From positions 186,001 to 250,000 of the forward strand of contig NZ_PQVF01000005.1 in the NCBI RefSeq assembly GCF_002920915.1: a DNA stretch of 64,000 nucleotides, written 5' to 3'. The first letter of the stretch is position 1. Each line of letters opens with the position of its first letter. The notes under the pieces were generated by a model, which saw nothing but the letters and a program-made list of their open reading frames with translations, ran no database searches and was not told where the DNA came from. This DNA comes from Solitalea longa (GTDB taxonomy: Bacteria; Bacteroidota; Bacteroidia; Sphingobacteriales; Sphingobacteriaceae). Shown here piece by piece: positions 1 through 64,000 of this stretch. Made by a program: the position numbers and the translations under genes.

Positions 1-789
1 ATTCGTAAAGAGATGGGCTTGTTTTGCAATATTCGCCCGGTTACTACTTACGAATCATTAATAGGAAAATCTCCTCTAAAAGAAGAACGAATTAAAGGTG
101 CTGATCTGGTGGTTTACCGAGAATTAACGGGAGGTATTTACTTTGGAGAAAAAGGCCGCAAAGGCGATGGATCAGTGGCTTTCGATAACTGTGAATATTC
201 TGTAGGCGAAATCGAACGTATTGCCAAGCTTGCGTTTGAGGCTGCGCAAGCACGCCGCAAAAAACTAACCCTGGTTGATAAAGCCAACGTTTTAGAAACT
301 TCGCGTTTATGGAGAGATGTGGTGAAGAAAATGGCATCTCAATATCCTGATGTAGAAGTTGACTTTTTGTTTGTTGACAATGCGGCTATGCAAATGATTG
401 TTGCGCCAACACAGTTTGACGTTATTTTAACCGAAAACATGTTTGGTGATATCATCTCTGATGAGGCCAGTGTAATTACCGGCTCATTAGGTCTGTTGGC
501 ATCCGCTTCAATTGGTGCTAAAACAGCTATGTTTGAACCTTGTCATGGTTCTTACCCACAAGCTGCCGGTAAAAATATTGCTAACCCAGCAGCAACCATT
601 TTATCAGCTGCAATGATGTTGGATTACTTCAAACTATTTGATGAAGCTAACCTGATCAGAGAAGCTGTACAAAACGGCATCGATAAAGGCTTATCGACAA
701 TTGATATTAACCCTGAAAATCCTTTAAGTACAACTGCCGTAGGCGATATAGTGGCTAACTATATTGCTGAGTCAGTAGTTACTGCATAA
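1..789 (+). CDS. leuB: 3-isopropylmalate dehydrogenase, C-terminal part
   Basis: Oxidative decarboxylation of 3-isopropylmalate in cytoplasmic leucine biosynthesis, NAD- and metal-dependent. The reading frame is open from base 1 (I-R-K-E before the first internal Met at 13), so the gene starts upstream. About 262 residues of a family protein of roughly 355-370 are present. Visible family motifs are CNIRPV, VDNAAMQM, the DIISDEASVITGSLG stretch that contributes metal and cofactor binding, and EPCHGSYPQAAGKNIANP near the NAD site. An intrinsic terminator follows about 30 bases after the stop, so this is the last gene of its unit, probably the end of a leu operon lying to the left. Identity is secure. 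Confidence 0.95.
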   Translation: MRKEMGLFCNIRPVTTYESLIGKSPLKEERIKGADLVVYRELTGGIYFGEKGRKGDGSVAFDNCEYSVGEIERIAKLAFEAAQARRKKLTLVDKANVLETSRLWRDVVKKMASQYPDVEVDFLFVDNAAMQMIVAPTQFDVILTENMFGDIISDEASVITGSLGLLASASIGAKTAMFEPCHGSYPQAAGKNIANPAATILSAAMMLDYFKLFDEANLIREAVQNGIDKGLSTIDINPENPLSTTAVGDIVANYIAESVVTA

Positions 790-820
790 CTATTTTTACT
801 GATTTATTTTTTGAAACCTG

Positions 821-853
821 ATCCTGCCTCCTCAACCAAGGGCAGGATTTTTT
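821..853 (+). terminator. Intrinsic terminator after leuB
   Basis: The 8-bp arms ATCCTGCC (821-828) and GGCAGGAT (841-848) enclose a 12-base loop and run into a T-tract. Confidence 0.85.
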
Positions 854-957
854 ATTTCAGAATTTAAGTGATAAATGAAAACTCACGGATTAGCTAAATT
901 TCTATCAACTGCAAAAAGAATGGTTTGAGCCTTGATCCAGAAATGTTAAATTGAACT

Positions 958-1416
958 ATGAAAAAACCTCTTCTTCTGCTAACATTGATTTGCATGGTTT
1001 TAATAACCAAAGCTCAAAATGTGAACATCAACTACAATAAGGCACTGGCTGATTCACTTGGAGCGGATGAATATGGCATGAAGCCCTATGTTTTGGTGAT
1101 ATTAAAAACCGGAACAACAAAGATCGATGATAAGAAGAAACTAGACAGTATTTTCAGAGGGCACCTGAATAATATAGTTCGACTGGCCCAAAAAGGGGAT
1201 CTAATTGTAGCCGGTCCATTAAAAAAGAATGATAAAACCTACCGTGGAATATTTATTCTTAACTTCAAAACAATTGATGAGGCCAAGCCTGTTTTAAATA
1301 CCGACCCTGCTGTTTCATCTGGTGTACTTGATTTTGAATTGTACCAATGGTATGGTTCGGCCGCTTTACCTATGTATCTTCCATTTAGTGAGAAAATAGA
1401 AAAAACCAAGCCTTGA
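958..1416 (+). CDS. Exported YciI-like domain protein
   Basis: A 152-residue protein with an N-terminal signal peptide (MKKPLLLLTLICMVLITKA, about residues 1-19), so probably periplasmic. The rest resembles a YciI/YCGR-type alpha/beta-barrel domain: a conserved His in RGHLNNI, the GDLIVAGPL segment, and a late TDPAVSSG segment corresponding to the DPF/DPA signature. YciI proteins are small dimeric domains of mostly unknown function, some with dehydrochlorinase-like active sites using His and Asp, and both are retained here. Family members are usually cytoplasmic, so the signal peptide is notable. It stands alone between the leuB terminator and a lipoprotein gene. Substrate unknown. Confidence 0.7.
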   Translation: MKKPLLLLTLICMVLITKAQNVNINYNKALADSLGADEYGMKPYVLVILKTGTTKIDDKKKLDSIFRGHLNNIVRLAQKGDLIVAGPLKKNDKTYRGIFILNFKTIDEAKPVLNTDPAVSSGVLDFELYQWYGSAALPMYLPFSEKIEKTKP

Positions 1417-1520
1417 TATAGTTTAATTAACCCCATTTGTAATCCACATTAATACTCCTAATAAGATAATCGGGAATAAAGTTTAAGCTGTAAATTGCAG
1501 CCTCTTTCAACAACGCTGCT

Positions 1521-2021
1521 ATGGTAAAAAAATATTGGGTGGTACTGATAGCTCTTATGGTTGGCTGCCAGCCCGGAAAAAAGGAGGCCCAACAATCTGC
1601 TGATTCACTTGCAAGCTTAAAAGAAACGGATTCGGCAGTTTCGGAAACACCTTATGCTAAAGAAATCAATGCGCAAGACACCTTGTTTAATGATGGTAGC
1701 ATTCCCACTTCCTGGAGTACTGCTGGATTCAGTGACCCTGTCAAATTTAAACTCTTTGTGGTTTCATTTAAGGATTGGGTGAAGAATGATCAAACGGATA
1801 GCATTGCTGCTCATATTAAATTTCCGTTAGGGAAGATTAAAACGGCTGAGGAGTTCAAAAATAACTATCCTAAACTTTTTGATGAACCTTTGAAACGAGC
1901 CATTGAGGACCAGCATCTCAACCAGATTTTCAGAAATCAACAGGGTGCGATGATGGGAAGCGGAGCGATATGGTTCATCGAGTCAAATGGCAACTATTAT
2001 ATTTCGGCCATTAACAATTAG
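1521..2021 (+). CDS. Hypothetical lipoprotein
   Basis: 166 residues. The N-terminus VVLIALMVGC is a lipobox with the acylated Cys near residue 16, followed by a Ser/Ala/Glu-rich linker of about 45 residues. The folded part (about residues 65-166) begins around PVKFKLFVVSFKDWV and ends with a GSGAIWFIESNGNYYI segment. I do not recognise a named family. The shape suggests a small envelope-anchored domain of the kind that measures or binds something periplasmic. It lies 104 bases after the YciI-like gene and 46 before the next exported protein, so the three may form a loose unit of exported proteins; no terminator separates them. Confidence 0.6.
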   Translation: MVKKYWVVLIALMVGCQPGKKEAQQSADSLASLKETDSAVSETPYAKEINAQDTLFNDGSIPTSWSTAGFSDPVKFKLFVVSFKDWVKNDQTDSIAAHIKFPLGKIKTAEEFKNNYPKLFDEPLKRAIEDQHLNQIFRNQQGAMMGSGAIWFIESNGNYYISAINN

Positions 2022-2067
2022 CATTATCCATTTAGAAAACTATCCTTTAGAAATAAAAACATAGATC

Positions 2068-2964
2068 ATGAATAAGAAAACCCTTGTCCTGGTATTAATC
2101 GGGACCATAACTTTCACTAACCTTTGGGCGCAAAAAGCAATCACTTTAAAACAAAATTTAACGCTCGGCAAAAAATACACCTATGAAATGAATGTTGACC
2201 AAAATATCAATCAGGATGTTATGGGCCAGCAAATTGATATGAAGCAATTGTTGAACATCACTTACAGTTTTGATATTGTTAATGCAATCAAACAGGATAA
2301 AAACATAAAGGTGGTTTATGATAAAATTTATTCGCTAACCGAAGCAATGGGTGCTTCAACAGAGTACGATTCGGCCAAAGATGACGGAACCGGCAACAAT
2401 CCGTTAAGTGCATTAAAAGGAGCAGGATTTACAATGGTTGTTTCGCCTAAAGGAGAAGTAAAATCTGTTAAAGGCGCGGATGAAATGATGGAGAAAATGG
2501 CGCAGAAATCGAGTTCAGACTCTGCGACAGTGGAAAAAGTTAAAGAAATGCTGGGTAAACAGTTTGGCAATGAAGCCTTAAAATCAACCATGGAATCTTC
2601 ACTGAAAATCTATCCCGACAAACCGGTTAAAGTGGGTGAATCATGGATGATTGAAAGCTCTGTTCAAAGCATGCTTCCAATGAATATCAAATCGACTTAT
2701 ACACTTAATGAAGTAAAAGACAATAAAGCTTATATCACGGTTAACAGCGTTATAAGTGCAAACGGTCCTGCAGAAATCATGGGACTAACGCTTCAAACCA
2801 ATTTAAACGGACAGAATAATGGAAATATGGTGCTCGACATAAAAACCGGCGTAGCTTTAGATTATCAGGTTAAGGTTGAAATTGACGGTACTATGAGTGC
2901 AATGGGCCAAAATATTAAAATGAAAATCAATGGGGCAAATAAAGTAATTGGCAAAGAATTGTAA
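2068..2964 (+). CDS. Exported DUF6263-like protein
   Basis: 298 residues with a signal peptide (MNKKTLVLVLIGTITFTNLWA, cleaved near residue 21), no lipobox and no further membrane segment, so probably periplasmic. The body alternates beta-strand-like stretches (LTLGKKYTYEMNVDQNI, KAYITVNSVISANG, MVLDIKTGVALDYQVKVEI) typical of an uncharacterised Bacteroidetes secreted family often labelled DUF6263. The middle (about residues 150-180) is helical and charged. It follows the lipoprotein gene by 46 bases; the groES promoter region comes next. Function is unknown and the family call is from recall of sequence style only. Confidence 0.55.
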   Translation: MNKKTLVLVLIGTITFTNLWAQKAITLKQNLTLGKKYTYEMNVDQNINQDVMGQQIDMKQLLNITYSFDIVNAIKQDKNIKVVYDKIYSLTEAMGASTEYDSAKDDGTGNNPLSALKGAGFTMVVSPKGEVKSVKGADEMMEKMAQKSSSDSATVEKVKEMLGKQFGNEALKSTMESSLKIYPDKPVKVGESWMIESSVQSMLPMNIKSTYTLNEVKDNKAYITVNSVISANGPAEIMGLTLQTNLNGQNNGNMVLDIKTGVALDYQVKVEIDGTMSAMGQNIKMKINGANKVIGKEL

Positions 2965-3105
2965 AATGGTAAGAGGAACTAGCAAGAGTTTGGGCTTCAG
3001 GCTTTAACAGCTATAAACTGCCAAAATTTCACCTCATTTATTTATAAATTAACACTAGTTGACAGTTAATCTGCCAAATACCGGTTGATTACCCCCTCAA
3101 ATTTG

Positions 3106-3124
3106 TTTGGCACAATCTCTGTTA
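3106..3124 (+). promoter_or_regulatory. Sigma-54-like promoter motif upstream of groES
   Basis: TTTGGCAC (3106-3113) carries the -24 GG, and exactly ten bases later GT occupies the -12 position (3121-3122), where the consensus is GC. The predicted start near 3134 would leave a leader of about 29 bases before groES at 3163. No CIRCE repeat (TTAGCACTC-N9-GAGTGCTAA) and no TAnnTTTG box is visible here. One match with an imperfect -12 element is suggestive only. Confidence 0.35.
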
Positions 3125-3162
3125 AAAAAGGGCATATCATTTAAAAAAATTATCATAGAACT

Positions 3163-3438
3163 ATGGCATTAAATATTAAACCTATCGCAGACAGAGTAGT
3201 AGTAGAAGCTGCTCCTGCAGAAACGACTACCGCTGGAGGTATCATTATCCCTGATACTGCTAAAGAAAAACCTCAACAAGGTACAATTGTAGCAGTTGGT
3301 GCTGGCAAAAAAGATGAACCTATGACTGTTAAAGTTGGCGATACCGTTCTGTATGGTAAATACGCTGGTACTGAAATTACTGTTGAAGGTAAAGAGTATT
3401 TAATTATGCGCGAATCTGATATCTACGCGGTTATTTAA
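3163..3438 (+). CDS. groES: Co-chaperonin GroES (Hsp10)
   Basis: Heptameric lid of the GroEL folding chamber. At 91 residues it has the normal family length. It starts [20 protein letters not shown], has the mobile-loop region [18 protein letters not shown] (about residues 16-33) and ends with the conserved [13 protein letters not shown]. GroEL follows 118 bases downstream on the same strand. The spacer contains an imperfect inverted repeat rather than a terminator. Identity is secure. Confidence 0.98.
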
Positions 3439-3440
3439 TG

Positions 3441-5196
<1,756 letters not shown>

Positions 5197-5229
5197 TATC
5201 ATTAGACCTCTTAAAAAAGGACTTAAATA

Positions 5230-5270
5230 AAAAACTCCCTTTCGGTGATAAGCTGAAAGGGAGTTTTTTT
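5230..5270 (+). terminator. Intrinsic terminator after groEL
   Basis: AAAAACTCCCTTTC pairs with GAAAGGGAGTTTTT around an 11-base loop and ends in a run of eight Ts. A weaker 9-bp inverted repeat (ATAACGATT 5326-5334, AATCGTTAT 5348-5356) lies beyond it. Confidence 0.9.
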
Positions 5271-5382
5271 TGCGATCAATATCGATTTATACTATTCTTA
5301 AACGCTTACCATACTTGTTTCTGCCATAACGATTCTTCTTTTTGTTAAATCGTTATTTCAGGAGGGCACATCGTGTCAATAA

Positions 5383-5409
5383 AAAAGGTGTTCATAAAGA
5401 ACACCTTTT
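5383..5409 (-). terminator. Terminator of the first SusCD operon
   Basis: AAAAGGTGTTC (5383-5393) and GAACACCTTTT (5399-5409) form an 11-bp stem with a 5-base loop. The adjoining A-run reads as a U-tract on the minus strand, directly after the small lipoprotein gene. Confidence 0.85.
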
Positions 5410-5435
5410 CATTATTTACCAAAAGTTAATAGCTA

Positions 5436-5930
5436 CTATTTGGTTACGTATACTCTTACATATGTAGGAACGATGGTTTGACCATTATCCAATGTAATCA
5501 TAAAGTAAAAGTTATTAGCTAAAAAACTAGTATTTAAATCAGGTGCAGGTACTGTTTTACCGGTTTTAGTTTTGTACTCAGTTAAACTGGTTACAAAAGT
5601 TGCGGTAGTTCCTTGACCAGGGATTGGAGCTGTATTATACAATCCCGTTGTAACTTGAACTGAGCCATAAGCTGTTCCAGAAGCTACACGAGTGATCTCC
5701 TTAATTGTCCGTCCAGATGATGCCGGAATACTTAAGACAACTTTAATCTCATTATTAGCTACAGATGCACTTACAGTTGGTGCGACAAACTGTCCATATA
5801 TGTTTGATACTGTTACCGGAATTTCAGGAACACCATTTCTTAATGCAATCGGATCATCCTTTTCACATGAACTTAAGCCGAGTGTTGCTGCTAAACCTAC
5901 TATTAGAAGCGATTTTATATTAAATTTCAT
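5436..5930 (-). CDS. Small surface lipoprotein of a SusCD locus
   Basis: 164 residues. The signal sequence ends in LGLSSC with the lipidated Cys near residue 22, followed directly by EKDDP. Acidic residues after a Lys just behind the Cys fit the Bacteroidetes lipoprotein export signal for surface display. The mature part looks all-beta, with repeated TVSNIYGQFVAP and ASVANNEIKVVLSIP strands; I cannot name its domain. It is the last gene of a susC-susD-lipoprotein operon, 33 bases after susD, and a terminator follows. By analogy with SusE/SusF-type proteins it may bind the same ligand as its SusCD pair, but nothing in the sequence says what that is. Confidence 0.65.
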   Translation of the reverse strand: MKFNIKSLLIVGLAATLGLSSCEKDDPIALRNGVPEIPVTVSNIYGQFVAPTVSASVANNEIKVVLSIPASSGRTIKEITRVASGTAYGSVQVTTGLYNTAPIPGQGTTATFVTSLTEYKTKTGKTVPAPDLNTSFLANNFYFMITLDNGQTIVPTYVRVYVTK

Positions 5931-5963
5931 ATTTTATTAAGTGTTAATAAATCATCAAACGGA

Positions 5964-7436
5964 TTATTTACCCCACCAAACTTTTACATCCGTTTTTGGG
6001 CGAGGTTTAGGTTGATTAGGGTTTGCATTGCCTTCGTTATCTGTATAAGATAAACGCAATGGAACGACAGAAGGATTGTCGCCACCTGCATTTAAAGACA
6101 CTTGTAGATTAGGATATCCAGTTCTTCTATAATCGTTATAAGCTTCAATAGCATTACCCACCAATGACATGTATTTTTGAGTGATAATTTGCTGAAGTTG
6201 ATTATCTGGAGTACCGCTTAAATTAACGATTGTTGGGTTGCTGCTGAAGTATTGATTGATCTCATCAACAGTCATACCTACTTTAGCCATTGACGCTTTA
6301 ATTCCAGCCTGGAAGTGTTCGTTAGCTGTTTTACCAGTTGTTACTCCCAATGAAAGCACTGCTTCAGCTAAAATAAACTGGCTTTGGAAGTTTGTTAATA
6401 AACGAACCGGAGCCTCTCCTGTAGCACCAACTACATAAGTATTATACATTGAGCGGAAGCCAACAGCAGGAGCTGCTACGTTTGCACCGTTATCATAAGC
6501 GACAAACTGCGGAATAGTTTTACCTGATGGAATTGGTTTCGTATAGTATTTAGCTAACCTTACGGTATCATTTAAACTTTTTGCCAATGTTAAGAAACGA
6601 GCACTTAACATTTGGTTGTTTTTAAATGAACCCGAAATATCTTGTTGATAGTAAGGGTTTTGATTACCAATTGCAGTACTAAATTTCACTTCAAGATCCA
6701 CGGCATTATTGTCAATAAAACCATTTGAACTTGCAATTACCTCATTAATAACAGCTGTTGCTTTAACTTTATCAACATTAGTCAGCTGAATTGCTAATTT
6801 TAAAAGCAAGGTATTAGCAGCTCTTTTCCATTTAGCCAAATCACCACCGTAAGAAAGGTCATCAACGCTTGGTTTTAAAGCAGACTGCTTATCTAAATCA
6901 GCAATACCGCTTTTTACAAGGTCAAACAAACTAGTGATTCCTTTTTCAGTGTTTCCTAAGTATATATCCTTTTGAGCATCATAACGAGGCTGAGGAAAGT
7001 CAAGACCTTTACCAGCTTCTGAATAAGGCACATCACCCCATAAGTCGGTAGCCATAGCCATTGTATATGCTAATTGGATTTTAGCTATACCTGAATAAGC
7101 TGGACTAGTAGCTTCAGAGGCTTTAATAATCTTGACAAGATTATTTACTGTACCATTGTAAATTTCATAATCCCATTGATTATTTAATAAACCCGGAAGC
7201 AAATAGTTATCATAGTTTAACGCAGAGTTTGAAAGACCTGCATTATACTGCACTAGGATACCTGCAGCGCGGCCAAGCTCATTACCGCTAGCCCATGCCA
7301 TACCAATGGTAGTAGTAGGCAGTAAAATCTTCACCGGAACATCCGTTGGTTTATTAGGGTCCTGATTTACATCCAAATAGTTTTGACATGATGCTAAAAC
7401 AAATGCACATGATGCCAATAATATCGTCTTTTTCAT
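5964..7436 (-). CDS. SusD-like outer-membrane lipoprotein (SusD-like_2 type), pair 1
   Basis: Ligand-capturing lid of a SusCD nutrient importer, anchored on the outer-membrane surface. 490 residues; signal peptide with lipobox LASC (Cys17), then NYLDVNQDPNKPT, the typical opening of the SusD/RagB 'nutrient-binding' subfamily (PF12771-like). TPR-like helices are implied by IAKIQLAYTMAMATDLWGDVPYSEA (split here by its WGDVPYS signature) and by KRAANTLLLKLAIQL. It ends with KVWWGK, the C-terminal signature shared by the other SusD proteins here. It lies 26 bases after its susC partner. No enzyme or regulator is adjacent, so the ligand cannot be deduced. Confidence 0.9.
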   Translation of the reverse strand: MKKTILLASCAFVLASCQNYLDVNQDPNKPTDVPVKILLPTTTIGMAWASGNELGRAAGILVQYNAGLSNSALNYDNYLLPGLLNNQWDYEIYNGTVNNLVKIIKASEATSPAYSGIAKIQLAYTMAMATDLWGDVPYSEAGKGLDFPQPRYDAQKDIYLGNTEKGITSLFDLVKSGIADLDKQSALKPSVDDLSYGGDLAKWKRAANTLLLKLAIQLTNVDKVKATAVINEVIASSNGFIDNNAVDLEVKFSTAIGNQNPYYQQDISGSFKNNQMLSARFLTLAKSLNDTVRLAKYYTKPIPSGKTIPQFVAYDNGANVAAPAVGFRSMYNTYVVGATGEAPVRLLTNFQSQFILAEAVLSLGVTTGKTANEHFQAGIKASMAKVGMTVDEINQYFSSNPTIVNLSGTPDNQLQQIITQKYMSLVGNAIEAYNDYRRTGYPNLQVSLNAGGDNPSVVPLRLSYTDNEGNANPNQPKPRPKTDVKVWWGK

Positions 7437-7462
7437 ACTTTTCTTTATCTATTATTAGCTTA

Positions 7463-10400
7463 TTAGAATGACACTTTAATACTAGCACCAAAATTTCTGG
7501 TATTAGGAGCACTTTGCAACTCTAAACCACGAATATTTCCTGCTCCTTGGGTGTTAACCTCTGGATCGATTGGGCTGTTAGGCGCATAGTAAAATAAGTT
7601 TCTTCCATAAACTGTGAAACGAATGTTGTTAATCGCGCTCGTTTTAATCATACTTCCTTTTAAATCATAGCTTAAAGTAAGCTCTCTCATACGGAATGTT
7701 GTTGCATCAAATACAGCAAACTCACCACCTCCAATACCTCCGAAACCTGAGTTCCAGTAAGTTTGTGCAGGAATTTGAATGTTGTTAGGAACAAATGAGC
7801 CATCGGAATTTGCAATTACACCTGGTAAAATGTGTGGCATCTCACGATCAACACCCGTTTCAGCTAATGATCCATTTCCTCTTAACGTAGCAATGGTCCA
7901 TGAAACTAACTGACCACCTTTTTTGTAGTCAACAAGAGCAGATAAAGTGAAGTTTTTGTATTTAAAGGTATTGGTTAAACCGGCCGTCCAATCTCTGTTA
8001 GGATTTGCTACAACTTGGTTAGGAGTAGTTCCTGCATAAAGACCAGTTTTAGGATCAATTAACAAATCACCATTTTCATTGCGATTGTACGTACTACCCA
8101 TGATCACACCATAAGGCTGACCTACAACAACTGATGGAATAACACCACCAAAAGCGCTGCCAGGAACCGCAAATGAAGGGACACCTTCTGCAATAGAAAC
8201 TACTTTATTATTGTTTTTAGCAAAATTTGCTGATACATCCCATCTGAAGCCTCCTTTGCCAATTGCTGTTACTCCTAAAGTAGCTTCAATACCTTTATTG
8301 GTAATTTCACCAATATTAGTATAACGGCTATCATAGCCAGAAGAGGCAGGAAGACCTACTGCAATAATTTGATTTTTACTCGACTGGTTATAATAAGTAA
8401 GATCTAAGTTAATTCTGTCTTTTAAGAATGATAGGTTTGTACCAAACTCATAAGAAGAAGTAAATTCAGGACTTAAAAGAGGGTTTGCAATAGTTGCATC
8501 GGCACCGTAACCTAAAATACTACCACTTGGGAAGTTATAAGTAGCTACGTTATTACCAAAGCTCCATGAGCTATAAGTATTTGATAATACATAAGGGTTT
8601 GCATCCTTACCCACTTTAGCGTACGAAGCGCGAACTTTACCCATGCTTAAAATATCTGATTGGATATTGAATGCATCAGTGAAAACAAAGCTACTTGATA
8701 CCGATGGATAGAAGAATGTGTTATTCTCTGTTGGTAATGTAGATGATTGATCAACACGGCCAGTTAACTCAAGGAACAAATAGTTTTTATACCCTAATGA
8801 CATCTGTGCGTAGTAACCTATCAATCTTCTTTTTGACGAAGCTTCGCCAGATTCAGTAAACGAAGAACCGTTAGCAACATTCCAGTAACCAGGAATTGAC
8901 AAACCGGTGGCTTTAACAGTTGCATTTTGATAAACACGTTGGTTAATGTTTTGACCTAATAATACTGAAGCATTTAAGCCATCAACAAAAATGTTGCTTT
9001 TCTTAGCAGTAATTAATAAATCGCCGTTGAACTCACTTCTGAAGAATTGATCGTTCATTACACTACCTGCAGAACTTGCAGCTTGAGTAGAACCAATTGC
9101 AACTGAACGTTTACGTCTGTCGGTATAAGTATCTAAACCTAAACGATAACCTACATTTAACCAGCTAAATACATCATAACCAAGGTTTACATTACCCATA
9201 ACACGCGATAAGTTACTTGTTAATGAGTTTGAATTTGCTGCGAAATAAGGATTATCTCTTCCTGCTATAAACCAATTGTTTGAACCATCAGCATTTATAT
9301 AATTATTTTTGTAATAATTAAAGTCTGTAGATCTGGTTACACCCCAAATACCGAACATTGAACTGTTTGCACCATTACCCTGAGTTGTTGCTCCATTTTG
9401 GATGGTGTTAAAATAGTTAATGCTTGTTCCTAAGGTGAGCTTATCAGTTAAAGATAAGTTTGCTGTAAACTGAGCATTTAATTTCTTAAACTCAGAGGTT
9501 GGAAGAATACCTGTTTGGTTAGTATTTCCTAATGTCAAACCATAATTGTTTTTAGCATCACCGCTATTAATTGACAAGTTGTTTTCAAAGCTGGTACCTT
9601 GATTAAAGTAATCAATCAAGTTGTTTTTGTAGTTATTGTAAGCAATTGAACTACCTGGCTGATAAACAACACCGTTTACGTTTGGAGTAGTTCCAGTGGC
9701 AACAACTAAACCATTAGCTAATGATGGGGTGCTACCAAATGCAGGTCCCCATGAATTACCTGAAACACTGTTGAAAGCACCGCCGGCACCTTGTCCATAC
9801 TTATTTTGCAAATCAGCAAAACCGTAAACATTCTGAACACCATAAGAAGAGGAGAATGTAACTGCAGTTTTACCTTTTACTCCACTACCTCTTTTAGTAG
9901 TAATGATGATTGCACCATTTGAAGCTCTTGAGCCATACAGTGCAGCAGCAGCAGGACCTTGAAGAATGTTCATTGATTCAATGTTGTTCAAGTTCAAATC
10001 CAACGCTCTGTTTGCTGGTTGATTACCGTATAAAGTAGTGGTAGATTGATCCAAGTCATTGCTAACCGGAACACCGTCAACTACAAATAATGGCGAGTTG
10101 TTACCGGTAAATGAAGAGATACCACGCAAAATAATGTTTGAAGAAGAACCTGCATTACCACTAGCACCAGTGATGTCAACACCTGCAACTTTACCTTGTA
10201 AAGTATTAATAATGTTTACATCTCCTTTGTCAGCAAGCTGGTCTCCTTTAACGGTTTGAGTAGCATAACCTAAATCTCTTTTTACCTTGGTAACACCTAA
10301 GGCGGTAACAACAACTTCACCTAACTGCTTAGCATCTTGCTCTAGCGAAATGTTAACAGTTGAAGTAGCACCTACAGTAACCTCTTTTGTAGAATAACCT

Positions 10401-10627
10401 ACAAACTTGAATACTAATGTAGAATTTGCAGGTGCAGCAATTGAGTATTTACCCTCAATATCTGTTTGTGCACCAATTGAGCTTCCTTTAACAAGGACGC
10501 TTACTCCGGGGATTGGCCCCCCGTCTGATTTGTCAGTAACCGTACCGGTAATGGTTCGATTCTGAGCCATGACCGTACTTGCCACAAAGAGAAATACAGC
10601 AATGAAATAGAGTAACCTTTTCTTCAT
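7463..10627 (-). CDS. SusC/RagA family TonB-dependent porin, pair 1
   Basis: Outer-membrane importer powered by TonB. 1054 residues. Signal peptide ending in MAQ (about residue 22), a carboxypeptidase-regulatory-like beta-sandwich (about 23-95; TITGTVTDKSDGG, VGYSTKEVTV), the conserved QLGEVVVTALG joint (about 101-111), a plug domain with LQGKVAGVDI, ILRGISSF, PLFVVDGVPV and LYGSRASNGAIIITTKRG, then a long beta-barrel ending in the aromatic terminus IKVSF. There is no N-terminal STN signalling domain, so it is a transporter without a direct anti-sigma link. It is the first gene of the operon with its SusD and a small lipoprotein. The leader is AT-rich and I see no clear TAnnTTTG box. Confidence 0.93.
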   Translation of the reverse strand: MKKRLLYFIAVFLFVASTVMAQNRTITGTVTDKSDGGPIPGVSVLVKGSSIGAQTDIEGKYSIAAPANSTLVFKFVGYSTKEVTVGATSTVNISLEQDAKQLGEVVVTALGVTKVKRDLGYATQTVKGDQLADKGDVNIINTLQGKVAGVDITGASGNAGSSSNIILRGISSFTGNNSPLFVVDGVPVSNDLDQSTTTLYGNQPANRALDLNLNNIESMNILQGPAAAALYGSRASNGAIIITTKRGSGVKGKTAVTFSSSYGVQNVYGFADLQNKYGQGAGGAFNSVSGNSWGPAFGSTPSLANGLVVATGTTPNVNGVVYQPGSSIAYNNYKNNLIDYFNQGTSFENNLSINSGDAKNNYGLTLGNTNQTGILPTSEFKKLNAQFTANLSLTDKLTLGTSINYFNTIQNGATTQGNGANSSMFGIWGVTRSTDFNYYKNNYINADGSNNWFIAGRDNPYFAANSNSLTSNLSRVMGNVNLGYDVFSWLNVGYRLGLDTYTDRRKRSVAIGSTQAASSAGSVMNDQFFRSEFNGDLLITAKKSNIFVDGLNASVLLGQNINQRVYQNATVKATGLSIPGYWNVANGSSFTESGEASSKRRLIGYYAQMSLGYKNYLFLELTGRVDQSSTLPTENNTFFYPSVSSSFVFTDAFNIQSDILSMGKVRASYAKVGKDANPYVLSNTYSSWSFGNNVATYNFPSGSILGYGADATIANPLLSPEFTSSYEFGTNLSFLKDRINLDLTYYNQSSKNQIIAVGLPASSGYDSRYTNIGEITNKGIEATLGVTAIGKGGFRWDVSANFAKNNNKVVSIAEGVPSFAVPGSAFGGVIPSVVVGQPYGVIMGSTYNRNENGDLLIDPKTGLYAGTTPNQVVANPNRDWTAGLTNTFKYKNFTLSALVDYKKGGQLVSWTIATLRGNGSLAETGVDREMPHILPGVIANSDGSFVPNNIQIPAQTYWNSGFGGIGGGEFAVFDATTFRMRELTLSYDLKGSMIKTSAINNIRFTVYGRNLFYYAPNSPIDPEVNTQGAGNIRGLELQSAPNTRNFGASIKVSF

Positions 10628-10937
10628 ATAACTAAATTTTAGTTCCCTAAACTATATATTAAATACAGCATTGCAAATACCGAGTAGCAGGTCTGTTACA
10701 GAATGGCTGTCGAATAAATTCAAAATAAAATTTTGAAAACATGCTTAAAAACCAACAATTAGTGTACAAAGAGCTGTTTTTTTGATAATTGGAAATTTTT
10801 ATTCGAAGAACTTTTTTGTTTAATTCAGAATACTGACCCATCTTTTTGTTACAATTTAAAAACAATTGTAATACTTTTGTTACTATACAATAAGCCAGAA
10901 AGCCTCCCGCACTTGTCTAAAAAACGAGCAAAAAAAA

Positions 10938-10959
10938 TCCCCTCAGTTGACTGAGGGGA
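10938..10959 (-). terminator. Terminator of the lost susD copy
   Basis: TCCCCTCAG-TTGA-CTGAGGGGA is a 9-bp GC-rich stem with a tetraloop. The run of As on its left is a U-tract on the minus strand. It stands 33 bases after the stop of the susD remnant, the usual place of the terminator in the neighbouring loci, and has no other gene to serve. Confidence 0.8.
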
Positions 10960-10992
10960 CTCAATTAATTATGGTAAAAACTTAATAGAAAA

Positions 10993-11040
10993 CTATTTAG
11001 CAAACCAAACTTTTTTCTGTAAATCGTCTCCAATTGCACC
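10993..11040 (-). pseudogene. Remnant of a susD C-terminus
   Basis: Read on the minus strand, 11040 to 10993 encodes GAIGDDLQKKVWFAK and a TAG stop. The three complete neighbours of the same subfamily end GGDALTSRVWWDK, ADKVSTNVWWDK... and TDVKVWWGK, so the spacing of the Gly/Asp-rich stretch and the KVW(W/F)xK end matches. Upstream in the same frame comes a TAA at 11050-11052, and the rest of a susD cannot be found. It is followed by its own terminator. The best reading is the stump of a deleted SusCD pair, lost perhaps by recombination between tandem copies. The match is short, so chance is not excluded. Confidence 0.5.
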
Positions 11041-11184
11041 GGTTAATCTTTACCAGAACAGCAACCCAAGAATGGCCTGATTTGTCTTAAATAGCTCCAC
11101 AATCAAAGCCATCTTAAAGCCTGGGAACATCCTGCCCATTCCCTTATTGAAAGCACTAATCTCGACCTACCATTCCTAAATAAG

Positions 11185-11215
11185 AAAAGGAGTGCCGTAC
11201 CCCGACACTCCTTTT
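11185..11215 (-). terminator. Terminator of SusCD pair 2
   Basis: AAAAGGAGTG (11185-11194) pairs with CACTCCTTTT (11206-11215) around an 11-base loop, 22 bases past the susD stop. Confidence 0.85.
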
Positions 11216-11236
11216 ACTAACATTTTTTATTTCTAA

Positions 11237-12853
11237 TTATTGAACTGAAGAAGTACAATAGTTTTTGTCTTTATCCCACCATACATTGGTAGAAACTTTA
11301 TCAGCCCCTCCTAACAATTGAACACCAGCATTATAATTAGTTTGGTTGTTCAGAGACTCGCTTTGAGGAAAAATCTGACGACTTATAAAGTTCTTTGGAT
11401 CTTTAATATCAAATGTTGCAGGGAAAGTACCCGCACCCGGATCACGCTCTTTTGGCACATCAAAAGCAGGTAAATTTAATCTGCGTTTATCGTTCCAAGC
11501 CTGTAAAGAAACGTCAGGGAAATTAGCAATATACTTTTGAGTGATGATCTTCTCCAACTTTGTATTTCCTGCTCCGGTAGCATCATCATAACTAGCAGAA
11601 GTACCCCATGCATTTTTTGCATTTGAAGCTAAATATGAATTAACATTCCCTGCATTCCAAGCAGCAAAAGAGGCTTTCACACCGTTTTCATACCAAGTTT
11701 TTGCATCTGTCGCTATAAAACCGCGCTCAGCTGCTTCGGCTAACATAAAACACACTTCAGGATAAAGGAATAAATCAATTTTACGTTTATCACTTGAAAG
11801 TATATTAACTTCACTCATATAGGCATTAGTTGAGCCGATATTAACATGCTCACCTGTTGGCAAACCTGGATAAACCCCTACCCATTTTTTTCCAGTCACA
11901 CTCGGATCAAAATAGATCGAACCACGAGGATCGACATCAGAAGGATGGGTTTCCGCAGATCCTGCATATGCCACACCACCAATTCCGGTAAGAATTTTTT
12001 GGAAAGAACTGGTCATTACCATTTTCTCACCCCAACCAACCTGGTACATATAGTAATTATAAGCATTACCCCAACCTGTGGTACCAGCAATTTTGGCGTC
12101 ATTGCCTTGTTGCATTACTCCGGCGGCAAAAGCAGCTTCAGCTTGAGCCTTACATAATTGCGGATTTACCTCAGATACTTTCAAAGCCAAACGTAAACGC
12201 AACGAGTTTGCAAACTGTTTCCATTTAGTAATATCTCCGAAATAGATAGGATCTTCTGCTGTTAAGAAATCCTTTCCAGGGCTAAACTGTTTTACTGCGG
12301 CATCCAACTCAGCAAAGAAAAAGTTATACTGCGCTTCCAAAGATTCGTAAGCAGGATTTGCTTCGGCAGGACTCTTTGGAAAAGGAATTGGACCAAAAAA
12401 GTCAGTAGCTTGAGACTGAATATAAACTCTCCAAACTCTCGCCAAGGCAACACCGTTCTGAGCCATTGGATTATCCTTACCTTGAGCAATAACTGTATTT
12501 AATGTACTCAACCATTGGTAATGAGCTTTCCAATAGTCACCATTCCATCCTCCATTAGGCGTATAGTTTCGGGTTGTCCAGCCGCCAGATGGATTAATGT
12601 ATTGAGAATAAAAGTCGATGTTCAAATTTTTAATACGCTCATGCAAGTGAGCAGCGCCAACTAAACCTCCGTTTAATGTAAAATTCATGTCAACACCATA
12701 ACGTAAAACGGTACCAATTGTTGACTTGTTAAAATCATACATGTCAGCCGTTGGCTGGTTAGGGTTATCATTTAACCCATCCAGACCTTGCTCGCAACCC
12801 GTCAAAAGGACAACACCAGCAAGAATCCATGATGATAATATATATTTTTTCAT
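11237..12853 (-). CDS. SusD-like outer-membrane lipoprotein (SusD-like_2 type), pair 2
   Basis: 538 residues, somewhat longer than its neighbours. Lipobox VLLTGC (Cys20), then EQGLDGLNDNPNQPT, the subfamily's opening. Mid-protein motifs TDFFGPIPFPKSPAE, WKQFANSLRLRLALKV and FLYPEVCFMLAEAAERG correspond to the helical SusD core. The shared NVWWDK comes near the end but is followed by ten further residues (DKNYCTSSVQ at the very end), a small C-terminal extension not seen in pairs 1 and 3. It lies 13 bases after its susC. It should cap the SusC barrel and bring the ligand in. Ligand unknown. Confidence 0.9.
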   Translation of the reverse strand: MKKYILSSWILAGVVLLTGCEQGLDGLNDNPNQPTADMYDFNKSTIGTVLRYGVDMNFTLNGGLVGAAHLHERIKNLNIDFYSQYINPSGGWTTRNYTPNGGWNGDYWKAHYQWLSTLNTVIAQGKDNPMAQNGVALARVWRVYIQSQATDFFGPIPFPKSPAEANPAYESLEAQYNFFFAELDAAVKQFSPGKDFLTAEDPIYFGDITKWKQFANSLRLRLALKVSEVNPQLCKAQAEAAFAAGVMQQGNDAKIAGTTGWGNAYNYYMYQVGWGEKMVMTSSFQKILTGIGGVAYAGSAETHPSDVDPRGSIYFDPSVTGKKWVGVYPGLPTGEHVNIGSTNAYMSEVNILSSDKRKIDLFLYPEVCFMLAEAAERGFIATDAKTWYENGVKASFAAWNAGNVNSYLASNAKNAWGTSASYDDATGAGNTKLEKIITQKYIANFPDVSLQAWNDKRRLNLPAFDVPKERDPGAGTFPATFDIKDPKNFISRQIFPQSESLNNQTNYNAGVQLLGGADKVSTNVWWDKDKNYCTSSVQ

Positions 12854-12866
12854 ATTAGTTTACTTA

Positions 12867-15800
12867 TTAGAATATCACGTTAAGATTAAAACCAACGCTG
12901 CGTAAAGTTGGCATACTACCAAACTCAATACCTTGCGCATTACTATTTGAGTATCCTGCCTCAGGATCAAAGCCTTTAGTTTTGCTATAGATCATGAATG
13001 CATTACGTGCTACCAGACTCAATTTAGCTGAAGAAAAAGGAGATTTGCTCATTAGGCCTTTTGGTAAAGAATAACCTAAAGAAACTTCACGTAAACGAAC
13101 ATTCGTAGCATCATAGATCCAAGGTTCAGTTCCATTGCCTAATCTGCCCCAATAAAGTTCTGCTTTTGTCTCAACTGTGTTCGGGGTCCCCCCAGCAGTT
13201 ACACCTTTTACCAACATTTTATCACGTCCCTCTAAAGTTTCCTTCAAAGTTCCAGCAGTCATCCCATTATTTATAGAACCCATATACACTTCACCACCAT
13301 AACGCATATCTACTTGGAAGCCCAAATCAAAGTTGCCATAAGTAAAGTTGTTATTTAATCCGGCCATCCACTTAGGATTGAAATTGCCTAATTTTTCAAA
13401 TTCAGTACCGAATGTTGGTAATCCTTTATCGTCTACAACAATGTTGTTTTTATCATCTCTTACATATTTACGTCCATAAAGGTCACCATAAGCGCCACCT
13501 TCTTTAGCTGTAATTTGCAAGAAGCCATTAGTACTATTGTCGTTTAGCAATTGAACTTTAGTATCTTCTGTCAATTTCACGATTTTATTAGTATTCTTCG
13601 CGAAATTAAGAGCCACGTTCCAATCCAGTTTTTCAGTTTTAACCGGGTTAGCAGAAAGAACAACCTCAATACCTTTGTTGTTAACTAAACCAGCATTCTT
13701 GTAATGGAATTCATATCCATCAGAACCTGAACTCTGAACTTTTAAGATTTGATTTTTAGAATCTTTATTATAGTATCCTAAATCAAGACCAATTCTGTTA
13801 TGTAAAGCCTTTAACTCTAAACCAAACTCATAAGATTCAACAAGCTCATTTTTAAGATCATACAATGCTTTTGTATTTGAAGCATTAGAGTTTATGATTT
13901 GGATAATGTTTCCGTTTTGATCAGTTACATTCTTTACAGTAATGTTCATGTAATTCATCAACTGGTAAGCAGCTGCATCGTTACCAACCTGAGCCCATGA
14001 TGCACGTAATTTACCATATGATATTGGGCCTAAGTTTTTGCCGTTACGTTCAAGCATTTCTGAGAAAACCCAACTTGAACTTAGAGATGGATAGAAGAAT
14101 GAACGATTTTCCGGAGAAAGGGTTGAAGTCCAGTCATTTCTTCCTGATAAATCCAAATAAAGGAAGTTTTTATAGCCGAATGAAGCTGTTCCGTATAATG
14201 AGTTAATACGTTTTAAAGTATGAGCATCATTAACGGTTGGAACAAGGCTATTAGTAAGGTTGAAGAAATTTGGAATAAGTAACCCGTTTGAGTTAGAAAA
14301 CAAAAGGTCAGTTCTTTGGTACATGGTGTTACCACCTGCTGTTGCATTAAAGCTAACTGATGAAGAAATAGGCTTGTTAACTGAGAAAAGTACATCCGTG
14401 TTTGATTCGCTATACTTATCATCAGTAACATTGTATGTACCCGACTGTTCCCAATATGGAGTATTAGTTGCCTGACGTAAATTATACTGTCCAGTATACA
14501 TATCCAAGCCTTGACGAACCTGAACGTTGAACCATTGTGTGAAATCGTATTTAAACGATACAAAGCCCATTGAACGGTTACGACGGTCGTCGTTTGTATT
14601 ATTGTAAGCCGCCCAGTATGGATTTCTTACTAATCCGCTATAATTAGACGTCCAAGATAAAGGTTTACCAGAAACATCTGCTCCGTCAACACTTGTACCT
14701 GAAGGGAAAGCATAATTCGCTGTAGATTTTAAATCAGTAAAATGTACTGAACGAGGCATGATCAGATAATTTCTAAAAATATTATCTGGATCGGCAGCAA
14801 CTTTTGTTCTGTTTTCTGTTTTCTGATTTGAGAATGAAATTTTAGCATCTACAGAGAACTTTTCATTCAATTTGCCTGTTCCTCTTAAGGTAAATGAGGT
14901 CTTGTTAAAGCCACTGTTTGGAACGATACCTTTGTTATCATTTCTTGTTAACGCAGCACGGAAGGTTGTATTCTCATTCCCTGTTGCCATTTCAAATGAA
15001 TTGGTTAACGTAGTACCGGTTTGAATAAAATCAGAAAGATTATTGGCTCCTGGAGAATAAGCTACACTTTTACCAGTGTAATCAGTCACTTTCTGACCAT
15101 CCATTTTACCACCCCAGCTTGCCGCTGCATTTTTATCAAACGCTCCGCTAACACCTTGTCCGTAAACATTCTGGTATTCAGGAGTTTGCATAGGGTTATC
15201 AAAGGTCAGGTTTGCATTATAAGCTAAAGAAACACCGCCTTTTTTACCCTTTTTAGTGGTAAACATAATTACACCGTTACCAGCACGAGAACCGTAAAGA
15301 GCGGCCGCAGCAGGTCCTTTTAAAACAGACACTGATTCGATATCATCACTGGATACATCATTGATACCAGATCCTTTATCAATTGATTTATTACCCCAGA
15401 AATCTGCTGTAGCGCCTGAAAAGTTATCAATAGGAACTCCATCAACAACAATTAGCGGCTGATTGTTACTTCCCAAAGAACTATTTCCACGAAGAACGAT
15501 TCTTGAAGAACCGGTTGGACCGTTACCATTCTGTTTAATTTGCAAACCTGCAACTTTACCAGAAAGTGTACTTACCACATTTGGATCTTTAACACGGGTT
15601 AAATCATCACCTTTAACTTCAGATACAGAATAACCTAAAGCTTTTTTCTCTCTTTTAATACCTAACGCCGCCACAACAACTTCACCAAGTTGTTTTGAAT
15701 CTGAAACCAAGGCAACGTTTACAGTAGCTTGGGTACCAAGCTTAACTTCTTTTATGGCATATCCCACAAATGAAAAAACTAAGGTGCTGCCAGTAGCTGC

Positions 15801-15992
15801 AGAGATGGAGTACTTACCATCAATATCAGTTTGGGCAGCCATAGTTGTGCCTTTTACCATGATGGTAACCGAAGGCAGCGGCTGATTGTCTTCGGCCGAA
15901 GTAACCGTACCCGTTATGGTACGATTCTGGGCTGACGCTACTGTTGTGATAAGCAACAATAGAGACATGAGTTTAAGTAGCAATTGTTTCAT
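12867..15992 (-). CDS. SusC/RagA family TonB-dependent porin, pair 2
   Basis: 1041 residues. Signal peptide ending VASAQ (about residue 22); regulatory-like domain about 23-95 (TITGTVTSAEDNQP, VGYAIKEVKLG); QLGEVVVAALGIKREKKALG joint; plug with VSTLSGKVAGLQI, IVLRGNSSL, PLIVVDGVPIDN and LYGSRAGNGVIMFTTKKG; barrel ending in LNVIF. No STN domain. The AALGIKREKKALGY stretch, shared in form with pairs 1 and 3, marks these three as one SusC subclass that travels with SusD-like_2 lipoproteins. First gene of a two-gene operon. Confidence 0.93.
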   Translation of the reverse strand: MKQLLLKLMSLLLLITTVASAQNRTITGTVTSAEDNQPLPSVTIMVKGTTMAAQTDIDGKYSISAATGSTLVFSFVGYAIKEVKLGTQATVNVALVSDSKQLGEVVVAALGIKREKKALGYSVSEVKGDDLTRVKDPNVVSTLSGKVAGLQIKQNGNGPTGSSRIVLRGNSSLGSNNQPLIVVDGVPIDNFSGATADFWGNKSIDKGSGINDVSSDDIESVSVLKGPAAAALYGSRAGNGVIMFTTKKGKKGGVSLAYNANLTFDNPMQTPEYQNVYGQGVSGAFDKNAAASWGGKMDGQKVTDYTGKSVAYSPGANNLSDFIQTGTTLTNSFEMATGNENTTFRAALTRNDNKGIVPNSGFNKTSFTLRGTGKLNEKFSVDAKISFSNQKTENRTKVAADPDNIFRNYLIMPRSVHFTDLKSTANYAFPSGTSVDGADVSGKPLSWTSNYSGLVRNPYWAAYNNTNDDRRNRSMGFVSFKYDFTQWFNVQVRQGLDMYTGQYNLRQATNTPYWEQSGTYNVTDDKYSESNTDVLFSVNKPISSSVSFNATAGGNTMYQRTDLLFSNSNGLLIPNFFNLTNSLVPTVNDAHTLKRINSLYGTASFGYKNFLYLDLSGRNDWTSTLSPENRSFFYPSLSSSWVFSEMLERNGKNLGPISYGKLRASWAQVGNDAAAYQLMNYMNITVKNVTDQNGNIIQIINSNASNTKALYDLKNELVESYEFGLELKALHNRIGLDLGYYNKDSKNQILKVQSSGSDGYEFHYKNAGLVNNKGIEVVLSANPVKTEKLDWNVALNFAKNTNKIVKLTEDTKVQLLNDNSTNGFLQITAKEGGAYGDLYGRKYVRDDKNNIVVDDKGLPTFGTEFEKLGNFNPKWMAGLNNNFTYGNFDLGFQVDMRYGGEVYMGSINNGMTAGTLKETLEGRDKMLVKGVTAGGTPNTVETKAELYWGRLGNGTEPWIYDATNVRLREVSLGYSLPKGLMSKSPFSSAKLSLVARNAFMIYSKTKGFDPEAGYSNSNAQGIEFGSMPTLRSVGFNLNVIF

Positions 15993-16372
15993 ACGATTGG
16001 AAATATTTATTACTCGTAAAATTATATTTTTTTTATAAACAACAAAAAAAAATTAAATTTTTTGCAAATGTTCCCAATCCAGTTAAATATTTTATTAAAC
16101 AATATGCTTATAACTATTTCTATTACAAGAAATAATGGTGTTTGAACCCGAAATTGATGTGTAGAAATTACACCTTTGACTTTCTCTAAAATGAGCCCTA
16201 ATTCTTTGTTTTATTGAAGCTTAGCTAAACTAACTGGCACCTAAAATGCTTAAAAAGTAAATTTTTTTAGACCTGCATAATTTCTAATAGAGCAAACTGG
16301 CCGCTTATTTTAACTATTACTATAAAAAAGGCCGGTTATTTAAACCAGCCTTTTCTATAGTTATCAGAAAAC
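15993..16372. other. 380-base spacer between SusCD pairs 2 and 3
   Basis: Very AT-rich leader of susC pair 2, including a long A/T tract near 16025-16060. It contains a short palindrome, GTGTA-gaaat-TACAC (16159-16173), which could be an operator, and the terminator of susD pair 3 at 16326-16354. No gene seen. Confidence 0.5.
16326..16354 (-). terminator. Terminator of SusCD pair 3
   Basis: AAAAGGC-C-GGTT pairs with AACC-A-GCCTTTT around a 5-base loop, with a single mismatch. The A-run is a U-tract on the minus strand, 19 bases past the susD stop. Confidence 0.8.
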
Positions 16373-17905
16373 TTATTTATCCCACCAAACTCTACTTGTT
16401 AATGCATCTCCGCCAGATAAAGCAGCAACTGCACCATCATAATTAGCCTTATTTACAGACTGCTCTGCAACTGGATAGGTAAATCGCCTTGGAATGGTGG
16501 CTCCAATAACAGAAGTTGGGTAATTTGTTGGAACCAAAACAGGAAAACCGGTTCTCCTCCAGTTAGCATATGACTCATAGAAATTATAAGTTCCTCCGCA
16601 AGTGGCCCAAATTTGTTCATTGATGTCTTGTTCCGGATTACTTAATGATAAACCATTAGCATAAGCATCTGCGCCAGCTAAGTCAACAGCAATACCATAA
16701 TGAACAAATGAACGAATTCCTAAAGCAACACCTTTCTTGAAATAGGTGGCTGCATCGCCTGAAATAAAACCACGTTGAACTGCATCTGCGGCTAGAAGTT
16801 GTGCTTCTGATGCCGTCATAAAAAAAGTTGGACTTTCATACAATAAGGTTTTGGTGGCAGGTTGAACATAGCCATCTAATGAGCCTGGGTATCCTGGCGC
16901 AGTTTCAATACTCTGAACACCTCCCAAATCATATCCGTTAGGCATACCTATTGAAGAAGCTGTTGCCGCAGCACCAGTTGCAGGGTTTTCTGCAAATAGG
17001 GCTAATCTTGGATCTCCTTTCGCTTTTAACCAATTTACAAAAGTAGCTGAAACACGGTCTGCACTTCGTTCATAACCTTGTAATATTACTTGCGATACTC
17101 TGTTTTTAGTTAATCGATCACCTGATTCATCTCCAAAAACAATGGCATCCTGATTTTCATTGTCTAAAATCCCTCTCCCAATTGCCTTTGCTGCATACGT
17201 CTTTGCATTTGTAGCATCCACCTTAATTAAACGCATAGCTAAACGCAGTTCCAGTGAATTAGCAAGCTTTTTCCAATTTTCGATATTTCCATTGTAAACC
17301 AGGTCATTATTTACGACTCCACCGTTAGCTGCATCCAAGGCTTGAGCAGCCTCATCAAGCTCCTTCAACATATCCATGTAGATATCTTGCTGTTTATCAT
17401 AAACTGGTGTCAGAACCTGATCATAATAGCCTCGGCCGGCCTGAAAATAAGGGACATCACCATACAAGTCGGTTATACGATGAAAAGTAAACACTTTCAT
17501 TATTCTGGCAACCTGGTAAAGGTTAGCATATTGAGGTTTATCTTTAGATAATGCTAGTAAATCAACAACCGCTTTAACTTGCTCTGAATATGATTTTTCC
17601 CAATAGGCTGATAAATATGCATCATTTCTTCTGCTTTTATCGCCTACCCAATAACCATTTACCGAGGCAAGCTGTTGGGTCATCATGGAGCAATAGATCA
17701 GATTGGCTCGCCATGTTTCATATGAAAAGTCTGTTGACCCCGTATAGGTTACCTGAGAATTTGATAGCAGTAAATTCGGATCAATAGTTTGACTTGATGC
17801 TCCTGTAGGATCTGTATTTAGATCTACGAAATCACCGGTACAACTAGCCGTTACAACAGTAATGGCACCGACTATAAAGAGCAGTTTTCTATATATCTTT
17901 TTCAT
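16373..17905 (-). CDS. SusD-like outer-membrane lipoprotein (SusD-like_2 type), pair 3
   Basis: 510 residues. Lipobox VVTASC (Cys22), then TGDFVDLNTDPTGAS. Family features are the ITDLYGDVPYFQAGRG motif, WKKLANSLELRLAMRL, and the terminal GGDALTSRVWWDK. It follows its susC by 34 bases and is followed by a terminator. Surface-exposed substrate-binding partner of the SusC of pair 3. No associated enzyme, so the ligand is not predictable. The three SusD-like_2 proteins of this region are clearly different in sequence outside the motifs, so they are old paralogues and not a recent duplication. Confidence 0.9.
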   Translation of the reverse strand: MKKIYRKLLFIVGAITVVTASCTGDFVDLNTDPTGASSQTIDPNLLLSNSQVTYTGSTDFSYETWRANLIYCSMMTQQLASVNGYWVGDKSRRNDAYLSAYWEKSYSEQVKAVVDLLALSKDKPQYANLYQVARIMKVFTFHRITDLYGDVPYFQAGRGYYDQVLTPVYDKQQDIYMDMLKELDEAAQALDAANGGVVNNDLVYNGNIENWKKLANSLELRLAMRLIKVDATNAKTYAAKAIGRGILDNENQDAIVFGDESGDRLTKNRVSQVILQGYERSADRVSATFVNWLKAKGDPRLALFAENPATGAAATASSIGMPNGYDLGGVQSIETAPGYPGSLDGYVQPATKTLLYESPTFFMTASEAQLLAADAVQRGFISGDAATYFKKGVALGIRSFVHYGIAVDLAGADAYANGLSLSNPEQDINEQIWATCGGTYNFYESYANWRRTGFPVLVPTNYPTSVIGATIPRRFTYPVAEQSVNKANYDGAVAALSGGDALTSRVWWDK

Positions 17906-17939
17906 GAGAATTTCAATTTAAATAAATCATCATCCGATG

Positions 17940-20900
17940 TTAGAATTTGAAGTTTAAGTTTAAACCAAAACTTCTGGTTGAGGGAACTCCTCCGAGCTCC
18001 AAACCCTGAGCTGCTGTATTGTTGTAATTTGATTCAGGATCGATATTAGTGGTATGCTTCATTAATACGGCCAGGTTACGTGCCACGAAACTTATCTTTA
18101 ACCCCTGAATCTTATTGTTGAACATAGAAAGAGGAAAATCATAACCAAGAACTAGCTGACGTAATTTGATAAAGCTTGCATCTTCTACAAACTGGCCAGA
18201 TACGTTTGAGCCGAAGTTGGCATAATAGCTTTGAGCATCAAATCCTGCTTTATCCCTGTCAACTAATGTTTCCTGGGTTAATCCTGCTCCTGTTGCGTAC
18301 GCATTGGTGCCGGAAAAGATTTTAGCTCCCCATTTTCCATCTATCAGGAATGATAAATTAAAGTTTTTGTATTTGAATTCATTGCTTAAACCAGTGTTAT
18401 ACTTGTAGTTACCCGAACCATAAGCAATTAAATTTCCGCGTAATGGTACGCCATTTGGACCCTTTAAGATATTTCCACTTTCGTCCCTGCTATAATCAAA
18501 AGCCATGACCTGGGAGGCTTCCTTACCAACTATTTGCTGAATAAAGGCTGTTTCAGTACGCCCAATGCCAATTTGTATACTAGTTAAATCGCCGGCAAGA
18601 CTTTCAACTTTACTTTTATTCACTGATCCGTTAAGTGAAACATTCCAGGTGAAATCATTATTTCTAATTGGTGTTCCCGTTAATAGCAACTCCCATCCTG
18701 AGTTCGTTAACCTACCAACATTCAATACTGCTGAAGGGTAACCAGTTGCAACTGAGGTTGTAACTGGCACAATGTCATCATTGATCTTTTTATTATAATA
18801 AGTAAGATCGATTCCTAATCTGTTTTGGAAAAATTTAACTTCCGTTCCAGCTTCAAATTCCGTGATCGCTCTTGGTTTCAATTCGGCATTAGGAATTGAA
18901 CCATTGGTTATTTGTCCGATCGGGATTCCGTTGATAGTACCAGCAATATTATAGTTTAATGTTGTTTGATACGGAGAATCTCCTCCTCCACCAACTTCGG
19001 CATAGCCAACCCTCACTTTACCATAACTAAGTGTATTTGACTTTAAGAATTCTGAGAAGACGAATGAGCTGCTTACCGCAGGATATAAATAAGATACTTT
19101 ATCAGAACTAGGCGATGCCAGTGTTGAATACCAATCATTACGTAATGAAAGGTTCAAGTAGAGGAAATTTCTGTATCCCAAATCTGCCGTAGCATAAATA
19201 GAATTTATTCTGGATCTAAAATCAAAGTAAGAATTGGTTTTATTAGCTGTATTAGGTATAGTATATAAGAACGGAATTGAAAATGACGAACCGGAAATAT
19301 TAGTAATTTCATTGTCGCGCTTCATCATATTTGCACCGATATTAGCATCAAGTGTTAGATCTTTAGCTATCGCACGACTTACTCCTACCAATACATCAGC
19401 ATTTAACTCTGAGAAGCGCGAACTATTGTCTCTCATATCACCCAAATCACGATAGGCTGTACCCGTTGGAGTTACACTAGTAAACCGATCATTATAGGCA
19501 TCCTGTACTACACGACCCTGAACAAACAACCAATCAAATATGTTATAACGTAAACTTGCGTTAGCAATAATACGGTTACGATGAGTGTCATTCACAAATT
19601 TTGCCGATGCAAAGTAAGGGTTAGTTGTAAAGGTATTTCCTGTGAATTGAATTTCACTGCCGTCAGGATGGTATCCTGGTGCAAGAACCTGACTTGCCTG
19701 AATACTGTTAGCAACGAAAGCAATACCGAAGTTAGAGTTACCCGGTGCATCAGAGAGGCTTGGTCTATTTTTTGCATCCTCAATTGTATAATTTACAACT
19801 ACGTTTGCTGTTACTTTTTTACCTAGTTTAGCTGTTGATCCAAGATTAAAACTCCATCTGTCTAAAGAAGAATTAGGAATAACTCCATTATTATCCAATT
19901 TGCTGGCAGAGAAGCGGAAAGCAGCTGTTTCAGTACCGCCGTTTAAAGCGAGTGTATTGGTAAATGTTCCTCCTGTCCTATAAAAATCCTTTATATTATT
20001 TTTTTGGGCAACATAAGGTCTAGAAACTCCATCCAATTGGATAACACTTGAACCATCAAGCCGGGCACCCCAACTTGATGCTCCATCATTAAGTGCCTGC
20101 TCGACTGAAGTAGGTTTTAAGCCTTGATGACCAGAACCATAAACATATTGATAATTAGTAAAATCATTAATTTCATCAACCTGATAAGTTGTATTGAAAT
20201 CAACACCAATACCTTTTTGAGCCTTTCCGCTTTTGGTAGTGATCATAATTACTCCTGCACCGGCTCTTGACCCATACAAGGCAGCGGCAGCAGCACCTTT
20301 CAGCACACTAATTGATTCGATATCATCAGGGTTAATGTTTGAAATACCATCCCCTAAATCCGCACCGCCATATTGCCCCGCAGAACCTTCAGTGCTAGCG
20401 GTACCGGTGATTATGGCACTACCTGAATTGCTATTATTCATGGGAACCCCATTCAACACATATAATGGTTGTGATGAACCGGTTAATGAAGAAGAGCCCC
20501 TAATAATTACGTTTGCTGCACCTCCAGGACCTGAAGCAGGAGTTGCAACACTTACACCGGCAACTTTTCCGGCTAATGCATTTGCCACGTTAACTTCCCG
20601 GGCTTGTGTAAGTTCATCCCCCTTAACCTGGCCTGTGGCATAACCCACGCTTCGGGCTTCCTTTTTAATACCCAAGGCCGTTACTACCACCTCCCCCAAT
20701 TGCTTGGAGTTGAGCGACAAAGTGACATTGATAACATTGCTGGAGCCAAGTTTTACTTCTTTGGTTACATAGCCAACGTATGTGAACGCTAGCGTGGCTC
20801 CATCTGAAGCTTTGATGCTGTACTTGCCATCCAAATCGGTTTGAGTGGCAGTAGCGGTTCCCTTAACCACAACAGTCACCGACGGCATTGGTTGTTTGTC

Positions 20901-21005
20901 GTCTTCAGAAGTAACTGTTCCTGTGATTGTTCTTTGTTGGGAAAGAGCTGTGGCGGAAATACCCGAGAGTAGCACCAACAGCAGAATGCGTAGATACTTT
21001 TTCAT
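17940..21005 (-). CDS. SusC/RagA family TonB-dependent porin, pair 3
   Basis: 1021 residues. Signal peptide to about residue 23 (SATALSQ), regulatory-like domain about 24-96 (TITGTVTSEDDKQP, VGYVTKEVKLG), QLGEVVVTALGIKKEARSVG joint, plug with VANALAGKVAGVSV, VIIRGSSSLTG, PLYVLNGVPMNN and LYGSRAGAGVIMITTKSG, and a barrel ending LNLNFKF. Note Asn instead of the usual Asp in VLNGVP. No STN domain. It is transcribed divergently from padR, 412 bases away, across a strongly AT-rich spacer, so the two may share regulatory DNA. Confidence 0.93.
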   Translation of the reverse strand: MKKYLRILLLVLLSGISATALSQQRTITGTVTSEDDKQPMPSVTVVVKGTATATQTDLDGKYSIKASDGATLAFTYVGYVTKEVKLGSSNVINVTLSLNSKQLGEVVVTALGIKKEARSVGYATGQVKGDELTQAREVNVANALAGKVAGVSVATPASGPGGAANVIIRGSSSLTGSSQPLYVLNGVPMNNSNSGSAIITGTASTEGSAGQYGGADLGDGISNINPDDIESISVLKGAAAAALYGSRAGAGVIMITTKSGKAQKGIGVDFNTTYQVDEINDFTNYQYVYGSGHQGLKPTSVEQALNDGASSWGARLDGSSVIQLDGVSRPYVAQKNNIKDFYRTGGTFTNTLALNGGTETAAFRFSASKLDNNGVIPNSSLDRWSFNLGSTAKLGKKVTANVVVNYTIEDAKNRPSLSDAPGNSNFGIAFVANSIQASQVLAPGYHPDGSEIQFTGNTFTTNPYFASAKFVNDTHRNRIIANASLRYNIFDWLFVQGRVVQDAYNDRFTSVTPTGTAYRDLGDMRDNSSRFSELNADVLVGVSRAIAKDLTLDANIGANMMKRDNEITNISGSSFSIPFLYTIPNTANKTNSYFDFRSRINSIYATADLGYRNFLYLNLSLRNDWYSTLASPSSDKVSYLYPAVSSSFVFSEFLKSNTLSYGKVRVGYAEVGGGGDSPYQTTLNYNIAGTINGIPIGQITNGSIPNAELKPRAITEFEAGTEVKFFQNRLGIDLTYYNKKINDDIVPVTTSVATGYPSAVLNVGRLTNSGWELLLTGTPIRNNDFTWNVSLNGSVNKSKVESLAGDLTSIQIGIGRTETAFIQQIVGKEASQVMAFDYSRDESGNILKGPNGVPLRGNLIAYGSGNYKYNTGLSNEFKYKNFNLSFLIDGKWGAKIFSGTNAYATGAGLTQETLVDRDKAGFDAQSYYANFGSNVSGQFVEDASFIKLRQLVLGYDFPLSMFNNKIQGLKISFVARNLAVLMKHTTNIDPESNYNNTAAQGLELGGVPSTRSFGLNLNFKF

Positions 21006-21348
21006 ATAGAGAGCATTTAGATATATCTAATTTAATATAATTATCTGATTTTAAAAATTTTTAAAAAATTAACTAACGACAAACAGATTATATCAATTGT
21101 TAATTGTTTATAATAAATAAATAAATTATTGATAACAAATACATTGATAGTTTACTACAATATCAAACCAGGTGAATTAAATTAATCCGAATTAGTATTC
21201 CCAAATAATGATTTATTATAAATGAAGCTGGAATGCAAATTTTTAAACTATTGTAGCACATAATACCATTTTAGCAACAATAGCAATAGATTAATAAGAC
21301 TATAATAATTCTGTGAGATTAAACTTCTTATCCCAATAACAATAATCC

Positions 21349-21368
21349 ATGTAAAACACTTGTTACAT
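21349..21368. promoter_or_regulatory. Candidate PadR operator
   Basis: ATGTAA-N8-TTACAT is a perfect 6-bp inverted repeat with an 8-base spacer, and contains the ATGT-N8-ACAT core known for PadR-family operators. It lies just upstream of the padR promoter. A second, imperfect copy, ACTATG-tattg-CATGGT (21374-21390), covers the -33 element. Together they suggest autorepression. Confidence 0.45.
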
Positions 21369-21381
21369 TTAGTACTATGTA

Positions 21382-21413
21382 TTGCATGGTATTATTAAAA
21401 GCATATATCTTTG
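21382..21413 (+). promoter_or_regulatory. Promoter of padR-pspC
   Basis: TTG at 21382-21384, 21 bases, then TATCTTTG at 21406-21413, an exact match to the Bacteroidetes -7 box TAnnTTTG. The expected start of transcription falls on or within a base or two of the padR ATG at 21418. Confidence 0.5.
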
Positions 21414-21417
21414 TATT

Positions 21418-21810
21418 ATGATAATCGAAAACACGCAAACCCAAATGAGGAAAGGAATACTTGAGTATTGTATTCTTTCAATTATTTCCCGAGGGGAGAT
21501 TTATGCCTCAGATATTATGGAGGAATTGCGTAATGCCCGGCTTTTGGTAGTTGAAGGCACACTCTATCCTCTGTTAACAAGATTAAAAAATAATGGCCTC
21601 TTAGTTTATAATTGGGTGGAGTCGGCTTCAGGCCCCCCTCGTAAGTATTATAAACTATCTGAAGATGGCAAAAAGGTACTTGAGCAATTAAATGTCACTT
21701 GGCAAGAACTTGTTTATGCAGTTTCTGCAGCCACTACTAACCACGATACTGAACAACCAATAGATCTTTCGACAAATACACAAGAGAACAACGAAGAGCA
21801 TAACCAATAA
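21418..21810 (+). CDS. PadR family transcriptional regulator
   Basis: Small winged-helix repressor, 130 residues from the ATG at 21418. That start was chosen because the protein then begins MIIENTQTQMRKGILEY, as PadR homologues do; an upstream in-frame TTG at 21382 is the -33 promoter element. Motifs: ILSIISRGEIYASDIMEEL (helix-turn-helix), VVEGTLYPLLTRLKNNGLL (recognition helix and wing), SGPPRKYYKLSEDGK. The C-terminal helix for dimerisation is short and runs into an Asn/Glu-rich tail. It is ten bases upstream of the PspC-domain gene and probably represses its own operon; the effector is unknown. Confidence 0.9.
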   Translation: MIIENTQTQMRKGILEYCILSIISRGEIYASDIMEELRNARLLVVEGTLYPLLTRLKNNGLLVYNWVESASGPPRKYYKLSEDGKKVLEQLNVTWQELVYAVSAATTNHDTEQPIDLSTNTQENNEEHNQ

Positions 21811-21820
21811 ATCTACTGCA

Positions 21821-23692
21821 ATGAACAAGACAATTATTATAAACATAAGTGGTATCATTTTTCACATTGAAGAAGATGCTTACGAGGTGCTTAAATCGTA
21901 TATAAATGATGTAAAGCGCCATTTTTCCTCATCAGAAGACAATTTTGAGATAATCACAGATATTGAGAATCGTATTGCTGAATTACTAACAGAAATACTT
22001 GCCAAAGAAAACAGACAGGTTATCTTTTTAAGTGATGTGCAAGAGGTGATTTCAAAAATGGGTAAGGTGAGTGATTTTGAGTTAGATGTTGAAGAACAAG
22101 CCACAACTTTTCAGTCTGCTTCCACAAAAGGATTCACAGATGACGATACAAAGGTTAAACGTCGCTTATTTAGAGATAGTGACAACCAAATTGTTGGTGG
22201 CGTTTGTTCGGGTGTTGCCAATTATTTAGAAATAGACCCAACATGGATTCGCCTTATTTGGGCCTTACTTACCCTTACCTGGGGCTTCGGGTTAGTTGTT
22301 TACCTTATTTTATGGGTAGCGGTACCAGAAGCTAAAACTGTTGCAGATAAAATGGCGATGAAAGGCGAAGCGGCAACACTGGCTTCCATAAAAAAAGTGG
22401 CCAATGAAAAGCTGAATGAAGTTCAGCATAATTCAGGCTTAAAATCTTTTTTCGAGCGCCTTTTTGAAATAGTTGGCAATATTCTCAAGGTGACATTGAA
22501 AGTGTTCATCGGTTTCATCGGAGTCGTAATCATTTTAGCCGCAGTTGCAGCACTATTGGCCATTTTCACCGGCTCAACAGCTCTTGTATTCTCTGAATCC
22601 TTTGGATTAAAGAACTTCCCACCTTTAAACTTTATTGATCCTACGTTCAGACTTCCGTTACTGCTTTCATTGTTTGTATTGATAATGGTTCCGGCTTTGT
22701 TCATTATCTCATTAGGAGCCAAAATTATATTCAACAGAAGCCCGTTAACCAAAACAGCTGCCTTTATTATGTTGGCCGTATGGGTGGTTTCCTTATTTAT
22801 GTTTGCATTGTATGCAGGTCGTTCAGCAGCAAGCTTTAAAGAAGAGGCTACTATTCGTCAATCAATTGACCTTTCACCGGTTAAAAACAATACCTGGTAC
22901 ATATTTGCCGACGATAAAAAGTGGTTGACTCAAGAAGACAGCTTACGCTATAACATTACAATTAAAAGTGGTAAAACCATTTCTCACCTCAGCGAAGACT
23001 TTGACATGGATGAGGTAAACCTAAAGATTGAGAAAAGTGCAGATAATAAACCCCACTTAATAAAGATCTATAAGTCAAAAGGAAAGAATTTTGACAACGC
23101 GATTGAAAATGCGCAGAATATCCTTTACAACTTTATTCAAAAAGATTCCACAATGACTTTTAACCGTCATTATGAATTAAAAAATAATGGTTTATGGCGA
23201 GTTCAGGAGGTTGAGTTAATTCTCCAGCTACCTGTTAACAGCAAAGTTATTATTGATGAAAGAATGAACTCGATAATGAGAGATCCTTATTATTATGAAT
23301 GTGAAGACAATGATTCAGACAATCACAGATCAACGCAAACCTGGTTGGTTACCGAAAATGGCGTAAAATGCAGAAATGGCTTTAATCCAAGTGCTTTCAG
23401 CCGTTCAGATGATCTAGATGATCTTTTAAAGAAAATTGCTCGCGATGAAATAAGTATCAAACTAAACTCATTAAATGCAGTAGTTACCATTGATTCAAAT
23501 AATCAGGATATTAACCAGGAAGACAATGGAGATTACAAAATATCAACTCAAGTTACCATTAAAGATGGCAACAATGTAAATTCTGAGCCTTATCAAATCA
23601 TAATCAGAAGGAAAAAAGATGCCAGAGATCCCTATAACAAGGAAAGCTGGAAAATAGAACGTTCTTACAAATCAAGTGGTGAAGATTTCTAA
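21821..23692 (+). CDS. PspC-domain membrane protein
   Basis: 623 residues. An N-terminal cytoplasmic domain of about 100 residues (MNKTIIINISGIIFHIEEDA...) is typical of Bacteroidetes PspC proteins. A PspC domain follows at about 111-172 (RLFRDSDNQIVGGVCSGVA, then a membrane segment ending LILWVAVPEA), with three further hydrophobic segments near 225-252, 278-302 and 312-337, and a long soluble C-terminal half rich in beta strands, probably periplasmic. PspC domains are known from the phage-shock envelope-stress response. The gene is coupled to padR, so it may be an envelope-stress module under PadR control. Its molecular activity is unknown. Confidence 0.85.
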   Translation: MNKTIIINISGIIFHIEEDAYEVLKSYINDVKRHFSSSEDNFEIITDIENRIAELLTEILAKENRQVIFLSDVQEVISKMGKVSDFELDVEEQATTFQSASTKGFTDDDTKVKRRLFRDSDNQIVGGVCSGVANYLEIDPTWIRLIWALLTLTWGFGLVVYLILWVAVPEAKTVADKMAMKGEAATLASIKKVANEKLNEVQHNSGLKSFFERLFEIVGNILKVTLKVFIGFIGVVIILAAVAALLAIFTGSTALVFSESFGLKNFPPLNFIDPTFRLPLLLSLFVLIMVPALFIISLGAKIIFNRSPLTKTAAFIMLAVWVVSLFMFALYAGRSAASFKEEATIRQSIDLSPVKNNTWYIFADDKKWLTQEDSLRYNITIKSGKTISHLSEDFDMDEVNLKIEKSADNKPHLIKIYKSKGKNFDNAIENAQNILYNFIQKDSTMTFNRHYELKNNGLWRVQEVELILQLPVNSKVIIDERMNSIMRDPYYYECEDNDSDNHRSTQTWLVTENGVKCRNGFNPSAFSRSDDLDDLLKKIARDEISIKLNSLNAVVTIDSNNQDINQEDNGDYKISTQVTIKDGNNVNSEPYQIIIRRKKDARDPYNKESWKIERSYKSSGEDF

Positions 23693-23719
23693 CTGATAAG
23701 GCACATCTCTATATATGCA

Positions 23720-23756
23720 ATGGCCGAATGAGTTTACTTGTTCGCTCTTCGGCCAT
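23720..23756 (+). terminator. Hairpin after the pspC gene, possible terminator
   Basis: ATGGCCGAA (23720-23728) pairs with TTCGGCCAT (23748-23756). A T-rich tail is lacking, so termination is uncertain. Confidence 0.4.
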
Positions 23757-23876
23757 ATTAAAAAATATCCATTCAAGATGCAACATGACGAGTAAACACT
23801 GCGTCATAAGTGAAGAAAGAGAAATTAATGATGACTGATAAAGAACCTTAATTGAAACTTATAAATAAAGTACCTC

Positions 23877-24239
23877 ATGAAAACTTATCTTATTTATAAA
23901 CTCTCTTACTTGCTGATGCTAGGCGTATTTGGTGTATATGTTTCAGGTTCGCAGCTAATCAGGCACACAAAATATACGCAAACAAATGAAGTTGCGGCAA
24001 AAACAATTGCGCAACGATATACTATTGAAAAACTAAAACCCTTTACAACAAAGCTAATTGTTCCGTTGGAAAAAATGACCATTACCAGCTTGGGCAACGG
24101 TTACTATAAAATTTTAGTTCAGGTTGATATTGCCTACAATGCAATACCCGAACGCTTAACCTATGAAATAAGTCTTCACTATACCGATGACGATTATGCA
24201 AACTCAGTTATCGACAGCTTTAGACGGATTGAAAAGTAA
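23877..24239 (+). CDS. Small exported or anchored hypothetical protein
   Basis: 120 residues. One N-terminal hydrophobic segment (about residues 7-25, YKLSYLLMLGVFGVYVSGS) is a signal peptide or anchor. The rest, about 95 residues, is a compact charged domain (AKTIAQRYTIEKLKPF, GNGYYKILVQVDIAYN, YTDDDYANSVIDSFRRI). I do not recognise the family. It is 184 bases after the pspC gene on the same strand and shares a bidirectional terminator with the convergent carboxypeptidase gene. Confidence 0.6.
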   Translation: MKTYLIYKLSYLLMLGVFGVYVSGSQLIRHTKYTQTNEVAAKTIAQRYTIEKLKPFTTKLIVPLEKMTITSLGNGYYKILVQVDIAYNAIPERLTYEISLHYTDDDYANSVIDSFRRIEK

Positions 24240-24265
24240 CTTATTTCTTCATATATATTCAATAA

Positions 24266-24292
24266 AAAAGGGGCTTGTGGCGAGCCCCTTTT
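24266..24292. terminator. Bidirectional terminator between convergent genes
   Basis: AAAAGGGGCT (24266-24275) pairs with AGCCCCTTTT (24283-24292) around a 7-base loop, flanked by As on the left and Ts on the right, so it can serve both strands. Confidence 0.9.
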
Positions 24293-24315
24293 CGTATATA
24301 TAATAAACTGAGATC

Positions 24316-26832
24316 TTATTCTTGTCCAACCAAAAAAACAGCATTACTAAACAGCAGCTTGCCATTTTCCCAAAAGCTTCTGAATAATGGGTTATCGGCC
24401 ATGTAGATAAATTGCCCATTACCTACCTCTTCCACTCCAAAGACCAGGGTGTTTTTTAGCTTTTGTTTTGCTTTATAGCCAACAAAGCCGCTTACCAATC
24501 CGTTGTCACCAATAACTCCTACATTCCAATTACCCTTAGGCAAAAGCTGATAGGTATTTACATCCTGGCGAAGTGAATAATAAGTGTCCTTATATCCAAA
24601 ACCCAAGGGATGCGTATTATCAATCTTCAACTTGTAAATACTTCCAATGCTGTTCTCTGATAAATCGTTACGTGAGCGGCTGCTATAACTAAGCACACTG
24701 GTATTTTCAGCTGTGGCATTATCGTTTGTATCTGATTTCTGCTTTAAGATAAAACCCGGTTTTCCTGCAAATTGAGCTACAGCACTTTCTAAGGCGATCA
24801 CTCTTCCTCCACCCTTTACCCAATCACGTAGTTTCGTCAGATCCTTATCTGAAGAAATAAATGAATAACTTCCATTTGGCAAAATCAACACATCATAGTC
24901 AGCGAGTCTGGTGCGATCAAATCGTTCAGCCTGAATAATGTCCATTGGATAACTAAGCTGTTGATCAAAGAAATGCCAAACTTCTCCAAAGGCATTTTCC
25001 GAAACATCATCACCCATTAATACCGCAATTTTAGGTGCCTTAATTATATGAACCGATGACGATCCAAAATCGGCTCCCTTATTCACAAAACCGGTTAAGG
25101 CCATGTCAATTTTTACACCTGTACTTTGAGCAGCAGCTTTCACCATCTGATCAAAATTATTACCGGTAAGGTAGTTGCCTGATCGCGTTACAATTAATGT
25201 CCCTGGCGCATACTGCTTATTATTAATTTCGAAGGTGGTTTCAGCAAATCGAACATTCACCTTTTTCTGTAATAAAGCAGTAAGAAACTTTGCAGAAGCA
25301 ACACTGTTCCATTCGCATAAATAAGCAACTGGTTGCACAGTTAAAATAACCGGATCTTCACCCGAAAGACTAGAAGTCAATGGCTTTAAACTAGCTGTAG
25401 AAGCATAAGCATCAAGACCCCATGAGTAAGGCAAAGCCCAAGAGGTAAGATCATATGTAATTGAATCGACCAGTTTTGGCTGCGGATCAAACAATACATT
25501 TAGAAAAACTGATTTAGGCTGATAAGTGCTGATTACAAGATCGGCCTTATCAATTGAAAACGACTCGCTTTTTCCGGTAAGATAATTAAAGCCGGTAGCT
25601 GATTTGGTAGCTGAACCATATCCGTATTCAATGCCATTTTTATTTAACAGTTTAGCGAAGTCGCTAATTTTTGCGGCATTATTTCCTTTAATTACGTACG
25701 ATTTATAAGGTCCTTTGGGGTTTGTCTTTCCCGAAGCAAAATAGTTTTTAAACTCTTTAACAGCTTTATCCGCATTAAGCGATGCCACTTCAATCGTAGA
25801 TAAGCTAGTGGTAAAATGATGATCAATGCGATTTTTAAGCGTAAGAGTATCACCTTCACGGGTAACTACTCCCAACCCGGCTCTTCCAGATCCCCCTTGT
25901 TCATAAGTCATCCCTATTGCTCCATTAAACATTGGGTAGGTGTCGCCATAGCTTGGGTAAAATAGATCGAACACCTCCTTTGTAAAATATAACCAGCTAT
26001 TCTGGTCAAAGTACATCGCATTATTTTTGCCAATCTGTATTTGAAAATCACGTTGCCATTGCGTAAGCGCCTCATGATAAGGAGCTGCAGCCGGCGCAAA
26101 GAAATAAGGTTCATTCATACCCATTTCATGAAAATCCACGTGAATTTGTGGTAGCCACTTATTATACAAAGCCATGCGGTATTGGGTTTCTTGTTGTGTT
26201 TGCCAAGCCCAATCGCGGTTCAAATCAAACAGGTAATGGTTTGGACGTCCTCCCGGCCATGGTTCCTGATGTTCACGCGTAGCAGCATTCACATTCGGTG
26301 TTTTGCCAACACGCTCGGTATAAAAATTCACATATCGTTCTCTACCATCCGGATTTAAACAAGGATCAATAATAACAATTGTATTTTTTAGCCATTGCTT
26401 GGCTTTGGCATTTGAAGGATTTACTAATTCGTATAGAACCTGCATGGAAGTTTCGGTAGAAACCGCTTCATTACCATGTACATTATAACTCAACCAAACA
26501 ATTACAGGTTGAATCTCCGACCCTTGTCCTTGCTGTATTCCGGCAAGTTTTAGATTATTATTCCGGATATCTTCCAGTTTCGAACTGTTCTCGTTTGATG
26601 AAACAATGGCAATCTCTAAAGGCCGATGTTCATATGTTTCACCATACTGCTGAATTTTAACATTTGAGGTTGCTTTTGAGATGTAATCAAAGTAAGCCAG
26701 CACTTTATAATGTGGCGTAAACCGAGAGCCTAGGGGATATCCTAAAAACGCATCGGGAGATTGTATGGATTGAGCCCGTAAGCTCACAACCATCAACAAA
26801 AACAAAAAAACAACAGGTATCCTTTTATTCAT
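24316..26832 (-). CDS. M14 family zinc carboxypeptidase, secreted
   Basis: 838 residues from the ATG at 26832 (MNKRIPVVFLFLLMVVSLRA signal peptide). A longer open frame to 26943 overlaps the terminator of the upstream susD and is not credible. The M14 catalytic domain is visible: zinc ligands H119 and E122 in NVHGNEA, H235 in HVDFHEM, substrate-binding NPDGRERY and DLNRDW, and the general-base Glu near 311 in GMTYEQGG. The C-terminal third (from about residue 600; KIAVLMGDDVSENAFG, DYDVLILPNGSY) resembles a glutamine-amidotransferase-like flavodoxin fold found in large Bacteroidetes M14 proteins. It should remove C-terminal residues from peptides in the periplasm or outside. It lies downstream of SusCD pair 4, suggesting joint peptide use, but a terminator stands between. 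Confidence 0.9.
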   Translation of the reverse strand: MNKRIPVVFLFLLMVVSLRAQSIQSPDAFLGYPLGSRFTPHYKVLAYFDYISKATSNVKIQQYGETYEHRPLEIAIVSSNENSSKLEDIRNNNLKLAGIQQGQGSEIQPVIVWLSYNVHGNEAVSTETSMQVLYELVNPSNAKAKQWLKNTIVIIDPCLNPDGRERYVNFYTERVGKTPNVNAATREHQEPWPGGRPNHYLFDLNRDWAWQTQQETQYRMALYNKWLPQIHVDFHEMGMNEPYFFAPAAAPYHEALTQWQRDFQIQIGKNNAMYFDQNSWLYFTKEVFDLFYPSYGDTYPMFNGAIGMTYEQGGSGRAGLGVVTREGDTLTLKNRIDHHFTTSLSTIEVASLNADKAVKEFKNYFASGKTNPKGPYKSYVIKGNNAAKISDFAKLLNKNGIEYGYGSATKSATGFNYLTGKSESFSIDKADLVISTYQPKSVFLNVLFDPQPKLVDSITYDLTSWALPYSWGLDAYASTASLKPLTSSLSGEDPVILTVQPVAYLCEWNSVASAKFLTALLQKKVNVRFAETTFEINNKQYAPGTLIVTRSGNYLTGNNFDQMVKAAAQSTGVKIDMALTGFVNKGADFGSSSVHIIKAPKIAVLMGDDVSENAFGEVWHFFDQQLSYPMDIIQAERFDRTRLADYDVLILPNGSYSFISSDKDLTKLRDWVKGGGRVIALESAVAQFAGKPGFILKQKSDTNDNATAENTSVLSYSSRSRNDLSENSIGSIYKLKIDNTHPLGFGYKDTYYSLRQDVNTYQLLPKGNWNVGVIGDNGLVSGFVGYKAKQKLKNTLVFGVEEVGNGQFIYMADNPLFRSFWENGKLLFSNAVFLVGQE

Positions 26833-26898
26833 TTTAGAATTATTAATTGATGTTGAAAAATAAGAAAAACTACCGACAGGTAGCGTTTTAATGAAAAA

Positions 26899-26928
26899 AA
26901 CCCACCGCGTCGGATAAAGCGGTGGGTT
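26899..26928 (-). terminator. Terminator of SusCD pair 4
   Basis: AACCCACCGC (26899-26908) and GCGGTGGGTT (26919-26928) form a GC-rich 10-bp stem. The run of As at 26894-26900 is a U-tract on the minus strand. It lies 21 bases past the susD stop. Confidence 0.9.
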
Positions 26929-26948
26929 GATAATCAAATTCAAGTTAA

Positions 26949-28340
26949 TTAATTATAGCCTTCATTTTGTATCAGGCTGCCTTTAGTTGCATCTATTTCA
27001 CGTTTTGGGATTGGTAAAACCAATTCTGCTGCATTCCATGAAAAATCACCTGTACTACCCTTAACACGACGAATGTCATGAATGCGAAAGCCTTCATAAG
27101 CAAACTCCATTTGTCGCTCATGCAAAATATTATCGACGGTCGGACTAGCTATATCAATTACTCCGGCACGTTTACGAATTCTGTTTAGGTCATTCGCAGG
27201 AGTATCCCCAATGCTTGTGCCTAAACGCAAATTACACTCAGCACGAGTCAGATACATTTCAGCCAACCGAATAACAGGAATGTTTTGACCAAAAGAAGTG
27301 AACTTGCCGGTACATAAAACACTTGTCGATCTCGCTGAACCTTCTTCAGCATTATAGATCAAGCTGCTGCTTCGAGTATCATTTGCTTCGTAAGAATCAA
27401 CAAAGTCCGGATTTACCTGAGCATCCCCTCTTCCAACACTTCCTGCCTTACTTGCATAAAACGTGGTTAATCCATCGTTAGCGGTTCCGGCATTATTCTG
27501 ATCATTTTGTTGAATCTCAAAAATGCTTTCACTTGAGTTACGGTTGTTAAAAACAATAGTAACTACCGGATTCAAACTATAATTTTTACTCTCAATGACC
27601 TCGTTTGCAGCGTCTCTTGCTTTAGCATAATCACCCATTTGCAAATAAACCCTTGAAAGCATTGCTATAGCTGTAAACTTTGTAAAATAATAAGAATCAT
27701 GCTCAGGCAACAACGAAGCCGCGTCTTTTAAGTCAGAAATAACCTGATTATATACAGCATTTACTTTTTCTCTTTGATTAAAAACCGAAGCTCCTTCTTC
27801 GTCATAAACAGCTTTTAAGGATAATGGCACTCCATCATTTGTTGCAGCTGTTGCTGCATCGTATTGCTTAGCATACAAGCGAACCAGTTCAAAATGCATC
27901 ATACCCCGCACCATTAATGCAGTACCTTTTGCACGGTCTTTATCCTCTGGCGAAGGCGCTAAATTATATTTATCTAAAATAACATTCGCTAATTCAATAG
28001 CCTGATAAGCTTCAATCCAGGTTCGTTCAACATCTGCATTGTCAGTAAGTATTCTTCTTCTGGCCATCTGACGGTAACTTTGAAAAGTTCCCCGCCAGGT
28101 CAAATAATCATCTCCGCCCAAAAGTTCAGGAACCAGGTTCAGATTTGTTCCATACAATGCGCCTTCTGCCAACATACCATAGCAGCCAATTCGTGCCGCT
28201 TCCAGATCTTCGGCAGTTTCAATGGCTACAGCCGCATCCACGCCTTGTTTGGGTTGTATATTTAAGTTTTTATCGCATGCTGCCAACGTGGCACCAAGAA
28301 ATAAAAGCAGTCCGTATTTCTTTATAGCTGTTAATTTCAT
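26949..28340 (-). CDS. RagB/SusD family outer-membrane lipoprotein, pair 4
   Basis: 463 residues from the ATG at 28340 (MKLTAIKKYGLLLFLGATLA then lipobox Cys, followed by DKNLN). In-frame GTG 28361 and ATG 28358 add six or seven residues and cannot be excluded. This is the classical RagB/SusD architecture, different from pairs 1-3: N-terminal TPR-like domain (AIELANVILDKY, ALMVRGMMHFELVRLYAKQY) and a C-terminal IPVIRLAEMYLTRAE plus NRIRKRAGV, HERQMEFAYEGFRIHDIRR motif set. It sits 22 bases behind its susC. Surface ligand-binding partner of SusC pair 4. Confidence 0.9.
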   Translation of the reverse strand: MKLTAIKKYGLLLFLGATLAACDKNLNIQPKQGVDAAVAIETAEDLEAARIGCYGMLAEGALYGTNLNLVPELLGGDDYLTWRGTFQSYRQMARRRILTDNADVERTWIEAYQAIELANVILDKYNLAPSPEDKDRAKGTALMVRGMMHFELVRLYAKQYDAATAATNDGVPLSLKAVYDEEGASVFNQREKVNAVYNQVISDLKDAASLLPEHDSYYFTKFTAIAMLSRVYLQMGDYAKARDAANEVIESKNYSLNPVVTIVFNNRNSSESIFEIQQNDQNNAGTANDGLTTFYASKAGSVGRGDAQVNPDFVDSYEANDTRSSSLIYNAEEGSARSTSVLCTGKFTSFGQNIPVIRLAEMYLTRAECNLRLGTSIGDTPANDLNRIRKRAGVIDIASPTVDNILHERQMEFAYEGFRIHDIRRVKGSTGDFSWNAAELVLPIPKREIDATKGSLIQNEGYN

Positions 28341-28362
28341 CTGTGTTAATTTTAGCATCACA

Positions 28363-31326
28363 TTAAAAACCTACATTTACACCTAAAATAATTGTTCGTG
28401 ACTGAGGAGGAGTATAGAAATCATGCCCCAGGTTCACATTACCGGTATAGCTTGCGTTTACCTCAGGATCATATCCTGTGTAATTTGTGAAAGTGAATAA
28501 ATTTTGAGCCGATAGATAAACACGAAGATTATCAATACCTAAACGTTTAGTAGTTGCCAGAGGGATGTTATACCCTAAGGTTACCGCTTTAAAACGCAAA
28601 TAAGAACCGTCTTCAACCCAACGTGATGATTTACCTGCACCGTTTCCTTCATATAAACGAGGCTGAGGAATATTGGTGATCTGACCAGGACTTTTCCAAT
28701 AATTCATTTGATCAACTGTCTGATTGTCGAAATAATCACCGTTAACTGATTGGAAGAAACCTGCAATATTGTAAAGGTCGTTACCTGAAACAAACTGTGT
28801 TTGAATATCCAGATCAAAATTATGATAAGAGAACTTGTTGCCTAAACCGCCTGAGAAGGCTGGGTTAGGATCACCCAAAATCATTTCATCAGCAGCATCG
28901 TAATCATTGGTCTTAGATCCGTCTTTATTCATATAAAGTGCATCTCCATTCTCCGGATCAACTCCGGCATACTTCTTTCCGTAAAAGATACCATATGGCT
29001 GACCCTCTTCGATACGACTTAAGGTTCTTGACCCTCCAGTAATTACAGCTCCATTCATGTTGGTAACCTTATTTCGGTTAAATGAAATATTAAAGCTGGT
29101 TGACCATTTAAATTCGTGAATTAAATTTTGAGTGTTTATGCTAAACTCTATCCCACGGTTTGTTAAGTCACCAATGTTTTTGGTTATACCCGTGAAGCCA
29201 TTTGAAGCTTGTGTTGGTAGAAATAACAATAAATCGTTAGTTCTCTTTTGATATACATCTATCTCGCCGGAAATACGATTATTAAACAAGCCATAATCAA
29301 CACCTATATTTCCCTGAGCCGTTCTTTCCCAGCTCAAATCAGGGGCGCCTAAAGTAGCGGGAGTTATACCTGCCTGATCCGCATAGAAAACAGAGTTATA
29401 TAAAGAGTGAGACGCAAAGTTTCCGATCTCTGAGTTTCCGGTAACACCATAACTTGCACGAAGTTTTAAGAAACTAATTGTACTATTATTTGCCAAGAAG
29501 TTTTCTTCACTGGCAAGCCATCCGGCTGAAATTGATGGAAACGCTCCATAACGATTATCCTTACCAAATCTTGAAGAACCATCGACACGTAGAGTGGCCC
29601 CAAACAAGTAGCGATCCTTAAATTTATAATTACCACGTAAGATATAAGAAACAAAGCTATAGCCAGTTTCGGTAGTTGATCCTGCCGAAATCACCGCTGC
29701 ATTCTGAATTTTTTTGAATGTATCGCTCGCGAAGTTTTTCCCTGAAACAGAAGTTCCTAATAGCGTGCTTTCCTGGTAATCAAAACCAGCCAACACTTGT
29801 AAGTTATGGAATTGATTAAGGGTTTTATCCCACGTCAGGTTATTTTTGAACACCCAGTTGCTTGAACGAACTTGATTGTCGCTCGAGAAGCCTTGCGGAC
29901 CTCCATCTAATGTTTTCCGTCCATTCCATACACTTTCCTCGAGATTCAGATAATCCAAACCAAACTCCGAACGGAATGTCAATTCAGGAATAAGGTTCCA
30001 ACTTAAATAAGCATTTCCTAATGTTCTGAAATTGGTTTGTGTATTAAATGCATTGTCGAGGTTAATCAGGTTATTATAGTAAAGTGTTGCATTATTGTAT
30101 TCCCCACCAGCATCATACATTGGCTGAATTGGGGGAATTGCATTCAACTGTACAGGGTTGGCGAATTCGTTATCGGCTGATATACGATCGTTTATAGATT
30201 TCACCAGGTTAATTGAAGTACCTATTTTAACACTTTTGCTTATTCCATGATCTAAATTCAAGCGGCCACTCATCCTTTTAAAATTATTCCCAAGAATTAC
30301 GCCCTTTTGATCATTTAAAGTCGAGCTTACAAAGAAGGTTGTTTTAGCATCGCCACCTGTTACAGATGCTGAATATTGCTGAACAGCACCTTTTTGAAAT
30401 GCCGAATTGTTCCAATCTGTCTCAAATGATTTGTTCCAGTCATCACTTCTTGATTCTGCTTCAAACTCTTCGGCAATATCATAGCCCATATTCTCAGCAG
30501 CTGCAGTAAATAACTCGCGGTATTGTGCTGGATTTAAGAATTGACGTAAATGAGTGGCATCACTAACACCGCCAGAAGCACTAAATGAAACTTTGGTTTT
30601 ACCAACTTTACCTTTTTTTGTTGAAACCATAATTACACCGTTAGAAGCTCTGGATCCGTAAATGGCTGCAGAAGCAGCATCCTTCAACACCTCTATCGAT
30701 TCTATATCATCCGGATTAATGTCTGCCATAGGGTTCATAGGTTCTCCTTGAGAGCCTAAATCTTCAGATACTACCGGAATGCCATCAATAACAAACAACG
30801 GTTGATTACTTGCAGATATTGAAGATATCCCCCTAACACGAATATTTACACCCTGGCCTAGCTTACCACTCCCCGAGTTAATGTAAACACCTGTGGTACG
30901 CCCCTGCAACGCACTCTCAAAAGAGCTCAACGGCTGTTCTTTAAACTCTTTCGAGGTTACTTTCCCAATTGATCCGGTTAAATCTCTCTTTAATTGAGTA
31001 CCATAACCAACCACGACTACTTCTTGCAGTTGTTTCTGATCCGCTAGTAGTGAGACATTTATAACCTCTCTACCCGCTACTTTAATTTCCTGACCGGCAA
31101 AACCTACGGCTTGAAAAACCAAAGTTGCCGAGGCATCAACTTTAATTGAAAACTTTCCGTTTCCATCTGTTTGAGCGCCATTCGAAGTCCCTTTCACTAA
31201 AACATTTGCGCCAGGTACTGGTGAACCATCTTCCTTAGATGTAACCGTACCGCTTACCTGCTTTATTTGCGCCCAACCTAATAGGCAAAAGCAATTAAAT
31301 AGTAGAAATAGTAAAACTTTCCTCAT
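28363..31326 (-). CDS. SusC/RagA family TonB-dependent porin, pair 4
   Basis: 987 residues, shorter than the other three. Signal peptide to about residue 19 (CLLGWA), regulatory-like domain about 22-93 (VSGTVTSKEDGSP, VGFAGQEIKVAG), the QLQEVVVVGYGTQLKRDLTG joint, plug with ESALQGRTTGVYI, IRVRGISSIS, PLFVIDGIPVV and IYGSRASNGVIMVSTKKG, barrel ending ILGVNVGF. The VVGYGTQ joint puts it in the large RagA subclass, unlike the TALG subclass of pairs 1-3. No STN domain. First gene of the operon with SusD pair 4, and 479 bases of gene-free DNA lie upstream. Confidence 0.93.
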   Translation of the reverse strand: MRKVLLFLLFNCFCLLGWAQIKQVSGTVTSKEDGSPVPGANVLVKGTSNGAQTDGNGKFSIKVDASATLVFQAVGFAGQEIKVAGREVINVSLLADQKQLQEVVVVGYGTQLKRDLTGSIGKVTSKEFKEQPLSSFESALQGRTTGVYINSGSGKLGQGVNIRVRGISSISASNQPLFVIDGIPVVSEDLGSQGEPMNPMADINPDDIESIEVLKDAASAAIYGSRASNGVIMVSTKKGKVGKTKVSFSASGGVSDATHLRQFLNPAQYRELFTAAAENMGYDIAEEFEAESRSDDWNKSFETDWNNSAFQKGAVQQYSASVTGGDAKTTFFVSSTLNDQKGVILGNNFKRMSGRLNLDHGISKSVKIGTSINLVKSINDRISADNEFANPVQLNAIPPIQPMYDAGGEYNNATLYYNNLINLDNAFNTQTNFRTLGNAYLSWNLIPELTFRSEFGLDYLNLEESVWNGRKTLDGGPQGFSSDNQVRSSNWVFKNNLTWDKTLNQFHNLQVLAGFDYQESTLLGTSVSGKNFASDTFKKIQNAAVISAGSTTETGYSFVSYILRGNYKFKDRYLFGATLRVDGSSRFGKDNRYGAFPSISAGWLASEENFLANNSTISFLKLRASYGVTGNSEIGNFASHSLYNSVFYADQAGITPATLGAPDLSWERTAQGNIGVDYGLFNNRISGEIDVYQKRTNDLLLFLPTQASNGFTGITKNIGDLTNRGIEFSINTQNLIHEFKWSTSFNISFNRNKVTNMNGAVITGGSRTLSRIEEGQPYGIFYGKKYAGVDPENGDALYMNKDGSKTNDYDAADEMILGDPNPAFSGGLGNKFSYHNFDLDIQTQFVSGNDLYNIAGFFQSVNGDYFDNQTVDQMNYWKSPGQITNIPQPRLYEGNGAGKSSRWVEDGSYLRFKAVTLGYNIPLATTKRLGIDNLRVYLSAQNLFTFTNYTGYDPEVNASYTGNVNLGHDFYTPPQSRTIILGVNVGF

Positions 31327-31805
31327 ATATGTAATTTTTGGATTTTCAAGTTTTAATAGACATAAGGTAAATTAGAATTGTCTTTACAGTAGCCGACAAT
31401 TTCATGATAGAGACATTTCTAAAAACAAGATAAAACTATATTTTAAATTTAGACGATTTTAACTCAAAAAATAAGCTAAAATTTTAAAAAACGATATTAA
31501 ATAGTGAAAAACATCCGAATACAGGCCGATTCAACTCGAATTTCTATTTAAAATGTTACAATTTATCCTTAAAAGATGTTGGCACTTTCAAATTGAAATA
31601 GAAATGCCCTTGATATCGTTTGTATCAGTTATAAGAGATATACTTCTGGGTCAAACAGCTTATAAAAGCATTAAATCGTTAAACTTACTATGTACTTATT
31701 TCTCCTTGCCATAAAAAGCATCCCTAGGATAAAAATGCCTTTAATAAAAAAAGGGTCAATTTCGTAAAGACGAAATTGACCCTTTTTAGTTTTTGATATA
31801 TCTAT
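31327..31805. other. Gene-free spacer upstream of susC pair 4
   Basis: About 480 bases, AT-rich. It holds the leader of susC pair 4 on the left and the terminator of the biotin-carrier gene at 31748-31787. I saw no gene, no clear promoter box and no repeat between. Confidence 0.6.
31748..31787 (-). terminator. Strong terminator after the biotin-carrier gene
   Basis: The 17-base arms beginning AAAAAGGGTCAATTTCG pair perfectly with the right arm ending GACCCTTTTT around a 6-base loop. It ends the long minus-strand run that begins at nuoA. Confidence 0.92.
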
Positions 31806-32309
31806 TTATTTAAAGGCGATGAGTATCTGATTTTTTTCAACCGTTTCTCTCTCTTTAATTTTTATGGTTTTAATAATGCCATCGGCCGACGCTTTTATAA
31901 TGTTCTCCATCTTCATCGCCTCCAAAACCAGCAATGCATCATCTTTTTTAACTTCATCGCCTTCATTTACCAGAACCTTCAATACCAAACCAGGCATTGG
32001 TGCTTTAAGATCGTTCATTTTATGAGCACTGCCCGCGTCCATACCAAGGCTATGCAAAAGCTCGTCAAACTTATCCTTTAGTTCAATATTATACTTATTG
32101 CCATTAATCAGTACGGTTGCTGTTTTTAGTTCCACATTATGTTCCAGTACTTCGGCATTGAAAGACTTTCCGTCGGCATTTAAAATATGGTAGTTATCGT
32201 TCGATATTTCTTTAATATCTACATTGAGTGCTTTATCCTTAACTAAAACAGTATCCTTAGTAGTTGAAACTGAAAATGTTTCTTTTTTATTGACCGTGGC
32301 TTTATACAT
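31806..32309 (-). CDS. Biotin carboxyl-carrier protein
   Basis: 167 residues. The C-terminal 70 residues form a biotinyl domain: LKAPMPGLVLKVLVNEGDEV, then EAMKMEN with the biotinylated Lys at position 133, then the closing KERETVEKNQILIAF. The N-terminal part (about 1-90) is the linker-like region seen in carrier subunits of acyl-CoA or oxaloacetate-type carboxylases. It shuttles carboxybiotin between a biotin carboxylase and a carboxyltransferase in the cytoplasm. Neither partner gene is adjacent, so it is unclear whether it serves acetyl-CoA, propionyl-CoA or another carboxylase. Last gene before a strong terminator. Confidence 0.88.
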   Translation of the reverse strand: MYKATVNKKETFSVSTTKDTVLVKDKALNVDIKEISNDNYHILNADGKSFNAEVLEHNVELKTATVLINGNKYNIELKDKFDELLHSLGMDAGSAHKMNDLKAPMPGLVLKVLVNEGDEVKKDDALLVLEAMKMENIIKASADGIIKTIKIKERETVEKNQILIAFK

Positions 32310-32357
32310 ATTAAGGTTTATGAGGACTCAAACTTAATTAAAATTCATTGATAATGA

Positions 32358-33083
32358 TCAATTGCTCATTGCATATTGAACCAGATTGGCTCCCATCTGC
32401 AAGGCTTTCTGATGAATTTCCGGCGAATCAGCTGAATAAACACCCAGATCCTCCCAGCCGTTTCCTAAATCCGTTTCAAAGTCATAGAAGCAAACTACAC
32501 GCCCCTGGTAGATTAAAGCAAATCCCTGTGCCCTTTTTCCTTCATGCTCATGCACTTTAGGCAGCCCGTTTGGAAACTTATATTTCTGATTAAAAATAGG
32601 GTGACTGGCAGGTAGTTCAACAAAGTCGAGCTCTGGAAATACCTTCTTCATTTCTAAGCGGATAAACTTATCGAATCCATAATTATCACATATATGAAGA
32701 AAACCTCCTCCAACTAAATAGCTCCGAAGATTTTGCGCTTCCTGCTGCGAAAATATAATATTACCGTGCCCGGTTACAAATACATAAGGGTAGTTAAACA
32801 GCTCCGCGCTTCCCGGCTCAACAATAGCTTCATCAGGATAAAAGTTAGTGCCAATGTTATCATTACAAAATTTAACCAAATTAGGTAAAGCCGTGCGGTC
32901 TCCATACCAATCGCCGCCGCCGTTATATTTCAATCTGGCAATTTTATAGGATGGCGGCAAAAAAGCTGTTAGGATAAAGAAAGACAGGATGAAAAGTAAG
33001 GAAAGAAATGCCTTTAGGAGGAAAATTGAAAAAGAGTGTCCTCTCCCAAAATTTACTGCAGCCGTATAGTTATTAGTGTTCAT
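32358..33083 (-). CDS. DUF4159 domain protein
   Basis: 241 residues. A single N-terminal membrane segment (about residues 20-45, FLLKAFLSLLFILSFFILTA) anchors a DUF4159 domain: LKYNGGGDWYGDRTALPNL near the start, then YPYVFVTGHGNI, YLVGGGFLHICDNYG and a DFVELPASHPIF motif. The fold is thought to be glutamine-amidotransferase-like. In Bacteroidetes such proteins often accompany MoxR/vWA gliding or aerotolerance clusters, but none is present here. It sits 46 bases after rsmE. Function unknown. Confidence 0.8.
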   Translation of the reverse strand: MNTNNYTAAVNFGRGHSFSIFLLKAFLSLLFILSFFILTAFLPPSYKIARLKYNGGGDWYGDRTALPNLVKFCNDNIGTNFYPDEAIVEPGSAELFNYPYVFVTGHGNIIFSQQEAQNLRSYLVGGGFLHICDNYGFDKFIRLEMKKVFPELDFVELPASHPIFNQKYKFPNGLPKVHEHEGKRAQGFALIYQGRVVCFYDFETDLGNGWEDLGVYSADSPEIHQKALQMGANLVQYAMSN

Positions 33084-33129
33084 TTATATTGATCTCAGGG
33101 CGGATTTAAATTCCGATTCCTAAAATAAC

Positions 33130-33831
33130 CTATTCATTCATAAAATTCAACTGGGCGCAAGCAACTACTCCGGCAGTTTCTGTTCGGAGACGGCTTTCGC
33201 CAAGCGTAATTGGGGCAAAACCGTTATTCATTGCTAAGGTAATCTCCTCTTCCGAAAAATCCCCTTCAGGCCCTATTAAAACAAGAACCTCTGTTTCTTT
33301 ATGGTACGACTGGCCCAGAGATTTACGATCGGTGTCGAGACAATGGGCTATAAATTTTACTTTTTCGTTTGACTGAACTATAAAACGTTTAAAATCGATG
33401 CTGTCATTAAGTTTCGGCTGGTAGGCCTTTAAGCTTTGCTTCATGGCCGAAATAATGATCTTGTTCAGACGGTCTGTTTTTACATCTTTTCTTTCAGAAC
33501 GTTGGCAGATGATGGGAGTAATTTCGTCAACTCCCATTTCAGTCACCTTCTCCAAAAACCATTCGATCCGTTCTATATTTTTTGTGGGAGCAATAGCAAT
33601 ATGCAGATAGAAATTACGCTTGCCATATTGTTGTTCAACCTCTAAAACTTTTAATGCGCATCGTTTCGGATGCGCATCAACAATTTCAGTTTTATAAAAT
33701 CCGCCTTTACCGTCAATCAAGTAAATAATATCACCATTAACAAGGCGCAAAACCCTTACACAATGTTTACTTTCTTCTTCGTTCAACTGGTAAAAATCAC
33801 CGATTATATCAGGTGTAAAGAACAAATGCAT
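33130..33831 (-). CDS. rsmE: 16S rRNA (uracil-1498-N3)-methyltransferase
   Basis: SAM-dependent SPOUT enzyme that methylates U1498 of 16S rRNA. 233 residues, normal length. N-terminal PUA-like domain (ESKHCVRVLR, VDAHPKRCALKV), then the SPOUT part: IERIEWFLEKVTEMGVDEI, PIICQRSERK, and the SAM-binding knot LVLIGPEGDFSEEEI with LGESRLRTETAGV near the end. Its neighbours, a CorC-like gene and DUF4159, are unrelated and the cluster is probably a loose housekeeping unit. Confidence 0.95.
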   Translation of the reverse strand: MHLFFTPDIIGDFYQLNEEESKHCVRVLRLVNGDIIYLIDGKGGFYKTEIVDAHPKRCALKVLEVEQQYGKRNFYLHIAIAPTKNIERIEWFLEKVTEMGVDEITPIICQRSERKDVKTDRLNKIIISAMKQSLKAYQPKLNDSIDFKRFIVQSNEKVKFIAHCLDTDRKSLGQSYHKETEVLVLIGPEGDFSEEEITLAMNNGFAPITLGESRLRTETAGVVACAQLNFMNE

Positions 33832-33860
33832 GAGCGAAATTTTAATATTAAAAGCAGAAG

Positions 33861-35201
33861 CTATACGTTAGGTTCACCGGGTTCCTGACTATGCATTACA
33901 ATACGCACCGATTCAACCATTCTGTTGGATTTCTTCAGTATGGTAAAGTTATATCCGTAAGCATCCATGCTGTCGCCAACATCCGGAATGCGCTCAAAAA
34001 TAACGTTCATTAATCCGGCCACTGAATCATAATCATCATCTTCAGGCAACTCACTAGGAAGAAACTCATTCACGTCTGTAATAGGCGCAGATGCATTAAC
34101 TATCCATTCGTTATCGGCTACTTCCTCAACTACAGGTACTTCCTCATCATACTCATCCTGAATTTCACCCACCAGTTCTTCAACTATGTCTTCAAGTGTA
34201 ACCATGCCTGCTGTACCACCAAATTCATCAAGCACAATAGCCATAATAGGCTTTTTCTGCTGACGAAGCTCTGTAAGCAAATCGCTTATTTTTTTTGATT
34301 CAGGAGTGTAAAGTGGCTCGCGCAACATATCCCTTAAAACAATTTCTTGCTTATTGGCAACTTTGGCAAGTACATCTTTGGCGTGAAGAATTCCAATAAT
34401 ATTATCAATTGTTTTGTCGTAAACCGGTAATCGTGTGTACCCTTCATGAACCACTGTCTTCACCACTTCCACGGGTGGCATACTAATGTCAATAGCGGCA
34501 ATTTGAGTACGCGGAATCATGATATTCTTAACAATACGTTCCTGGAAGTCGAATACATTTTGGATGAGGTCGTGTTCTGATTCCTCTAGCACTCCACTTT
34601 GTTTTCCTTGTTCCAAAATCAATTGAAGTTCTTCTGAACTATGAGCCTCGTGGCTATGAGCTGGATTTATTCCAAACGCCTTTAAAACCAAATTTGCAAA
34701 ACCATTCAACAACCATATTACCGGACGTGCAACAATGTAAAAGAAATGCAGTGGGTAAGAAATAGCTATTGAGATTGCAATAGGTCGCTGAATTGCCATT
34801 GATTTTGGTGCTAGCTCCCCAAATACAATATGTAAAATTGTAATAACGGAAAACGCTACTGGAGCAGCAATTGAATGACTAACTAATTCGGGGTTTGCAA
34901 AATGGATGTCTAGTAAATTAAATGCCTTAATTGTTATTAATGACATTGTTTTTTCACCAAACCAACCTAAGCCTAAACTGGCTAAGGTTATTCCTAACTG
35001 TGTGGCAGCTAAATACCCATCTAAATGACGGATAATATGTTTGGCCATTTTTGCAGGGGCGCTCCCCTCTTTGGCCTTTAAGTCTATTTGAGAAGAACGG
35101 ACCTTCACAATTGCAAACTCGGCTGCAACGAAAAATCCGTTCAGAAATACCAAAAATAGGATAAGAAAAATATCGAATATCGTGACGGGATCTGTCGCCA
35201 T
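33861..35201 (-). CDS. CorC/HlyC-type membrane protein (CNNM + CBS domains)
   Basis: 446 residues. N-terminal CNNM/DUF21 domain with four membrane segments in about residues 5-190 (FDIFLILFLVFLNGFFVAAE, ATQLGITLASLGLGW, HIVFGELAPKSMAIQ), a tandem CBS pair at about 205-330 (IMIPRTQIAAID, RLPVYDKTIDNIIGILHAKD, MAIVLDEFGGTAGMVTLED), and a C-terminal transporter-associated CorC_HlyC domain (about 350-440). Relatives are implicated in Mg2+/Co2+ efflux; the label haemolysin is historical. Overlap-free but only five bases after ppa, so probably co-transcribed. Confidence 0.9.
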   Translation of the reverse strand: MATDPVTIFDIFLILFLVFLNGFFVAAEFAIVKVRSSQIDLKAKEGSAPAKMAKHIIRHLDGYLAATQLGITLASLGLGWFGEKTMSLITIKAFNLLDIHFANPELVSHSIAAPVAFSVITILHIVFGELAPKSMAIQRPIAISIAISYPLHFFYIVARPVIWLLNGFANLVLKAFGINPAHSHEAHSSEELQLILEQGKQSGVLEESEHDLIQNVFDFQERIVKNIMIPRTQIAAIDISMPPVEVVKTVVHEGYTRLPVYDKTIDNIIGILHAKDVLAKVANKQEIVLRDMLREPLYTPESKKISDLLTELRQQKKPIMAIVLDEFGGTAGMVTLEDIVEELVGEIQDEYDEEVPVVEEVADNEWIVNASAPITDVNEFLPSELPEDDDYDSVAGLMNVIFERIPDVGDSMDAYGYNFTILKKSNRMVESVRIVMHSQEPGEPNV

Positions 35202-35206
35202 ATGGT

Positions 35207-35749
35207 TTAGTTCTTATTCCTAAAAGTTTTATCGTAAAGCTCTAAAGCTTCGTTAATCACCTTATATGCATAACGCTTGCCTAAAAAGTGCTCCACTTTT
35301 ACGTCTTTGTGTTCCAACGCTTTATAATCAGAAAAGAATCTTGCAATTTCTTTCTCTGTATGCGGAGGCAATTCAGATAAATCGTTAATGTGATTTACGG
35401 ACATATCATTATTTGCAACAGCAATAATTTTATCATCACGCTCATCACCATCAATCATATGCATAACGCCAATTACTTTGGCTTCTATAATTGAAAGTGG
35501 AATTACTTCTTCTGAACAAAGCACTAAAATATCCAACGGATCATTATCATCACAATACGTTTGAGGAATAAATCCATAGTTTGCTGGATACATAACAGAA
35601 GAAAACAGAACCCTGTCTAATTTCAACAGCCCTGTTTTTTTATCAACTTCATATTTAGCTTTAGACCCCTTAGGGATCTCAATAATTGCATCTACAAGTT
35701 CCGGTCTTTTGCTTCCCGGATCAACCGAGTGCCACGGATCAACTCCCAT
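35207..35749 (-). CDS. ppa: Inorganic pyrophosphatase, family I
   Basis: Hydrolyses cytosolic PPi to phosphate and so pulls biosynthetic reactions forward; Mg2+-dependent. 180 residues, normal for the soluble bacterial family. Motifs: [40 protein letters not shown] with the metal-binding signature [10 protein letters not shown], then [19 protein letters not shown]. 28 bases after the DedA-family gene. Confidence 0.96.
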
Positions 35750-35777
35750 ATTAATTTATTATATATTAAAATTTTGA

Positions 35778-36449
35778 TTAAGCTTCAGCTTCGGTGCTAC
35801 TATTAACTTTTGTTCTTGTTTTCAAATATCCTATAATCACAGGAGTAGTAGTAATTACCACTAAACCAATTACAATGATTTCGAGATGGTTACGAAGCCA
35901 AGGAAAAGCCTGACCTAAAAAATAACCACCCATAACCATAGATACCACCCAGCCAATACACCCTAAAACGTTATAAAAAACAAACTTTTTAGAATCCATC
36001 TGAACTATTCCGGCAACAATAGGTGCAAACGTACGAATGATAGGAAGAAAACGAGCCAGAACGATCATGCCTGCACCGCGTTTTTCATAAAACTCCTTTG
36101 CGGCATGCAAATGCTTTTGCTTGAAGAAGAAAGTGTCCTTCTTTTTAAATAAAGACGGCCCGGCCTTTACGCCGAACCAATACCCGACCATATTACCTAA
36201 AATACCGGCTATTATTACGGTAACAGTAACCGCAACCACACCTACTTCAACATTATCAATTGCTTTCATTGGATATTCGGCCAAATGCAAACCGGTAATA
36301 AAAAGCAATGAGTCGCCAGGTAAGAAAAATCCTACAAATAAACCTGTTTCTGCAAAAATGATAAACAACAATATCCAGAATGCAAACGGTTGGGCTAAGA
36401 TCCAATTAGGATCTATTATATGTCTAAAAAACTCGAGGATTTCCTGCAT
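35778..36449 (-). CDS. DedA family membrane protein
   Basis: 223 residues. Typical DedA layout: an N-terminal re-entrant region with FAETGLFVGFFLPGDSLLF, a central ARFLPIIRTFAPIVAGI motif containing the conserved Arg residues, and several hydrophobic helices (about 20-45, 70-95, 145-170, 180-200). DedA/VTT proteins are lipid flippases or proton-dependent transporters; some recycle undecaprenyl phosphate. It starts 52 bases after nuoN with no terminator between, so read-through from the nuo operon is likely. Confidence 0.9.
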   Translation of the reverse strand: MQEILEFFRHIIDPNWILAQPFAFWILLFIIFAETGLFVGFFLPGDSLLFITGLHLAEYPMKAIDNVEVGVVAVTVTVIIAGILGNMVGYWFGVKAGPSLFKKKDTFFFKQKHLHAAKEFYEKRGAGMIVLARFLPIIRTFAPIVAGIVQMDSKKFVFYNVLGCIGWVVSMVMGGYFLGQAFPWLRNHLEIIVIGLVVITTTPVIIGYLKTRTKVNSSTEAEA

Positions 36450-36501
36450 AATGATTGAAAGCGCTCCTTTATAATATAAAAGTAAGGGTTTACCTCACTA
36501 C

Positions 36502-37869
36502 CTACAAAATATTTGTAATTAAGGCAGGGGCAATTCCTAGCAAGATAGTAATCATTATACAAAAGATAAGAACAAATTTATAGGCGAGGCTCAATTGAAT
36601 CGATTCACTGTTTTCTGACTCCCTTAAATACATAGCAATTATTACTTTAAAATAGTAATAAATACCTACAGCAGCCATCAAAACTGCAATAGCAATCAAC
36701 CATGTATAATTAGCGGCAATTGCCACTCCGAAGATATAAAACTTACCAAAAAAGCCTGCTGTTAATGGAATACCACCCAATGAACATAGAGCTACTGTCA
36801 TTACAAATGCCAAAACAGGATTAGTGCGACCTAAACCGTTAAAAGCCGAGAGATCATCCGAACCCTTTTGCTCTTTAACAGCAACCATAACACCAAAAGA
36901 GGCAACCGAAGCAATTGAATAAGCTACTGAATAGATTAAAATTGCATTTGGAGAAGCCTGACCCAACAACAAGATAGCTATAAGCATGTATCCAGCATGA
37001 GAAATACTTGAATAGGCTAGCATCCGTTTTACATTCTGCTGGAATGCTGCGGTAATGTTACCTATCAAAAGTGTGAGCACCACCATTACTACAAGTGTAA
37101 CAGTCCAGATAGCAGGTACAGATGTAAATGCTGATCCAAATAAACGCAGGAATGCTGCAAATCCAGCTGTTTTAACTACAGTAGACATGAAGGAGCTAAC
37201 TAAAGTTGGTGCTCCCTGGTAAACATCCGGAGTCCAGAAGTGGAATGGAGCCACCCCTACTTTAAATGTCATAGCAATAAGCATGAAAATTACCCCTGCA
37301 TAAAATAATAGAGGTTGCTCTGAAGCCTTACCTGCAATTTGCACCAGGTTAAAGCTTCCGGTTGCACCGTATATTAAAGCAATACCAAACAATAAAATAC
37401 CAGTTGCGAATGAACCCATTAAAAAATACTTCAATGCGGCTTCATTCGACGCACTATCCGTTTTTTTAATACCGGCCATGATGTACATGCTAACCGACAG
37501 AATTTCGATACCAATGAAAAGCATTGACATATTCTGGAACGATACCATTACCACTCCACCTGACAATGCGAACAGCAAAATAGTATAGTATTCAGCAACA
37601 TTCGAACTGATCTTCTCAAAATAATTGCCTGATAAAAGAAAAATAAGAATGGTTGTAGCGATTAAAAGGATGCTGAATGCAATAGCATAATTGTTAAACA
37701 CCAGCATATCGTTGAAATAGGATATATTTTTATCCCAAACACAAACAAGAGATGCGGCAGCACCCAAAAGTCCCAAAACAGAAACCGGCAATAAGGCACT
37801 TTTAACCTTATATAAGCCCAAGTAAAGAACTACAATCGCGGTAATCGCTATAATGATAATTGAACTCAT
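36502..37869 (-). CDS. nuoN: NADH-quinone oxidoreductase subunit N
   Basis: Antiporter-like, proton-pumping subunit of the membrane arm of complex I. 455 residues with about 13-14 hydrophobic helices. It retains the Mrp-type features: IGIEILSVSMYIMAG, the lysine helix SNEAALKYFLMGSFATGI, VAPFHFWTPDVYQGAPT, and KRMLAYSSISHAGYM. Last of the 14 nuo genes, 74 bases after nuoM. Confidence 0.95.
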   Translation of the reverse strand: MSSIIIIAITAIVVLYLGLYKVKSALLPVSVLGLLGAAASLVCVWDKNISYFNDMLVFNNYAIAFSILLIATTILIFLLSGNYFEKISSNVAEYYTILLFALSGGVVMVSFQNMSMLFIGIEILSVSMYIMAGIKKTDSASNEAALKYFLMGSFATGILLFGIALIYGATGSFNLVQIAGKASEQPLLFYAGVIFMLIAMTFKVGVAPFHFWTPDVYQGAPTLVSSFMSTVVKTAGFAAFLRLFGSAFTSVPAIWTVTLVVMVVLTLLIGNITAAFQQNVKRMLAYSSISHAGYMLIAILLLGQASPNAILIYSVAYSIASVASFGVMVAVKEQKGSDDLSAFNGLGRTNPVLAFVMTVALCSLGGIPLTAGFFGKFYIFGVAIAANYTWLIAIAVLMAAVGIYYYFKVIIAMYLRESENSESIQLSLAYKFVLIFCIMITILLGIAPALITNIL

Positions 37870-37943
37870 TCTTTGTTATTATTTTGATTGCATTAATTCA
37901 AGCTGCTTAATTTAATTGGGCAGTTAAATCAATGAAATAATTA

Positions 37944-39410
37944 TTACTGCATTTTTAGTTTAATGATCTCAAGTAAATTATTTACTGAGGCTTCAGAAAT
38001 ATGAAGCAGGTATTGCGGCTTAAATCCGAAGAAAATCACCATTGCACAAATAGCATACAATACCAATTTTTCAGCACCTATGACATCAGTGAAATTTGCA
38101 CTTGCAGTTCCTTCTTTTCCAAACATTACATTTCCGTACATGCGCAACATATAAACTGCACCGAAAATGATCGTTAGCCCGGCAACAATCGCATACCAAA
38201 CACCATACTCATAAATACTATTTAGAAGAAGAAACTCACCCACAAAACCGTTGGTTAATGGTAACGCCACAGCTCCCAACAGAATGATCAGGAAGGTAGC
38301 TGCCAATACAGGTGCTTTCGAAGCGATTCCGCCTAATAAATAACTTTCACGAGCTTTCGTGCGATCAAAAATGATCTCAACCACAAAGAATAAACCCACA
38401 ACGTTAATACCATGGCTGATCATTTGAATCATGGCACCTTGCATCCCTTGCACATTCAACGCGAAAATCCCTGCGGAGATTAAGCCTACGTGAGCAATTG
38501 AAGAATAGGCAATTAATCGTTTAATATCTTTTTGAGTAAATGCTATAATTGAGGCATAAACAACACCAATGATAGATAAGATTAAGGCTGTTTGACCCCA
38601 TTGCATTAAGCCTAACGGCAATACAGGCAATAACCAACGCATCACTCCATAAATACCCATTTTCAGCATAATCCCTGATAGCAACATGGTTCCAACTGTT
38701 GGAGCGCTAGTATAAGTATCAGGCTGCCAGGTATGGAAAGGGAAAATTGGCATTTTGATAGCGAAAGCTAAAAAGAAGCACCAGAATAACCATGATTGCG
38801 TTCCTTTATCGAGCGCCACCTGATAAAACTGATTGATATCAAAACTATGACCCGGAGTTTGAATGAACAGGTAGATAATTCCTATTAACATAAACAAACT
38901 ACCAAACATGGTATAAACAAAGAACTTGAAGGTAACACGAATGCGATCTTCACCACCCCAAATAGCTGAGATAAAGTAGATAGGAATTAATGCGGCTTCC
39001 CATGCTACATAAAATAAAAACGCATCAAGTGAAGTAAACACACCAACTAAGCCTGTTTGCATAAACAAAATCAAAGCATACAACGCGTGTGGTTTACGGA
39101 ACTCTTTACGAAACGAAGAAAGAATAATTAATGGAACCAATACCGTGGTTAATAAAACCAACAGGAAGCTAATTCCATCCATACCTACTTTGAAGTGAAT
39201 GCCCAATGATTCAATCCAAGGTTGATTATAAATAAACTGAGAATCTGGATTAGCGTAATCAAACTTAGTCCAGGCTAATATTGCCATCGCCAGCTCAATC
39301 AATGAAAATCCAAGAGCAATATTCTTAGCCTGTTCACCGCGGATAAACGCAACTATTACCGAACCAAGAAGAGGGAATAAAACCAGTAATACTGTAATAT
39401 AATTGATCAT
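37944..39410 (-). CDS. nuoM: NADH-quinone oxidoreductase subunit M
   Basis: Second antiporter-like subunit of complex I. 488 residues, multi-helix. Seen: FYVAWEAALIPIYFISAIWG with the essential Glu, KMPIFPFHTWQPDTYTSAPT, MLSGIMLKMGIYGVMRW and KRLIAYSSIAHVGL. Six bases after nuoL, so tightly coupled. Confidence 0.96.
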   Translation of the reverse strand: MINYITVLLVLFPLLGSVIVAFIRGEQAKNIALGFSLIELAMAILAWTKFDYANPDSQFIYNQPWIESLGIHFKVGMDGISFLLVLLTTVLVPLIILSSFRKEFRKPHALYALILFMQTGLVGVFTSLDAFLFYVAWEAALIPIYFISAIWGGEDRIRVTFKFFVYTMFGSLFMLIGIIYLFIQTPGHSFDINQFYQVALDKGTQSWLFWCFFLAFAIKMPIFPFHTWQPDTYTSAPTVGTMLLSGIMLKMGIYGVMRWLLPVLPLGLMQWGQTALILSIIGVVYASIIAFTQKDIKRLIAYSSIAHVGLISAGIFALNVQGMQGAMIQMISHGINVVGLFFVVEIIFDRTKARESYLLGGIASKAPVLAATFLIILLGAVALPLTNGFVGEFLLLNSIYEYGVWYAIVAGLTIIFGAVYMLRMYGNVMFGKEGTASANFTDVIGAEKLVLYAICAMVIFFGFKPQYLLHISEASVNNLLEIIKLKMQ

Positions 39411-39416
39411 CTCTCT

Positions 39417-41321
39417 CTAAAACAAAAAGTTAAATACAAGAATTAAAATAATACCCACTACCATCATAAATAAATAGTTTCCGATGTAGCCGGTTTGAAT
39501 ACGACGGAATTTATCCGCGCTCCATTGCGTTAATTGGCCGAAACCATTCACAACTCCATCAATAATAGACTTATCAAGAATTCGATAGAACAATTGTGAC
39601 AAACTATCTAAAGGACGTGTGAATACGGCATTGTAAATCTCATCGATATAAAACTTATTGTAAGATGCCTTTTCAAGACCTGAACGAGGAGCGGTTTCAG
39701 CAGCTGGAACAACTTCTTTTCTAACATAAACAGTATACGCGTAGAAAATTGATATTAATACACCTAAGACAGAAGCACCCATCAAAGCATACTCAGTTTC
39801 ATGAGACAAATGACCATGATGAGCAGCGTTTAAAATCTGGGTCGATTGACCAAATACCGGTGATAAATATTCATTAAGCAAATGCGAGCCGTGTAATGCT
39901 TCAGGAACTCCTACAAAACCGCCAAATACCGATAATACGGCTAATACAATTAAAGGAATGGTCATCGAAGCTGGAGATTCATGCAAATGATGATGTTGCT
40001 CTTCAGTTCCCCTGAATTTGCCATTAAAGGTTAAGAAGAACATACGGAACATGTAGAAGGCTGTTAATAAAGCGCCCCCAACACCAATCGCCCAAATAGT
40101 AGGACTTACTTCGAATGCATGGGCCAAGATCTCATCTTTGGAGAAGAAACCAGAGAATGGAGGAATTCCGGCAATAGCTAACGTACCCATTAACATGGTA
40201 AACCAAGTAATTGGAAGGTGTTTCTTTAAACCACCCATTTGACGCATGTCCTGTTCACCGCCCATAGCATGAATAACACTACCCGCGCCTAAGAACAATA
40301 ATGCTTTGAAAAATGCGTGGGTCATTACGTGGAAGAAAGCACCGGTGAAGGCACCAACACCCAGTCCCAAGAACATATAACCTAACTGGCTTACTGTTGA
40401 ATAAGCCAATACTTTCTTAATGTCGTTTTGAGTTAATGCGATCACCGCTGCAAAAATTGCCGTTGCCAAACCAATACCTGCTACTACAGCCATAGAAATT
40501 GGAGACAATACATATAAGATGTTTGAGCGGGCAATCATATAAATACCGGCTGTAACCATGGTAGCAGCGTGGATAAGCGCTGAAACTGGTGTTGGACCGG
40601 CCATTGCGTCAGGTAACCAAGTATATAAAGGCAATTGAGCACTTTTACCCATAGCACCTACAAATAACAGTAAAGTTATCGTTGTTAAGACAGCCGTGCT
40701 TGCGGTTTGTGCTTGAGGAAATATATCGGCATAACTAATGCTGCCAAAAGTTGAGAACAACATGAAAATACCGATCAGGAATCCTAAGTCACCAATACGG
40801 TTCATTACAAAGGCCTTTTTCGCTGCATTTGCATATTCCGTTTTCTTAAACCAGAAACCGATCAGTAAATAAGAACATAAACCTACGCCTTCCCATCCAA
40901 TAAACATGATCACATAGTTAGAGCCCAAAACAAGCAATAACATGAAGAATACGAACAAGTTTAAGTAAGCAAAGTATTTACCGTAACCTTCATCATCATG
41001 CATATACCCGGTAGAGTATACGTGAATTAAAAATCCTACGCCGGTAATGATCAACAACATGATTGATGTTAACTGATCGATAAGGAAAGAGAAAGGAATT
41101 TTTAATGTTCCTACGGAAATCCACTCATAAAGATCGATGGTTTTTGCACCGTTTGCTTTGATATCAAAAAACACCAGAATGCTTAGGATAAACGATCCTA
41201 AAACAGTTGCGCAGCCAACAAGGCCAACTAAACCTTTAGGATTTTTCTTATATCCCAATCCATTGATCAGGAAACCAATTAAGGGAAGTACAGGTATCAG
41301 CCAGGCTAATTGTTCCGTCAT
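39417..41321 (-). CDS. nuoL: NADH-quinone oxidoreductase subunit L
   Basis: Distal antiporter-like subunit carrying the long lateral helix HL. 634 residues. Motifs: MFIGWEGVGLCSYLLIGFWF, LYTWLPDAMAGPTPVSALIH, VLAYSTVSQLGYMFLG and MTHAFFKALLFLGAGSVIH. The C-terminal part (about 500-634) has the amphipathic segment and terminal helix expected of HL. Sixty bases separate it from nuoK. Confidence 0.96.
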   Translation of the reverse strand: MTEQLAWLIPVLPLIGFLINGLGYKKNPKGLVGLVGCATVLGSFILSILVFFDIKANGAKTIDLYEWISVGTLKIPFSFLIDQLTSIMLLIITGVGFLIHVYSTGYMHDDEGYGKYFAYLNLFVFFMLLLVLGSNYVIMFIGWEGVGLCSYLLIGFWFKKTEYANAAKKAFVMNRIGDLGFLIGIFMLFSTFGSISYADIFPQAQTASTAVLTTITLLLFVGAMGKSAQLPLYTWLPDAMAGPTPVSALIHAATMVTAGIYMIARSNILYVLSPISMAVVAGIGLATAIFAAVIALTQNDIKKVLAYSTVSQLGYMFLGLGVGAFTGAFFHVMTHAFFKALLFLGAGSVIHAMGGEQDMRQMGGLKKHLPITWFTMLMGTLAIAGIPPFSGFFSKDEILAHAFEVSPTIWAIGVGGALLTAFYMFRMFFLTFNGKFRGTEEQHHHLHESPASMTIPLIVLAVLSVFGGFVGVPEALHGSHLLNEYLSPVFGQSTQILNAAHHGHLSHETEYALMGASVLGVLISIFYAYTVYVRKEVVPAAETAPRSGLEKASYNKFYIDEIYNAVFTRPLDSLSQLFYRILDKSIIDGVVNGFGQLTQWSADKFRRIQTGYIGNYLFMMVVGIILILVFNFLF

Positions 41322-41381
41322 TTCTTAGTTCAGTTTGCGTATTTGTTTGGTTAGATGAATAGATCATCCACCTAAATAATT

Positions 41382-41711
41382 TTAATTCTTTAATTTATTT
41401 AACAGGTCAATGTCAATTGAATTGTTATTTCTGTAGATCATTACAATGATGGCCAAACCTACAGCAACCTCTGCTGCAGCCACCGCCATAATGAAAAACA
41501 CAAATACTTGTCCTGCTGCATCTCCACGATACGCTGAAAAAGCTGTTAATAATAAGTTTACAGCGTTTAACATCAGCTCAATAGACATGAAAACGATAAT
41601 CGCATTTCTGCGGGTCAACACTCCTATAATTCCAATGAAGAAAATAATAGAGCTTAATAAAATGTAATGATTAAGCGGAACCAGTGTAATGGCATTCGTT
41701 ATATTTTCCAT
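41382..41711 (-). CDS. nuoK: NADH-quinone oxidoreductase subunit K
   Basis: Small three-helix membrane subunit of complex I. 109 residues. It has [19 protein letters not shown] with the conserved mid-membrane Glu of helix 2, and [16 protein letters not shown] with the helix-3 Glu. Four bases after nuoJ. Confidence 0.96.
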
Positions 41712-41715
41712 ATCC

Positions 41716-42219
41716 TTATTTTGTCTCCTTTCTGGCTAGCAGAACTGCTCCAACCATTGCCGAAAGGAATAGAATAGATACAATTTCAAACGGTAAAAGG
41801 AACTCTTTAAATAATACTTGACCCAGATTCTTTACTAAGCCCATATCCACTTCTTGAATAACAACCGTGTTAGACGGATCAGTGCTTTTCAAAGCTGCTG
41901 TTAATACCACCAATCCTATTCCTCCTGTAATAATACCTATGAATTTCATAAGATTAGTTTTCTGAGGCTCGGATTCAACGTTAAGGTTAAGCAACATGAT
42001 AACGAATAAGAACAGTACCATGATTGCGCCTGCATAAACGATGATATTTACAATTCCAATAAACTGGGCATTCAAAAGAATATACTCACCCGTTAAAGTG
42101 AAGAATGTTAAGATCAGGTATAGAACACTGTGGATGGGATTTTTAGCCGTAACTACCAGCAGTGAGCTGAAAATGGCTACAAATGCCAGAAAGTAAAATA
42201 ATGATTGAGTTATTGTCAT
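41716..42219 (-). CDS. nuoJ: NADH-quinone oxidoreductase subunit J
   Basis: Five-helix membrane subunit of complex I. 167 residues. The [20 protein letters not shown] segment and the [20 protein letters not shown] helix (pi-bulge region) are typical. 30 bases after nuoI. Confidence 0.95.
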
Positions 42220-42249
42220 GATAAAAACGCCGCGAATTTAATCAAATAG

Positions 42250-42747
42250 TTATTTTTTATGGATAGGTTCAACTAATTTGTCCTTACCATATACGAAATT
42301 CTCACGGTCGAAGCTAGCAGGTGGAATATCTCCATCAAGATAGATCGCTTCCTTAGGGCAGGCTTCTTCACAAAAACCACAGAAAATACAGCGTAACATA
42401 TTGATCTCGTAAGTAGCTGCATATTTCTCCTCACGATATAAACCCTCTTCTCCTGGCTTACGTTCAGCGGCAATCATTGTAATGGCTTCGGCTGGGCAGG
42501 ATAATGCACACAAACCACAAGCTGTGCAACGCTCCCGTCCTTCTTCGTCACGCTTCAATGAATGAATCCCTCTGAAGTTAGTAGAGTACTCACGCTTTAC
42601 CTCAGGATATCGAATAGTAGCTTTTTTCTTAAAAAAGTGCTTAAGCGTAATAGTCAACCCCGACAAAATAGCCGGCAAATACATCCTTTCTGCAAAGGTC
42701 ATTGGTTTTTGCTCAAGTACTTTTTTTCTATTGGTTAATGATTCCAT
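42250..42747 (-). CDS. nuoI: NADH-quinone oxidoreductase subunit I
   Basis: Carries clusters N6a and N6b in the peripheral arm, passing electrons to NuoB. 165 residues from the ATG at 42747; a GTG six codons upstream (42765) is possible. Two 4Fe-4S motifs: CTACGLCALSCP and CIFCGFCEEACP. The N-terminal segment YLPAILSGLTITLKHFFKKK anchors it at the membrane. Confidence 0.95.
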   Translation of the reverse strand: MESLTNRKKVLEQKPMTFAERMYLPAILSGLTITLKHFFKKKATIRYPEVKREYSTNFRGIHSLKRDEEGRERCTACGLCALSCPAEAITMIAAERKPGEEGLYREEKYAATYEINMLRCIFCGFCEEACPKEAIYLDGDIPPASFDRENFVYGKDKLVEPIHKK

Positions 42748-42798
42748 TTTATCTTTTATACTCACATTTAATCAAACTGATCAAATGAGGATGTTCAA

Positions 42799-43872
42799 TT
42801 AGTTAATATGTCCTGTTAAATACATTACCACACCTGTAATTCCGATGTTGGCAATTGCCAAAGGCACTAACATGTTCCAGCCTAAACGCATCAGCTGATC
42901 GTAGCGGAAACGAGGGATTGTCCAGCGCACCCAAACAAAGAAGAACAGGAAGAAGGCTATTTTACAGAAGAAAGCGCCTACACCGATAAGTGTGATCCAA
43001 TATGAAGCAACACCTGCATTTGCCAAGGCTTCTTGTCCAGGGAAGTTATATCCTCCGAAGAATAAAGCTGATATCACTGCCGATGATACGAACATATTGA
43101 TATACTCTGCAAACAGGTAAAACCCTAATTTCATACTTGAGTGCTCAGTGTGATAACCTGCAACCAGTTCCGATTCACATTCAGGTAAATCGAATGGCGT
43201 GCGGTTACATTCAGCAAACATGCAGATCAGGTAAATCAGGAAAGCCACCGGCTGATAGAAAACATTCCATCCAAGACCTTCCGTTCCTTTTAATCCATAT
43301 AAAGTAGAGCCTTGTCCATCAACAATTCCACGCATACTTAAGGTACCCGTAACCATTAACAAGGCTATGATCGCCATACCCATTGCAATTTCGTAACTGA
43401 TACTTTGAGAGGCCGCACGGATAGTACCTAATAAAGAGTATTTGTTGTTTGAGGCCCAGCCTCCAACCATCATACCATATACTCCTAGTGAAACTACTCC
43501 AAATATGTATAAAAGACCTACATTAATATCTGCAACCTGAAGAGAAATAACTTTATCCCCAAACACCAGATCACGTCCCCATGGAATAACTGCTGAACTA
43601 ATGGTTGCAGTAAACATGGCCAATGATGGCCCCATGATGAAAAGCAATTTATTGGCATTTTCAGGAAGAATCTCTTCCTTGGTAAACAACTTAACACCAT
43701 CAGCAAGTGGCTGAAGGATACCAAAAGGTCCTGCACGATTAGGGCCTAAACGGTCCTGGAAGAAAGCTGCAAATCTGCGCTCAACCAGAGTCATGTACAT
43801 GGCCACCACAAGGCTAACCACTAACACAATTGTAATCAATAAAAACTTTTCTATTATTAATGCTGATTCCAT
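42799..43872 (-). CDS. nuoH: NADH-quinone oxidoreductase subunit H
   Basis: Membrane subunit that forms much of the quinone chamber. 357 residues, eight or so helices. Motifs: VERRFAAFFQDRLGPNRAGP, GILQPLADGVKLFTKEEILP, AECNRTPFDLPECESELVAG (the acidic loop with conserved Glu) and FFVWVRWTIPRFRYDQLM. Confidence 0.97.
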   Translation of the reverse strand: MESALIIEKFLLITIVLVVSLVVAMYMTLVERRFAAFFQDRLGPNRAGPFGILQPLADGVKLFTKEEILPENANKLLFIMGPSLAMFTATISSAVIPWGRDLVFGDKVISLQVADINVGLLYIFGVVSLGVYGMMVGGWASNNKYSLLGTIRAASQSISYEIAMGMAIIALLMVTGTLSMRGIVDGQGSTLYGLKGTEGLGWNVFYQPVAFLIYLICMFAECNRTPFDLPECESELVAGYHTEHSSMKLGFYLFAEYINMFVSSAVISALFFGGYNFPGQEALANAGVASYWITLIGVGAFFCKIAFFLFFFVWVRWTIPRFRYDQLMRLGWNMLVPLAIANIGITGVVMYLTGHIN

Positions 43873-43952
43873 TTTCGTTTTATATCGAACGATGCGAGAT
43901 AACCTTTAGCCTATAATTGATTGCTACTGATCATTTACGCAAGTCGTGTTCT

Positions 43953-44912
43953 TTAAAAAATCTTTCTATCGATAACCGGTAATAACTCTTTCTCGTCGTA
44001 ATGGTTTGAAGAAATTACCGAGTGGCGGTCAACTTTCGTAGGACCTTCAATCGTCCAGTCGCTGGTTTTCTTTTTGTCAAAACGACAGGTATTACAGATA
44101 AACTCATCAACCTCTCCGTATTGATCTTTACGACCAGTTACACGAATAACCTCTTCACCTTTATACCATAAGGTTACTTTACCGCAACACTTATCACAAT
44201 CGCGATGAGCATCAACGGGCTTGGTAAACCAAACACGGTTTTTAAAACGGAATGTTTTATCTGTTAAAGCACCTACCGGACAAACATCAATCACGTTTCC
44301 TGAAAAATCATTATCGATAGCTTTTGAGATATAGGTTCCAATCTCTGAAGCATCCCCACGACCTAATATACCGTGAACACGATTGTCAGTAATCTGATCA
44401 GCTGTAAACACACAACGGTAGCAAAGGATGCAACGGTTCATGTGTAACTTGATCTTATCGCCAATATCAACCATTTCAAACGTACGACGCTTAAATTCGT
44501 AACGGCTTTGGTCTTTTCCGTGTTCAAATGAAAGGTCTTGCAAATGACACTCTCCGGCTTGGTCACATACCGGACAATCAAGCGGATGATTGATCAACAA
44601 AAACTCAACAACTCCTTTACGAGCCTCAACAACTTCGGGTGAGGTGATATTTTGAACCACCATTCCGTCCATTACTGTTGTACGGCAAGATGCAACCAAT
44701 TTTGGCATTGGCCGAGGGTCTTTTGCAGAACCCTGAGAAACCTTCACCAAACAAGTACGGCATTTACCGCCACTGCCTTTCAGTTTGCTGTAGTAACACA
44801 TTGCAGGTGGAACAACATCCCCTCCTATCATGCGAGCCGCATTAAGGATGGTTGTTCCCGGATCAACCTCAATCTCAATGTTATCTATCGTTACTTTTAC
44901 CTTTTCAGACAT
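43953..44912 (-). CDS. nuoG: NADH-quinone oxidoreductase subunit G, short form
   Basis: Electron-wire subunit of the peripheral arm. Only 319 residues, against about 780-910 in E. coli and Thermus. Present: N-terminal ferredoxin-like domain with the 2Fe-2S cysteines (CYYSKLKGSGGKCRTCLVK, C of VASCR), the NADH_G_4Fe4S region with H-x3-C-x2-C (HPLDCPVCDQAGECHLQD), and the 4Fe-4S pair CILCYRC and DVCPVGAL. The open frame then has CDKCCGK and CNTCRFDKK and ends about 40 residues later in LLPVIDRKIF. The molybdopterin-like domain is absent. The stop is clean, and the following 80 bases lead into nuoH. Short NuoG forms occur in other Bacteroidetes, so this is probably functional and not a broken gene. 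Confidence 0.93.
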   Translation of the reverse strand: MSEKVKVTIDNIEIEVDPGTTILNAARMIGGDVVPPAMCYYSKLKGSGGKCRTCLVKVSQGSAKDPRPMPKLVASCRTTVMDGMVVQNITSPEVVEARKGVVEFLLINHPLDCPVCDQAGECHLQDLSFEHGKDQSRYEFKRRTFEMVDIGDKIKLHMNRCILCYRCVFTADQITDNRVHGILGRGDASEIGTYISKAIDNDFSGNVIDVCPVGALTDKTFRFKNRVWFTKPVDAHRDCDKCCGKVTLWYKGEEVIRVTGRKDQYGEVDEFICNTCRFDKKKTSDWTIEGPTKVDRHSVISSNHYDEKELLPVIDRKIF

Positions 44913-44920
44913 AGTCTTAG

Positions 44921-45054
44921 TTAGAAGTGAGATTTGAGATATGAGAATGAGACTTAAAGTAATTTAGTCTCCTATCACACACCTCTCTCTTAATTATTTA
45001 TTTTTTCTTTAGCCATGGAATTTGAGACTTTTGATTCTTGGTCTCATTTCTCAC
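44921..45054. repeat. Inverted-repeat cluster in the nuoF-nuoG spacer
   Basis: Contains TGAGAATGAGAC (44942-44953) pairing with GTCTCATTTCTCA (45041-45053), an internal hairpin GAGACT-AAA / TTT-AGTCTC (44949-44971) and a third GAGAC/GTCTC pair (45024-45045). The left edge, TTAGAAGTGAGA, recurs exactly before nuoE at 46964-46975. Confidence 0.5.
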
Positions 45055-45077
45055 ACCTAATATCACCTATCTCTATA

Positions 45078-46439
45078 TTAACTTGCTTCTTCAACTACAG
45101 GAATTGGGTCAGCATAATTTGCTAATCCATAATTTCCATCCATAGCAGCTTTAGGATTATTCACATGCCACTCAAACTCATCACGGAAGTGACGGATAGC
45201 ACTAGCAACCGGCCATGCAGCTGCATCACCTAAAGGACAAATAGTATTTCCTTCGATCTTCTTAGAAACGTCAACTAACAAATCTATATCACTCATTTTG
45301 CCATGACCGTATTCAATACGATGAAGTACTTTTTCCATCCATCCTGTTCCCTCACGACAAGGTGAACACTGACCACAAGATTCATGATGATAGAAACGAG
45401 AGAAGTTCCAGGTATTGCGTACCACACAAGCATCTTCGTCCATCACAATAAACCCCCCCGAACCTAACATAGTACCTGTTGCAAAGCCGCCTTCGGCTAA
45501 TGACTCATAAGACATTAAACGAGGCTGACCATTGGCCAATTTAAGAATTAAGTTAGCTGGTAAAATTGGAACTGAGGAACCACCGGCTACAACAGCTTTA
45601 AGGCGTTTACCATTAGCTATACCTCCACAGTATTCATCTGAATAAATGAATTCCTCAACAGAAAGACCTAATTCGATTTCATACACACCAGGCTTATTAA
45701 TGTTTCCTGAAGCAGAGATCAATTTGGTTCCGGTACTGCGCCCGATACCTATTTTAGCATACTCATCACCACCGTTGACAACGATCCAGCTTACTGCAGC
45801 AATTGATTCAACGTTATTAACTACAGTAGGGCAACCATATAAACCAGCAATAGCAGGGAATGGAGGTTTAATACGAGGATTTCCACGTTTACCTTCCAAT
45901 GATTCTAAAAGGGCCGTTTCTTCACCACAGATATATGCACCACCACCTGGTTGAACATAGATCTCAAGATCATAACCGGTACCTAAAATATTCTTACCAA
46001 GGAAACCTGCATTTTTAGCTTCTGCAATGGCTTTCTCCAGGATTCGAATTTGTGGCATCATCTCACCACGAACATAGATATATGAAGTATTTGCTCCTAA
46101 AGCAAAACTCGATACGATCATACCCTCAATTAAGGTATGAGGAGTATGAGTCATTAAATAACGATCTTTGAATGTACCAGGTTCCGATTCATCGGCATTA
46201 CAAACCAGGTAACGAGGAACACCTTCCGGTTTAGCTAAAAAACTCCATTTCATACCGGTAGGGAAACCGGCACCACCACGGCCACGCAATCCTGATTTCT
46301 TCACTTCTTCAACCACATCATCAGCAGACATGGTTTTCAAAGCTTTTTCAACCGCGGCATATCCACCATGCTGACGATAAACCTCAAAGGTGTTAATTCC
46401 GGGAATGTTAATATTCTTTAATAATATCTTTTGAGCCAT
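45078..46439 (-). CDS. nuoF: NADH-quinone oxidoreductase subunit F
   Basis: NADH-oxidising subunit holding FMN and cluster N3. 453 residues. Motifs: SGLRGRGGAGFPTGMKW (FMN), CNADESEPGTFKDR, YVQPGGGAYICGEETALLES (NADH), and the 4Fe-4S CGQCSPCREGTGWMEK with a later Cys in NTICPLGDAAAWP. 12 bases after nuoE. Confidence 0.97.
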   Translation of the reverse strand: MAQKILLKNINIPGINTFEVYRQHGGYAAVEKALKTMSADDVVEEVKKSGLRGRGGAGFPTGMKWSFLAKPEGVPRYLVCNADESEPGTFKDRYLMTHTPHTLIEGMIVSSFALGANTSYIYVRGEMMPQIRILEKAIAEAKNAGFLGKNILGTGYDLEIYVQPGGGAYICGEETALLESLEGKRGNPRIKPPFPAIAGLYGCPTVVNNVESIAAVSWIVVNGGDEYAKIGIGRSTGTKLISASGNINKPGVYEIELGLSVEEFIYSDEYCGGIANGKRLKAVVAGGSSVPILPANLILKLANGQPRLMSYESLAEGGFATGTMLGSGGFIVMDEDACVVRNTWNFSRFYHHESCGQCSPCREGTGWMEKVLHRIEYGHGKMSDIDLLVDVSKKIEGNTICPLGDAAAWPVASAIRHFRDEFEWHVNNPKAAMDGNYGLANYADPIPVVEEAS

Positions 46440-46451
46440 ACTAAACCCGAA

Positions 46452-46958
46452 TTAATTCTTGTTTCTAAGTTGAGTTAACAATTCGTCAACACTCTCTTCT
46501 GTTAAATTCTCATAGAAAGTGTACTCAGGGCCAATTTGTAACACCGGTCCATAACCACATGCAGCTAAGCACTCAACCCCTTTAAATGAAAACAATCCGT
46601 CAGGAGTTACTTCACCTTCCTTAACGCCTAACTTGTTTTCCAGAATATTTATAATTTTTTCGGCACCTACCAGGCAACAAGGTCCAGTACGGCAAACCTC
46701 TAGTACATATTTACCAGAAGGTTTAAGATGATACATGGTATAGAATGAAGCTACCTCATAAACCTCGATCGGATTAATGTTAAGTAATGAAGCAACATAG
46801 TCCATTACCTCGGTGCTGCACCATCCGAATTCTGCCTGCGCCAAGTGTAATAATGGCAACAAAGCTGATTTTTGCCGGCTTTCCGGATAGCGCGCAATGA
46901 TCTCATCCACTTTCTTAAGCGCTTCTGTCGAAAATTTTATCTCTTTTACTGCTAACAT
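46452..46958 (-). CDS. nuoE: NADH-quinone oxidoreductase subunit E
   Basis: Carries the 2Fe-2S cluster N1a next to NuoF. 168 residues from the ATG at 46958 (MLAVKEIKFSTEALKK). A start at 47006 would place the first 16 codons across an inverted repeat (46973-46997) and does not look like protein. Cluster ligands are seen as CRTGPC (C-x4-C) and CLAAC (C-x3-C) with CGYGPVLQIG. Other motifs: SALLPLLHLAQAEFGW and VYEVASFYTMYHLKP. Confidence 0.95.
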   Translation of the reverse strand: MLAVKEIKFSTEALKKVDEIIARYPESRQKSALLPLLHLAQAEFGWCSTEVMDYVASLLNINPIEVYEVASFYTMYHLKPSGKYVLEVCRTGPCCLVGAEKIINILENKLGVKEGEVTPDGLFSFKGVECLAACGYGPVLQIGPEYTFYENLTEESVDELLTQLRNKN

Positions 46959-46972
46959 CCTTTTTAGAAGTG

Positions 46973-46997
46973 AGAGGAAGGATAATATCCAACCTCT
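46973..46997. repeat. Inverted repeat upstream of nuoE
   Basis: AGAGG-aa-GGATAATATCC-aa-CCTCT forms an interrupted hairpin in the nuoD-nuoE spacer, just before the nuoE start. The preceding 12-mer TTAGAAGTGAGA (46964-46975) is shared with the nuoG leader. Confidence 0.5.
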
Positions 46998-47053
46998 TGT
47001 GTGCAATATGTTTATTTATAAATAAGCTGAAATGCAAGCTTACCTTAACTATT

Positions 47054-48262
47054 TTAAGCGTCCAATTCTCCAGCAATAACGTTCAAACTGCTCATTGCCA
47101 GAATTGCGTCTGAAATCATTCCTCCCTTAGCAATATCAGTATATGCCTGATAGTTGATAAAGCTTGGGCGGCGGAAGTGTAAACGGAATGGAGCTCGGCC
47201 ACCATCAGTAATCAGGTAGAATCCTAACTCTCCATTACCACCTTCAACTGAATGATAGATCTCGGCCTTAGGAACTGGAACTTCACCCATCACAATTTTA
47301 AAATGATAGATCAACGATTCCATCGAACTGTAAACATCCTCTTTTGGAGGCAAGCAATAGTCAGGCACTTCGGCATTGAAAACACCTTTAGGTTCATTTT
47401 CCATCTTCACCAAAGCCTGTTTAATGATGCTTAAGCTCTGCCACATTTCTTCGTTACGTACCAGGAAACGATCGTAAATATCACCGGTAGTTCCAACGGG
47501 AATTTCGAATTCAAACTCTTCGTAAGAACAATAAGGTTTGGCCACCCGAACATCATAATCAACTCCGCAAGAACGTAACAAAGGCCCTGTCCAGCTATAT
47601 GATAAAGCCTTTTCAGCGCTTACCGGAGTAACACCTACGCATCGGTCGATGAAAATACGGTTGCGGTTGAAAAGATTTTCAAACTCTTTCATAACATCCG
47701 GAAACTCTGCTATGAATTTCTTGATCTTGGCAATAGCGATGTCATTAAAATCACGCTCAAAGCCGCCAATACGGCCCATGTTCGTTGTTAAGCGAGAACC
47801 ACAGATCTCTTCGAAGATCTCATAAATGTCTTCTCGTTTTTGAAAAACATAAAGGAAACCTGTGAATGCACCAGAGTCCACACCGATAACCGAATTACAA
47901 ACCAAATGATCGGCAATACGACTTAACTCCATTGCAATGATGCGCATGTAATCAACTCGTTTAGGGGTTTGAATGCCCAATAGCTTTTCAACGGTCATAT
48001 GCCAGCCCATATTGTTAATAGGAGCTGAACAATAATTCAAACGATCTGTAAGTGGAGTAATTTGGTAGAAAGGACGGTGCTCTGCAATTTTTTCAAACGC
48101 ACGGTGAATATATCCGATGGTTGATTGTGCACTAACAATGCGCTCTCCGTCCAGCTCAAGAATATTTTGAAATACCCCGTGAGTAGCCGGGTGAGTAGGG
48201 CCAAGGTTAAGGGTTGTGGTTTCCTTCTCTAATGAATTATCGCCAAGTTTTATATGGGCCAT
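47054..48262 (-). CDS. nuoD: NADH-quinone oxidoreductase subunit D
   Basis: 49-kDa-type subunit that forms the quinone-reduction site with NuoB. 402 residues. LNLGPTHPATHGVFQ holds the conserved His used in quinone binding. Further motifs: GYIHRAFEKIAEHR, VDYMRIIAMELSRIADHL, and the C-terminal HSVEGGNGELGFYL. nuoC and nuoD are separate genes here, not fused. Confidence 0.97.
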   Translation of the reverse strand: MAHIKLGDNSLEKETTTLNLGPTHPATHGVFQNILELDGERIVSAQSTIGYIHRAFEKIAEHRPFYQITPLTDRLNYCSAPINNMGWHMTVEKLLGIQTPKRVDYMRIIAMELSRIADHLVCNSVIGVDSGAFTGFLYVFQKREDIYEIFEEICGSRLTTNMGRIGGFERDFNDIAIAKIKKFIAEFPDVMKEFENLFNRNRIFIDRCVGVTPVSAEKALSYSWTGPLLRSCGVDYDVRVAKPYCSYEEFEFEIPVGTTGDIYDRFLVRNEEMWQSLSIIKQALVKMENEPKGVFNAEVPDYCLPPKEDVYSSMESLIYHFKIVMGEVPVPKAEIYHSVEGGNGELGFYLITDGGRAPFRLHFRRPSFINYQAYTDIAKGGMISDAILAMSSLNVIAGELDA

Positions 48263-48270
48263 ATATGTTT

Positions 48271-48331
48271 AATGTTGAATTCAGAATCATGAATTATAAA
48301 TGCTTGCATTTTAAATCCATAATCCAACATT
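48271..48331. repeat. Long imperfect hairpin in the nuoC-nuoD spacer
   Basis: AATGTTG (48271-48277) pairs with CAACATT (48325-48331) and AAATGC (48298-48303) with GCATTT (48306-48311); the middle pairs in part through ATT/AAT words. The arms are built of short degenerate words, as in the groES-groEL repeat. Confidence 0.5.
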
Positions 48332-48355
48332 GTTATTATCTGAATTATTAGATCA

Positions 48356-48397
48356 CTACTAAAGATGAATGCTTCTGATAACTTTAGTAGCGCATTC
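48356..48397. repeat. Possible H-type pseudoknot after nuoC
   Basis: CTACTAAAG (48356-48364) pairs with CTTTAGTAG (48382-48390). The loop word GAATGC (48367-48372) can pair with GCATTC (48392-48397) outside the stem. Nine plus six base pairs in this order give a pseudoknot topology. It lies 12 bases past the nuoC stop on the minus strand. Confidence 0.4.
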
Positions 48398-48408
48398 TCT
48401 TTGGAGTA

Positions 48409-48918
48409 TTATCGACCAAAATAATCGTCGTTTTTATCGGTACGGTTTGGATCTTCTAATGGAAACTCTTTTCTCATCGGGAAAGCTACCATATCGTCGA
48501 CATTTAAAATACGACGTAAATCAGGGTGACCTTCGAAAATAATTCCAAAGAAATCATATGTTTCTCTCTCCATCCAGTTAGCTCCTAAGAACAAGCCCGT
48601 AAGAGTTTTAATTCTTGGGGTACTTTCAGGAAGAAATACTTTAATACGAATACGAATGTTGTTAGTTAAACTGTGAAGATGGTATATCACTCCAAGAGCA
48701 AGCTCCTGCTCGGGGTAATGAACACCACAGATATCAGTAAGAAAGCGAAACTTCAACTCTTCATCATTATAAAGAAATTGAATAACATCGATAACTTTAT
48801 CTTTAGTAGTAGTAAGTGTTAGCATGTCATGTGGCTCACTAACATTAAAGATAGCATCAGCAAATTTTAACTGAAGTTTATCTAATACAGCTTGGTTATT
48901 CATTTTTACTTCTGCCAT
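48409..48918 (-). CDS. nuoC: NADH-quinone oxidoreductase subunit C
   Basis: 30-kDa-type peripheral subunit of complex I, without cofactor. 169 residues. The family signature is GANWMERETYDFFGIIFEGH with LRRILNVDD, followed by FPMRKEFPLEDP. One base separates it from nuoB. Confidence 0.96.
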   Translation of the reverse strand: MAEVKMNNQAVLDKLQLKFADAIFNVSEPHDMLTLTTTKDKVIDVIQFLYNDEELKFRFLTDICGVHYPEQELALGVIYHLHSLTNNIRIRIKVFLPESTPRIKTLTGLFLGANWMERETYDFFGIIFEGHPDLRRILNVDDMVAFPMRKEFPLEDPNRTDKNDDYFGR

Positions 48919-48919
48919 A

Positions 48920-49462
48920 TTATTGAATTCCGTATTTTGCTAATAATTGTTTGTATTCGTCCGAGTCGCGACGACGAAGAGATTCGTTTTGCACCAATTC
49001 CTGAATACGTGTCAATCCATCGATTATACCTTCAGGACGAGGAGGGCAACCAGGAACATACACATCAACAGGAATAATTTCATCAATACCCTGTAAAACG
49101 CTATAGGTATCAAAAACGCCTCCGCTACATGCACATGCTCCAACAGCCATCACCCAGCGAGGTTCTGCCATCTGTAAATATACCTGGCGAAGAACCGGAG
49201 CCATTTTCTTAGCAATGGTACCCATTACCATTAAAAGATCGGCCTGGCGTGGAGAAAAGCTCAAACGTTCTGCTCCAAAACGACCCAGGTCATAATGGGA
49301 ACCCATAGTAGCCATAAACTCAATTCCACAACAAGAAGTGGCAAATGGCAACGGCCATAATGAATAAGAACGTGCTAAGCCAACTGCTTTATCTAGAGAG
49401 GTTGCAAAGAAACCCGCTCCTTCAATACCCGCAGGGGCCTCAACCATTTTAATCTCGCTCAT
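48920..49462 (-). CDS. nuoB: NADH-quinone oxidoreductase subunit B
   Basis: PSST-type subunit holding cluster N2, the last centre before quinone. 180 residues. Ligands: the tandem Cys of TSCCGIEFMA, Cys in MAVGACACSGG and Cys in YVPGCPPRPEG. Also FSPRQADLLMVMGT. Separated from nuoA by 124 bases that contain inverted repeats. Confidence 0.97.
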   Translation of the reverse strand: MSEIKMVEAPAGIEGAGFFATSLDKAVGLARSYSLWPLPFATSCCGIEFMATMGSHYDLGRFGAERLSFSPRQADLLMVMGTIAKKMAPVLRQVYLQMAEPRWVMAVGACACSGGVFDTYSVLQGIDEIIPVDVYVPGCPPRPEGIIDGLTRIQELVQNESLRRRDSDEYKQLLAKYGIQ

Positions 49463-49521
49463 ACGATGATAATTTTCTCAAAAAACCTCTTATTATCTAT
49501 TAAAAAGAGTAACAAAAGTAC

Positions 49522-49582
49522 AACAATAATCAGATTAATATTGTTCTGAAGTACGCCAGACTCATTTTAGAATGATTCTAAA
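49522..49582. repeat. Two inverted repeats in the nuoA-nuoB spacer
   Basis: AACAATA (49522-49528) with TATTGTT (49539-49545), and TTTAGAAT-g-ATTCTAAA (49566-49582), a nearly perfect palindrome just after the nuoA stop on the minus strand. Neither has a U-tract, so they are not ordinary terminators. Confidence 0.45.
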
Positions 49583-49586
49583 CTTA

Positions 49587-49961
49587 CTACTCCCAATTTA
49601 GAGCCCCTTTTTTAATGATGTAAATAAAGCCCAGTAACAGGAAGATCATGAACGTGAACATTTCAAGCATTCCTAAAATGCCTAGTTCACGAAAATTTAC
49701 GGCCCAAGGGTACATGAAAATTACTTCAACATCGAACAACACAAACAGTATTGCAACCAGGAAGTACTTAACTGACATGGGATGACGAGCATTTCCCTGA
49801 ACTTCCACTCCCGACTCGAATGGGGTTAATTTATCAGAAGTTTTACGCTTAGGACCGATAAGGTGGGTAGCAAGCATTGTAACTACCACAAAACCAACCG
49901 CTACAAAAAACTGGAAAGCTACCGGTGCATAGTTAACAGGCAATTGCTCTAGTAATAACAT
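49587..49961 (-). CDS. nuoA: NADH-quinone oxidoreductase subunit A
   Basis: Three-helix membrane subunit near the quinone chamber; first gene of the nuo operon. 124 residues. The KLTPFESGVEVQGNARHPMS loop and the FDVEVIFMYPWAVNF motif with conserved acidic residues are present. A candidate promoter lies 24 bases upstream. Confidence 0.96.
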   Translation of the reverse strand: MLLLEQLPVNYAPVAFQFFVAVGFVVVTMLATHLIGPKRKTSDKLTPFESGVEVQGNARHPMSVKYFLVAILFVLFDVEVIFMYPWAVNFRELGILGMLEMFTFMIFLLLGFIYIIKKGALNWE

Positions 49962-49984
49962 ACAATAGGATTTGAAATCTTTTG

Positions 49985-50019
49985 CAAAAATAAAAAAGAG
50001 AAGGTAAGTTTAAAACAAA
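49985..50019 (-). promoter_or_regulatory. Candidate promoter of the nuo operon
   Basis: On the minus strand TTTG (50019-50016), 23 bases, then TATTTTTG (49992-49985), an exact TAnnTTTG box. The predicted start near 49980 leaves a leader of about 18 bases to nuoA. The -33 element lies inside the terminator hairpin of the upstream operon. Confidence 0.4.
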
Positions 50020-50029
50020 CCTTCTCTTT
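49995..50029 (-). terminator. Terminator of the exbB-tonB-TPR operon
   Basis: AAAGAGAAGG pairs with CCTTCTCTTT, extended by GTTT/AAAC after a small internal loop. The left-hand A-run gives a U-tract on the minus strand. Confidence 0.8.
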
Positions 50030-50076
50030 GGAGCAATATTTTATTAAGAAATTTTAATTTCTTGACTGAATCGTCA

Positions 50077-51702
50077 CTACTTATTCTTGGCGCCTGGACC
50101 ATTTAATGCCTTTAAAACTTCTAAGGCTTGCGGGTCATTCGGAGCCAATTCTAAAATTTTATTGAAATAGACTTTTGAAGCAGCAACATCTTTTTGAATA
50201 TTAAAGGTATAATCGCCCATGTAGCGATAAGCCTCAATAAGATATTTCACGTTCTTTTGCTTATCAGCTTCGCCAAGTTCAATAACCTTCTCGTAGTACG
50301 GACGAGCTAAACCTTGTTTATTTCCTTCGTCCATTCTATAGTTTGCTAAAGCACGGTAAGAATACCCTTGTACATATGTTGGGCTTAATTCATTAACCTT
50401 TGCAAAAGCACTATCTGCCTTTTGATATTTCTCCGAATATAATGCCGATAAACCGTAATACAAATAATCTACAGGCTGCTTTTTAACCTCTGTTTTTTCA
50501 AAATAAGCTTCATATGTTTTAATAGCAGCAGGATACTGTTTTGCCAAATAGCTCATCTTTCCTAACATCGGGTACAAGTCGGTTCTTGTGGGATCTTTAT
50601 CAATAGCTTTTTGCAAATATGAAATTGCTAGAGAATCCATCTTATTATCTGAAAGGATTTTAGCCATATACTCATAATCCGTATTGATAAGACTTGCTTC
50701 TGCTTGTTTTGTAAAGAAAGTATTCATCGCGTCCAATGCCTCTTTTGGCTTTTTGATCTCATAAGCCGAATAAGCCAGCAAACGATACATTACCGGTTTA
50801 ACCTGGCATGTTTTCATTAACAGATTAATTTCATCATACGCTGCCTGATATTGTTTTGCAAGAAACAACATACTCGCATAACGCGTATTGGAGTTGCAAG
50901 AGGCGTCAGTTAACGCTAAATACTTATTCTTATAAATATCTACAGCTTTCGCGTATTGGCCTGAAGAATAATACAAAACGGCTAATTCGCGGTAAGCAGG
51001 TCCATAATTCGGATCGATCGATATTGCCTTTTCTAACGGAGCTAATGATGATTCATAACTTTGAGCACCACGATAGATCAAGGATTGAGACACATAAGCT
51101 CTTAAATAATTTTTATCCAGATCTAATGCTTTGTTATAATTAGCAATTGCATTGTTTGCATCTTTTTTTAATAAATAAGCATCTCCTAAAACAGTATACA
51201 CCTCAGCACTCTTAGGAGCAATTTTTTTAGCCTGCTCAATATAACCTATGGCAGTTTCAATCGATGCAGCATCGCCACCCTCAGCGGCTAATGCATAGGC
51301 ACGTGCTGTTTCAAGATACGGACGATAGTCTTTTTCCTTTTGGCCTAAAGCAATCGCCTTATCAAATAATGGTTTTGCCGCGTCAAAGTGTTTATTTAGA
51401 ATTTCTAATTTCCCTTGTCCCACATAGTTTAGGGGAAACTGGGGATTTACTGCCACACCTTTATCAAAAAATACCTGAGCAGAATCGGGTTCAATAGTTT
51501 TTAAGTAAACATCACCCATGTAATAAAAGCTCTCTGCTGTGGTAGCAGGATTCTGTGCAAGTTTTGCTAATAACGCCTTTGCCTTTTCGTACTGCTCTAC
51601 TTCAATTGCTTTTCGTGCATCACTAATAGACTGGCTATAAGCAAACCCTGCTAACAAAACTAAAGCAGAAACTATGTTTAAAGCCCTCTTAATCATTTTC
51701 AT
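50077..51702 (-). CDS. Exported TPR-repeat protein
   Basis: 541 residues with a signal peptide (MKMIKRALNIVSALVLLAGF, cleaved near residue 23). The rest is a chain of about twelve tetratricopeptide-like helix pairs, e.g. AEVYTVLGDAYLLKKDANNA, YGPAYRELAVLYYSSGQYAK, TDLYPMLGKMSYLAKQYPAA. It is a periplasmic scaffold, not an enzyme as far as can be seen. Last gene of the TonB operon, 14 bases after the PstS-like gene. Its position suggests that it binds the TonB, ExbD or PstS-like proteins. Confidence 0.85.
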   Translation of the reverse strand: MKMIKRALNIVSALVLLAGFAYSQSISDARKAIEVEQYEKAKALLAKLAQNPATTAESFYYMGDVYLKTIEPDSAQVFFDKGVAVNPQFPLNYVGQGKLEILNKHFDAAKPLFDKAIALGQKEKDYRPYLETARAYALAAEGGDAASIETAIGYIEQAKKIAPKSAEVYTVLGDAYLLKKDANNAIANYNKALDLDKNYLRAYVSQSLIYRGAQSYESSLAPLEKAISIDPNYGPAYRELAVLYYSSGQYAKAVDIYKNKYLALTDASCNSNTRYASMLFLAKQYQAAYDEINLLMKTCQVKPVMYRLLAYSAYEIKKPKEALDAMNTFFTKQAEASLINTDYEYMAKILSDNKMDSLAISYLQKAIDKDPTRTDLYPMLGKMSYLAKQYPAAIKTYEAYFEKTEVKKQPVDYLYYGLSALYSEKYQKADSAFAKVNELSPTYVQGYSYRALANYRMDEGNKQGLARPYYEKVIELGEADKQKNVKYLIEAYRYMGDYTFNIQKDVAASKVYFNKILELAPNDPQALEVLKALNGPGAKNK

Positions 51703-51716
51703 AATCTAAATTTATT

Positions 51717-52694
51717 TTATTTAAACAAATCATTATCTGATATCTGAACTAAACGAACTGGCATAGTAGCGGGAACCAAACCCGACTTCAACACAATACG
51801 TTGTCCTTTATCTCCAGCAATGAAAGCTGCAAAACCTGTTCCTAAGCCCATGTATGATTCCCGACTTAGCAGGTACACTCGTCTTACCAATGGATAAAAG
51901 CCTTGTGCAATGTAAGCTTGGTAAGGTTTACGAAACTGCCCAGAACCTGGTTGCCCATCATCGGGTGCAATTGCAGCAATTTTAACTTTTTTCAAAAATC
52001 CTGTAACCGCAGAATCATCAGCATCGCTTATCCAATTCACTCCAATAATTCCTAGTGAATTCTTATGCGTGCTAACATACTCAATAACTTCCTTATTAGT
52101 TTTAACAGAGTAGAAATTTTTTGCCGAAAATTGATTCTTACCTGCTAATTCTTTCATATACCTCACAGTACTGGAGTTTGGATTATCAAACACAATTGTA
52201 ATTTCTTCATTACTATTCGCCTTATCCAGTTGATTCCACTTAGTAATATTACCGGCAAACAAGTCTCTAAGGTTAGCCATTGAAAAGGTCGAATCATTAT
52301 TTGCAGGGTTTACAATTAACGCAATGGCGTCGATAGCAAACTTAGTACTCCGAACTACCAACTTTTTAGCCTGAAGAGGTTTGAGTTCATCAGCTGTTAA
52401 CTGACGGGTTACGATAATTGCTCTTGCCGAATCATTAAGAAGGTCAGCAACAGCCTCTCCTTCGGATTTGAAATGAGCATTAATTTTAGCTGCAGGATAG
52501 ATACCATGAAAAACATCCAATTCTGCCTGAACAATTGGCTCAAAGGTCTCATCAACCGACATGCTGATTTCTCCGGAAGTGGTTGTATCCAACGTTTTTT
52601 GACTAGAGTTATTTCCACAGCCAACATTTAAGACTGCGAAACAAAAAGCAAGTCCAAACAAGAATATCCCTTTTGAAAAATGTAACCTATTCAT
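51717..52694 (-). CDS. PstS-like substrate-binding lipoprotein
   Basis: 325 residues. Lipobox VLNVGC (Cys near 26). The mature part is a two-lobed periplasmic binding protein of the PstS/PBP-like type: ISMSVDETFEPIVQAELDVF at the first lobe, RAIIVTRQLTADELKPL, DAIALIVNPANND with the hinge, FAGNITKWNQL, and GQFRKPYQAYIAQGFYPLVR. It lacks the clear phosphate-binding Ser/Arg set that I could assign with confidence. No pstCAB genes are adjacent. Instead it follows tonB and a small membrane protein, whose end it overlaps by eight bases. Ligand and partner are unknown; a receptor or sensor role in the TonB system is possible. Confidence 0.8.
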   Translation of the reverse strand: MNRLHFSKGIFLFGLAFCFAVLNVGCGNNSSQKTLDTTTSGEISMSVDETFEPIVQAELDVFHGIYPAAKINAHFKSEGEAVADLLNDSARAIIVTRQLTADELKPLQAKKLVVRSTKFAIDAIALIVNPANNDSTFSMANLRDLFAGNITKWNQLDKANSNEEITIVFDNPNSSTVRYMKELAGKNQFSAKNFYSVKTNKEVIEYVSTHKNSLGIIGVNWISDADDSAVTGFLKKVKIAAIAPDDGQPGSGQFRKPYQAYIAQGFYPLVRRVYLLSRESYMGLGTGFAAFIAGDKGQRIVLKSGLVPATMPVRLVQISDNDLFK

Positions 52695-52926
52695 ACTCTG
52701 AATTATCCTTTTTTATAAGCCTATAACTTCTAAAGAGCCCATATAGTATGATGCTCCCTCCAAGTATCAACTTATTGGTTGGTGAAAGATTCGCTAAAAC
52801 ATTGGGCATAAACATTATCATGCTTCCCAAAACCAGGTAGGCAAGGATAAACACTACCCCTAAAATCAGCAAAAATCGCTCTTTTGGCGATTTTTGCTTA
52901 AAGTTATTATCAAACTGTTGCTCCAT
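52687..52926 (-). CDS. Small membrane protein of the TonB operon
   Basis: 79 residues with two hydrophobic segments (about 21-42, LILGVVFILAYLVLGSMIMF; and about 51-66, KLILGGSIILYGLFRS). Charged N-terminus (MEQQFDNNFKQKSPKERF) and C-terminus (RLIKKDNSEYE), both probably cytoplasmic. It starts 24 bases after tonB and overlaps the next gene by eight bases, so translation is probably coupled. No known family recognised. Confidence 0.75.
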   Translation of the reverse strand: MEQQFDNNFKQKSPKERFLLILGVVFILAYLVLGSMIMFMPNVLANLSPTNKLILGGSIILYGLFRSYRLIKKDNSEYE

Positions 52927-52950
52927 TAGAGCTTAATTGATGTTTGTAAA

Positions 52951-53775
52951 TTAATCTAACCTGAACATGATTGGTAAGCTGAAGTGTACACGCACAGATT
53001 TACCATTTTGTTTACCTGGCTTCCACTTAGGCATTGCTTTCACAACGCGGGCAGCTTCTTCATCACATCCCGAACCGATACCGCGCAGTACTTGCACGTC
53101 GGTAATAGAACCATCCTTTTCAACTACAAAGGTTACCGTTACACGACCCTGAACGCCATTTTCACGAGCCATTGGCGGATACCTTAACGTTTTACCAATG
53201 AATTTACCAATTTGTTCCATACCTCCAGGATATTCTGGATTTTCCTCTACGTGATAGAAAATCTCCTGGGTATCTTCAACAACCTCATTACCAGTACCAG
53301 TACCAATAACAGGTTCATCAACTTGAGGCGGAGCGTCATCATTACCTTTTACGGTTGCTGTACTAACTTCTGCCTTAATTTCATCCTGTACTGGAGGTGG
53401 TTCTTCATCACGCACTTCTTCATCCTTTTTAATAACCGGTGGCGTAAACTTAATAGTTGAACGCACCGGAGGAGGAGGAGGCTCCGAAGGTGGAGGAGGC
53501 GGAGGAGGTTCGTTTTTGTTAACCGGAGGTGGAGCCATTAGTTCATTGGACTGCACCACTTTAATATCATTGTCTTCAGGAACAATTCCTGAAACAATGC
53601 GAGCAATAACTGGAGCTGCTACGCCTAAAGAGAAGAAAATAATAGCCAATATGGTACCTTTCTTCATGTTCTTAGAATACTGCTTACGCAGATCATAAGC
53701 ACCATAGGCCTTATTCCGTCCTTCAAAGACGTATTCGCACCATCTGCTATCTTCTAAATCAATCTTTCCTGCCAT
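52951..53775 (-). CDS. tonB: TonB energy-transducing protein
   Basis: Couples the proton-motive force from an ExbB/ExbD motor to outer-membrane receptors. 274 residues. N-terminal cytoplasmic stretch (CEYVFEGRNKAYGAYDLRKQ, typical of Bacteroidetes TonB), one membrane helix (about 39-60), a Pro-rich periplasmic linker with poly-Pro blocks (about 82-125), and a TonB C-terminal domain (about 185-274: YPGGMEQIGKFIGKTLRYPP, GRVTVTFVVEKDGSITDVQV, AMPKWKPGKQNGKSVRV). 20 bases after the second exbD. Confidence 0.95.
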   Translation of the reverse strand: MAGKIDLEDSRWCEYVFEGRNKAYGAYDLRKQYSKNMKKGTILAIIFFSLGVAAPVIARIVSGIVPEDNDIKVVQSNELMAPPPVNKNEPPPPPPPSEPPPPPVRSTIKFTPPVIKKDEEVRDEEPPPVQDEIKAEVSTATVKGNDDAPPQVDEPVIGTGTGNEVVEDTQEIFYHVEENPEYPGGMEQIGKFIGKTLRYPPMARENGVQGRVTVTFVVEKDGSITDVQVLRGIGSGCDEEAARVVKAMPKWKPGKQNGKSVRVHFSLPIMFRLD

Positions 53776-53795
53776 TTTTCGACAATGTTTTTATC

Positions 53796-54434
53796 TTACT
53801 TTTGAACGTAAGGATTATCATTAATCATTTTCAAATCACCAGGAGCTATATCAACAATCGCATAGCGACCATTGTTAGTGATATTCATCTCATCAAGGAT
53901 ATCAACAAGATTTTTATATCTTGATTTATCATCTGCCTTAATCAAAATAATTAAGCCATTTTTATAGTTCCTGATGCGAGAATAATTCGCTTTAAACTCA
54001 TCCTCGGTAATTTTACGGTCATTGGCCATCTGTTTGTAAATCCTGATGGAGTCAAGAGCCGGATTGCGTTTACGACTTTCTTCTAACAATATTTTACGAA
54101 TACCATTAGCCGAAAAGTTTGTAACCAAAGGATTTTCCACCTCTTCGCCTATACCGAAGTAGTAAACGATTTGGTCTTTACCGGTTAAAAGGATAGTCAT
54201 CGCCTGAGAAGCTTTGATTTGAGTCTTATCCTTCTCCTCAATATTGTCCTTAACCGGCATATTAATATCCATTACGGATGGTTTGCTCATCGAGGTGGTT
54301 AACATGAAGAATGTGATCAACAAGAAACCAAGGTCAACCATTGGAGTAAAATCCACGCGAGTTGAAAGTTTCTTGCCTCTCTTCTTTCCACCCTTCTTAT
54401 GATCACCGCCCCCGGAGGTAGCTATATCTGCCAT
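53796..54434 (-). CDS. exbD: ExbD-type biopolymer transporter, second copy
   Basis: 212 residues. One membrane helix with VDFTPMVDLGFLLITFFMLT, the segment containing the proton-conducting Asp of ExbD/TolR. The periplasmic domain is longer than in E. coli ExbD (about 141 residues). It has a basic N-terminus (GGDHKKGGKKRGKKLSTR). It sits between the first exbD and tonB, with 20-21-base gaps. Confidence 0.93.
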   Translation of the reverse strand: MADIATSGGGDHKKGGKKRGKKLSTRVDFTPMVDLGFLLITFFMLTTSMSKPSVMDINMPVKDNIEEKDKTQIKASQAMTILLTGKDQIVYYFGIGEEVENPLVTNFSANGIRKILLEESRKRNPALDSIRIYKQMANDRKITEDEFKANYSRIRNYKNGLIILIKADDKSRYKNLVDILDEMNITNNGRYAIVDIAPGDLKMINDNPYVQK

Positions 54435-54455
54435 TGCTCAAATTTCTTTAAAAGG

Positions 54456-55076
54456 TTATAAATTAGGAGCTTGTTCCATATTGGTAATAAAATTGAAACG
54501 GTTAGCCTTTTGAGCCTGTAATGTTGCAATGATATTTTTTACGACTGGATAGTTAGAGTCACGGTCGCCTTTAATAGCAATAACTGCAGTACTATTAGTA
54601 ACACGACGCGATTCAATAACCCAATCTTTCAATTCATTGGTTGCATTTTGAGTAGAGTCGCAAGGAATACCTTTTGTTTCTTCATTGTATTTCTTACGTT
54701 GATCTTTGCTCATTGCAAGGTAACTTTTCAATTCATTCAGAGGAGCGCCGAAGTTAGCTAACTTCGAAAACTCTTCTTTTTCCGCAGGAGTAAAAGACAA
54801 TTGCCTTTTAGACGCGATATTATCCAATAGGGCTTTTCTAAATTCCGTTCCTTCTAATCCAAAGAATATCTTTCCTGTTTTATCCACAGAAATTAAAATT
54901 ACTTTGGTATCAGGAAGTTTTATTTCCGAAATAGAAGACGGAGTGTCAACTACAATAGCTTCCTCTGGCTTAAATTGAGTTGCCAACATAAAGAAGGTCA
55001 ACAACAAGAAAGCCACATCGGTCATTGCCGTCATATCCACCCACGTACTCTTGCGCGGAACTTTAACTTTTCCCAT
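54456..55076 (-). CDS. exbD: ExbD-type biopolymer transporter, first copy
   Basis: 206 residues. TWVDMTAMTDVAFLLLTFFM contains the membrane-embedded Asp. The periplasmic part carries a distinct insertion (KEEFSKLANFGAPLNELKSY, EETKGIPCDSTQNATNELKD) and a GDRDSNYPVVKNIIATLQ segment. Clearly divergent from the second copy, so the two ExbD proteins may form a mixed motor. 69 bases after exbB. Confidence 0.93.
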   Translation of the reverse strand: MGKVKVPRKSTWVDMTAMTDVAFLLLTFFMLATQFKPEEAIVVDTPSSISEIKLPDTKVILISVDKTGKIFFGLEGTEFRKALLDNIASKRQLSFTPAEKEEFSKLANFGAPLNELKSYLAMSKDQRKKYNEETKGIPCDSTQNATNELKDWVIESRRVTNSTAVIAIKGDRDSNYPVVKNIIATLQAQKANRFNFITNMEQAPNL

Positions 55077-55145
55077 CTATCTTATTATTAACGTATAATA
55101 TATCTATTAATTATCTATCAGTCAGACTAATACACAAGCAAAATC

Positions 55146-55982
55146 TTACTTGTGTTTAGCTGCGAAGTTTTGAATGATGCTGTAACCAGCCTCATCAATA
55201 GCATAAGTAATAGTATCGATACGAGTCGTGAAGTAAGCATAGAATACTGCAGCAATTGCAGAGTTACCAATACCTAATGCAGTGTTGATAAGTGCTTCAG
55301 AGATACCTACCGCAAGTGCAGCTGAGTCAGGAGCACCTGCATTACCTAAAGCCGAGAATGCTTTGATCATACCTAATACGGTACCTAATAGAGCGAATAA
55401 AGTTGATACTGATGCTAAAGTAGCAGTGATCACCAAGTTTTTCTCTAACATTGGCAATTCAAGAGTTGTTGACTCTTCAACCTCTTTTTGAATAGCTAAT
55501 ACTTTCTGGTCAACATCCATACCGGTTGCAGTTTCCATTTCTTTGTATTTAACCAAAGTTGCTTTTACTACGTTTGCTACCGAACCTTTTTGAATGTCGC
55601 ACTCTTTAATAGCGGCTTCAACGTTACCTGCGTTCAATAATGAACGAACTTTTGCAACGAATGCCTGAGCAGAACCTTTACCTGAAGCTGCAGAGATTGT
55701 AATAAAGCGCTCAATTGCAATTGTTAGGTTGATCAATACCAATGATAATAAGATTGGTACAACCACACCACCCATGTAGATAAGGCCTAAATAGTGACCA
55801 GCACCTTCTGCTATAGGATGTCCACCTACTACACCACCCTCAAAATTTGACGGGCTACCTAAAATAAATTTGAAAATCAAAATACCTACTAAAATACAAG
55901 TAGGGATTACCCAAGCCGCAAAATTTGAATTGAACTTAGCGTTCTCTACTTTCTTAGCTGTTTGTTGTGCTGCGTTTGCCAT
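55146..55982 (-). CDS. exbB: ExbB/TolQ/MotA-type proton channel
   Basis: Five-subunit channel that, with ExbD, powers TonB. 278 residues. Three membrane segments: about 22-42 (WVIPTCILVGILIFKFILG), 72-94 (VVVPILLSLVLINLTIAIER) and 195-240 (ASVSTLFALLGTVLGMIKAF). The TLLGTV-like TVLGMI motif and the LINTALG helix line the pore. It is an ExbB with a slightly longer N-terminal region than E. coli. First gene of the operon; a -7-like box lies about 75 bases upstream. Confidence 0.93.
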   Translation of the reverse strand: MANAAQQTAKKVENAKFNSNFAAWVIPTCILVGILIFKFILGSPSNFEGGVVGGHPIAEGAGHYLGLIYMGGVVVPILLSLVLINLTIAIERFITISAASGKGSAQAFVAKVRSLLNAGNVEAAIKECDIQKGSVANVVKATLVKYKEMETATGMDVDQKVLAIQKEVEESTTLELPMLEKNLVITATLASVSTLFALLGTVLGMIKAFSALGNAGAPDSAALAVGISEALINTALGIGNSAIAAVFYAYFTTRIDTITYAIDEAGYSIIQNFAAKHK

Positions 55983-56335
55983 TTTTTAAAAAAATTTAAT
56001 TAATCTTAAATCACTTAATTAAGTTTCAATTATGCTACATTATTTTTTGAGCGTTTGCAAAAATATTAGTTTTTCGATAATAAAAAATTTTTTTTCAACG
56101 AATCTTAATTATTTAATATTGACCAAAGTAATCCCTGTCAAAATTTAATTCTTCCACCTTGACTTAAATCAATAATAAATAGTTTTCCGCCCTTAAGATT
56201 AAAAACATTATTGAAGATATCAAGCTTTAACAATTATTCTTATGATGCTCAGCTGATTAAATTTCCATAATTTATTTCAAAAAAAAAGTCCCAACCGAAG
56301 TTGGGACTAATTGCAAACACAAACTATTATAAAAA
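55983..56335. other. Gene-free spacer between exbB and pckA
   Basis: About 350 bases, AT-rich. TATTTTTG on the minus strand (56065-56058) is a -7-like box for exbB but has no TTG at the right distance (the nearest is about 30 bases away). The terminator of pckA is at 56287-56308. Nothing else seen. Confidence 0.5.
56287..56308 (-). terminator. Terminator of pckA
   Basis: AGTCCCAAC-cgaa-GTTGGGACT, a 9-bp stem with tetraloop; the A-run to its left is a U-tract on the minus strand. Confidence 0.9.
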
Positions 56336-57952
56336 TTAAACTTGAACTGACATTTTAGGCAGAGCATCTTTCATTTCATCACTTGCACAATCAGCAAACT
56401 GTTCAAAGTTTTTGATGAAACGTTGTGCAAGGTCATTTGCCTTTTGATCATACGCTTCTTTGTTTTCCCATGTATTTCGAGGATTCAAAACCTCTGAAGG
56501 CACATTTGGACAAGCAGACGGCATATTCAATCCAAAGATGGAGTCTTTAATATATTCCACATTATTCAACTCTCCTTTTAGTGCAGCTGAAATCATAGCA
56601 CGTGTATATGAAAGTTTCATTCTTGATCCAACACCATAAGGACCACCTGTCCAACCAGTATTAATAAGCCATACATTCACATTGTGCTCATCCATTTTCT
56701 TGCCTAACAAATTAGCATATTGAGTAGGATGCAGTGGAAGAAAAGCCTTGCCAAATCCTGCTGAAAATGTTGCCTGCGGCTCAGTAACACCAGCTTCAGT
56801 TCCTGCAACTTTAGCCGTATAGCCTGAGATAAAGTGGAACATAGCCTGCGATTTCGTTAATCTTGAGATCGGCGGCAATACACCAAAAGCATCGGCAGTT
56901 AAAAAGAAAATATTTTTAGGCGCTGTTCCAATAGACGGATTAACAGCGTTTGCTATATAATTAATAGGATAAGAAACCCTTGTGTTTTCGGTAACATCAA
57001 TATTTGAAAAATCTACGGTTGATGTGCCGGCGTAACAACGAATATTTTCTAATAAAGAACCGAATTTTATTGCATTGAAAATCTGAGGTTCTTTTTCAGC
57101 GGTAAGGTCAACACACTTAGCATAGCACCCGCCTTCAAAATTAAACACAGAATCAGTAGCCCAACCATGCTCATCGTCGCCAATAAGTGCACGTTCAGGG
57201 TCAGCAGATAAAGTGGTTTTTCCAGTCCCCGATAATCCGAAGAAAATTGCAGTATCACCATCCTTACCAATATTCGCTGAGCAATGCATTGAAAGCACTT
57301 GTTTTTGATGAGGCAGGATAAAATTTAATGCAGAGAAAATACCCTTTTTAATTTCACCGGTGTATCCAGTGCCACCAATAATGATCATCTTACGAGTAAA
57401 ATTCATTATTGCAAAATTGTGCTGGCGAGTTCCATCAATCGCCGGATCGGCCTTAAACCCAGGAGCAGCAATAATAGTCCACTCAGGAGTAAAAGTGGCG
57501 ATTTCTTCCTTAGTAGGGCGTAGGAAGAGGTTGTTGGCAAATAAGCTTTGATAAGCTGTTTCAGTTACAACCCGAATATTTAATTGGTGATTTTGATCAG
57601 CACATGCATATGCATCGCGAACAAAAACTTCTTTGCCGCCTAAATAAGCCTGCATACGGTGTAAAAGCTGATCGAATTTTGCCGGCTCAAATTTGATATT
57701 GATATCACCCCACCAAACGGCGTCCCTGGTAATATCATCACAAACTATAAAACGGTCCTTAGGTGAGCGTCCGGTAAATTCACCGGTGTCAATTGATAAC
57801 GCGCCTGAATCAACTAAATGTCCTTCGCCGCGACAAATAGCTTCTTCTACTAACTCTGCTGGTGTTAAGTTCCAATAGGCGGCGGCTACATTACCTAAAC
57901 CAATAGTTAATAATGTAGCGTCCGGAGCCTTGAATCCTAATTCATTCTCCAT
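56336..57952 (-). CDS. pckA: Phosphoenolpyruvate carboxykinase (ATP)
   Basis: Converts oxaloacetate plus ATP to PEP, CO2 and ADP, the entry to gluconeogenesis. 538 residues from the ATG at 57952 (MENELGFKAPDA). An upstream in-frame start at 57982 would lie in the promoter. Motifs: the P-loop GLSGTGKTTLSADPERALIG, GDDEHGW, FEGGCYAKCVDL, substrate Arg region GEFTGRSPKDRF, and a C-terminal INTGWTGGPYGVGSRMKL. Its own promoter and terminator mark a monocistronic unit. Confidence 0.96.
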   Translation of the reverse strand: MENELGFKAPDATLLTIGLGNVAAAYWNLTPAELVEEAICRGEGHLVDSGALSIDTGEFTGRSPKDRFIVCDDITRDAVWWGDINIKFEPAKFDQLLHRMQAYLGGKEVFVRDAYACADQNHQLNIRVVTETAYQSLFANNLFLRPTKEEIATFTPEWTIIAAPGFKADPAIDGTRQHNFAIMNFTRKMIIIGGTGYTGEIKKGIFSALNFILPHQKQVLSMHCSANIGKDGDTAIFFGLSGTGKTTLSADPERALIGDDEHGWATDSVFNFEGGCYAKCVDLTAEKEPQIFNAIKFGSLLENIRCYAGTSTVDFSNIDVTENTRVSYPINYIANAVNPSIGTAPKNIFFLTADAFGVLPPISRLTKSQAMFHFISGYTAKVAGTEAGVTEPQATFSAGFGKAFLPLHPTQYANLLGKKMDEHNVNVWLINTGWTGGPYGVGSRMKLSYTRAMISAALKGELNNVEYIKDSIFGLNMPSACPNVPSEVLNPRNTWENKEAYDQKANDLAQRFIKNFEQFADCASDEMKDALPKMSVQV

Positions 57953-57979
57953 AAAAATTAATTTGATTGATTGGTACTG

Positions 57980-58011
57980 CAAAAGTGAGTAAAATAGCCT
58001 GAAAAGGCAAA
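57980..58011 (-). promoter_or_regulatory. Candidate promoter of pckA
   Basis: On the minus strand TTTG (58011-58008), 20 bases, then CACTTTTG (57987-57980), one mismatch from TAnnTTTG. Predicted start near 57974, a leader of about 22 bases to the ATG at 57952. Confidence 0.4.
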
Positions 58012-58101
58012 TAAAGGGCGATTCCTGTTGATGGATAGCGTTTAAATTACACTATTAAAAACGAGGTTTAAATGAAATAGGCAAAGAAATACTTAAAAAA
58101 A

Positions 58102-58443
58102 TTAACCACCAATTTTTTTTATTTTATAATTTAATGACTGCAAAATGGTTAAAATCCGGTCGCGAAAATCGCCTTGAACAAGTATTTCACCATTTTTTAC
58201 ACTGCCGCCAACACCGCATTTCGTCTTCAGCATTTTCCCTAATTCTTCCAAGTCACTGGTTGTTCCTATAAAACCTGTAACAAGTGTTACAGCCTTACCC
58301 CCACGTTGTTTTTTATCAAGTTGAACTCTTAAATCCTGCTTATTAGGAGGCAATGTGTCCCGAATTTCACTTTCTTCATATTGATATTGAAACTCAGGAT
58401 CAGTAGAATACATAATTCCTGAAATATTTTTCTTCTTCGACAT
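58102..58443 (-). CDS. SUI1/YciH-type translation initiation factor homologue
   Basis: 113 residues. A single SUI1 (eIF1) domain over the last 75 residues: KKQRGGKAVTLVTGFIGTTS, LEELGKMLKTKCGVGGSVKN, GEILVQGDFRDRIL. Bacterial homologues such as E. coli YciH are linked to fidelity of translation initiation, with an uncertain role. The N-terminal 30 residues are charged and probably flexible. It follows the lipid kinase gene by 16 bases. Confidence 0.9.
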   Translation of the reverse strand: MSKKKNISGIMYSTDPEFQYQYEESEIRDTLPPNKQDLRVQLDKKQRGGKAVTLVTGFIGTTSDLEELGKMLKTKCGVGGSVKNGEILVQGDFRDRILTILQSLNYKIKKIGG

Positions 58444-58459
58444 AAAGTTTGGTTTGGTG

Positions 58460-59350
58460 TTATTTAGTTAAAGGCACTAGTACTTTCATAGATGCAGGCC
58501 TTATTTTAATATCAAGTTGGCCATTTAATTCGCGAGGCTCTCCATCCAAGTGTACTGCTCCGTTTTCTTTTCGTTGTACTATTATTTCTTTGGCTTTTAT
58601 AATTTCAACATACGATGAATGATGTGCAGTACCTGACATTAATCGCCAGGCAAGTGCCGGAAACTGATAAGCAGGGAATGGTTTAACTACCGAAACATCT
58701 AACCATCCATCAGAAATATCGGCCAAAGGGGCTATTTGGGCATTATTGCCAAATTGAGTTGAATTCGCAAAACTGATCATAAAAGCTTTTCTGAAATACT
58801 TTTCCCCGTCTATGGTCAATTCATACTCCTGGGACTTATATTTTTTGAATTCTTTTAAAACCGATTTTACATACCCAGAAAATCCTCTCTTTTTATTGTT
58901 GGCAAAAAGAGCGCTTATATGCGCATCGAAGCCAACACCTGCAGTGTTAAAAAACGGTACATCATTTAAAATAGCCGAATCAATTACTTTTATCTTGTTA
59001 TGATTAAGTGTTTCGATCGCTTTTCTAGGATTTGTGGGGATACCAAGATGAAGAGCCAGGCCATTTCCCGAGCCAAAAGGAATAATTCCCAAAGCCACAT
59101 CGGCGTTAATACTCATTATGCCTCGTGCCACTTCGTTAACGGTTCCATCGCCACCAACTGCTACAACCACATCAAAGCCCAAGTGAACTGCCGACTTTGA
59201 TAGCTTACGAGCATGATCCACTGCATTTGAATATGCCATTTCATAGTCGTACTGATTATGATCAAGATGATCAATAATAAGCTGCTCTATTCTTTCCTTG
59301 CTTTTTCCACCCGAAATAGGGTTAATAACAAATAGGATGTTCTTTCTCAC
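58460..59350 (-). CDS. Diacylglycerol kinase-like lipid kinase
   Basis: YegS/DagK-type kinase that phosphorylates lipid substrates such as diacylglycerol with ATP. 296 residues from the GTG at 59350 (protein begins MRKNILFVINPISGGKSK, as in the family). An upstream TTG (59380) adds ten unlikely residues. Motifs: NPISGGKS, VAVGGDGTVNEVARGI and IIPFGSGNGLALHLGIP (nucleotide binding), and HLDGEPREL near the C-terminus. A CATCTTTG box on the minus strand near 59385-59378 might be part of its promoter but lacks a good -33. Confidence 0.9.
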   Translation of the reverse strand: MRKNILFVINPISGGKSKERIEQLIIDHLDHNQYDYEMAYSNAVDHARKLSKSAVHLGFDVVVAVGGDGTVNEVARGIMSINADVALGIIPFGSGNGLALHLGIPTNPRKAIETLNHNKIKVIDSAILNDVPFFNTAGVGFDAHISALFANNKKRGFSGYVKSVLKEFKKYKSQEYELTIDGEKYFRKAFMISFANSTQFGNNAQIAPLADISDGWLDVSVVKPFPAYQFPALAWRLMSGTAHHSSYVEIIKAKEIIVQRKENGAVHLDGEPRELNGQLDIKIRPASMKVLVPLTK

Positions 59351-59495
59351 AATTAACAATGCAATAAACCGCAACTGCAAAGATGCAGAAATTTAACAAT
59401 GCTTTGTAAAGTCTTTTTTAAGACATCATTAACTAAAATATAATTTCTATAGAATTGATATTTTTTAATTAATTTATCGAAAATAAAATAATTAT

Positions 59496-59503
59496 TACTT
59501 TTG
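59496..59503 (+). promoter_or_regulatory. -7 box of metK
   Basis: TACTTTTG matches TAnnTTTG exactly. No good TTG lies 17-23 bases upstream. Transcription would start about 59508, a few bases before the first stem of the riboswitch. Confidence 0.4.
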
Positions 59504-59509
59504 CGCAGT

Positions 59510-59560
59510 TAAGTGGATTGATTTGATTGCTTGCAACCACGTAAAAAAAATGCTAAAACA
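59510..59560 (+). promoter_or_regulatory. SAM-II riboswitch upstream of metK
   Basis: P1 is GTGG (59513-59516) with CCAC (59537-59540). The loop between has the conserved GATTTG and CTTGCAA, and the 3' side has an A-run followed by TGCTAAAA (conserved GCTAAA at 59552-59557). The order GATTT / TTGCAA / stem close / AAATGCTAAA matches the SAM-II (metA) aptamer of alphaproteobacteria and Bacteroidetes. It controls methionine and SAM genes by binding SAM. Here it stands 70 bases before the SAM synthetase gene, consistent with feedback on translation; no terminator stem is seen. The pseudoknot pairing was not checked base by base. Confidence 0.75.
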
Positions 59561-59629
59561 TTATTTCTGCGTTAACCTGCATCAAACATCCCTATTTTCC
59601 CATTTATCACAATAGATTTTTAGAAGTAT

Positions 59630-60883
59630 ATGGCTTATTTATTCACTTCGGAGTCGGTTTCAGAAGGACATCCGGATAAAGTAGCGGATCAGATATCTGA
59701 CGCTTTAATTGATAACTTTCTCGCTTTTGACCCCGATTCAAAGGTTGCATGTGAAACCCTCGTTACTACAGGACAGGTTGTTCTAGCAGGAGAAGTAAAA
59801 TCGAAAACCTATTTAGATGTACAGCAGATAACCCGCGACGTTATTCGCAAAATTGGCTATACCAAAAGTGAATATATGTTTGAAGCTAATTCATGTGGTG
59901 TACTTTCAGCTATTCATGAGCAATCAAGCGATATCAATCAAGGTGTTGAACGTAAGAACCCTGAAGATCAGGGTGCTGGCGACCAGGGAATGATGTTCGG
60001 TTACGCCACCAACGAAACTGAAAACTACATGCCTCTAGCACTTGATCTTGCCCACCAGCTTTTAATTGAACTTGCAGCATTACGCAGAGAAAATAAGGAA
60101 ATCTCTTATTTACGCCCGGATGCAAAATCGCAGGTGACCATTGAATACTCTGATGACCATAAACCAATTCGAATCGATGCTATCGTCGTATCAACACAGC
60201 ATGATGAATTTGATACAGAAGAGGTCATGGCGAAAAAGATCAAATCGGACATCATTAATATTTTAATTCCTAGAATCAAGGCTAAACAAAAACAAGAAAT
60301 TCAAGCCCTGTTTAACGAAAATATTAATTACCATATTAACCCGACCGGCAAATTTGTAATTGGAGGACCTCACGGTGATACCGGCTTAACAGGTCGTAAA
60401 ATTATTGTAGATACCTACGGTGGCAAAGGAGCTCACGGCGGTGGTGCGTTTTCGGGCAAAGATCCTTCAAAAGTTGATCGTTCGGCTGCTTATGCAACCC
60501 GTCACATTGCGAAAAATCTGGTTGCATCAGGTGTTTGTGAGGAGGCTTTGGTTCAGGTTTCGTATGCTATTGGTGTTGCAAAACCAATGGGATTATATGT
60601 TAATACTTATGGCTCCTCTAAAGTTGGTTTAACGGATGGCGAAATTGCTCAAAAGCTAAGCGAAATCTTTGACATGCGTCCTTATTTCATTGAAACCCGC
60701 TTAAAGCTTAGAAATCCGATTTACCAGGAAACTGCCGCTTACGGACATATGGGTCGTAAAAATGAATTTGTTTCGAAAACGTTCTCTTTGCCTGGCGGTC
60801 AAACGCTAACTAAAGAAGTTGAATTGTTTACCTGGGAAAAACTCGATTTCGTAGATAAAATAAAACAAGCCTTCGGCTTATAA
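59630..60883 (+). CDS. metK: S-adenosylmethionine synthetase
   Basis: Makes SAM from methionine and ATP in the cytoplasm. 417 residues. Motifs: [20 protein letters not shown] at the N-terminus, [16 protein letters not shown] (ATP site signature), [18 protein letters not shown] (P-loop-like signature), and a [12 protein letters not shown] segment late in the chain. Preceded by a SAM-II-type riboswitch, so end-product control is likely. A terminator follows directly after the stop. Confidence 0.97.
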
Positions 60884-60889
60884 AACCTT

Positions 60890-60923
60890 AAAATCCTCTC
60901 GAAATTCGGGAGGATTTTTTTTT
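60890..60923 (+). terminator. Terminator of metK
   Basis: AATCCTC-T-CGAA pairs with TTCG-G-GAGGATT (one T-G pair in the stem) and is followed by nine Ts. The same T-run continues into the -7 box of the next gene. Confidence 0.85.
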
Positions 60924-60925
60924 GC

Positions 60926-60933
60926 TATTTTTG
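60926..60933 (+). promoter_or_regulatory. -7 box of the NUDIX gene, overlapping the metK terminator tail
   Basis: TATTTTTG matches TAnnTTTG exactly and ends five bases before the ATG at 60939, so the transcript probably starts at the start codon. The -33 candidate TTCG (60905-60908) inside the terminator stem is one base off TTTG, at a 17-base spacing. Confidence 0.4.
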
Positions 60934-60938
60934 CCCCC

Positions 60939-61490
60939 ATGCAAAATCAGGAAAACCCATGGACAACCCTCAGTTCAACTGAACTGTATGATAATCCGTG
61001 GATCAATCTTACTGAACACAAAGTCATTAATCCCTCTGGTGGAAATGGTATTTACGGCGTAGTATCTTTTAAGAATTACGCGATTGGTATTATTCCTTAT
61101 GATACTGAGGGAAATATTTGGCTTGTAGGTCAGTATCGCTATGCAACCAATTCTTACAGCTGGGAGATCCCAGAAGGCGGAGGGCCGCTTAATATTGACC
61201 CAATCAAATCGGCTCAAAGAGAATTATTGGAAGAAACCGGCCTAAAAGCTGAAAACTGGGAGCTGTTACAAGAGATGTACCTTTCGAACTCTGTTACTAC
61301 TGAAAAAGCCTTAATTTATCTCGCCACCGGATTATCACAACATGAGGCCGAACCTGAAGAAACGGAACAGCTAAGTATTAAAAAGATTCCATTTGAGGAA
61401 GCCCTTCAAATGGTATTCAACGGTGAAATTACTGACGCTATCACGATTACTGCGCTGTATCGGCTTAAATTACTATTGATCTCTAAATAA
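60939..61490 (+). CDS. NUDIX hydrolase, ADP-ribose pyrophosphatase-like
   Basis: 183 residues. NUDIX domain about residues 40-170 with SAQRELLEETGL as the catalytic helix (REx2EExG). The first Glu of the canonical box (G-x5-E-x7-REUxEExGU) is Ile here, though the rest of the helix is intact, and EIPEGGGP precedes it. The overall shape resembles ADP-ribose/GDP-mannose pyrophosphatases. Substrate not predictable. It starts just after the metK terminator and is six bases before plsC, so these two probably form one transcript. Confidence 0.85.
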   Translation: MQNQENPWTTLSSTELYDNPWINLTEHKVINPSGGNGIYGVVSFKNYAIGIIPYDTEGNIWLVGQYRYATNSYSWEIPEGGGPLNIDPIKSAQRELLEETGLKAENWELLQEMYLSNSVTTEKALIYLATGLSQHEAEPEETEQLSIKKIPFEEALQMVFNGEITDAITITALYRLKLLLISK

Positions 61491-61496
61491 AAGAAA

Positions 61497-62255
61497 ATGA
61501 AGAAGTTCTTCGGATATATATTATCTCCCCTATTTTATCTTGTTTTTGGTTTATTCCTGGTTGTATTTCATATAATCCAGGTAATTGCATTGAAGGTTTT
61601 TGGAAAGAATGCCCATAAAAAATCGGTTGACATCCTTAACTTTTTCTTATTGTACTGTATGTTGATTTTGGGCACGCGCATCAGTGTTAATTTTAAATTT
61701 ACACCACCAAAAGACAGGCCTATAATTTTCACCGCCAACCACCAAAGCATGTTTGACATACCGGGCATTATTTGGTTCCTGAGAAAGTATTATCCGAAAT
61801 TTGTTTCAAAAATTGAACTGGGCAAAGGTATTCCAAGTATTTCCTACAACCTGAGACATAGTGGAGCGGCGTTGATTAATCGTAAAGATTCGAAACAGGC
61901 GCTTACAGAAATTGCCAAATTGGGCAAACTGATCTCGAGTCATAATTATTCGGTAGCCATATTTCCGGAAGGGACTCGTTCTAAAACCGGAGAAATGAAA
62001 CGCTTTGCAATTGGAGGTATCAACATTTTGCTTAAAAAAGCACCCAATGCTTTAATAGTGCCTATTGCCATTAAAAATAACTGGAAGGTTAATCAATATG
62101 GCAAATACCCTCTTTCTGCGTTTGAAAATGTTAGCTGGACAATCTTGCCAGGAATAGAGTCGAAAGATCGGGAAATTGAAGATGTGGTTCTTGAAGCCGA
62201 AACTGCAGTGAAAACAGAGCTGGAGCAAATCAAAATAAACTCCCAAATACTTTAG
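61497..62255 (+). CDS. plsC: 1-acyl-sn-glycerol-3-phosphate acyltransferase (PlsC family)
   Basis: Transfers an acyl chain to lysophosphatidate in phospholipid synthesis, at the inner membrane. 252 residues. An N-terminal membrane segment (about 8-30) precedes the acyltransferase motifs: NHQSMFD (H-x4-D, catalytic), KIELGKGIPS, RKDSKQALTE, FPEGTRSK (EGTR), and a late VPIAIKNNWK. Six bases after the NUDIX gene; terminator downstream. The symbol is by family, not experimental. Confidence 0.88.
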   Translation: MKKFFGYILSPLFYLVFGLFLVVFHIIQVIALKVFGKNAHKKSVDILNFFLLYCMLILGTRISVNFKFTPPKDRPIIFTANHQSMFDIPGIIWFLRKYYPKFVSKIELGKGIPSISYNLRHSGAALINRKDSKQALTEIAKLGKLISSHNYSVAIFPEGTRSKTGEMKRFAIGGINILLKKAPNALIVPIAIKNNWKVNQYGKYPLSAFENVSWTILPGIESKDREIEDVVLEAETAVKTELEQIKINSQIL

Positions 62256-62293
62256 TAACGCTTAAACAGTAAAGATATTTAATGATAAATTTT

Positions 62294-62324
62294 AAATGCG
62301 GGGCATTATGTTCCGCATTTTTTA
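62294..62324 (+). terminator. Terminator after plsC
   Basis: AAATGCGG (62294-62301) pairs with CCGCATTT (62313-62320) around an 11-base loop, ending in a T-run. Confidence 0.85.
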
Positions 62325-62414
62325 TTAGATACTAGAAGTGCGTGACTAACCTAGATGATTAATCAACTGAATATCATTATGTTTTATTAATTTAAATTAA
62401 TCAATAAAGCACTA

Positions 62415-64000
62415 ATGAAACCCTACTTATTAATTCTACCCCTGGCACTCTTATTTTCGGGTGCAAAAAAAACGGTTTTGCCTAAAGAACCTGTGAAAAG
62501 TACAATTCCATTTTGTTATGGTTCTGCAAATACTAATCTCACTTTAATTGATTCAGTTCCCCCTATTCTTTATTTAGGTTTAGGGGACTACCATTTTCCC
62601 GTAAGTTCAAAAAATGAGATTGCTTCAAAGTATATTGATCAAGGCTTCAAATTATATTACGCCTTTAATCATCCGGAGGCTTACCGCTCATTTAGGGAGG
62701 CCGCGCGTCTTGACTCTTCGCTTGCTTTGGCATATTGGGGACAGGCGCTTTGTCTTGGCCCAAACATAAATATGCCTATGGATGATTCAAAAACGCTGAC
62801 AACTTTTCAATTAATCCAACGAGCCATCCGGTTAAGTGAAAAATCATCGCCTAAAGAAAAAGCGTTTATTAAAGCATTATCAAAAAGATACACCGAGAAG
62901 CCCGGAAAAAGGGTAGAACTGGATAATGCGTATGCCTCGGCAATGAGAGTCCTTATAAAAGAATACCCCAACGATGCAGATGCATTAGCATTATGTGCAG
63001 AAGCATTAATGGATCTGCACCCTTGGAACTTTTGGAAAAGCAATGGCGAACCTCAGCCTTGGACCCAGGAAATAGTTTCAACGCTTGAGAAGGCGATAGC
63101 TATAAACCCTGCTCATATTGGTGCTAATCATTTCTATGTCCATGCACTGGAAGCTTCTCCGATGCCGGCCAAGGCTTTGGGTTCGGCGTCAAAGCTAAGA
63201 AGCCTTGCTCCTGAAGCTGGCCATTTGGTTCATATGCCTTCCCATATTTACATTCATATCGGCGAATATGCCGACGGATCTCTTGTAAATAAACAGGCAA
63301 TAGACATAGACGCTAAAAGCCTAAAAAATGGAATGCAAAGTGTGGCTTACCCCGAGCATAATATTCATTTTTTATATACCACGCTTACGCTTGAAGGCAA
63401 TAGTAAAGAGGCCTTGCTGTATGCAGAAAAGGTAAAAGAAAGCATTCCGTTTGAGGCATTGAATGACCCTTTATACGGTGGATCGTCACAAAACCTTTAT
63501 GCATCTCCTTTGTATGCGATGGTAAGGTTCGGCAAGTGGAATGAAATACTTAAACAAAAGGAACCTGCCAGGAAACAACTCCTTTTAAGAGGTATTTATC
63601 ATTACGCGGTTGGAATGGCGTATGTAAGAACAAACCAACTCGACAGTGTACTAAAACATCACGCGGCATTACTTGGTATTATTTCAAGAAAAGAGGCAGA
63701 TACAACTGTAGTATGGCAAACTAATACCATTAAAAGACTATTGGAAATCGCCGCAAACGTATTGGAGGGCGAGTTTTACGCCGCTAAGAAAGATTATCCA
63801 AAAGCACTCATCCCTCTTCAAAAGGCGGTGAAACAGGAAGAAACTCTTTTTTATGGCGAACCTTCAGATTGGCCAAATCCCGTTAAAAATAATTATGGGG
63901 CGGTATTAGTGGAGGCTGGCAGAGCTAAAGAAGCCGAGTCGATCTATAATGCAGCCTTAAAACAATATCCTGAAAACGGATGGTCGTTGATAGGTTTATA
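62415..64000 (+). CDS. TPR-repeat protein, truncated by the window end
   Basis: Open from the ATG at 62415 to the last base, 528 complete codons with no stop, so the gene continues to the right. It begins MKPYLLILPLALLFSGA, a hydrophobic stretch that may be a signal peptide. The body has tetratricopeptide-like helix pairs: IDQGFKLYYAFNHPEAYRSF, REAARLDSSLALAYWGQAL, EKAIAINPAHIGANHFYVHA, and PEAGHLVHMPSHIYIHIGEY, the last a signature of a family of long Bacteroidetes and proteobacterial TPR proteins. KDYPKALIPLQKAVKQEETL comes near the end of the visible part. Function unknown; probably periplasmic. Confidence 0.8.
   Translation, partial: MKPYLLILPLALLFSGAKKTVLPKEPVKSTIPFCYGSANTNLTLIDSVPPILYLGLGDYHFPVSSKNEIASKYIDQGFKLYYAFNHPEAYRSFREAARLDSSLALAYWGQALCLGPNINMPMDDSKTLTTFQLIQRAIRLSEKSSPKEKAFIKALSKRYTEKPGKRVELDNAYASAMRVLIKEYPNDADALALCAEALMDLHPWNFWKSNGEPQPWTQEIVSTLEKAIAINPAHIGANHFYVHALEASPMPAKALGSASKLRSLAPEAGHLVHMPSHIYIHIGEYADGSLVNKQAIDIDAKSLKNGMQSVAYPEHNIHFLYTTLTLEGNSKEALLYAEKVKESIPFEALNDPLYGGSSQNLYASPLYAMVRFGKWNEILKQKEPARKQLLLRGIYHYAVGMAYVRTNQLDSVLKHHAALLGIISRKEADTTVVWQTNTIKRLLEIAANVLEGEFYAAKKDYPKALIPLQKAVKQEETLFYGEPSDWPNPVKNNYGAVLVEAGRAKEAESIYNAALKQYPENGWSLIGL

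Follow-up and report, generated by a model that had tools for sequence, protein, structure and literature searches.

Ton motors related to the one described here act in hemin and iron uptake in Bacteroidota. As stated in the accessible sections of the respective papers, disruption of tonB2 in R. anatipestifer strongly decreased hemin uptake (PMC4446302), and inactivation of exbD2 in F. psychrophilum impairs iron-restricted growth (PMC9331221). The R. anatipestifer operon, exbB2-exbD-exbD-tonB2, matches the operon reported below in its four motor genes and their order, and likewise has a 'phosphate' binding protein gene downstream. In the accessible text of PMC4446302 this gene features only in the flank and as a target of RT-PCR, and the small and TPR genes considered here go unmentioned; one of our survey loci (L119) shares with that operon the upstream neighbour leuS. 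A candidate counterpart in B. thetaiotaomicron is the row BT2664-68 (substrate-binding protein, ExbD, ExbB), which was down 2.7–3.1-fold under iron depletion in the available part of PMC10434189.

A search of the open-access literature (subscription papers and preprints lay outside its scope) returned no function for the three accessory genes. Within the accessible sections, their linkage to the motor was found only in passing, in the R. anatipestifer report of 2015 and the B. thetaiotaomicron transcript table. Excerpts of other papers describe hemolysis mutants that include Riean_0317, a TPR gene, and exbD1 (PMC7881567), and mention a TPR gene together with TonB-ExbBD that is highly expressed in all samples (PMC9723704); neither TPR gene was matched to ours. 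The portions available of PMC10719396 and PMC11345257 concern Rhodanobacter and ExbB/ExbD only, respectively.

Two further motor systems bear comparison, both from the accessible part of PMC12204202. The Tol-Pal operon (order tolQRAB-pal-cpoB) resembles the present operon in its motor, transducer, lipoprotein and terminal TPR gene, but our genome has no TolB_N match, and the operon encodes a real TonB domain and no CpoB match. Motor-linked von Willebrand systems likewise place a TPR gene, itself uncharacterised, next to a TolQR-like motor, but use a different transducer, and a PstS-like protein goes unmentioned in that part of the paper.

Results

The window analysed here is a 64,000-nucleotide stretch of the Solitalea longa genome. 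Seven minus-strand genes occupy positions 50077–55982, beginning with exbB (55146–55982, 278 aa), which encodes a MotA/TolQ/ExbB proton channel (PF01618, 90 bits against a cut-off of 22.9; TolQ/ExbB PDB matches). Two exbD genes follow (copy 1, 54456–55076, 206 aa; copy 2, 53796–54434, 212 aa), with PF02472 scores of 65.9 and 63.5 bits (cut-off 25.4), and then tonB (52951–53775, 274 aa), whose product carries a C-terminal TonB domain (PF03544, 81.8 bits, cut-off 24.6; TonB PDB matches). The ExbB-type channel, the ExbD genes and the TonB C-terminal domain of a Ton system are thereby present. The three accessory genes encode a 79-aa two-helix membrane protein (52687–52926; no Pfam match above cut-off), a 325-aa PstS-fold lipoprotein with lipobox Cys26 (51717–52694; PF12849, PBP_like_2, 135.5 bits) and a 541-aa exported TPR protein (50077–51702; TPR_2, 70.7 bits), the last two also modelled. 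From exbB to the TPR gene, the intergenic gaps are 69, 21, 20, 24, −8 and 14 bases, the small and PstS-like genes overlapping by 8 bases. ORF coordinates and Pfam agree with the initial annotation, which had described seven co-directional genes of these identities separated by at most 69 bases.

The operon was also said to be closed by a single terminator, and a stem with a T-run does lie on the minus strand at 49995–50029. The stretch holding it folds at −16.3 kcal/mol (z −5.42); it was absent from the list of a simple terminator scanner. The gene 5′ of the operon is pckA, whose own minus-strand terminator (56287–56308, fold z −5.1) lies between the two. No convincing promoter was found 5′ of exbB, sigma-70-like sites occurring at chance frequency (26 found against 27.0 expected). 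Scanning with a −7 consensus that we take to be of the Bacteroidota type gave an element at 56065–56058, which lacks a partner at the usual spacing; such elements were not enriched in the window (66 found against 85.6 expected). The gene spacing suggests that all seven genes are carried on a single transcript. On the 3′ side lies nuoA, the start of the nuo genes. It directly follows the TPR gene here (49587–51702) and in several other lineages, including some with the motor genes elsewhere (L093, L097, L099, L105).

The genome (4.5 Mb, 36 contigs) contains two ExbB, three ExbD and six TonB_C matches. For the ExbB and both ExbD proteins of the operon, the TolQ/TolR models outscore the ExbB/ExbD models, all scores being below cut-off. 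Judging from the protein families and the published mutants of related operons, the motor would energise TonB-dependent receptors. Among six window ORFs tested, four encode SusC/RagA TonB-dependent receptors (minus strand, 7463–10627, 12867–15992, 17940–21005 and 28363–31326), which are possible clients.

In many Bacteroidota, the motor genes and the three extra genes form one operon. A sample of 198 Bacteroidota genomes, heavy in one family (f16), was searched with the window TPR protein alone (E 1e-20 or better), giving matches in 35 genomes. In every one of these (35/35), a PstS-like gene lies directly upstream on the same strand, 16–335 bases away. The query gave 37 TPR matches in total, two of them extra copies elsewhere; at second TPR copies (L151, L152), the ORFs listed included no motor match.

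Searches with a single sequence understate prevalence, the TPR query finding 35 of the 198 genomes against 64 with a TPR profile; by single-sequence search the small protein was found in 16. With profiles (thresholds E 1e-45 for PstS-like and E 1e-60 for TPR), the PstS-like family was found in 71 genomes and the TPR family in 64. The TPR gene directly follows the PstS-like gene in 63 of these 64; in the exception (G039), a contig end splits the locus. Some of the sequences in the profiles came from survey-genome pairs chosen for adjacency, so the figure of 63/64 is partly circular, while that of 35/35 is not. These adjacencies indicate that the accessory genes are not chance neighbours, and the suspicion that they usually reside elsewhere, which the initial annotation had named as one threat to its proposal, is not borne out: the linkage is common across the phylum.

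The exbB subtype, counted with the ExbB query at E 1e-45 or better, was present in 112 of the 198 genomes among the matches listed. In 50 of the 63 pair genomes it lies on the same strand and no more than 8 kb upstream, and contig breaks may account for a few of the other 13. All 65 genomes with a PstS-TPR pair (the 63, with G039 and G150 added by hand) carry it, and none of the 198 has a pair without it (Fisher p 8e-22, a value that ignores relatedness). The 47 of 112 motor genomes that lack the pair all belong to three families (f16, f14, f27), and the motor therefore does not need the pair. Tandem PstS-like pairs occur in families f14 and f27 (L103, L111, L115, L117, L121), in genomes that have the motor and lack the PstS-TPR pair; the tandem pair at L111 sits beside ferritin-like, GGDEF and SpoIIE/cNMP-binding genes.

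Gene order was then read at 92 loci (L037–L128), for whose annotation profiles had been made from the proteins of the window. The loci were picked by PstS-like similarity, many from survey genomes, so that their counts and those of the survey are not independent. PstS-like and TPR genes are adjacent in 79 of the 92. Relative to these 79 pairs, exbB to tonB lie upstream in 59, downstream in three and beside the pair on the opposite strand in two; four pairs have a TonB-like gene alone nearby, and 11 have no motor gene. A small gene was called directly upstream of the PstS-like gene in 62 of the 79, and inspection of the gaps added nine small-family ORFs (L055, L056, L057, L069, L070, L071, L087, L105, L120). 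A contig search gave 32 loci, two of which (L066, L068) are weak matches from other phyla; in the other 30, PstS-like adjoins TPR without exception. Carriers of the pair include Pontibacter, Rufibacter, Hymenobacter, Mucilaginibacter, Flavobacterium, Saprospiraceae, Crocinitomicaceae and Bacteroidales records.

In five loci (L043, L044, L049, L063, L067) the gene order is altered, yet both gene groups stay together. In eight genomes with a detached pair, the motor loci that were read (L133–L140) have exbB-exbD-exbD-tonB intact on its own, and the operon therefore consists of two modules. Distance-matrix partial correlations over 66 loci were 0.53 for PstS-like/TPR, 0.52 for TonB/ExbD copy 2, 0.41 for TonB/ExbB, 0.39 for PstS-like/ExbD copy 1, 0.34 for TPR/ExbB and 0.07 for PstS-like/TonB. 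These values agree with a division into two modules. They faintly suggest that the pair is only loosely joined to the motor, or that ExbB/ExbD and not TonB provide the connection.

The predicted structure of the lipoprotein (pLDDT 85.5, from 28 sequences) has the PstS fold expected of a phosphate receptor. Its best VIA-align match is the phosphate-bound structure 4gd5_A (Z 28.1, rmsd 2.1, 241 aligned residues), and the best 30 rows are all phosphate-binding proteins by title. With PstS proteins (PDB 4gd5 and 4jwo; E. coli PstS) it shares the fold, export as a (lipo)protein and general residues, but it differs in having acids at the hydroxyl positions of the site, a fixed TPR neighbour and no pst operon around it. 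Of 85 module proteins, counting that of the window, 84 retain the lipobox cysteine, and acids occupy positions that align with the phosphate-site loops of 4gd5 and of the genome's own PstS: 48 (80/85), 49 (78/85), 78 (62/85), 80 (56/85) and 170 (61/85). Four or five of these acids are present in 62 of the 85 and none in the PstS of the genome's own pst operon. The hydroxyl-rich site of a phosphate receptor was accordingly not found, S174 (75/85) and S or T at position 50 (66/85) being kept, together with the general PstS residues R97 (83/85) and E103 (84/85). Residues R97, E103, D122, Y267, P268 and P308 are common to the own pst-operon PstS.

The MAFFT match to E. coli PstS, whose ligand residues we take to include T10, is poor around that residue, and the comparison there rests on the own PstS and 4gd5. 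Loss of E. coli Arg135 was rejected as an argument, as the own pst-operon PstS also lacks Arg there. In a tree, 76 of the 85 module proteins group together with one outsider at a support of 0.57, which does not firmly establish a single origin. The nine sequences outside the main clade all lack acids at 78 and 170 and are all acidic at 48. Against TIGR02136, the window protein scores 94.5 bits, below the cut-off of 206.6.

The genome has a pst operon on another contig (PstS, two permease genes, an ABC ATPase gene and phoU), whereas the neighbours of the window protein are motor genes, and no ABC permease or ATPase gene was found within the motor operon. Since the site residues are altered and the genome has its own pst operon, phosphate transport is probably handled by the latter, and the site of the motor-operon copy has probably changed. 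The initial suggestion of a ligand-sensing lipoprotein that hands over substrate is weakened by the altered site, the lack of ABC genes in the operon and the separate pst operon.

Two other properties of the lipoprotein family were considered. Fusion of PstS-like with the small protein in long ORFs (365–471 aa) was rejected, hydropathy giving at most one membrane-like segment each; we read these ORFs as having over-extended starts. Surface export was likewise rejected, because what we take to be the acid-rich export signal is absent in most sequences (67 of 84 have at most one acid at +2 to +6). The PstS-like protein thus probably faces the periplasm.

In the small-protein family (67 sequences, window included), R66 at the end of helix 2 is invariant (67/67), Y62 is kept in 96% and G34 in 91%. 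Net positive charge was found at the C-terminus in 62 of the 67, at the N-terminus in 40 and in the loop in 41, and these mixed counts mean that the charge rule is not decisive for topology. The TPR protein was modelled with confidence (pLDDT 91.8) as a solenoid with some 30 helices, preceded by a putative signal peptide. It gave no match to the YbgF/CpoB model TIGR02795 at E 0.1, and neither protein matched a named Pfam or NCBIfam family above cut-off that reveals its function.

At a second motor locus of the genome (L132, C5:50000-65000), positions 5041–13773 contain TolQ/ExbB-like and ExbD-like genes, a putative transducer, folC and a TPR protein. The putative transducer (286 aa) has no Pfam or NCBIfam match and scores 24 bits with the TonB profile built here; the TPR protein (1010 aa) has four tol_pal_ybgF stretches (205.8 bits, cut-off 90.1). 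TolB_N (PF04052) has no match in the genome, while the control Bacteroides ihuae matches, so the search works in the phylum. The locus may be a hidden Tol-like system.

Discussion

We propose, with about as much confidence as doubt, that the three genes are an accessory module of a main Bacteroidota Ton motor, in which the PstS-like protein is not a phosphate receptor but serves as an adaptor or regulator. Such a role as an accessory part is suggested because related motors act in hemin and iron uptake and because the genes of BT2664-68 fall together. ExbB and two different ExbD proteins would form a proton-driven motor, with TonB carrying force to outer-membrane receptors. The hairpin in the inner membrane and, in the periplasm, the PstS-like lipoprotein and the TPR solenoid would be a set working with this motor. 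The PstS-like protein may have been recruited from phosphate binding to act on the motor or TonB, and the TPR protein may be a scaffold, for example aiding TonB to reach or choose among many SusC-type receptors. Our observations cover the order and conservation of the genes, a pair that depends on the motor, the PstS fold and the replaced site residues; that the products form a physical complex with a regulatory role is what we infer.

Alternatively, the PstS-like protein could be a real receptor, its ligand being phosphate or some other small molecule, and could sense or collect a substrate of TonB-dependent receptors and pass it on. The fold, its Z score of 28.1 to a phosphate-bound structure and the largely kept R97, E103, S174 and S/T50 speak for this; we consider it unlikely, given the acids in the phosphate-site loops, all five of which the own pst-operon PstS lacks, the position of the pst operon elsewhere with no ABC permease or ATPase gene beside the motor, and the score below the TIGR02136 cut-off. 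The pair might instead serve another envelope process and sit in this operon solely to be co-expressed with a motor whose expression is constant. That 0 of 198 genomes have a pair without the motor subtype, and that linkage outlasts rearrangement in five loci, makes this improbable in our view, despite the pairs detached in 11 of 79 loci, several of them directly before nuoA, and the partial correlations that set the pair apart from TonB.

Nor do we find it at all probable that the operon is a Tol-Pal-like machine for envelope constriction, with a TolQ-R-A-like motor, a lipoprotein and the TPR protein in the place of CpoB. The true TonB_C domain argues against it, as do the lack of a YbgF/CpoB match at E 0.1 in the window TPR protein and the YbgF-like TPR protein at another locus of the same genome; the higher TolQ/TolR model scores of ExbB and ExbD, all below cut-off, and the terminal position of the TPR gene favour it. 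The need for tonB2 in normal hemin uptake by R. anatipestifer, from the accessible part of PMC4446302, also points away from such a machine.

Within the preferred reading of an accessory module, a more specific version, which we regard as quite improbable, is a charge-inverted PstS switch. Its acidic cleft would clamp a basic partner (a Lys/Arg side chain, a peptide terminus or a cation) and, together with the TPR solenoid and the hairpin that bears the invariant arginine, would set when or to which receptor the two-ExbD motor delivers force. If true, a Ton motor would here have a regulatory complex dedicated to it.

In Bacteroidota, few Ton motors drive many SusC-type receptors; the genome studied here encodes two ExbB proteins. 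To our knowledge, it is an open question how a single motor can serve numerous receptors. The motor probably has helper parts, and three conserved, motor-tied genes across many lineages are concrete candidates for parts that may be missing, and ones that can be tested.
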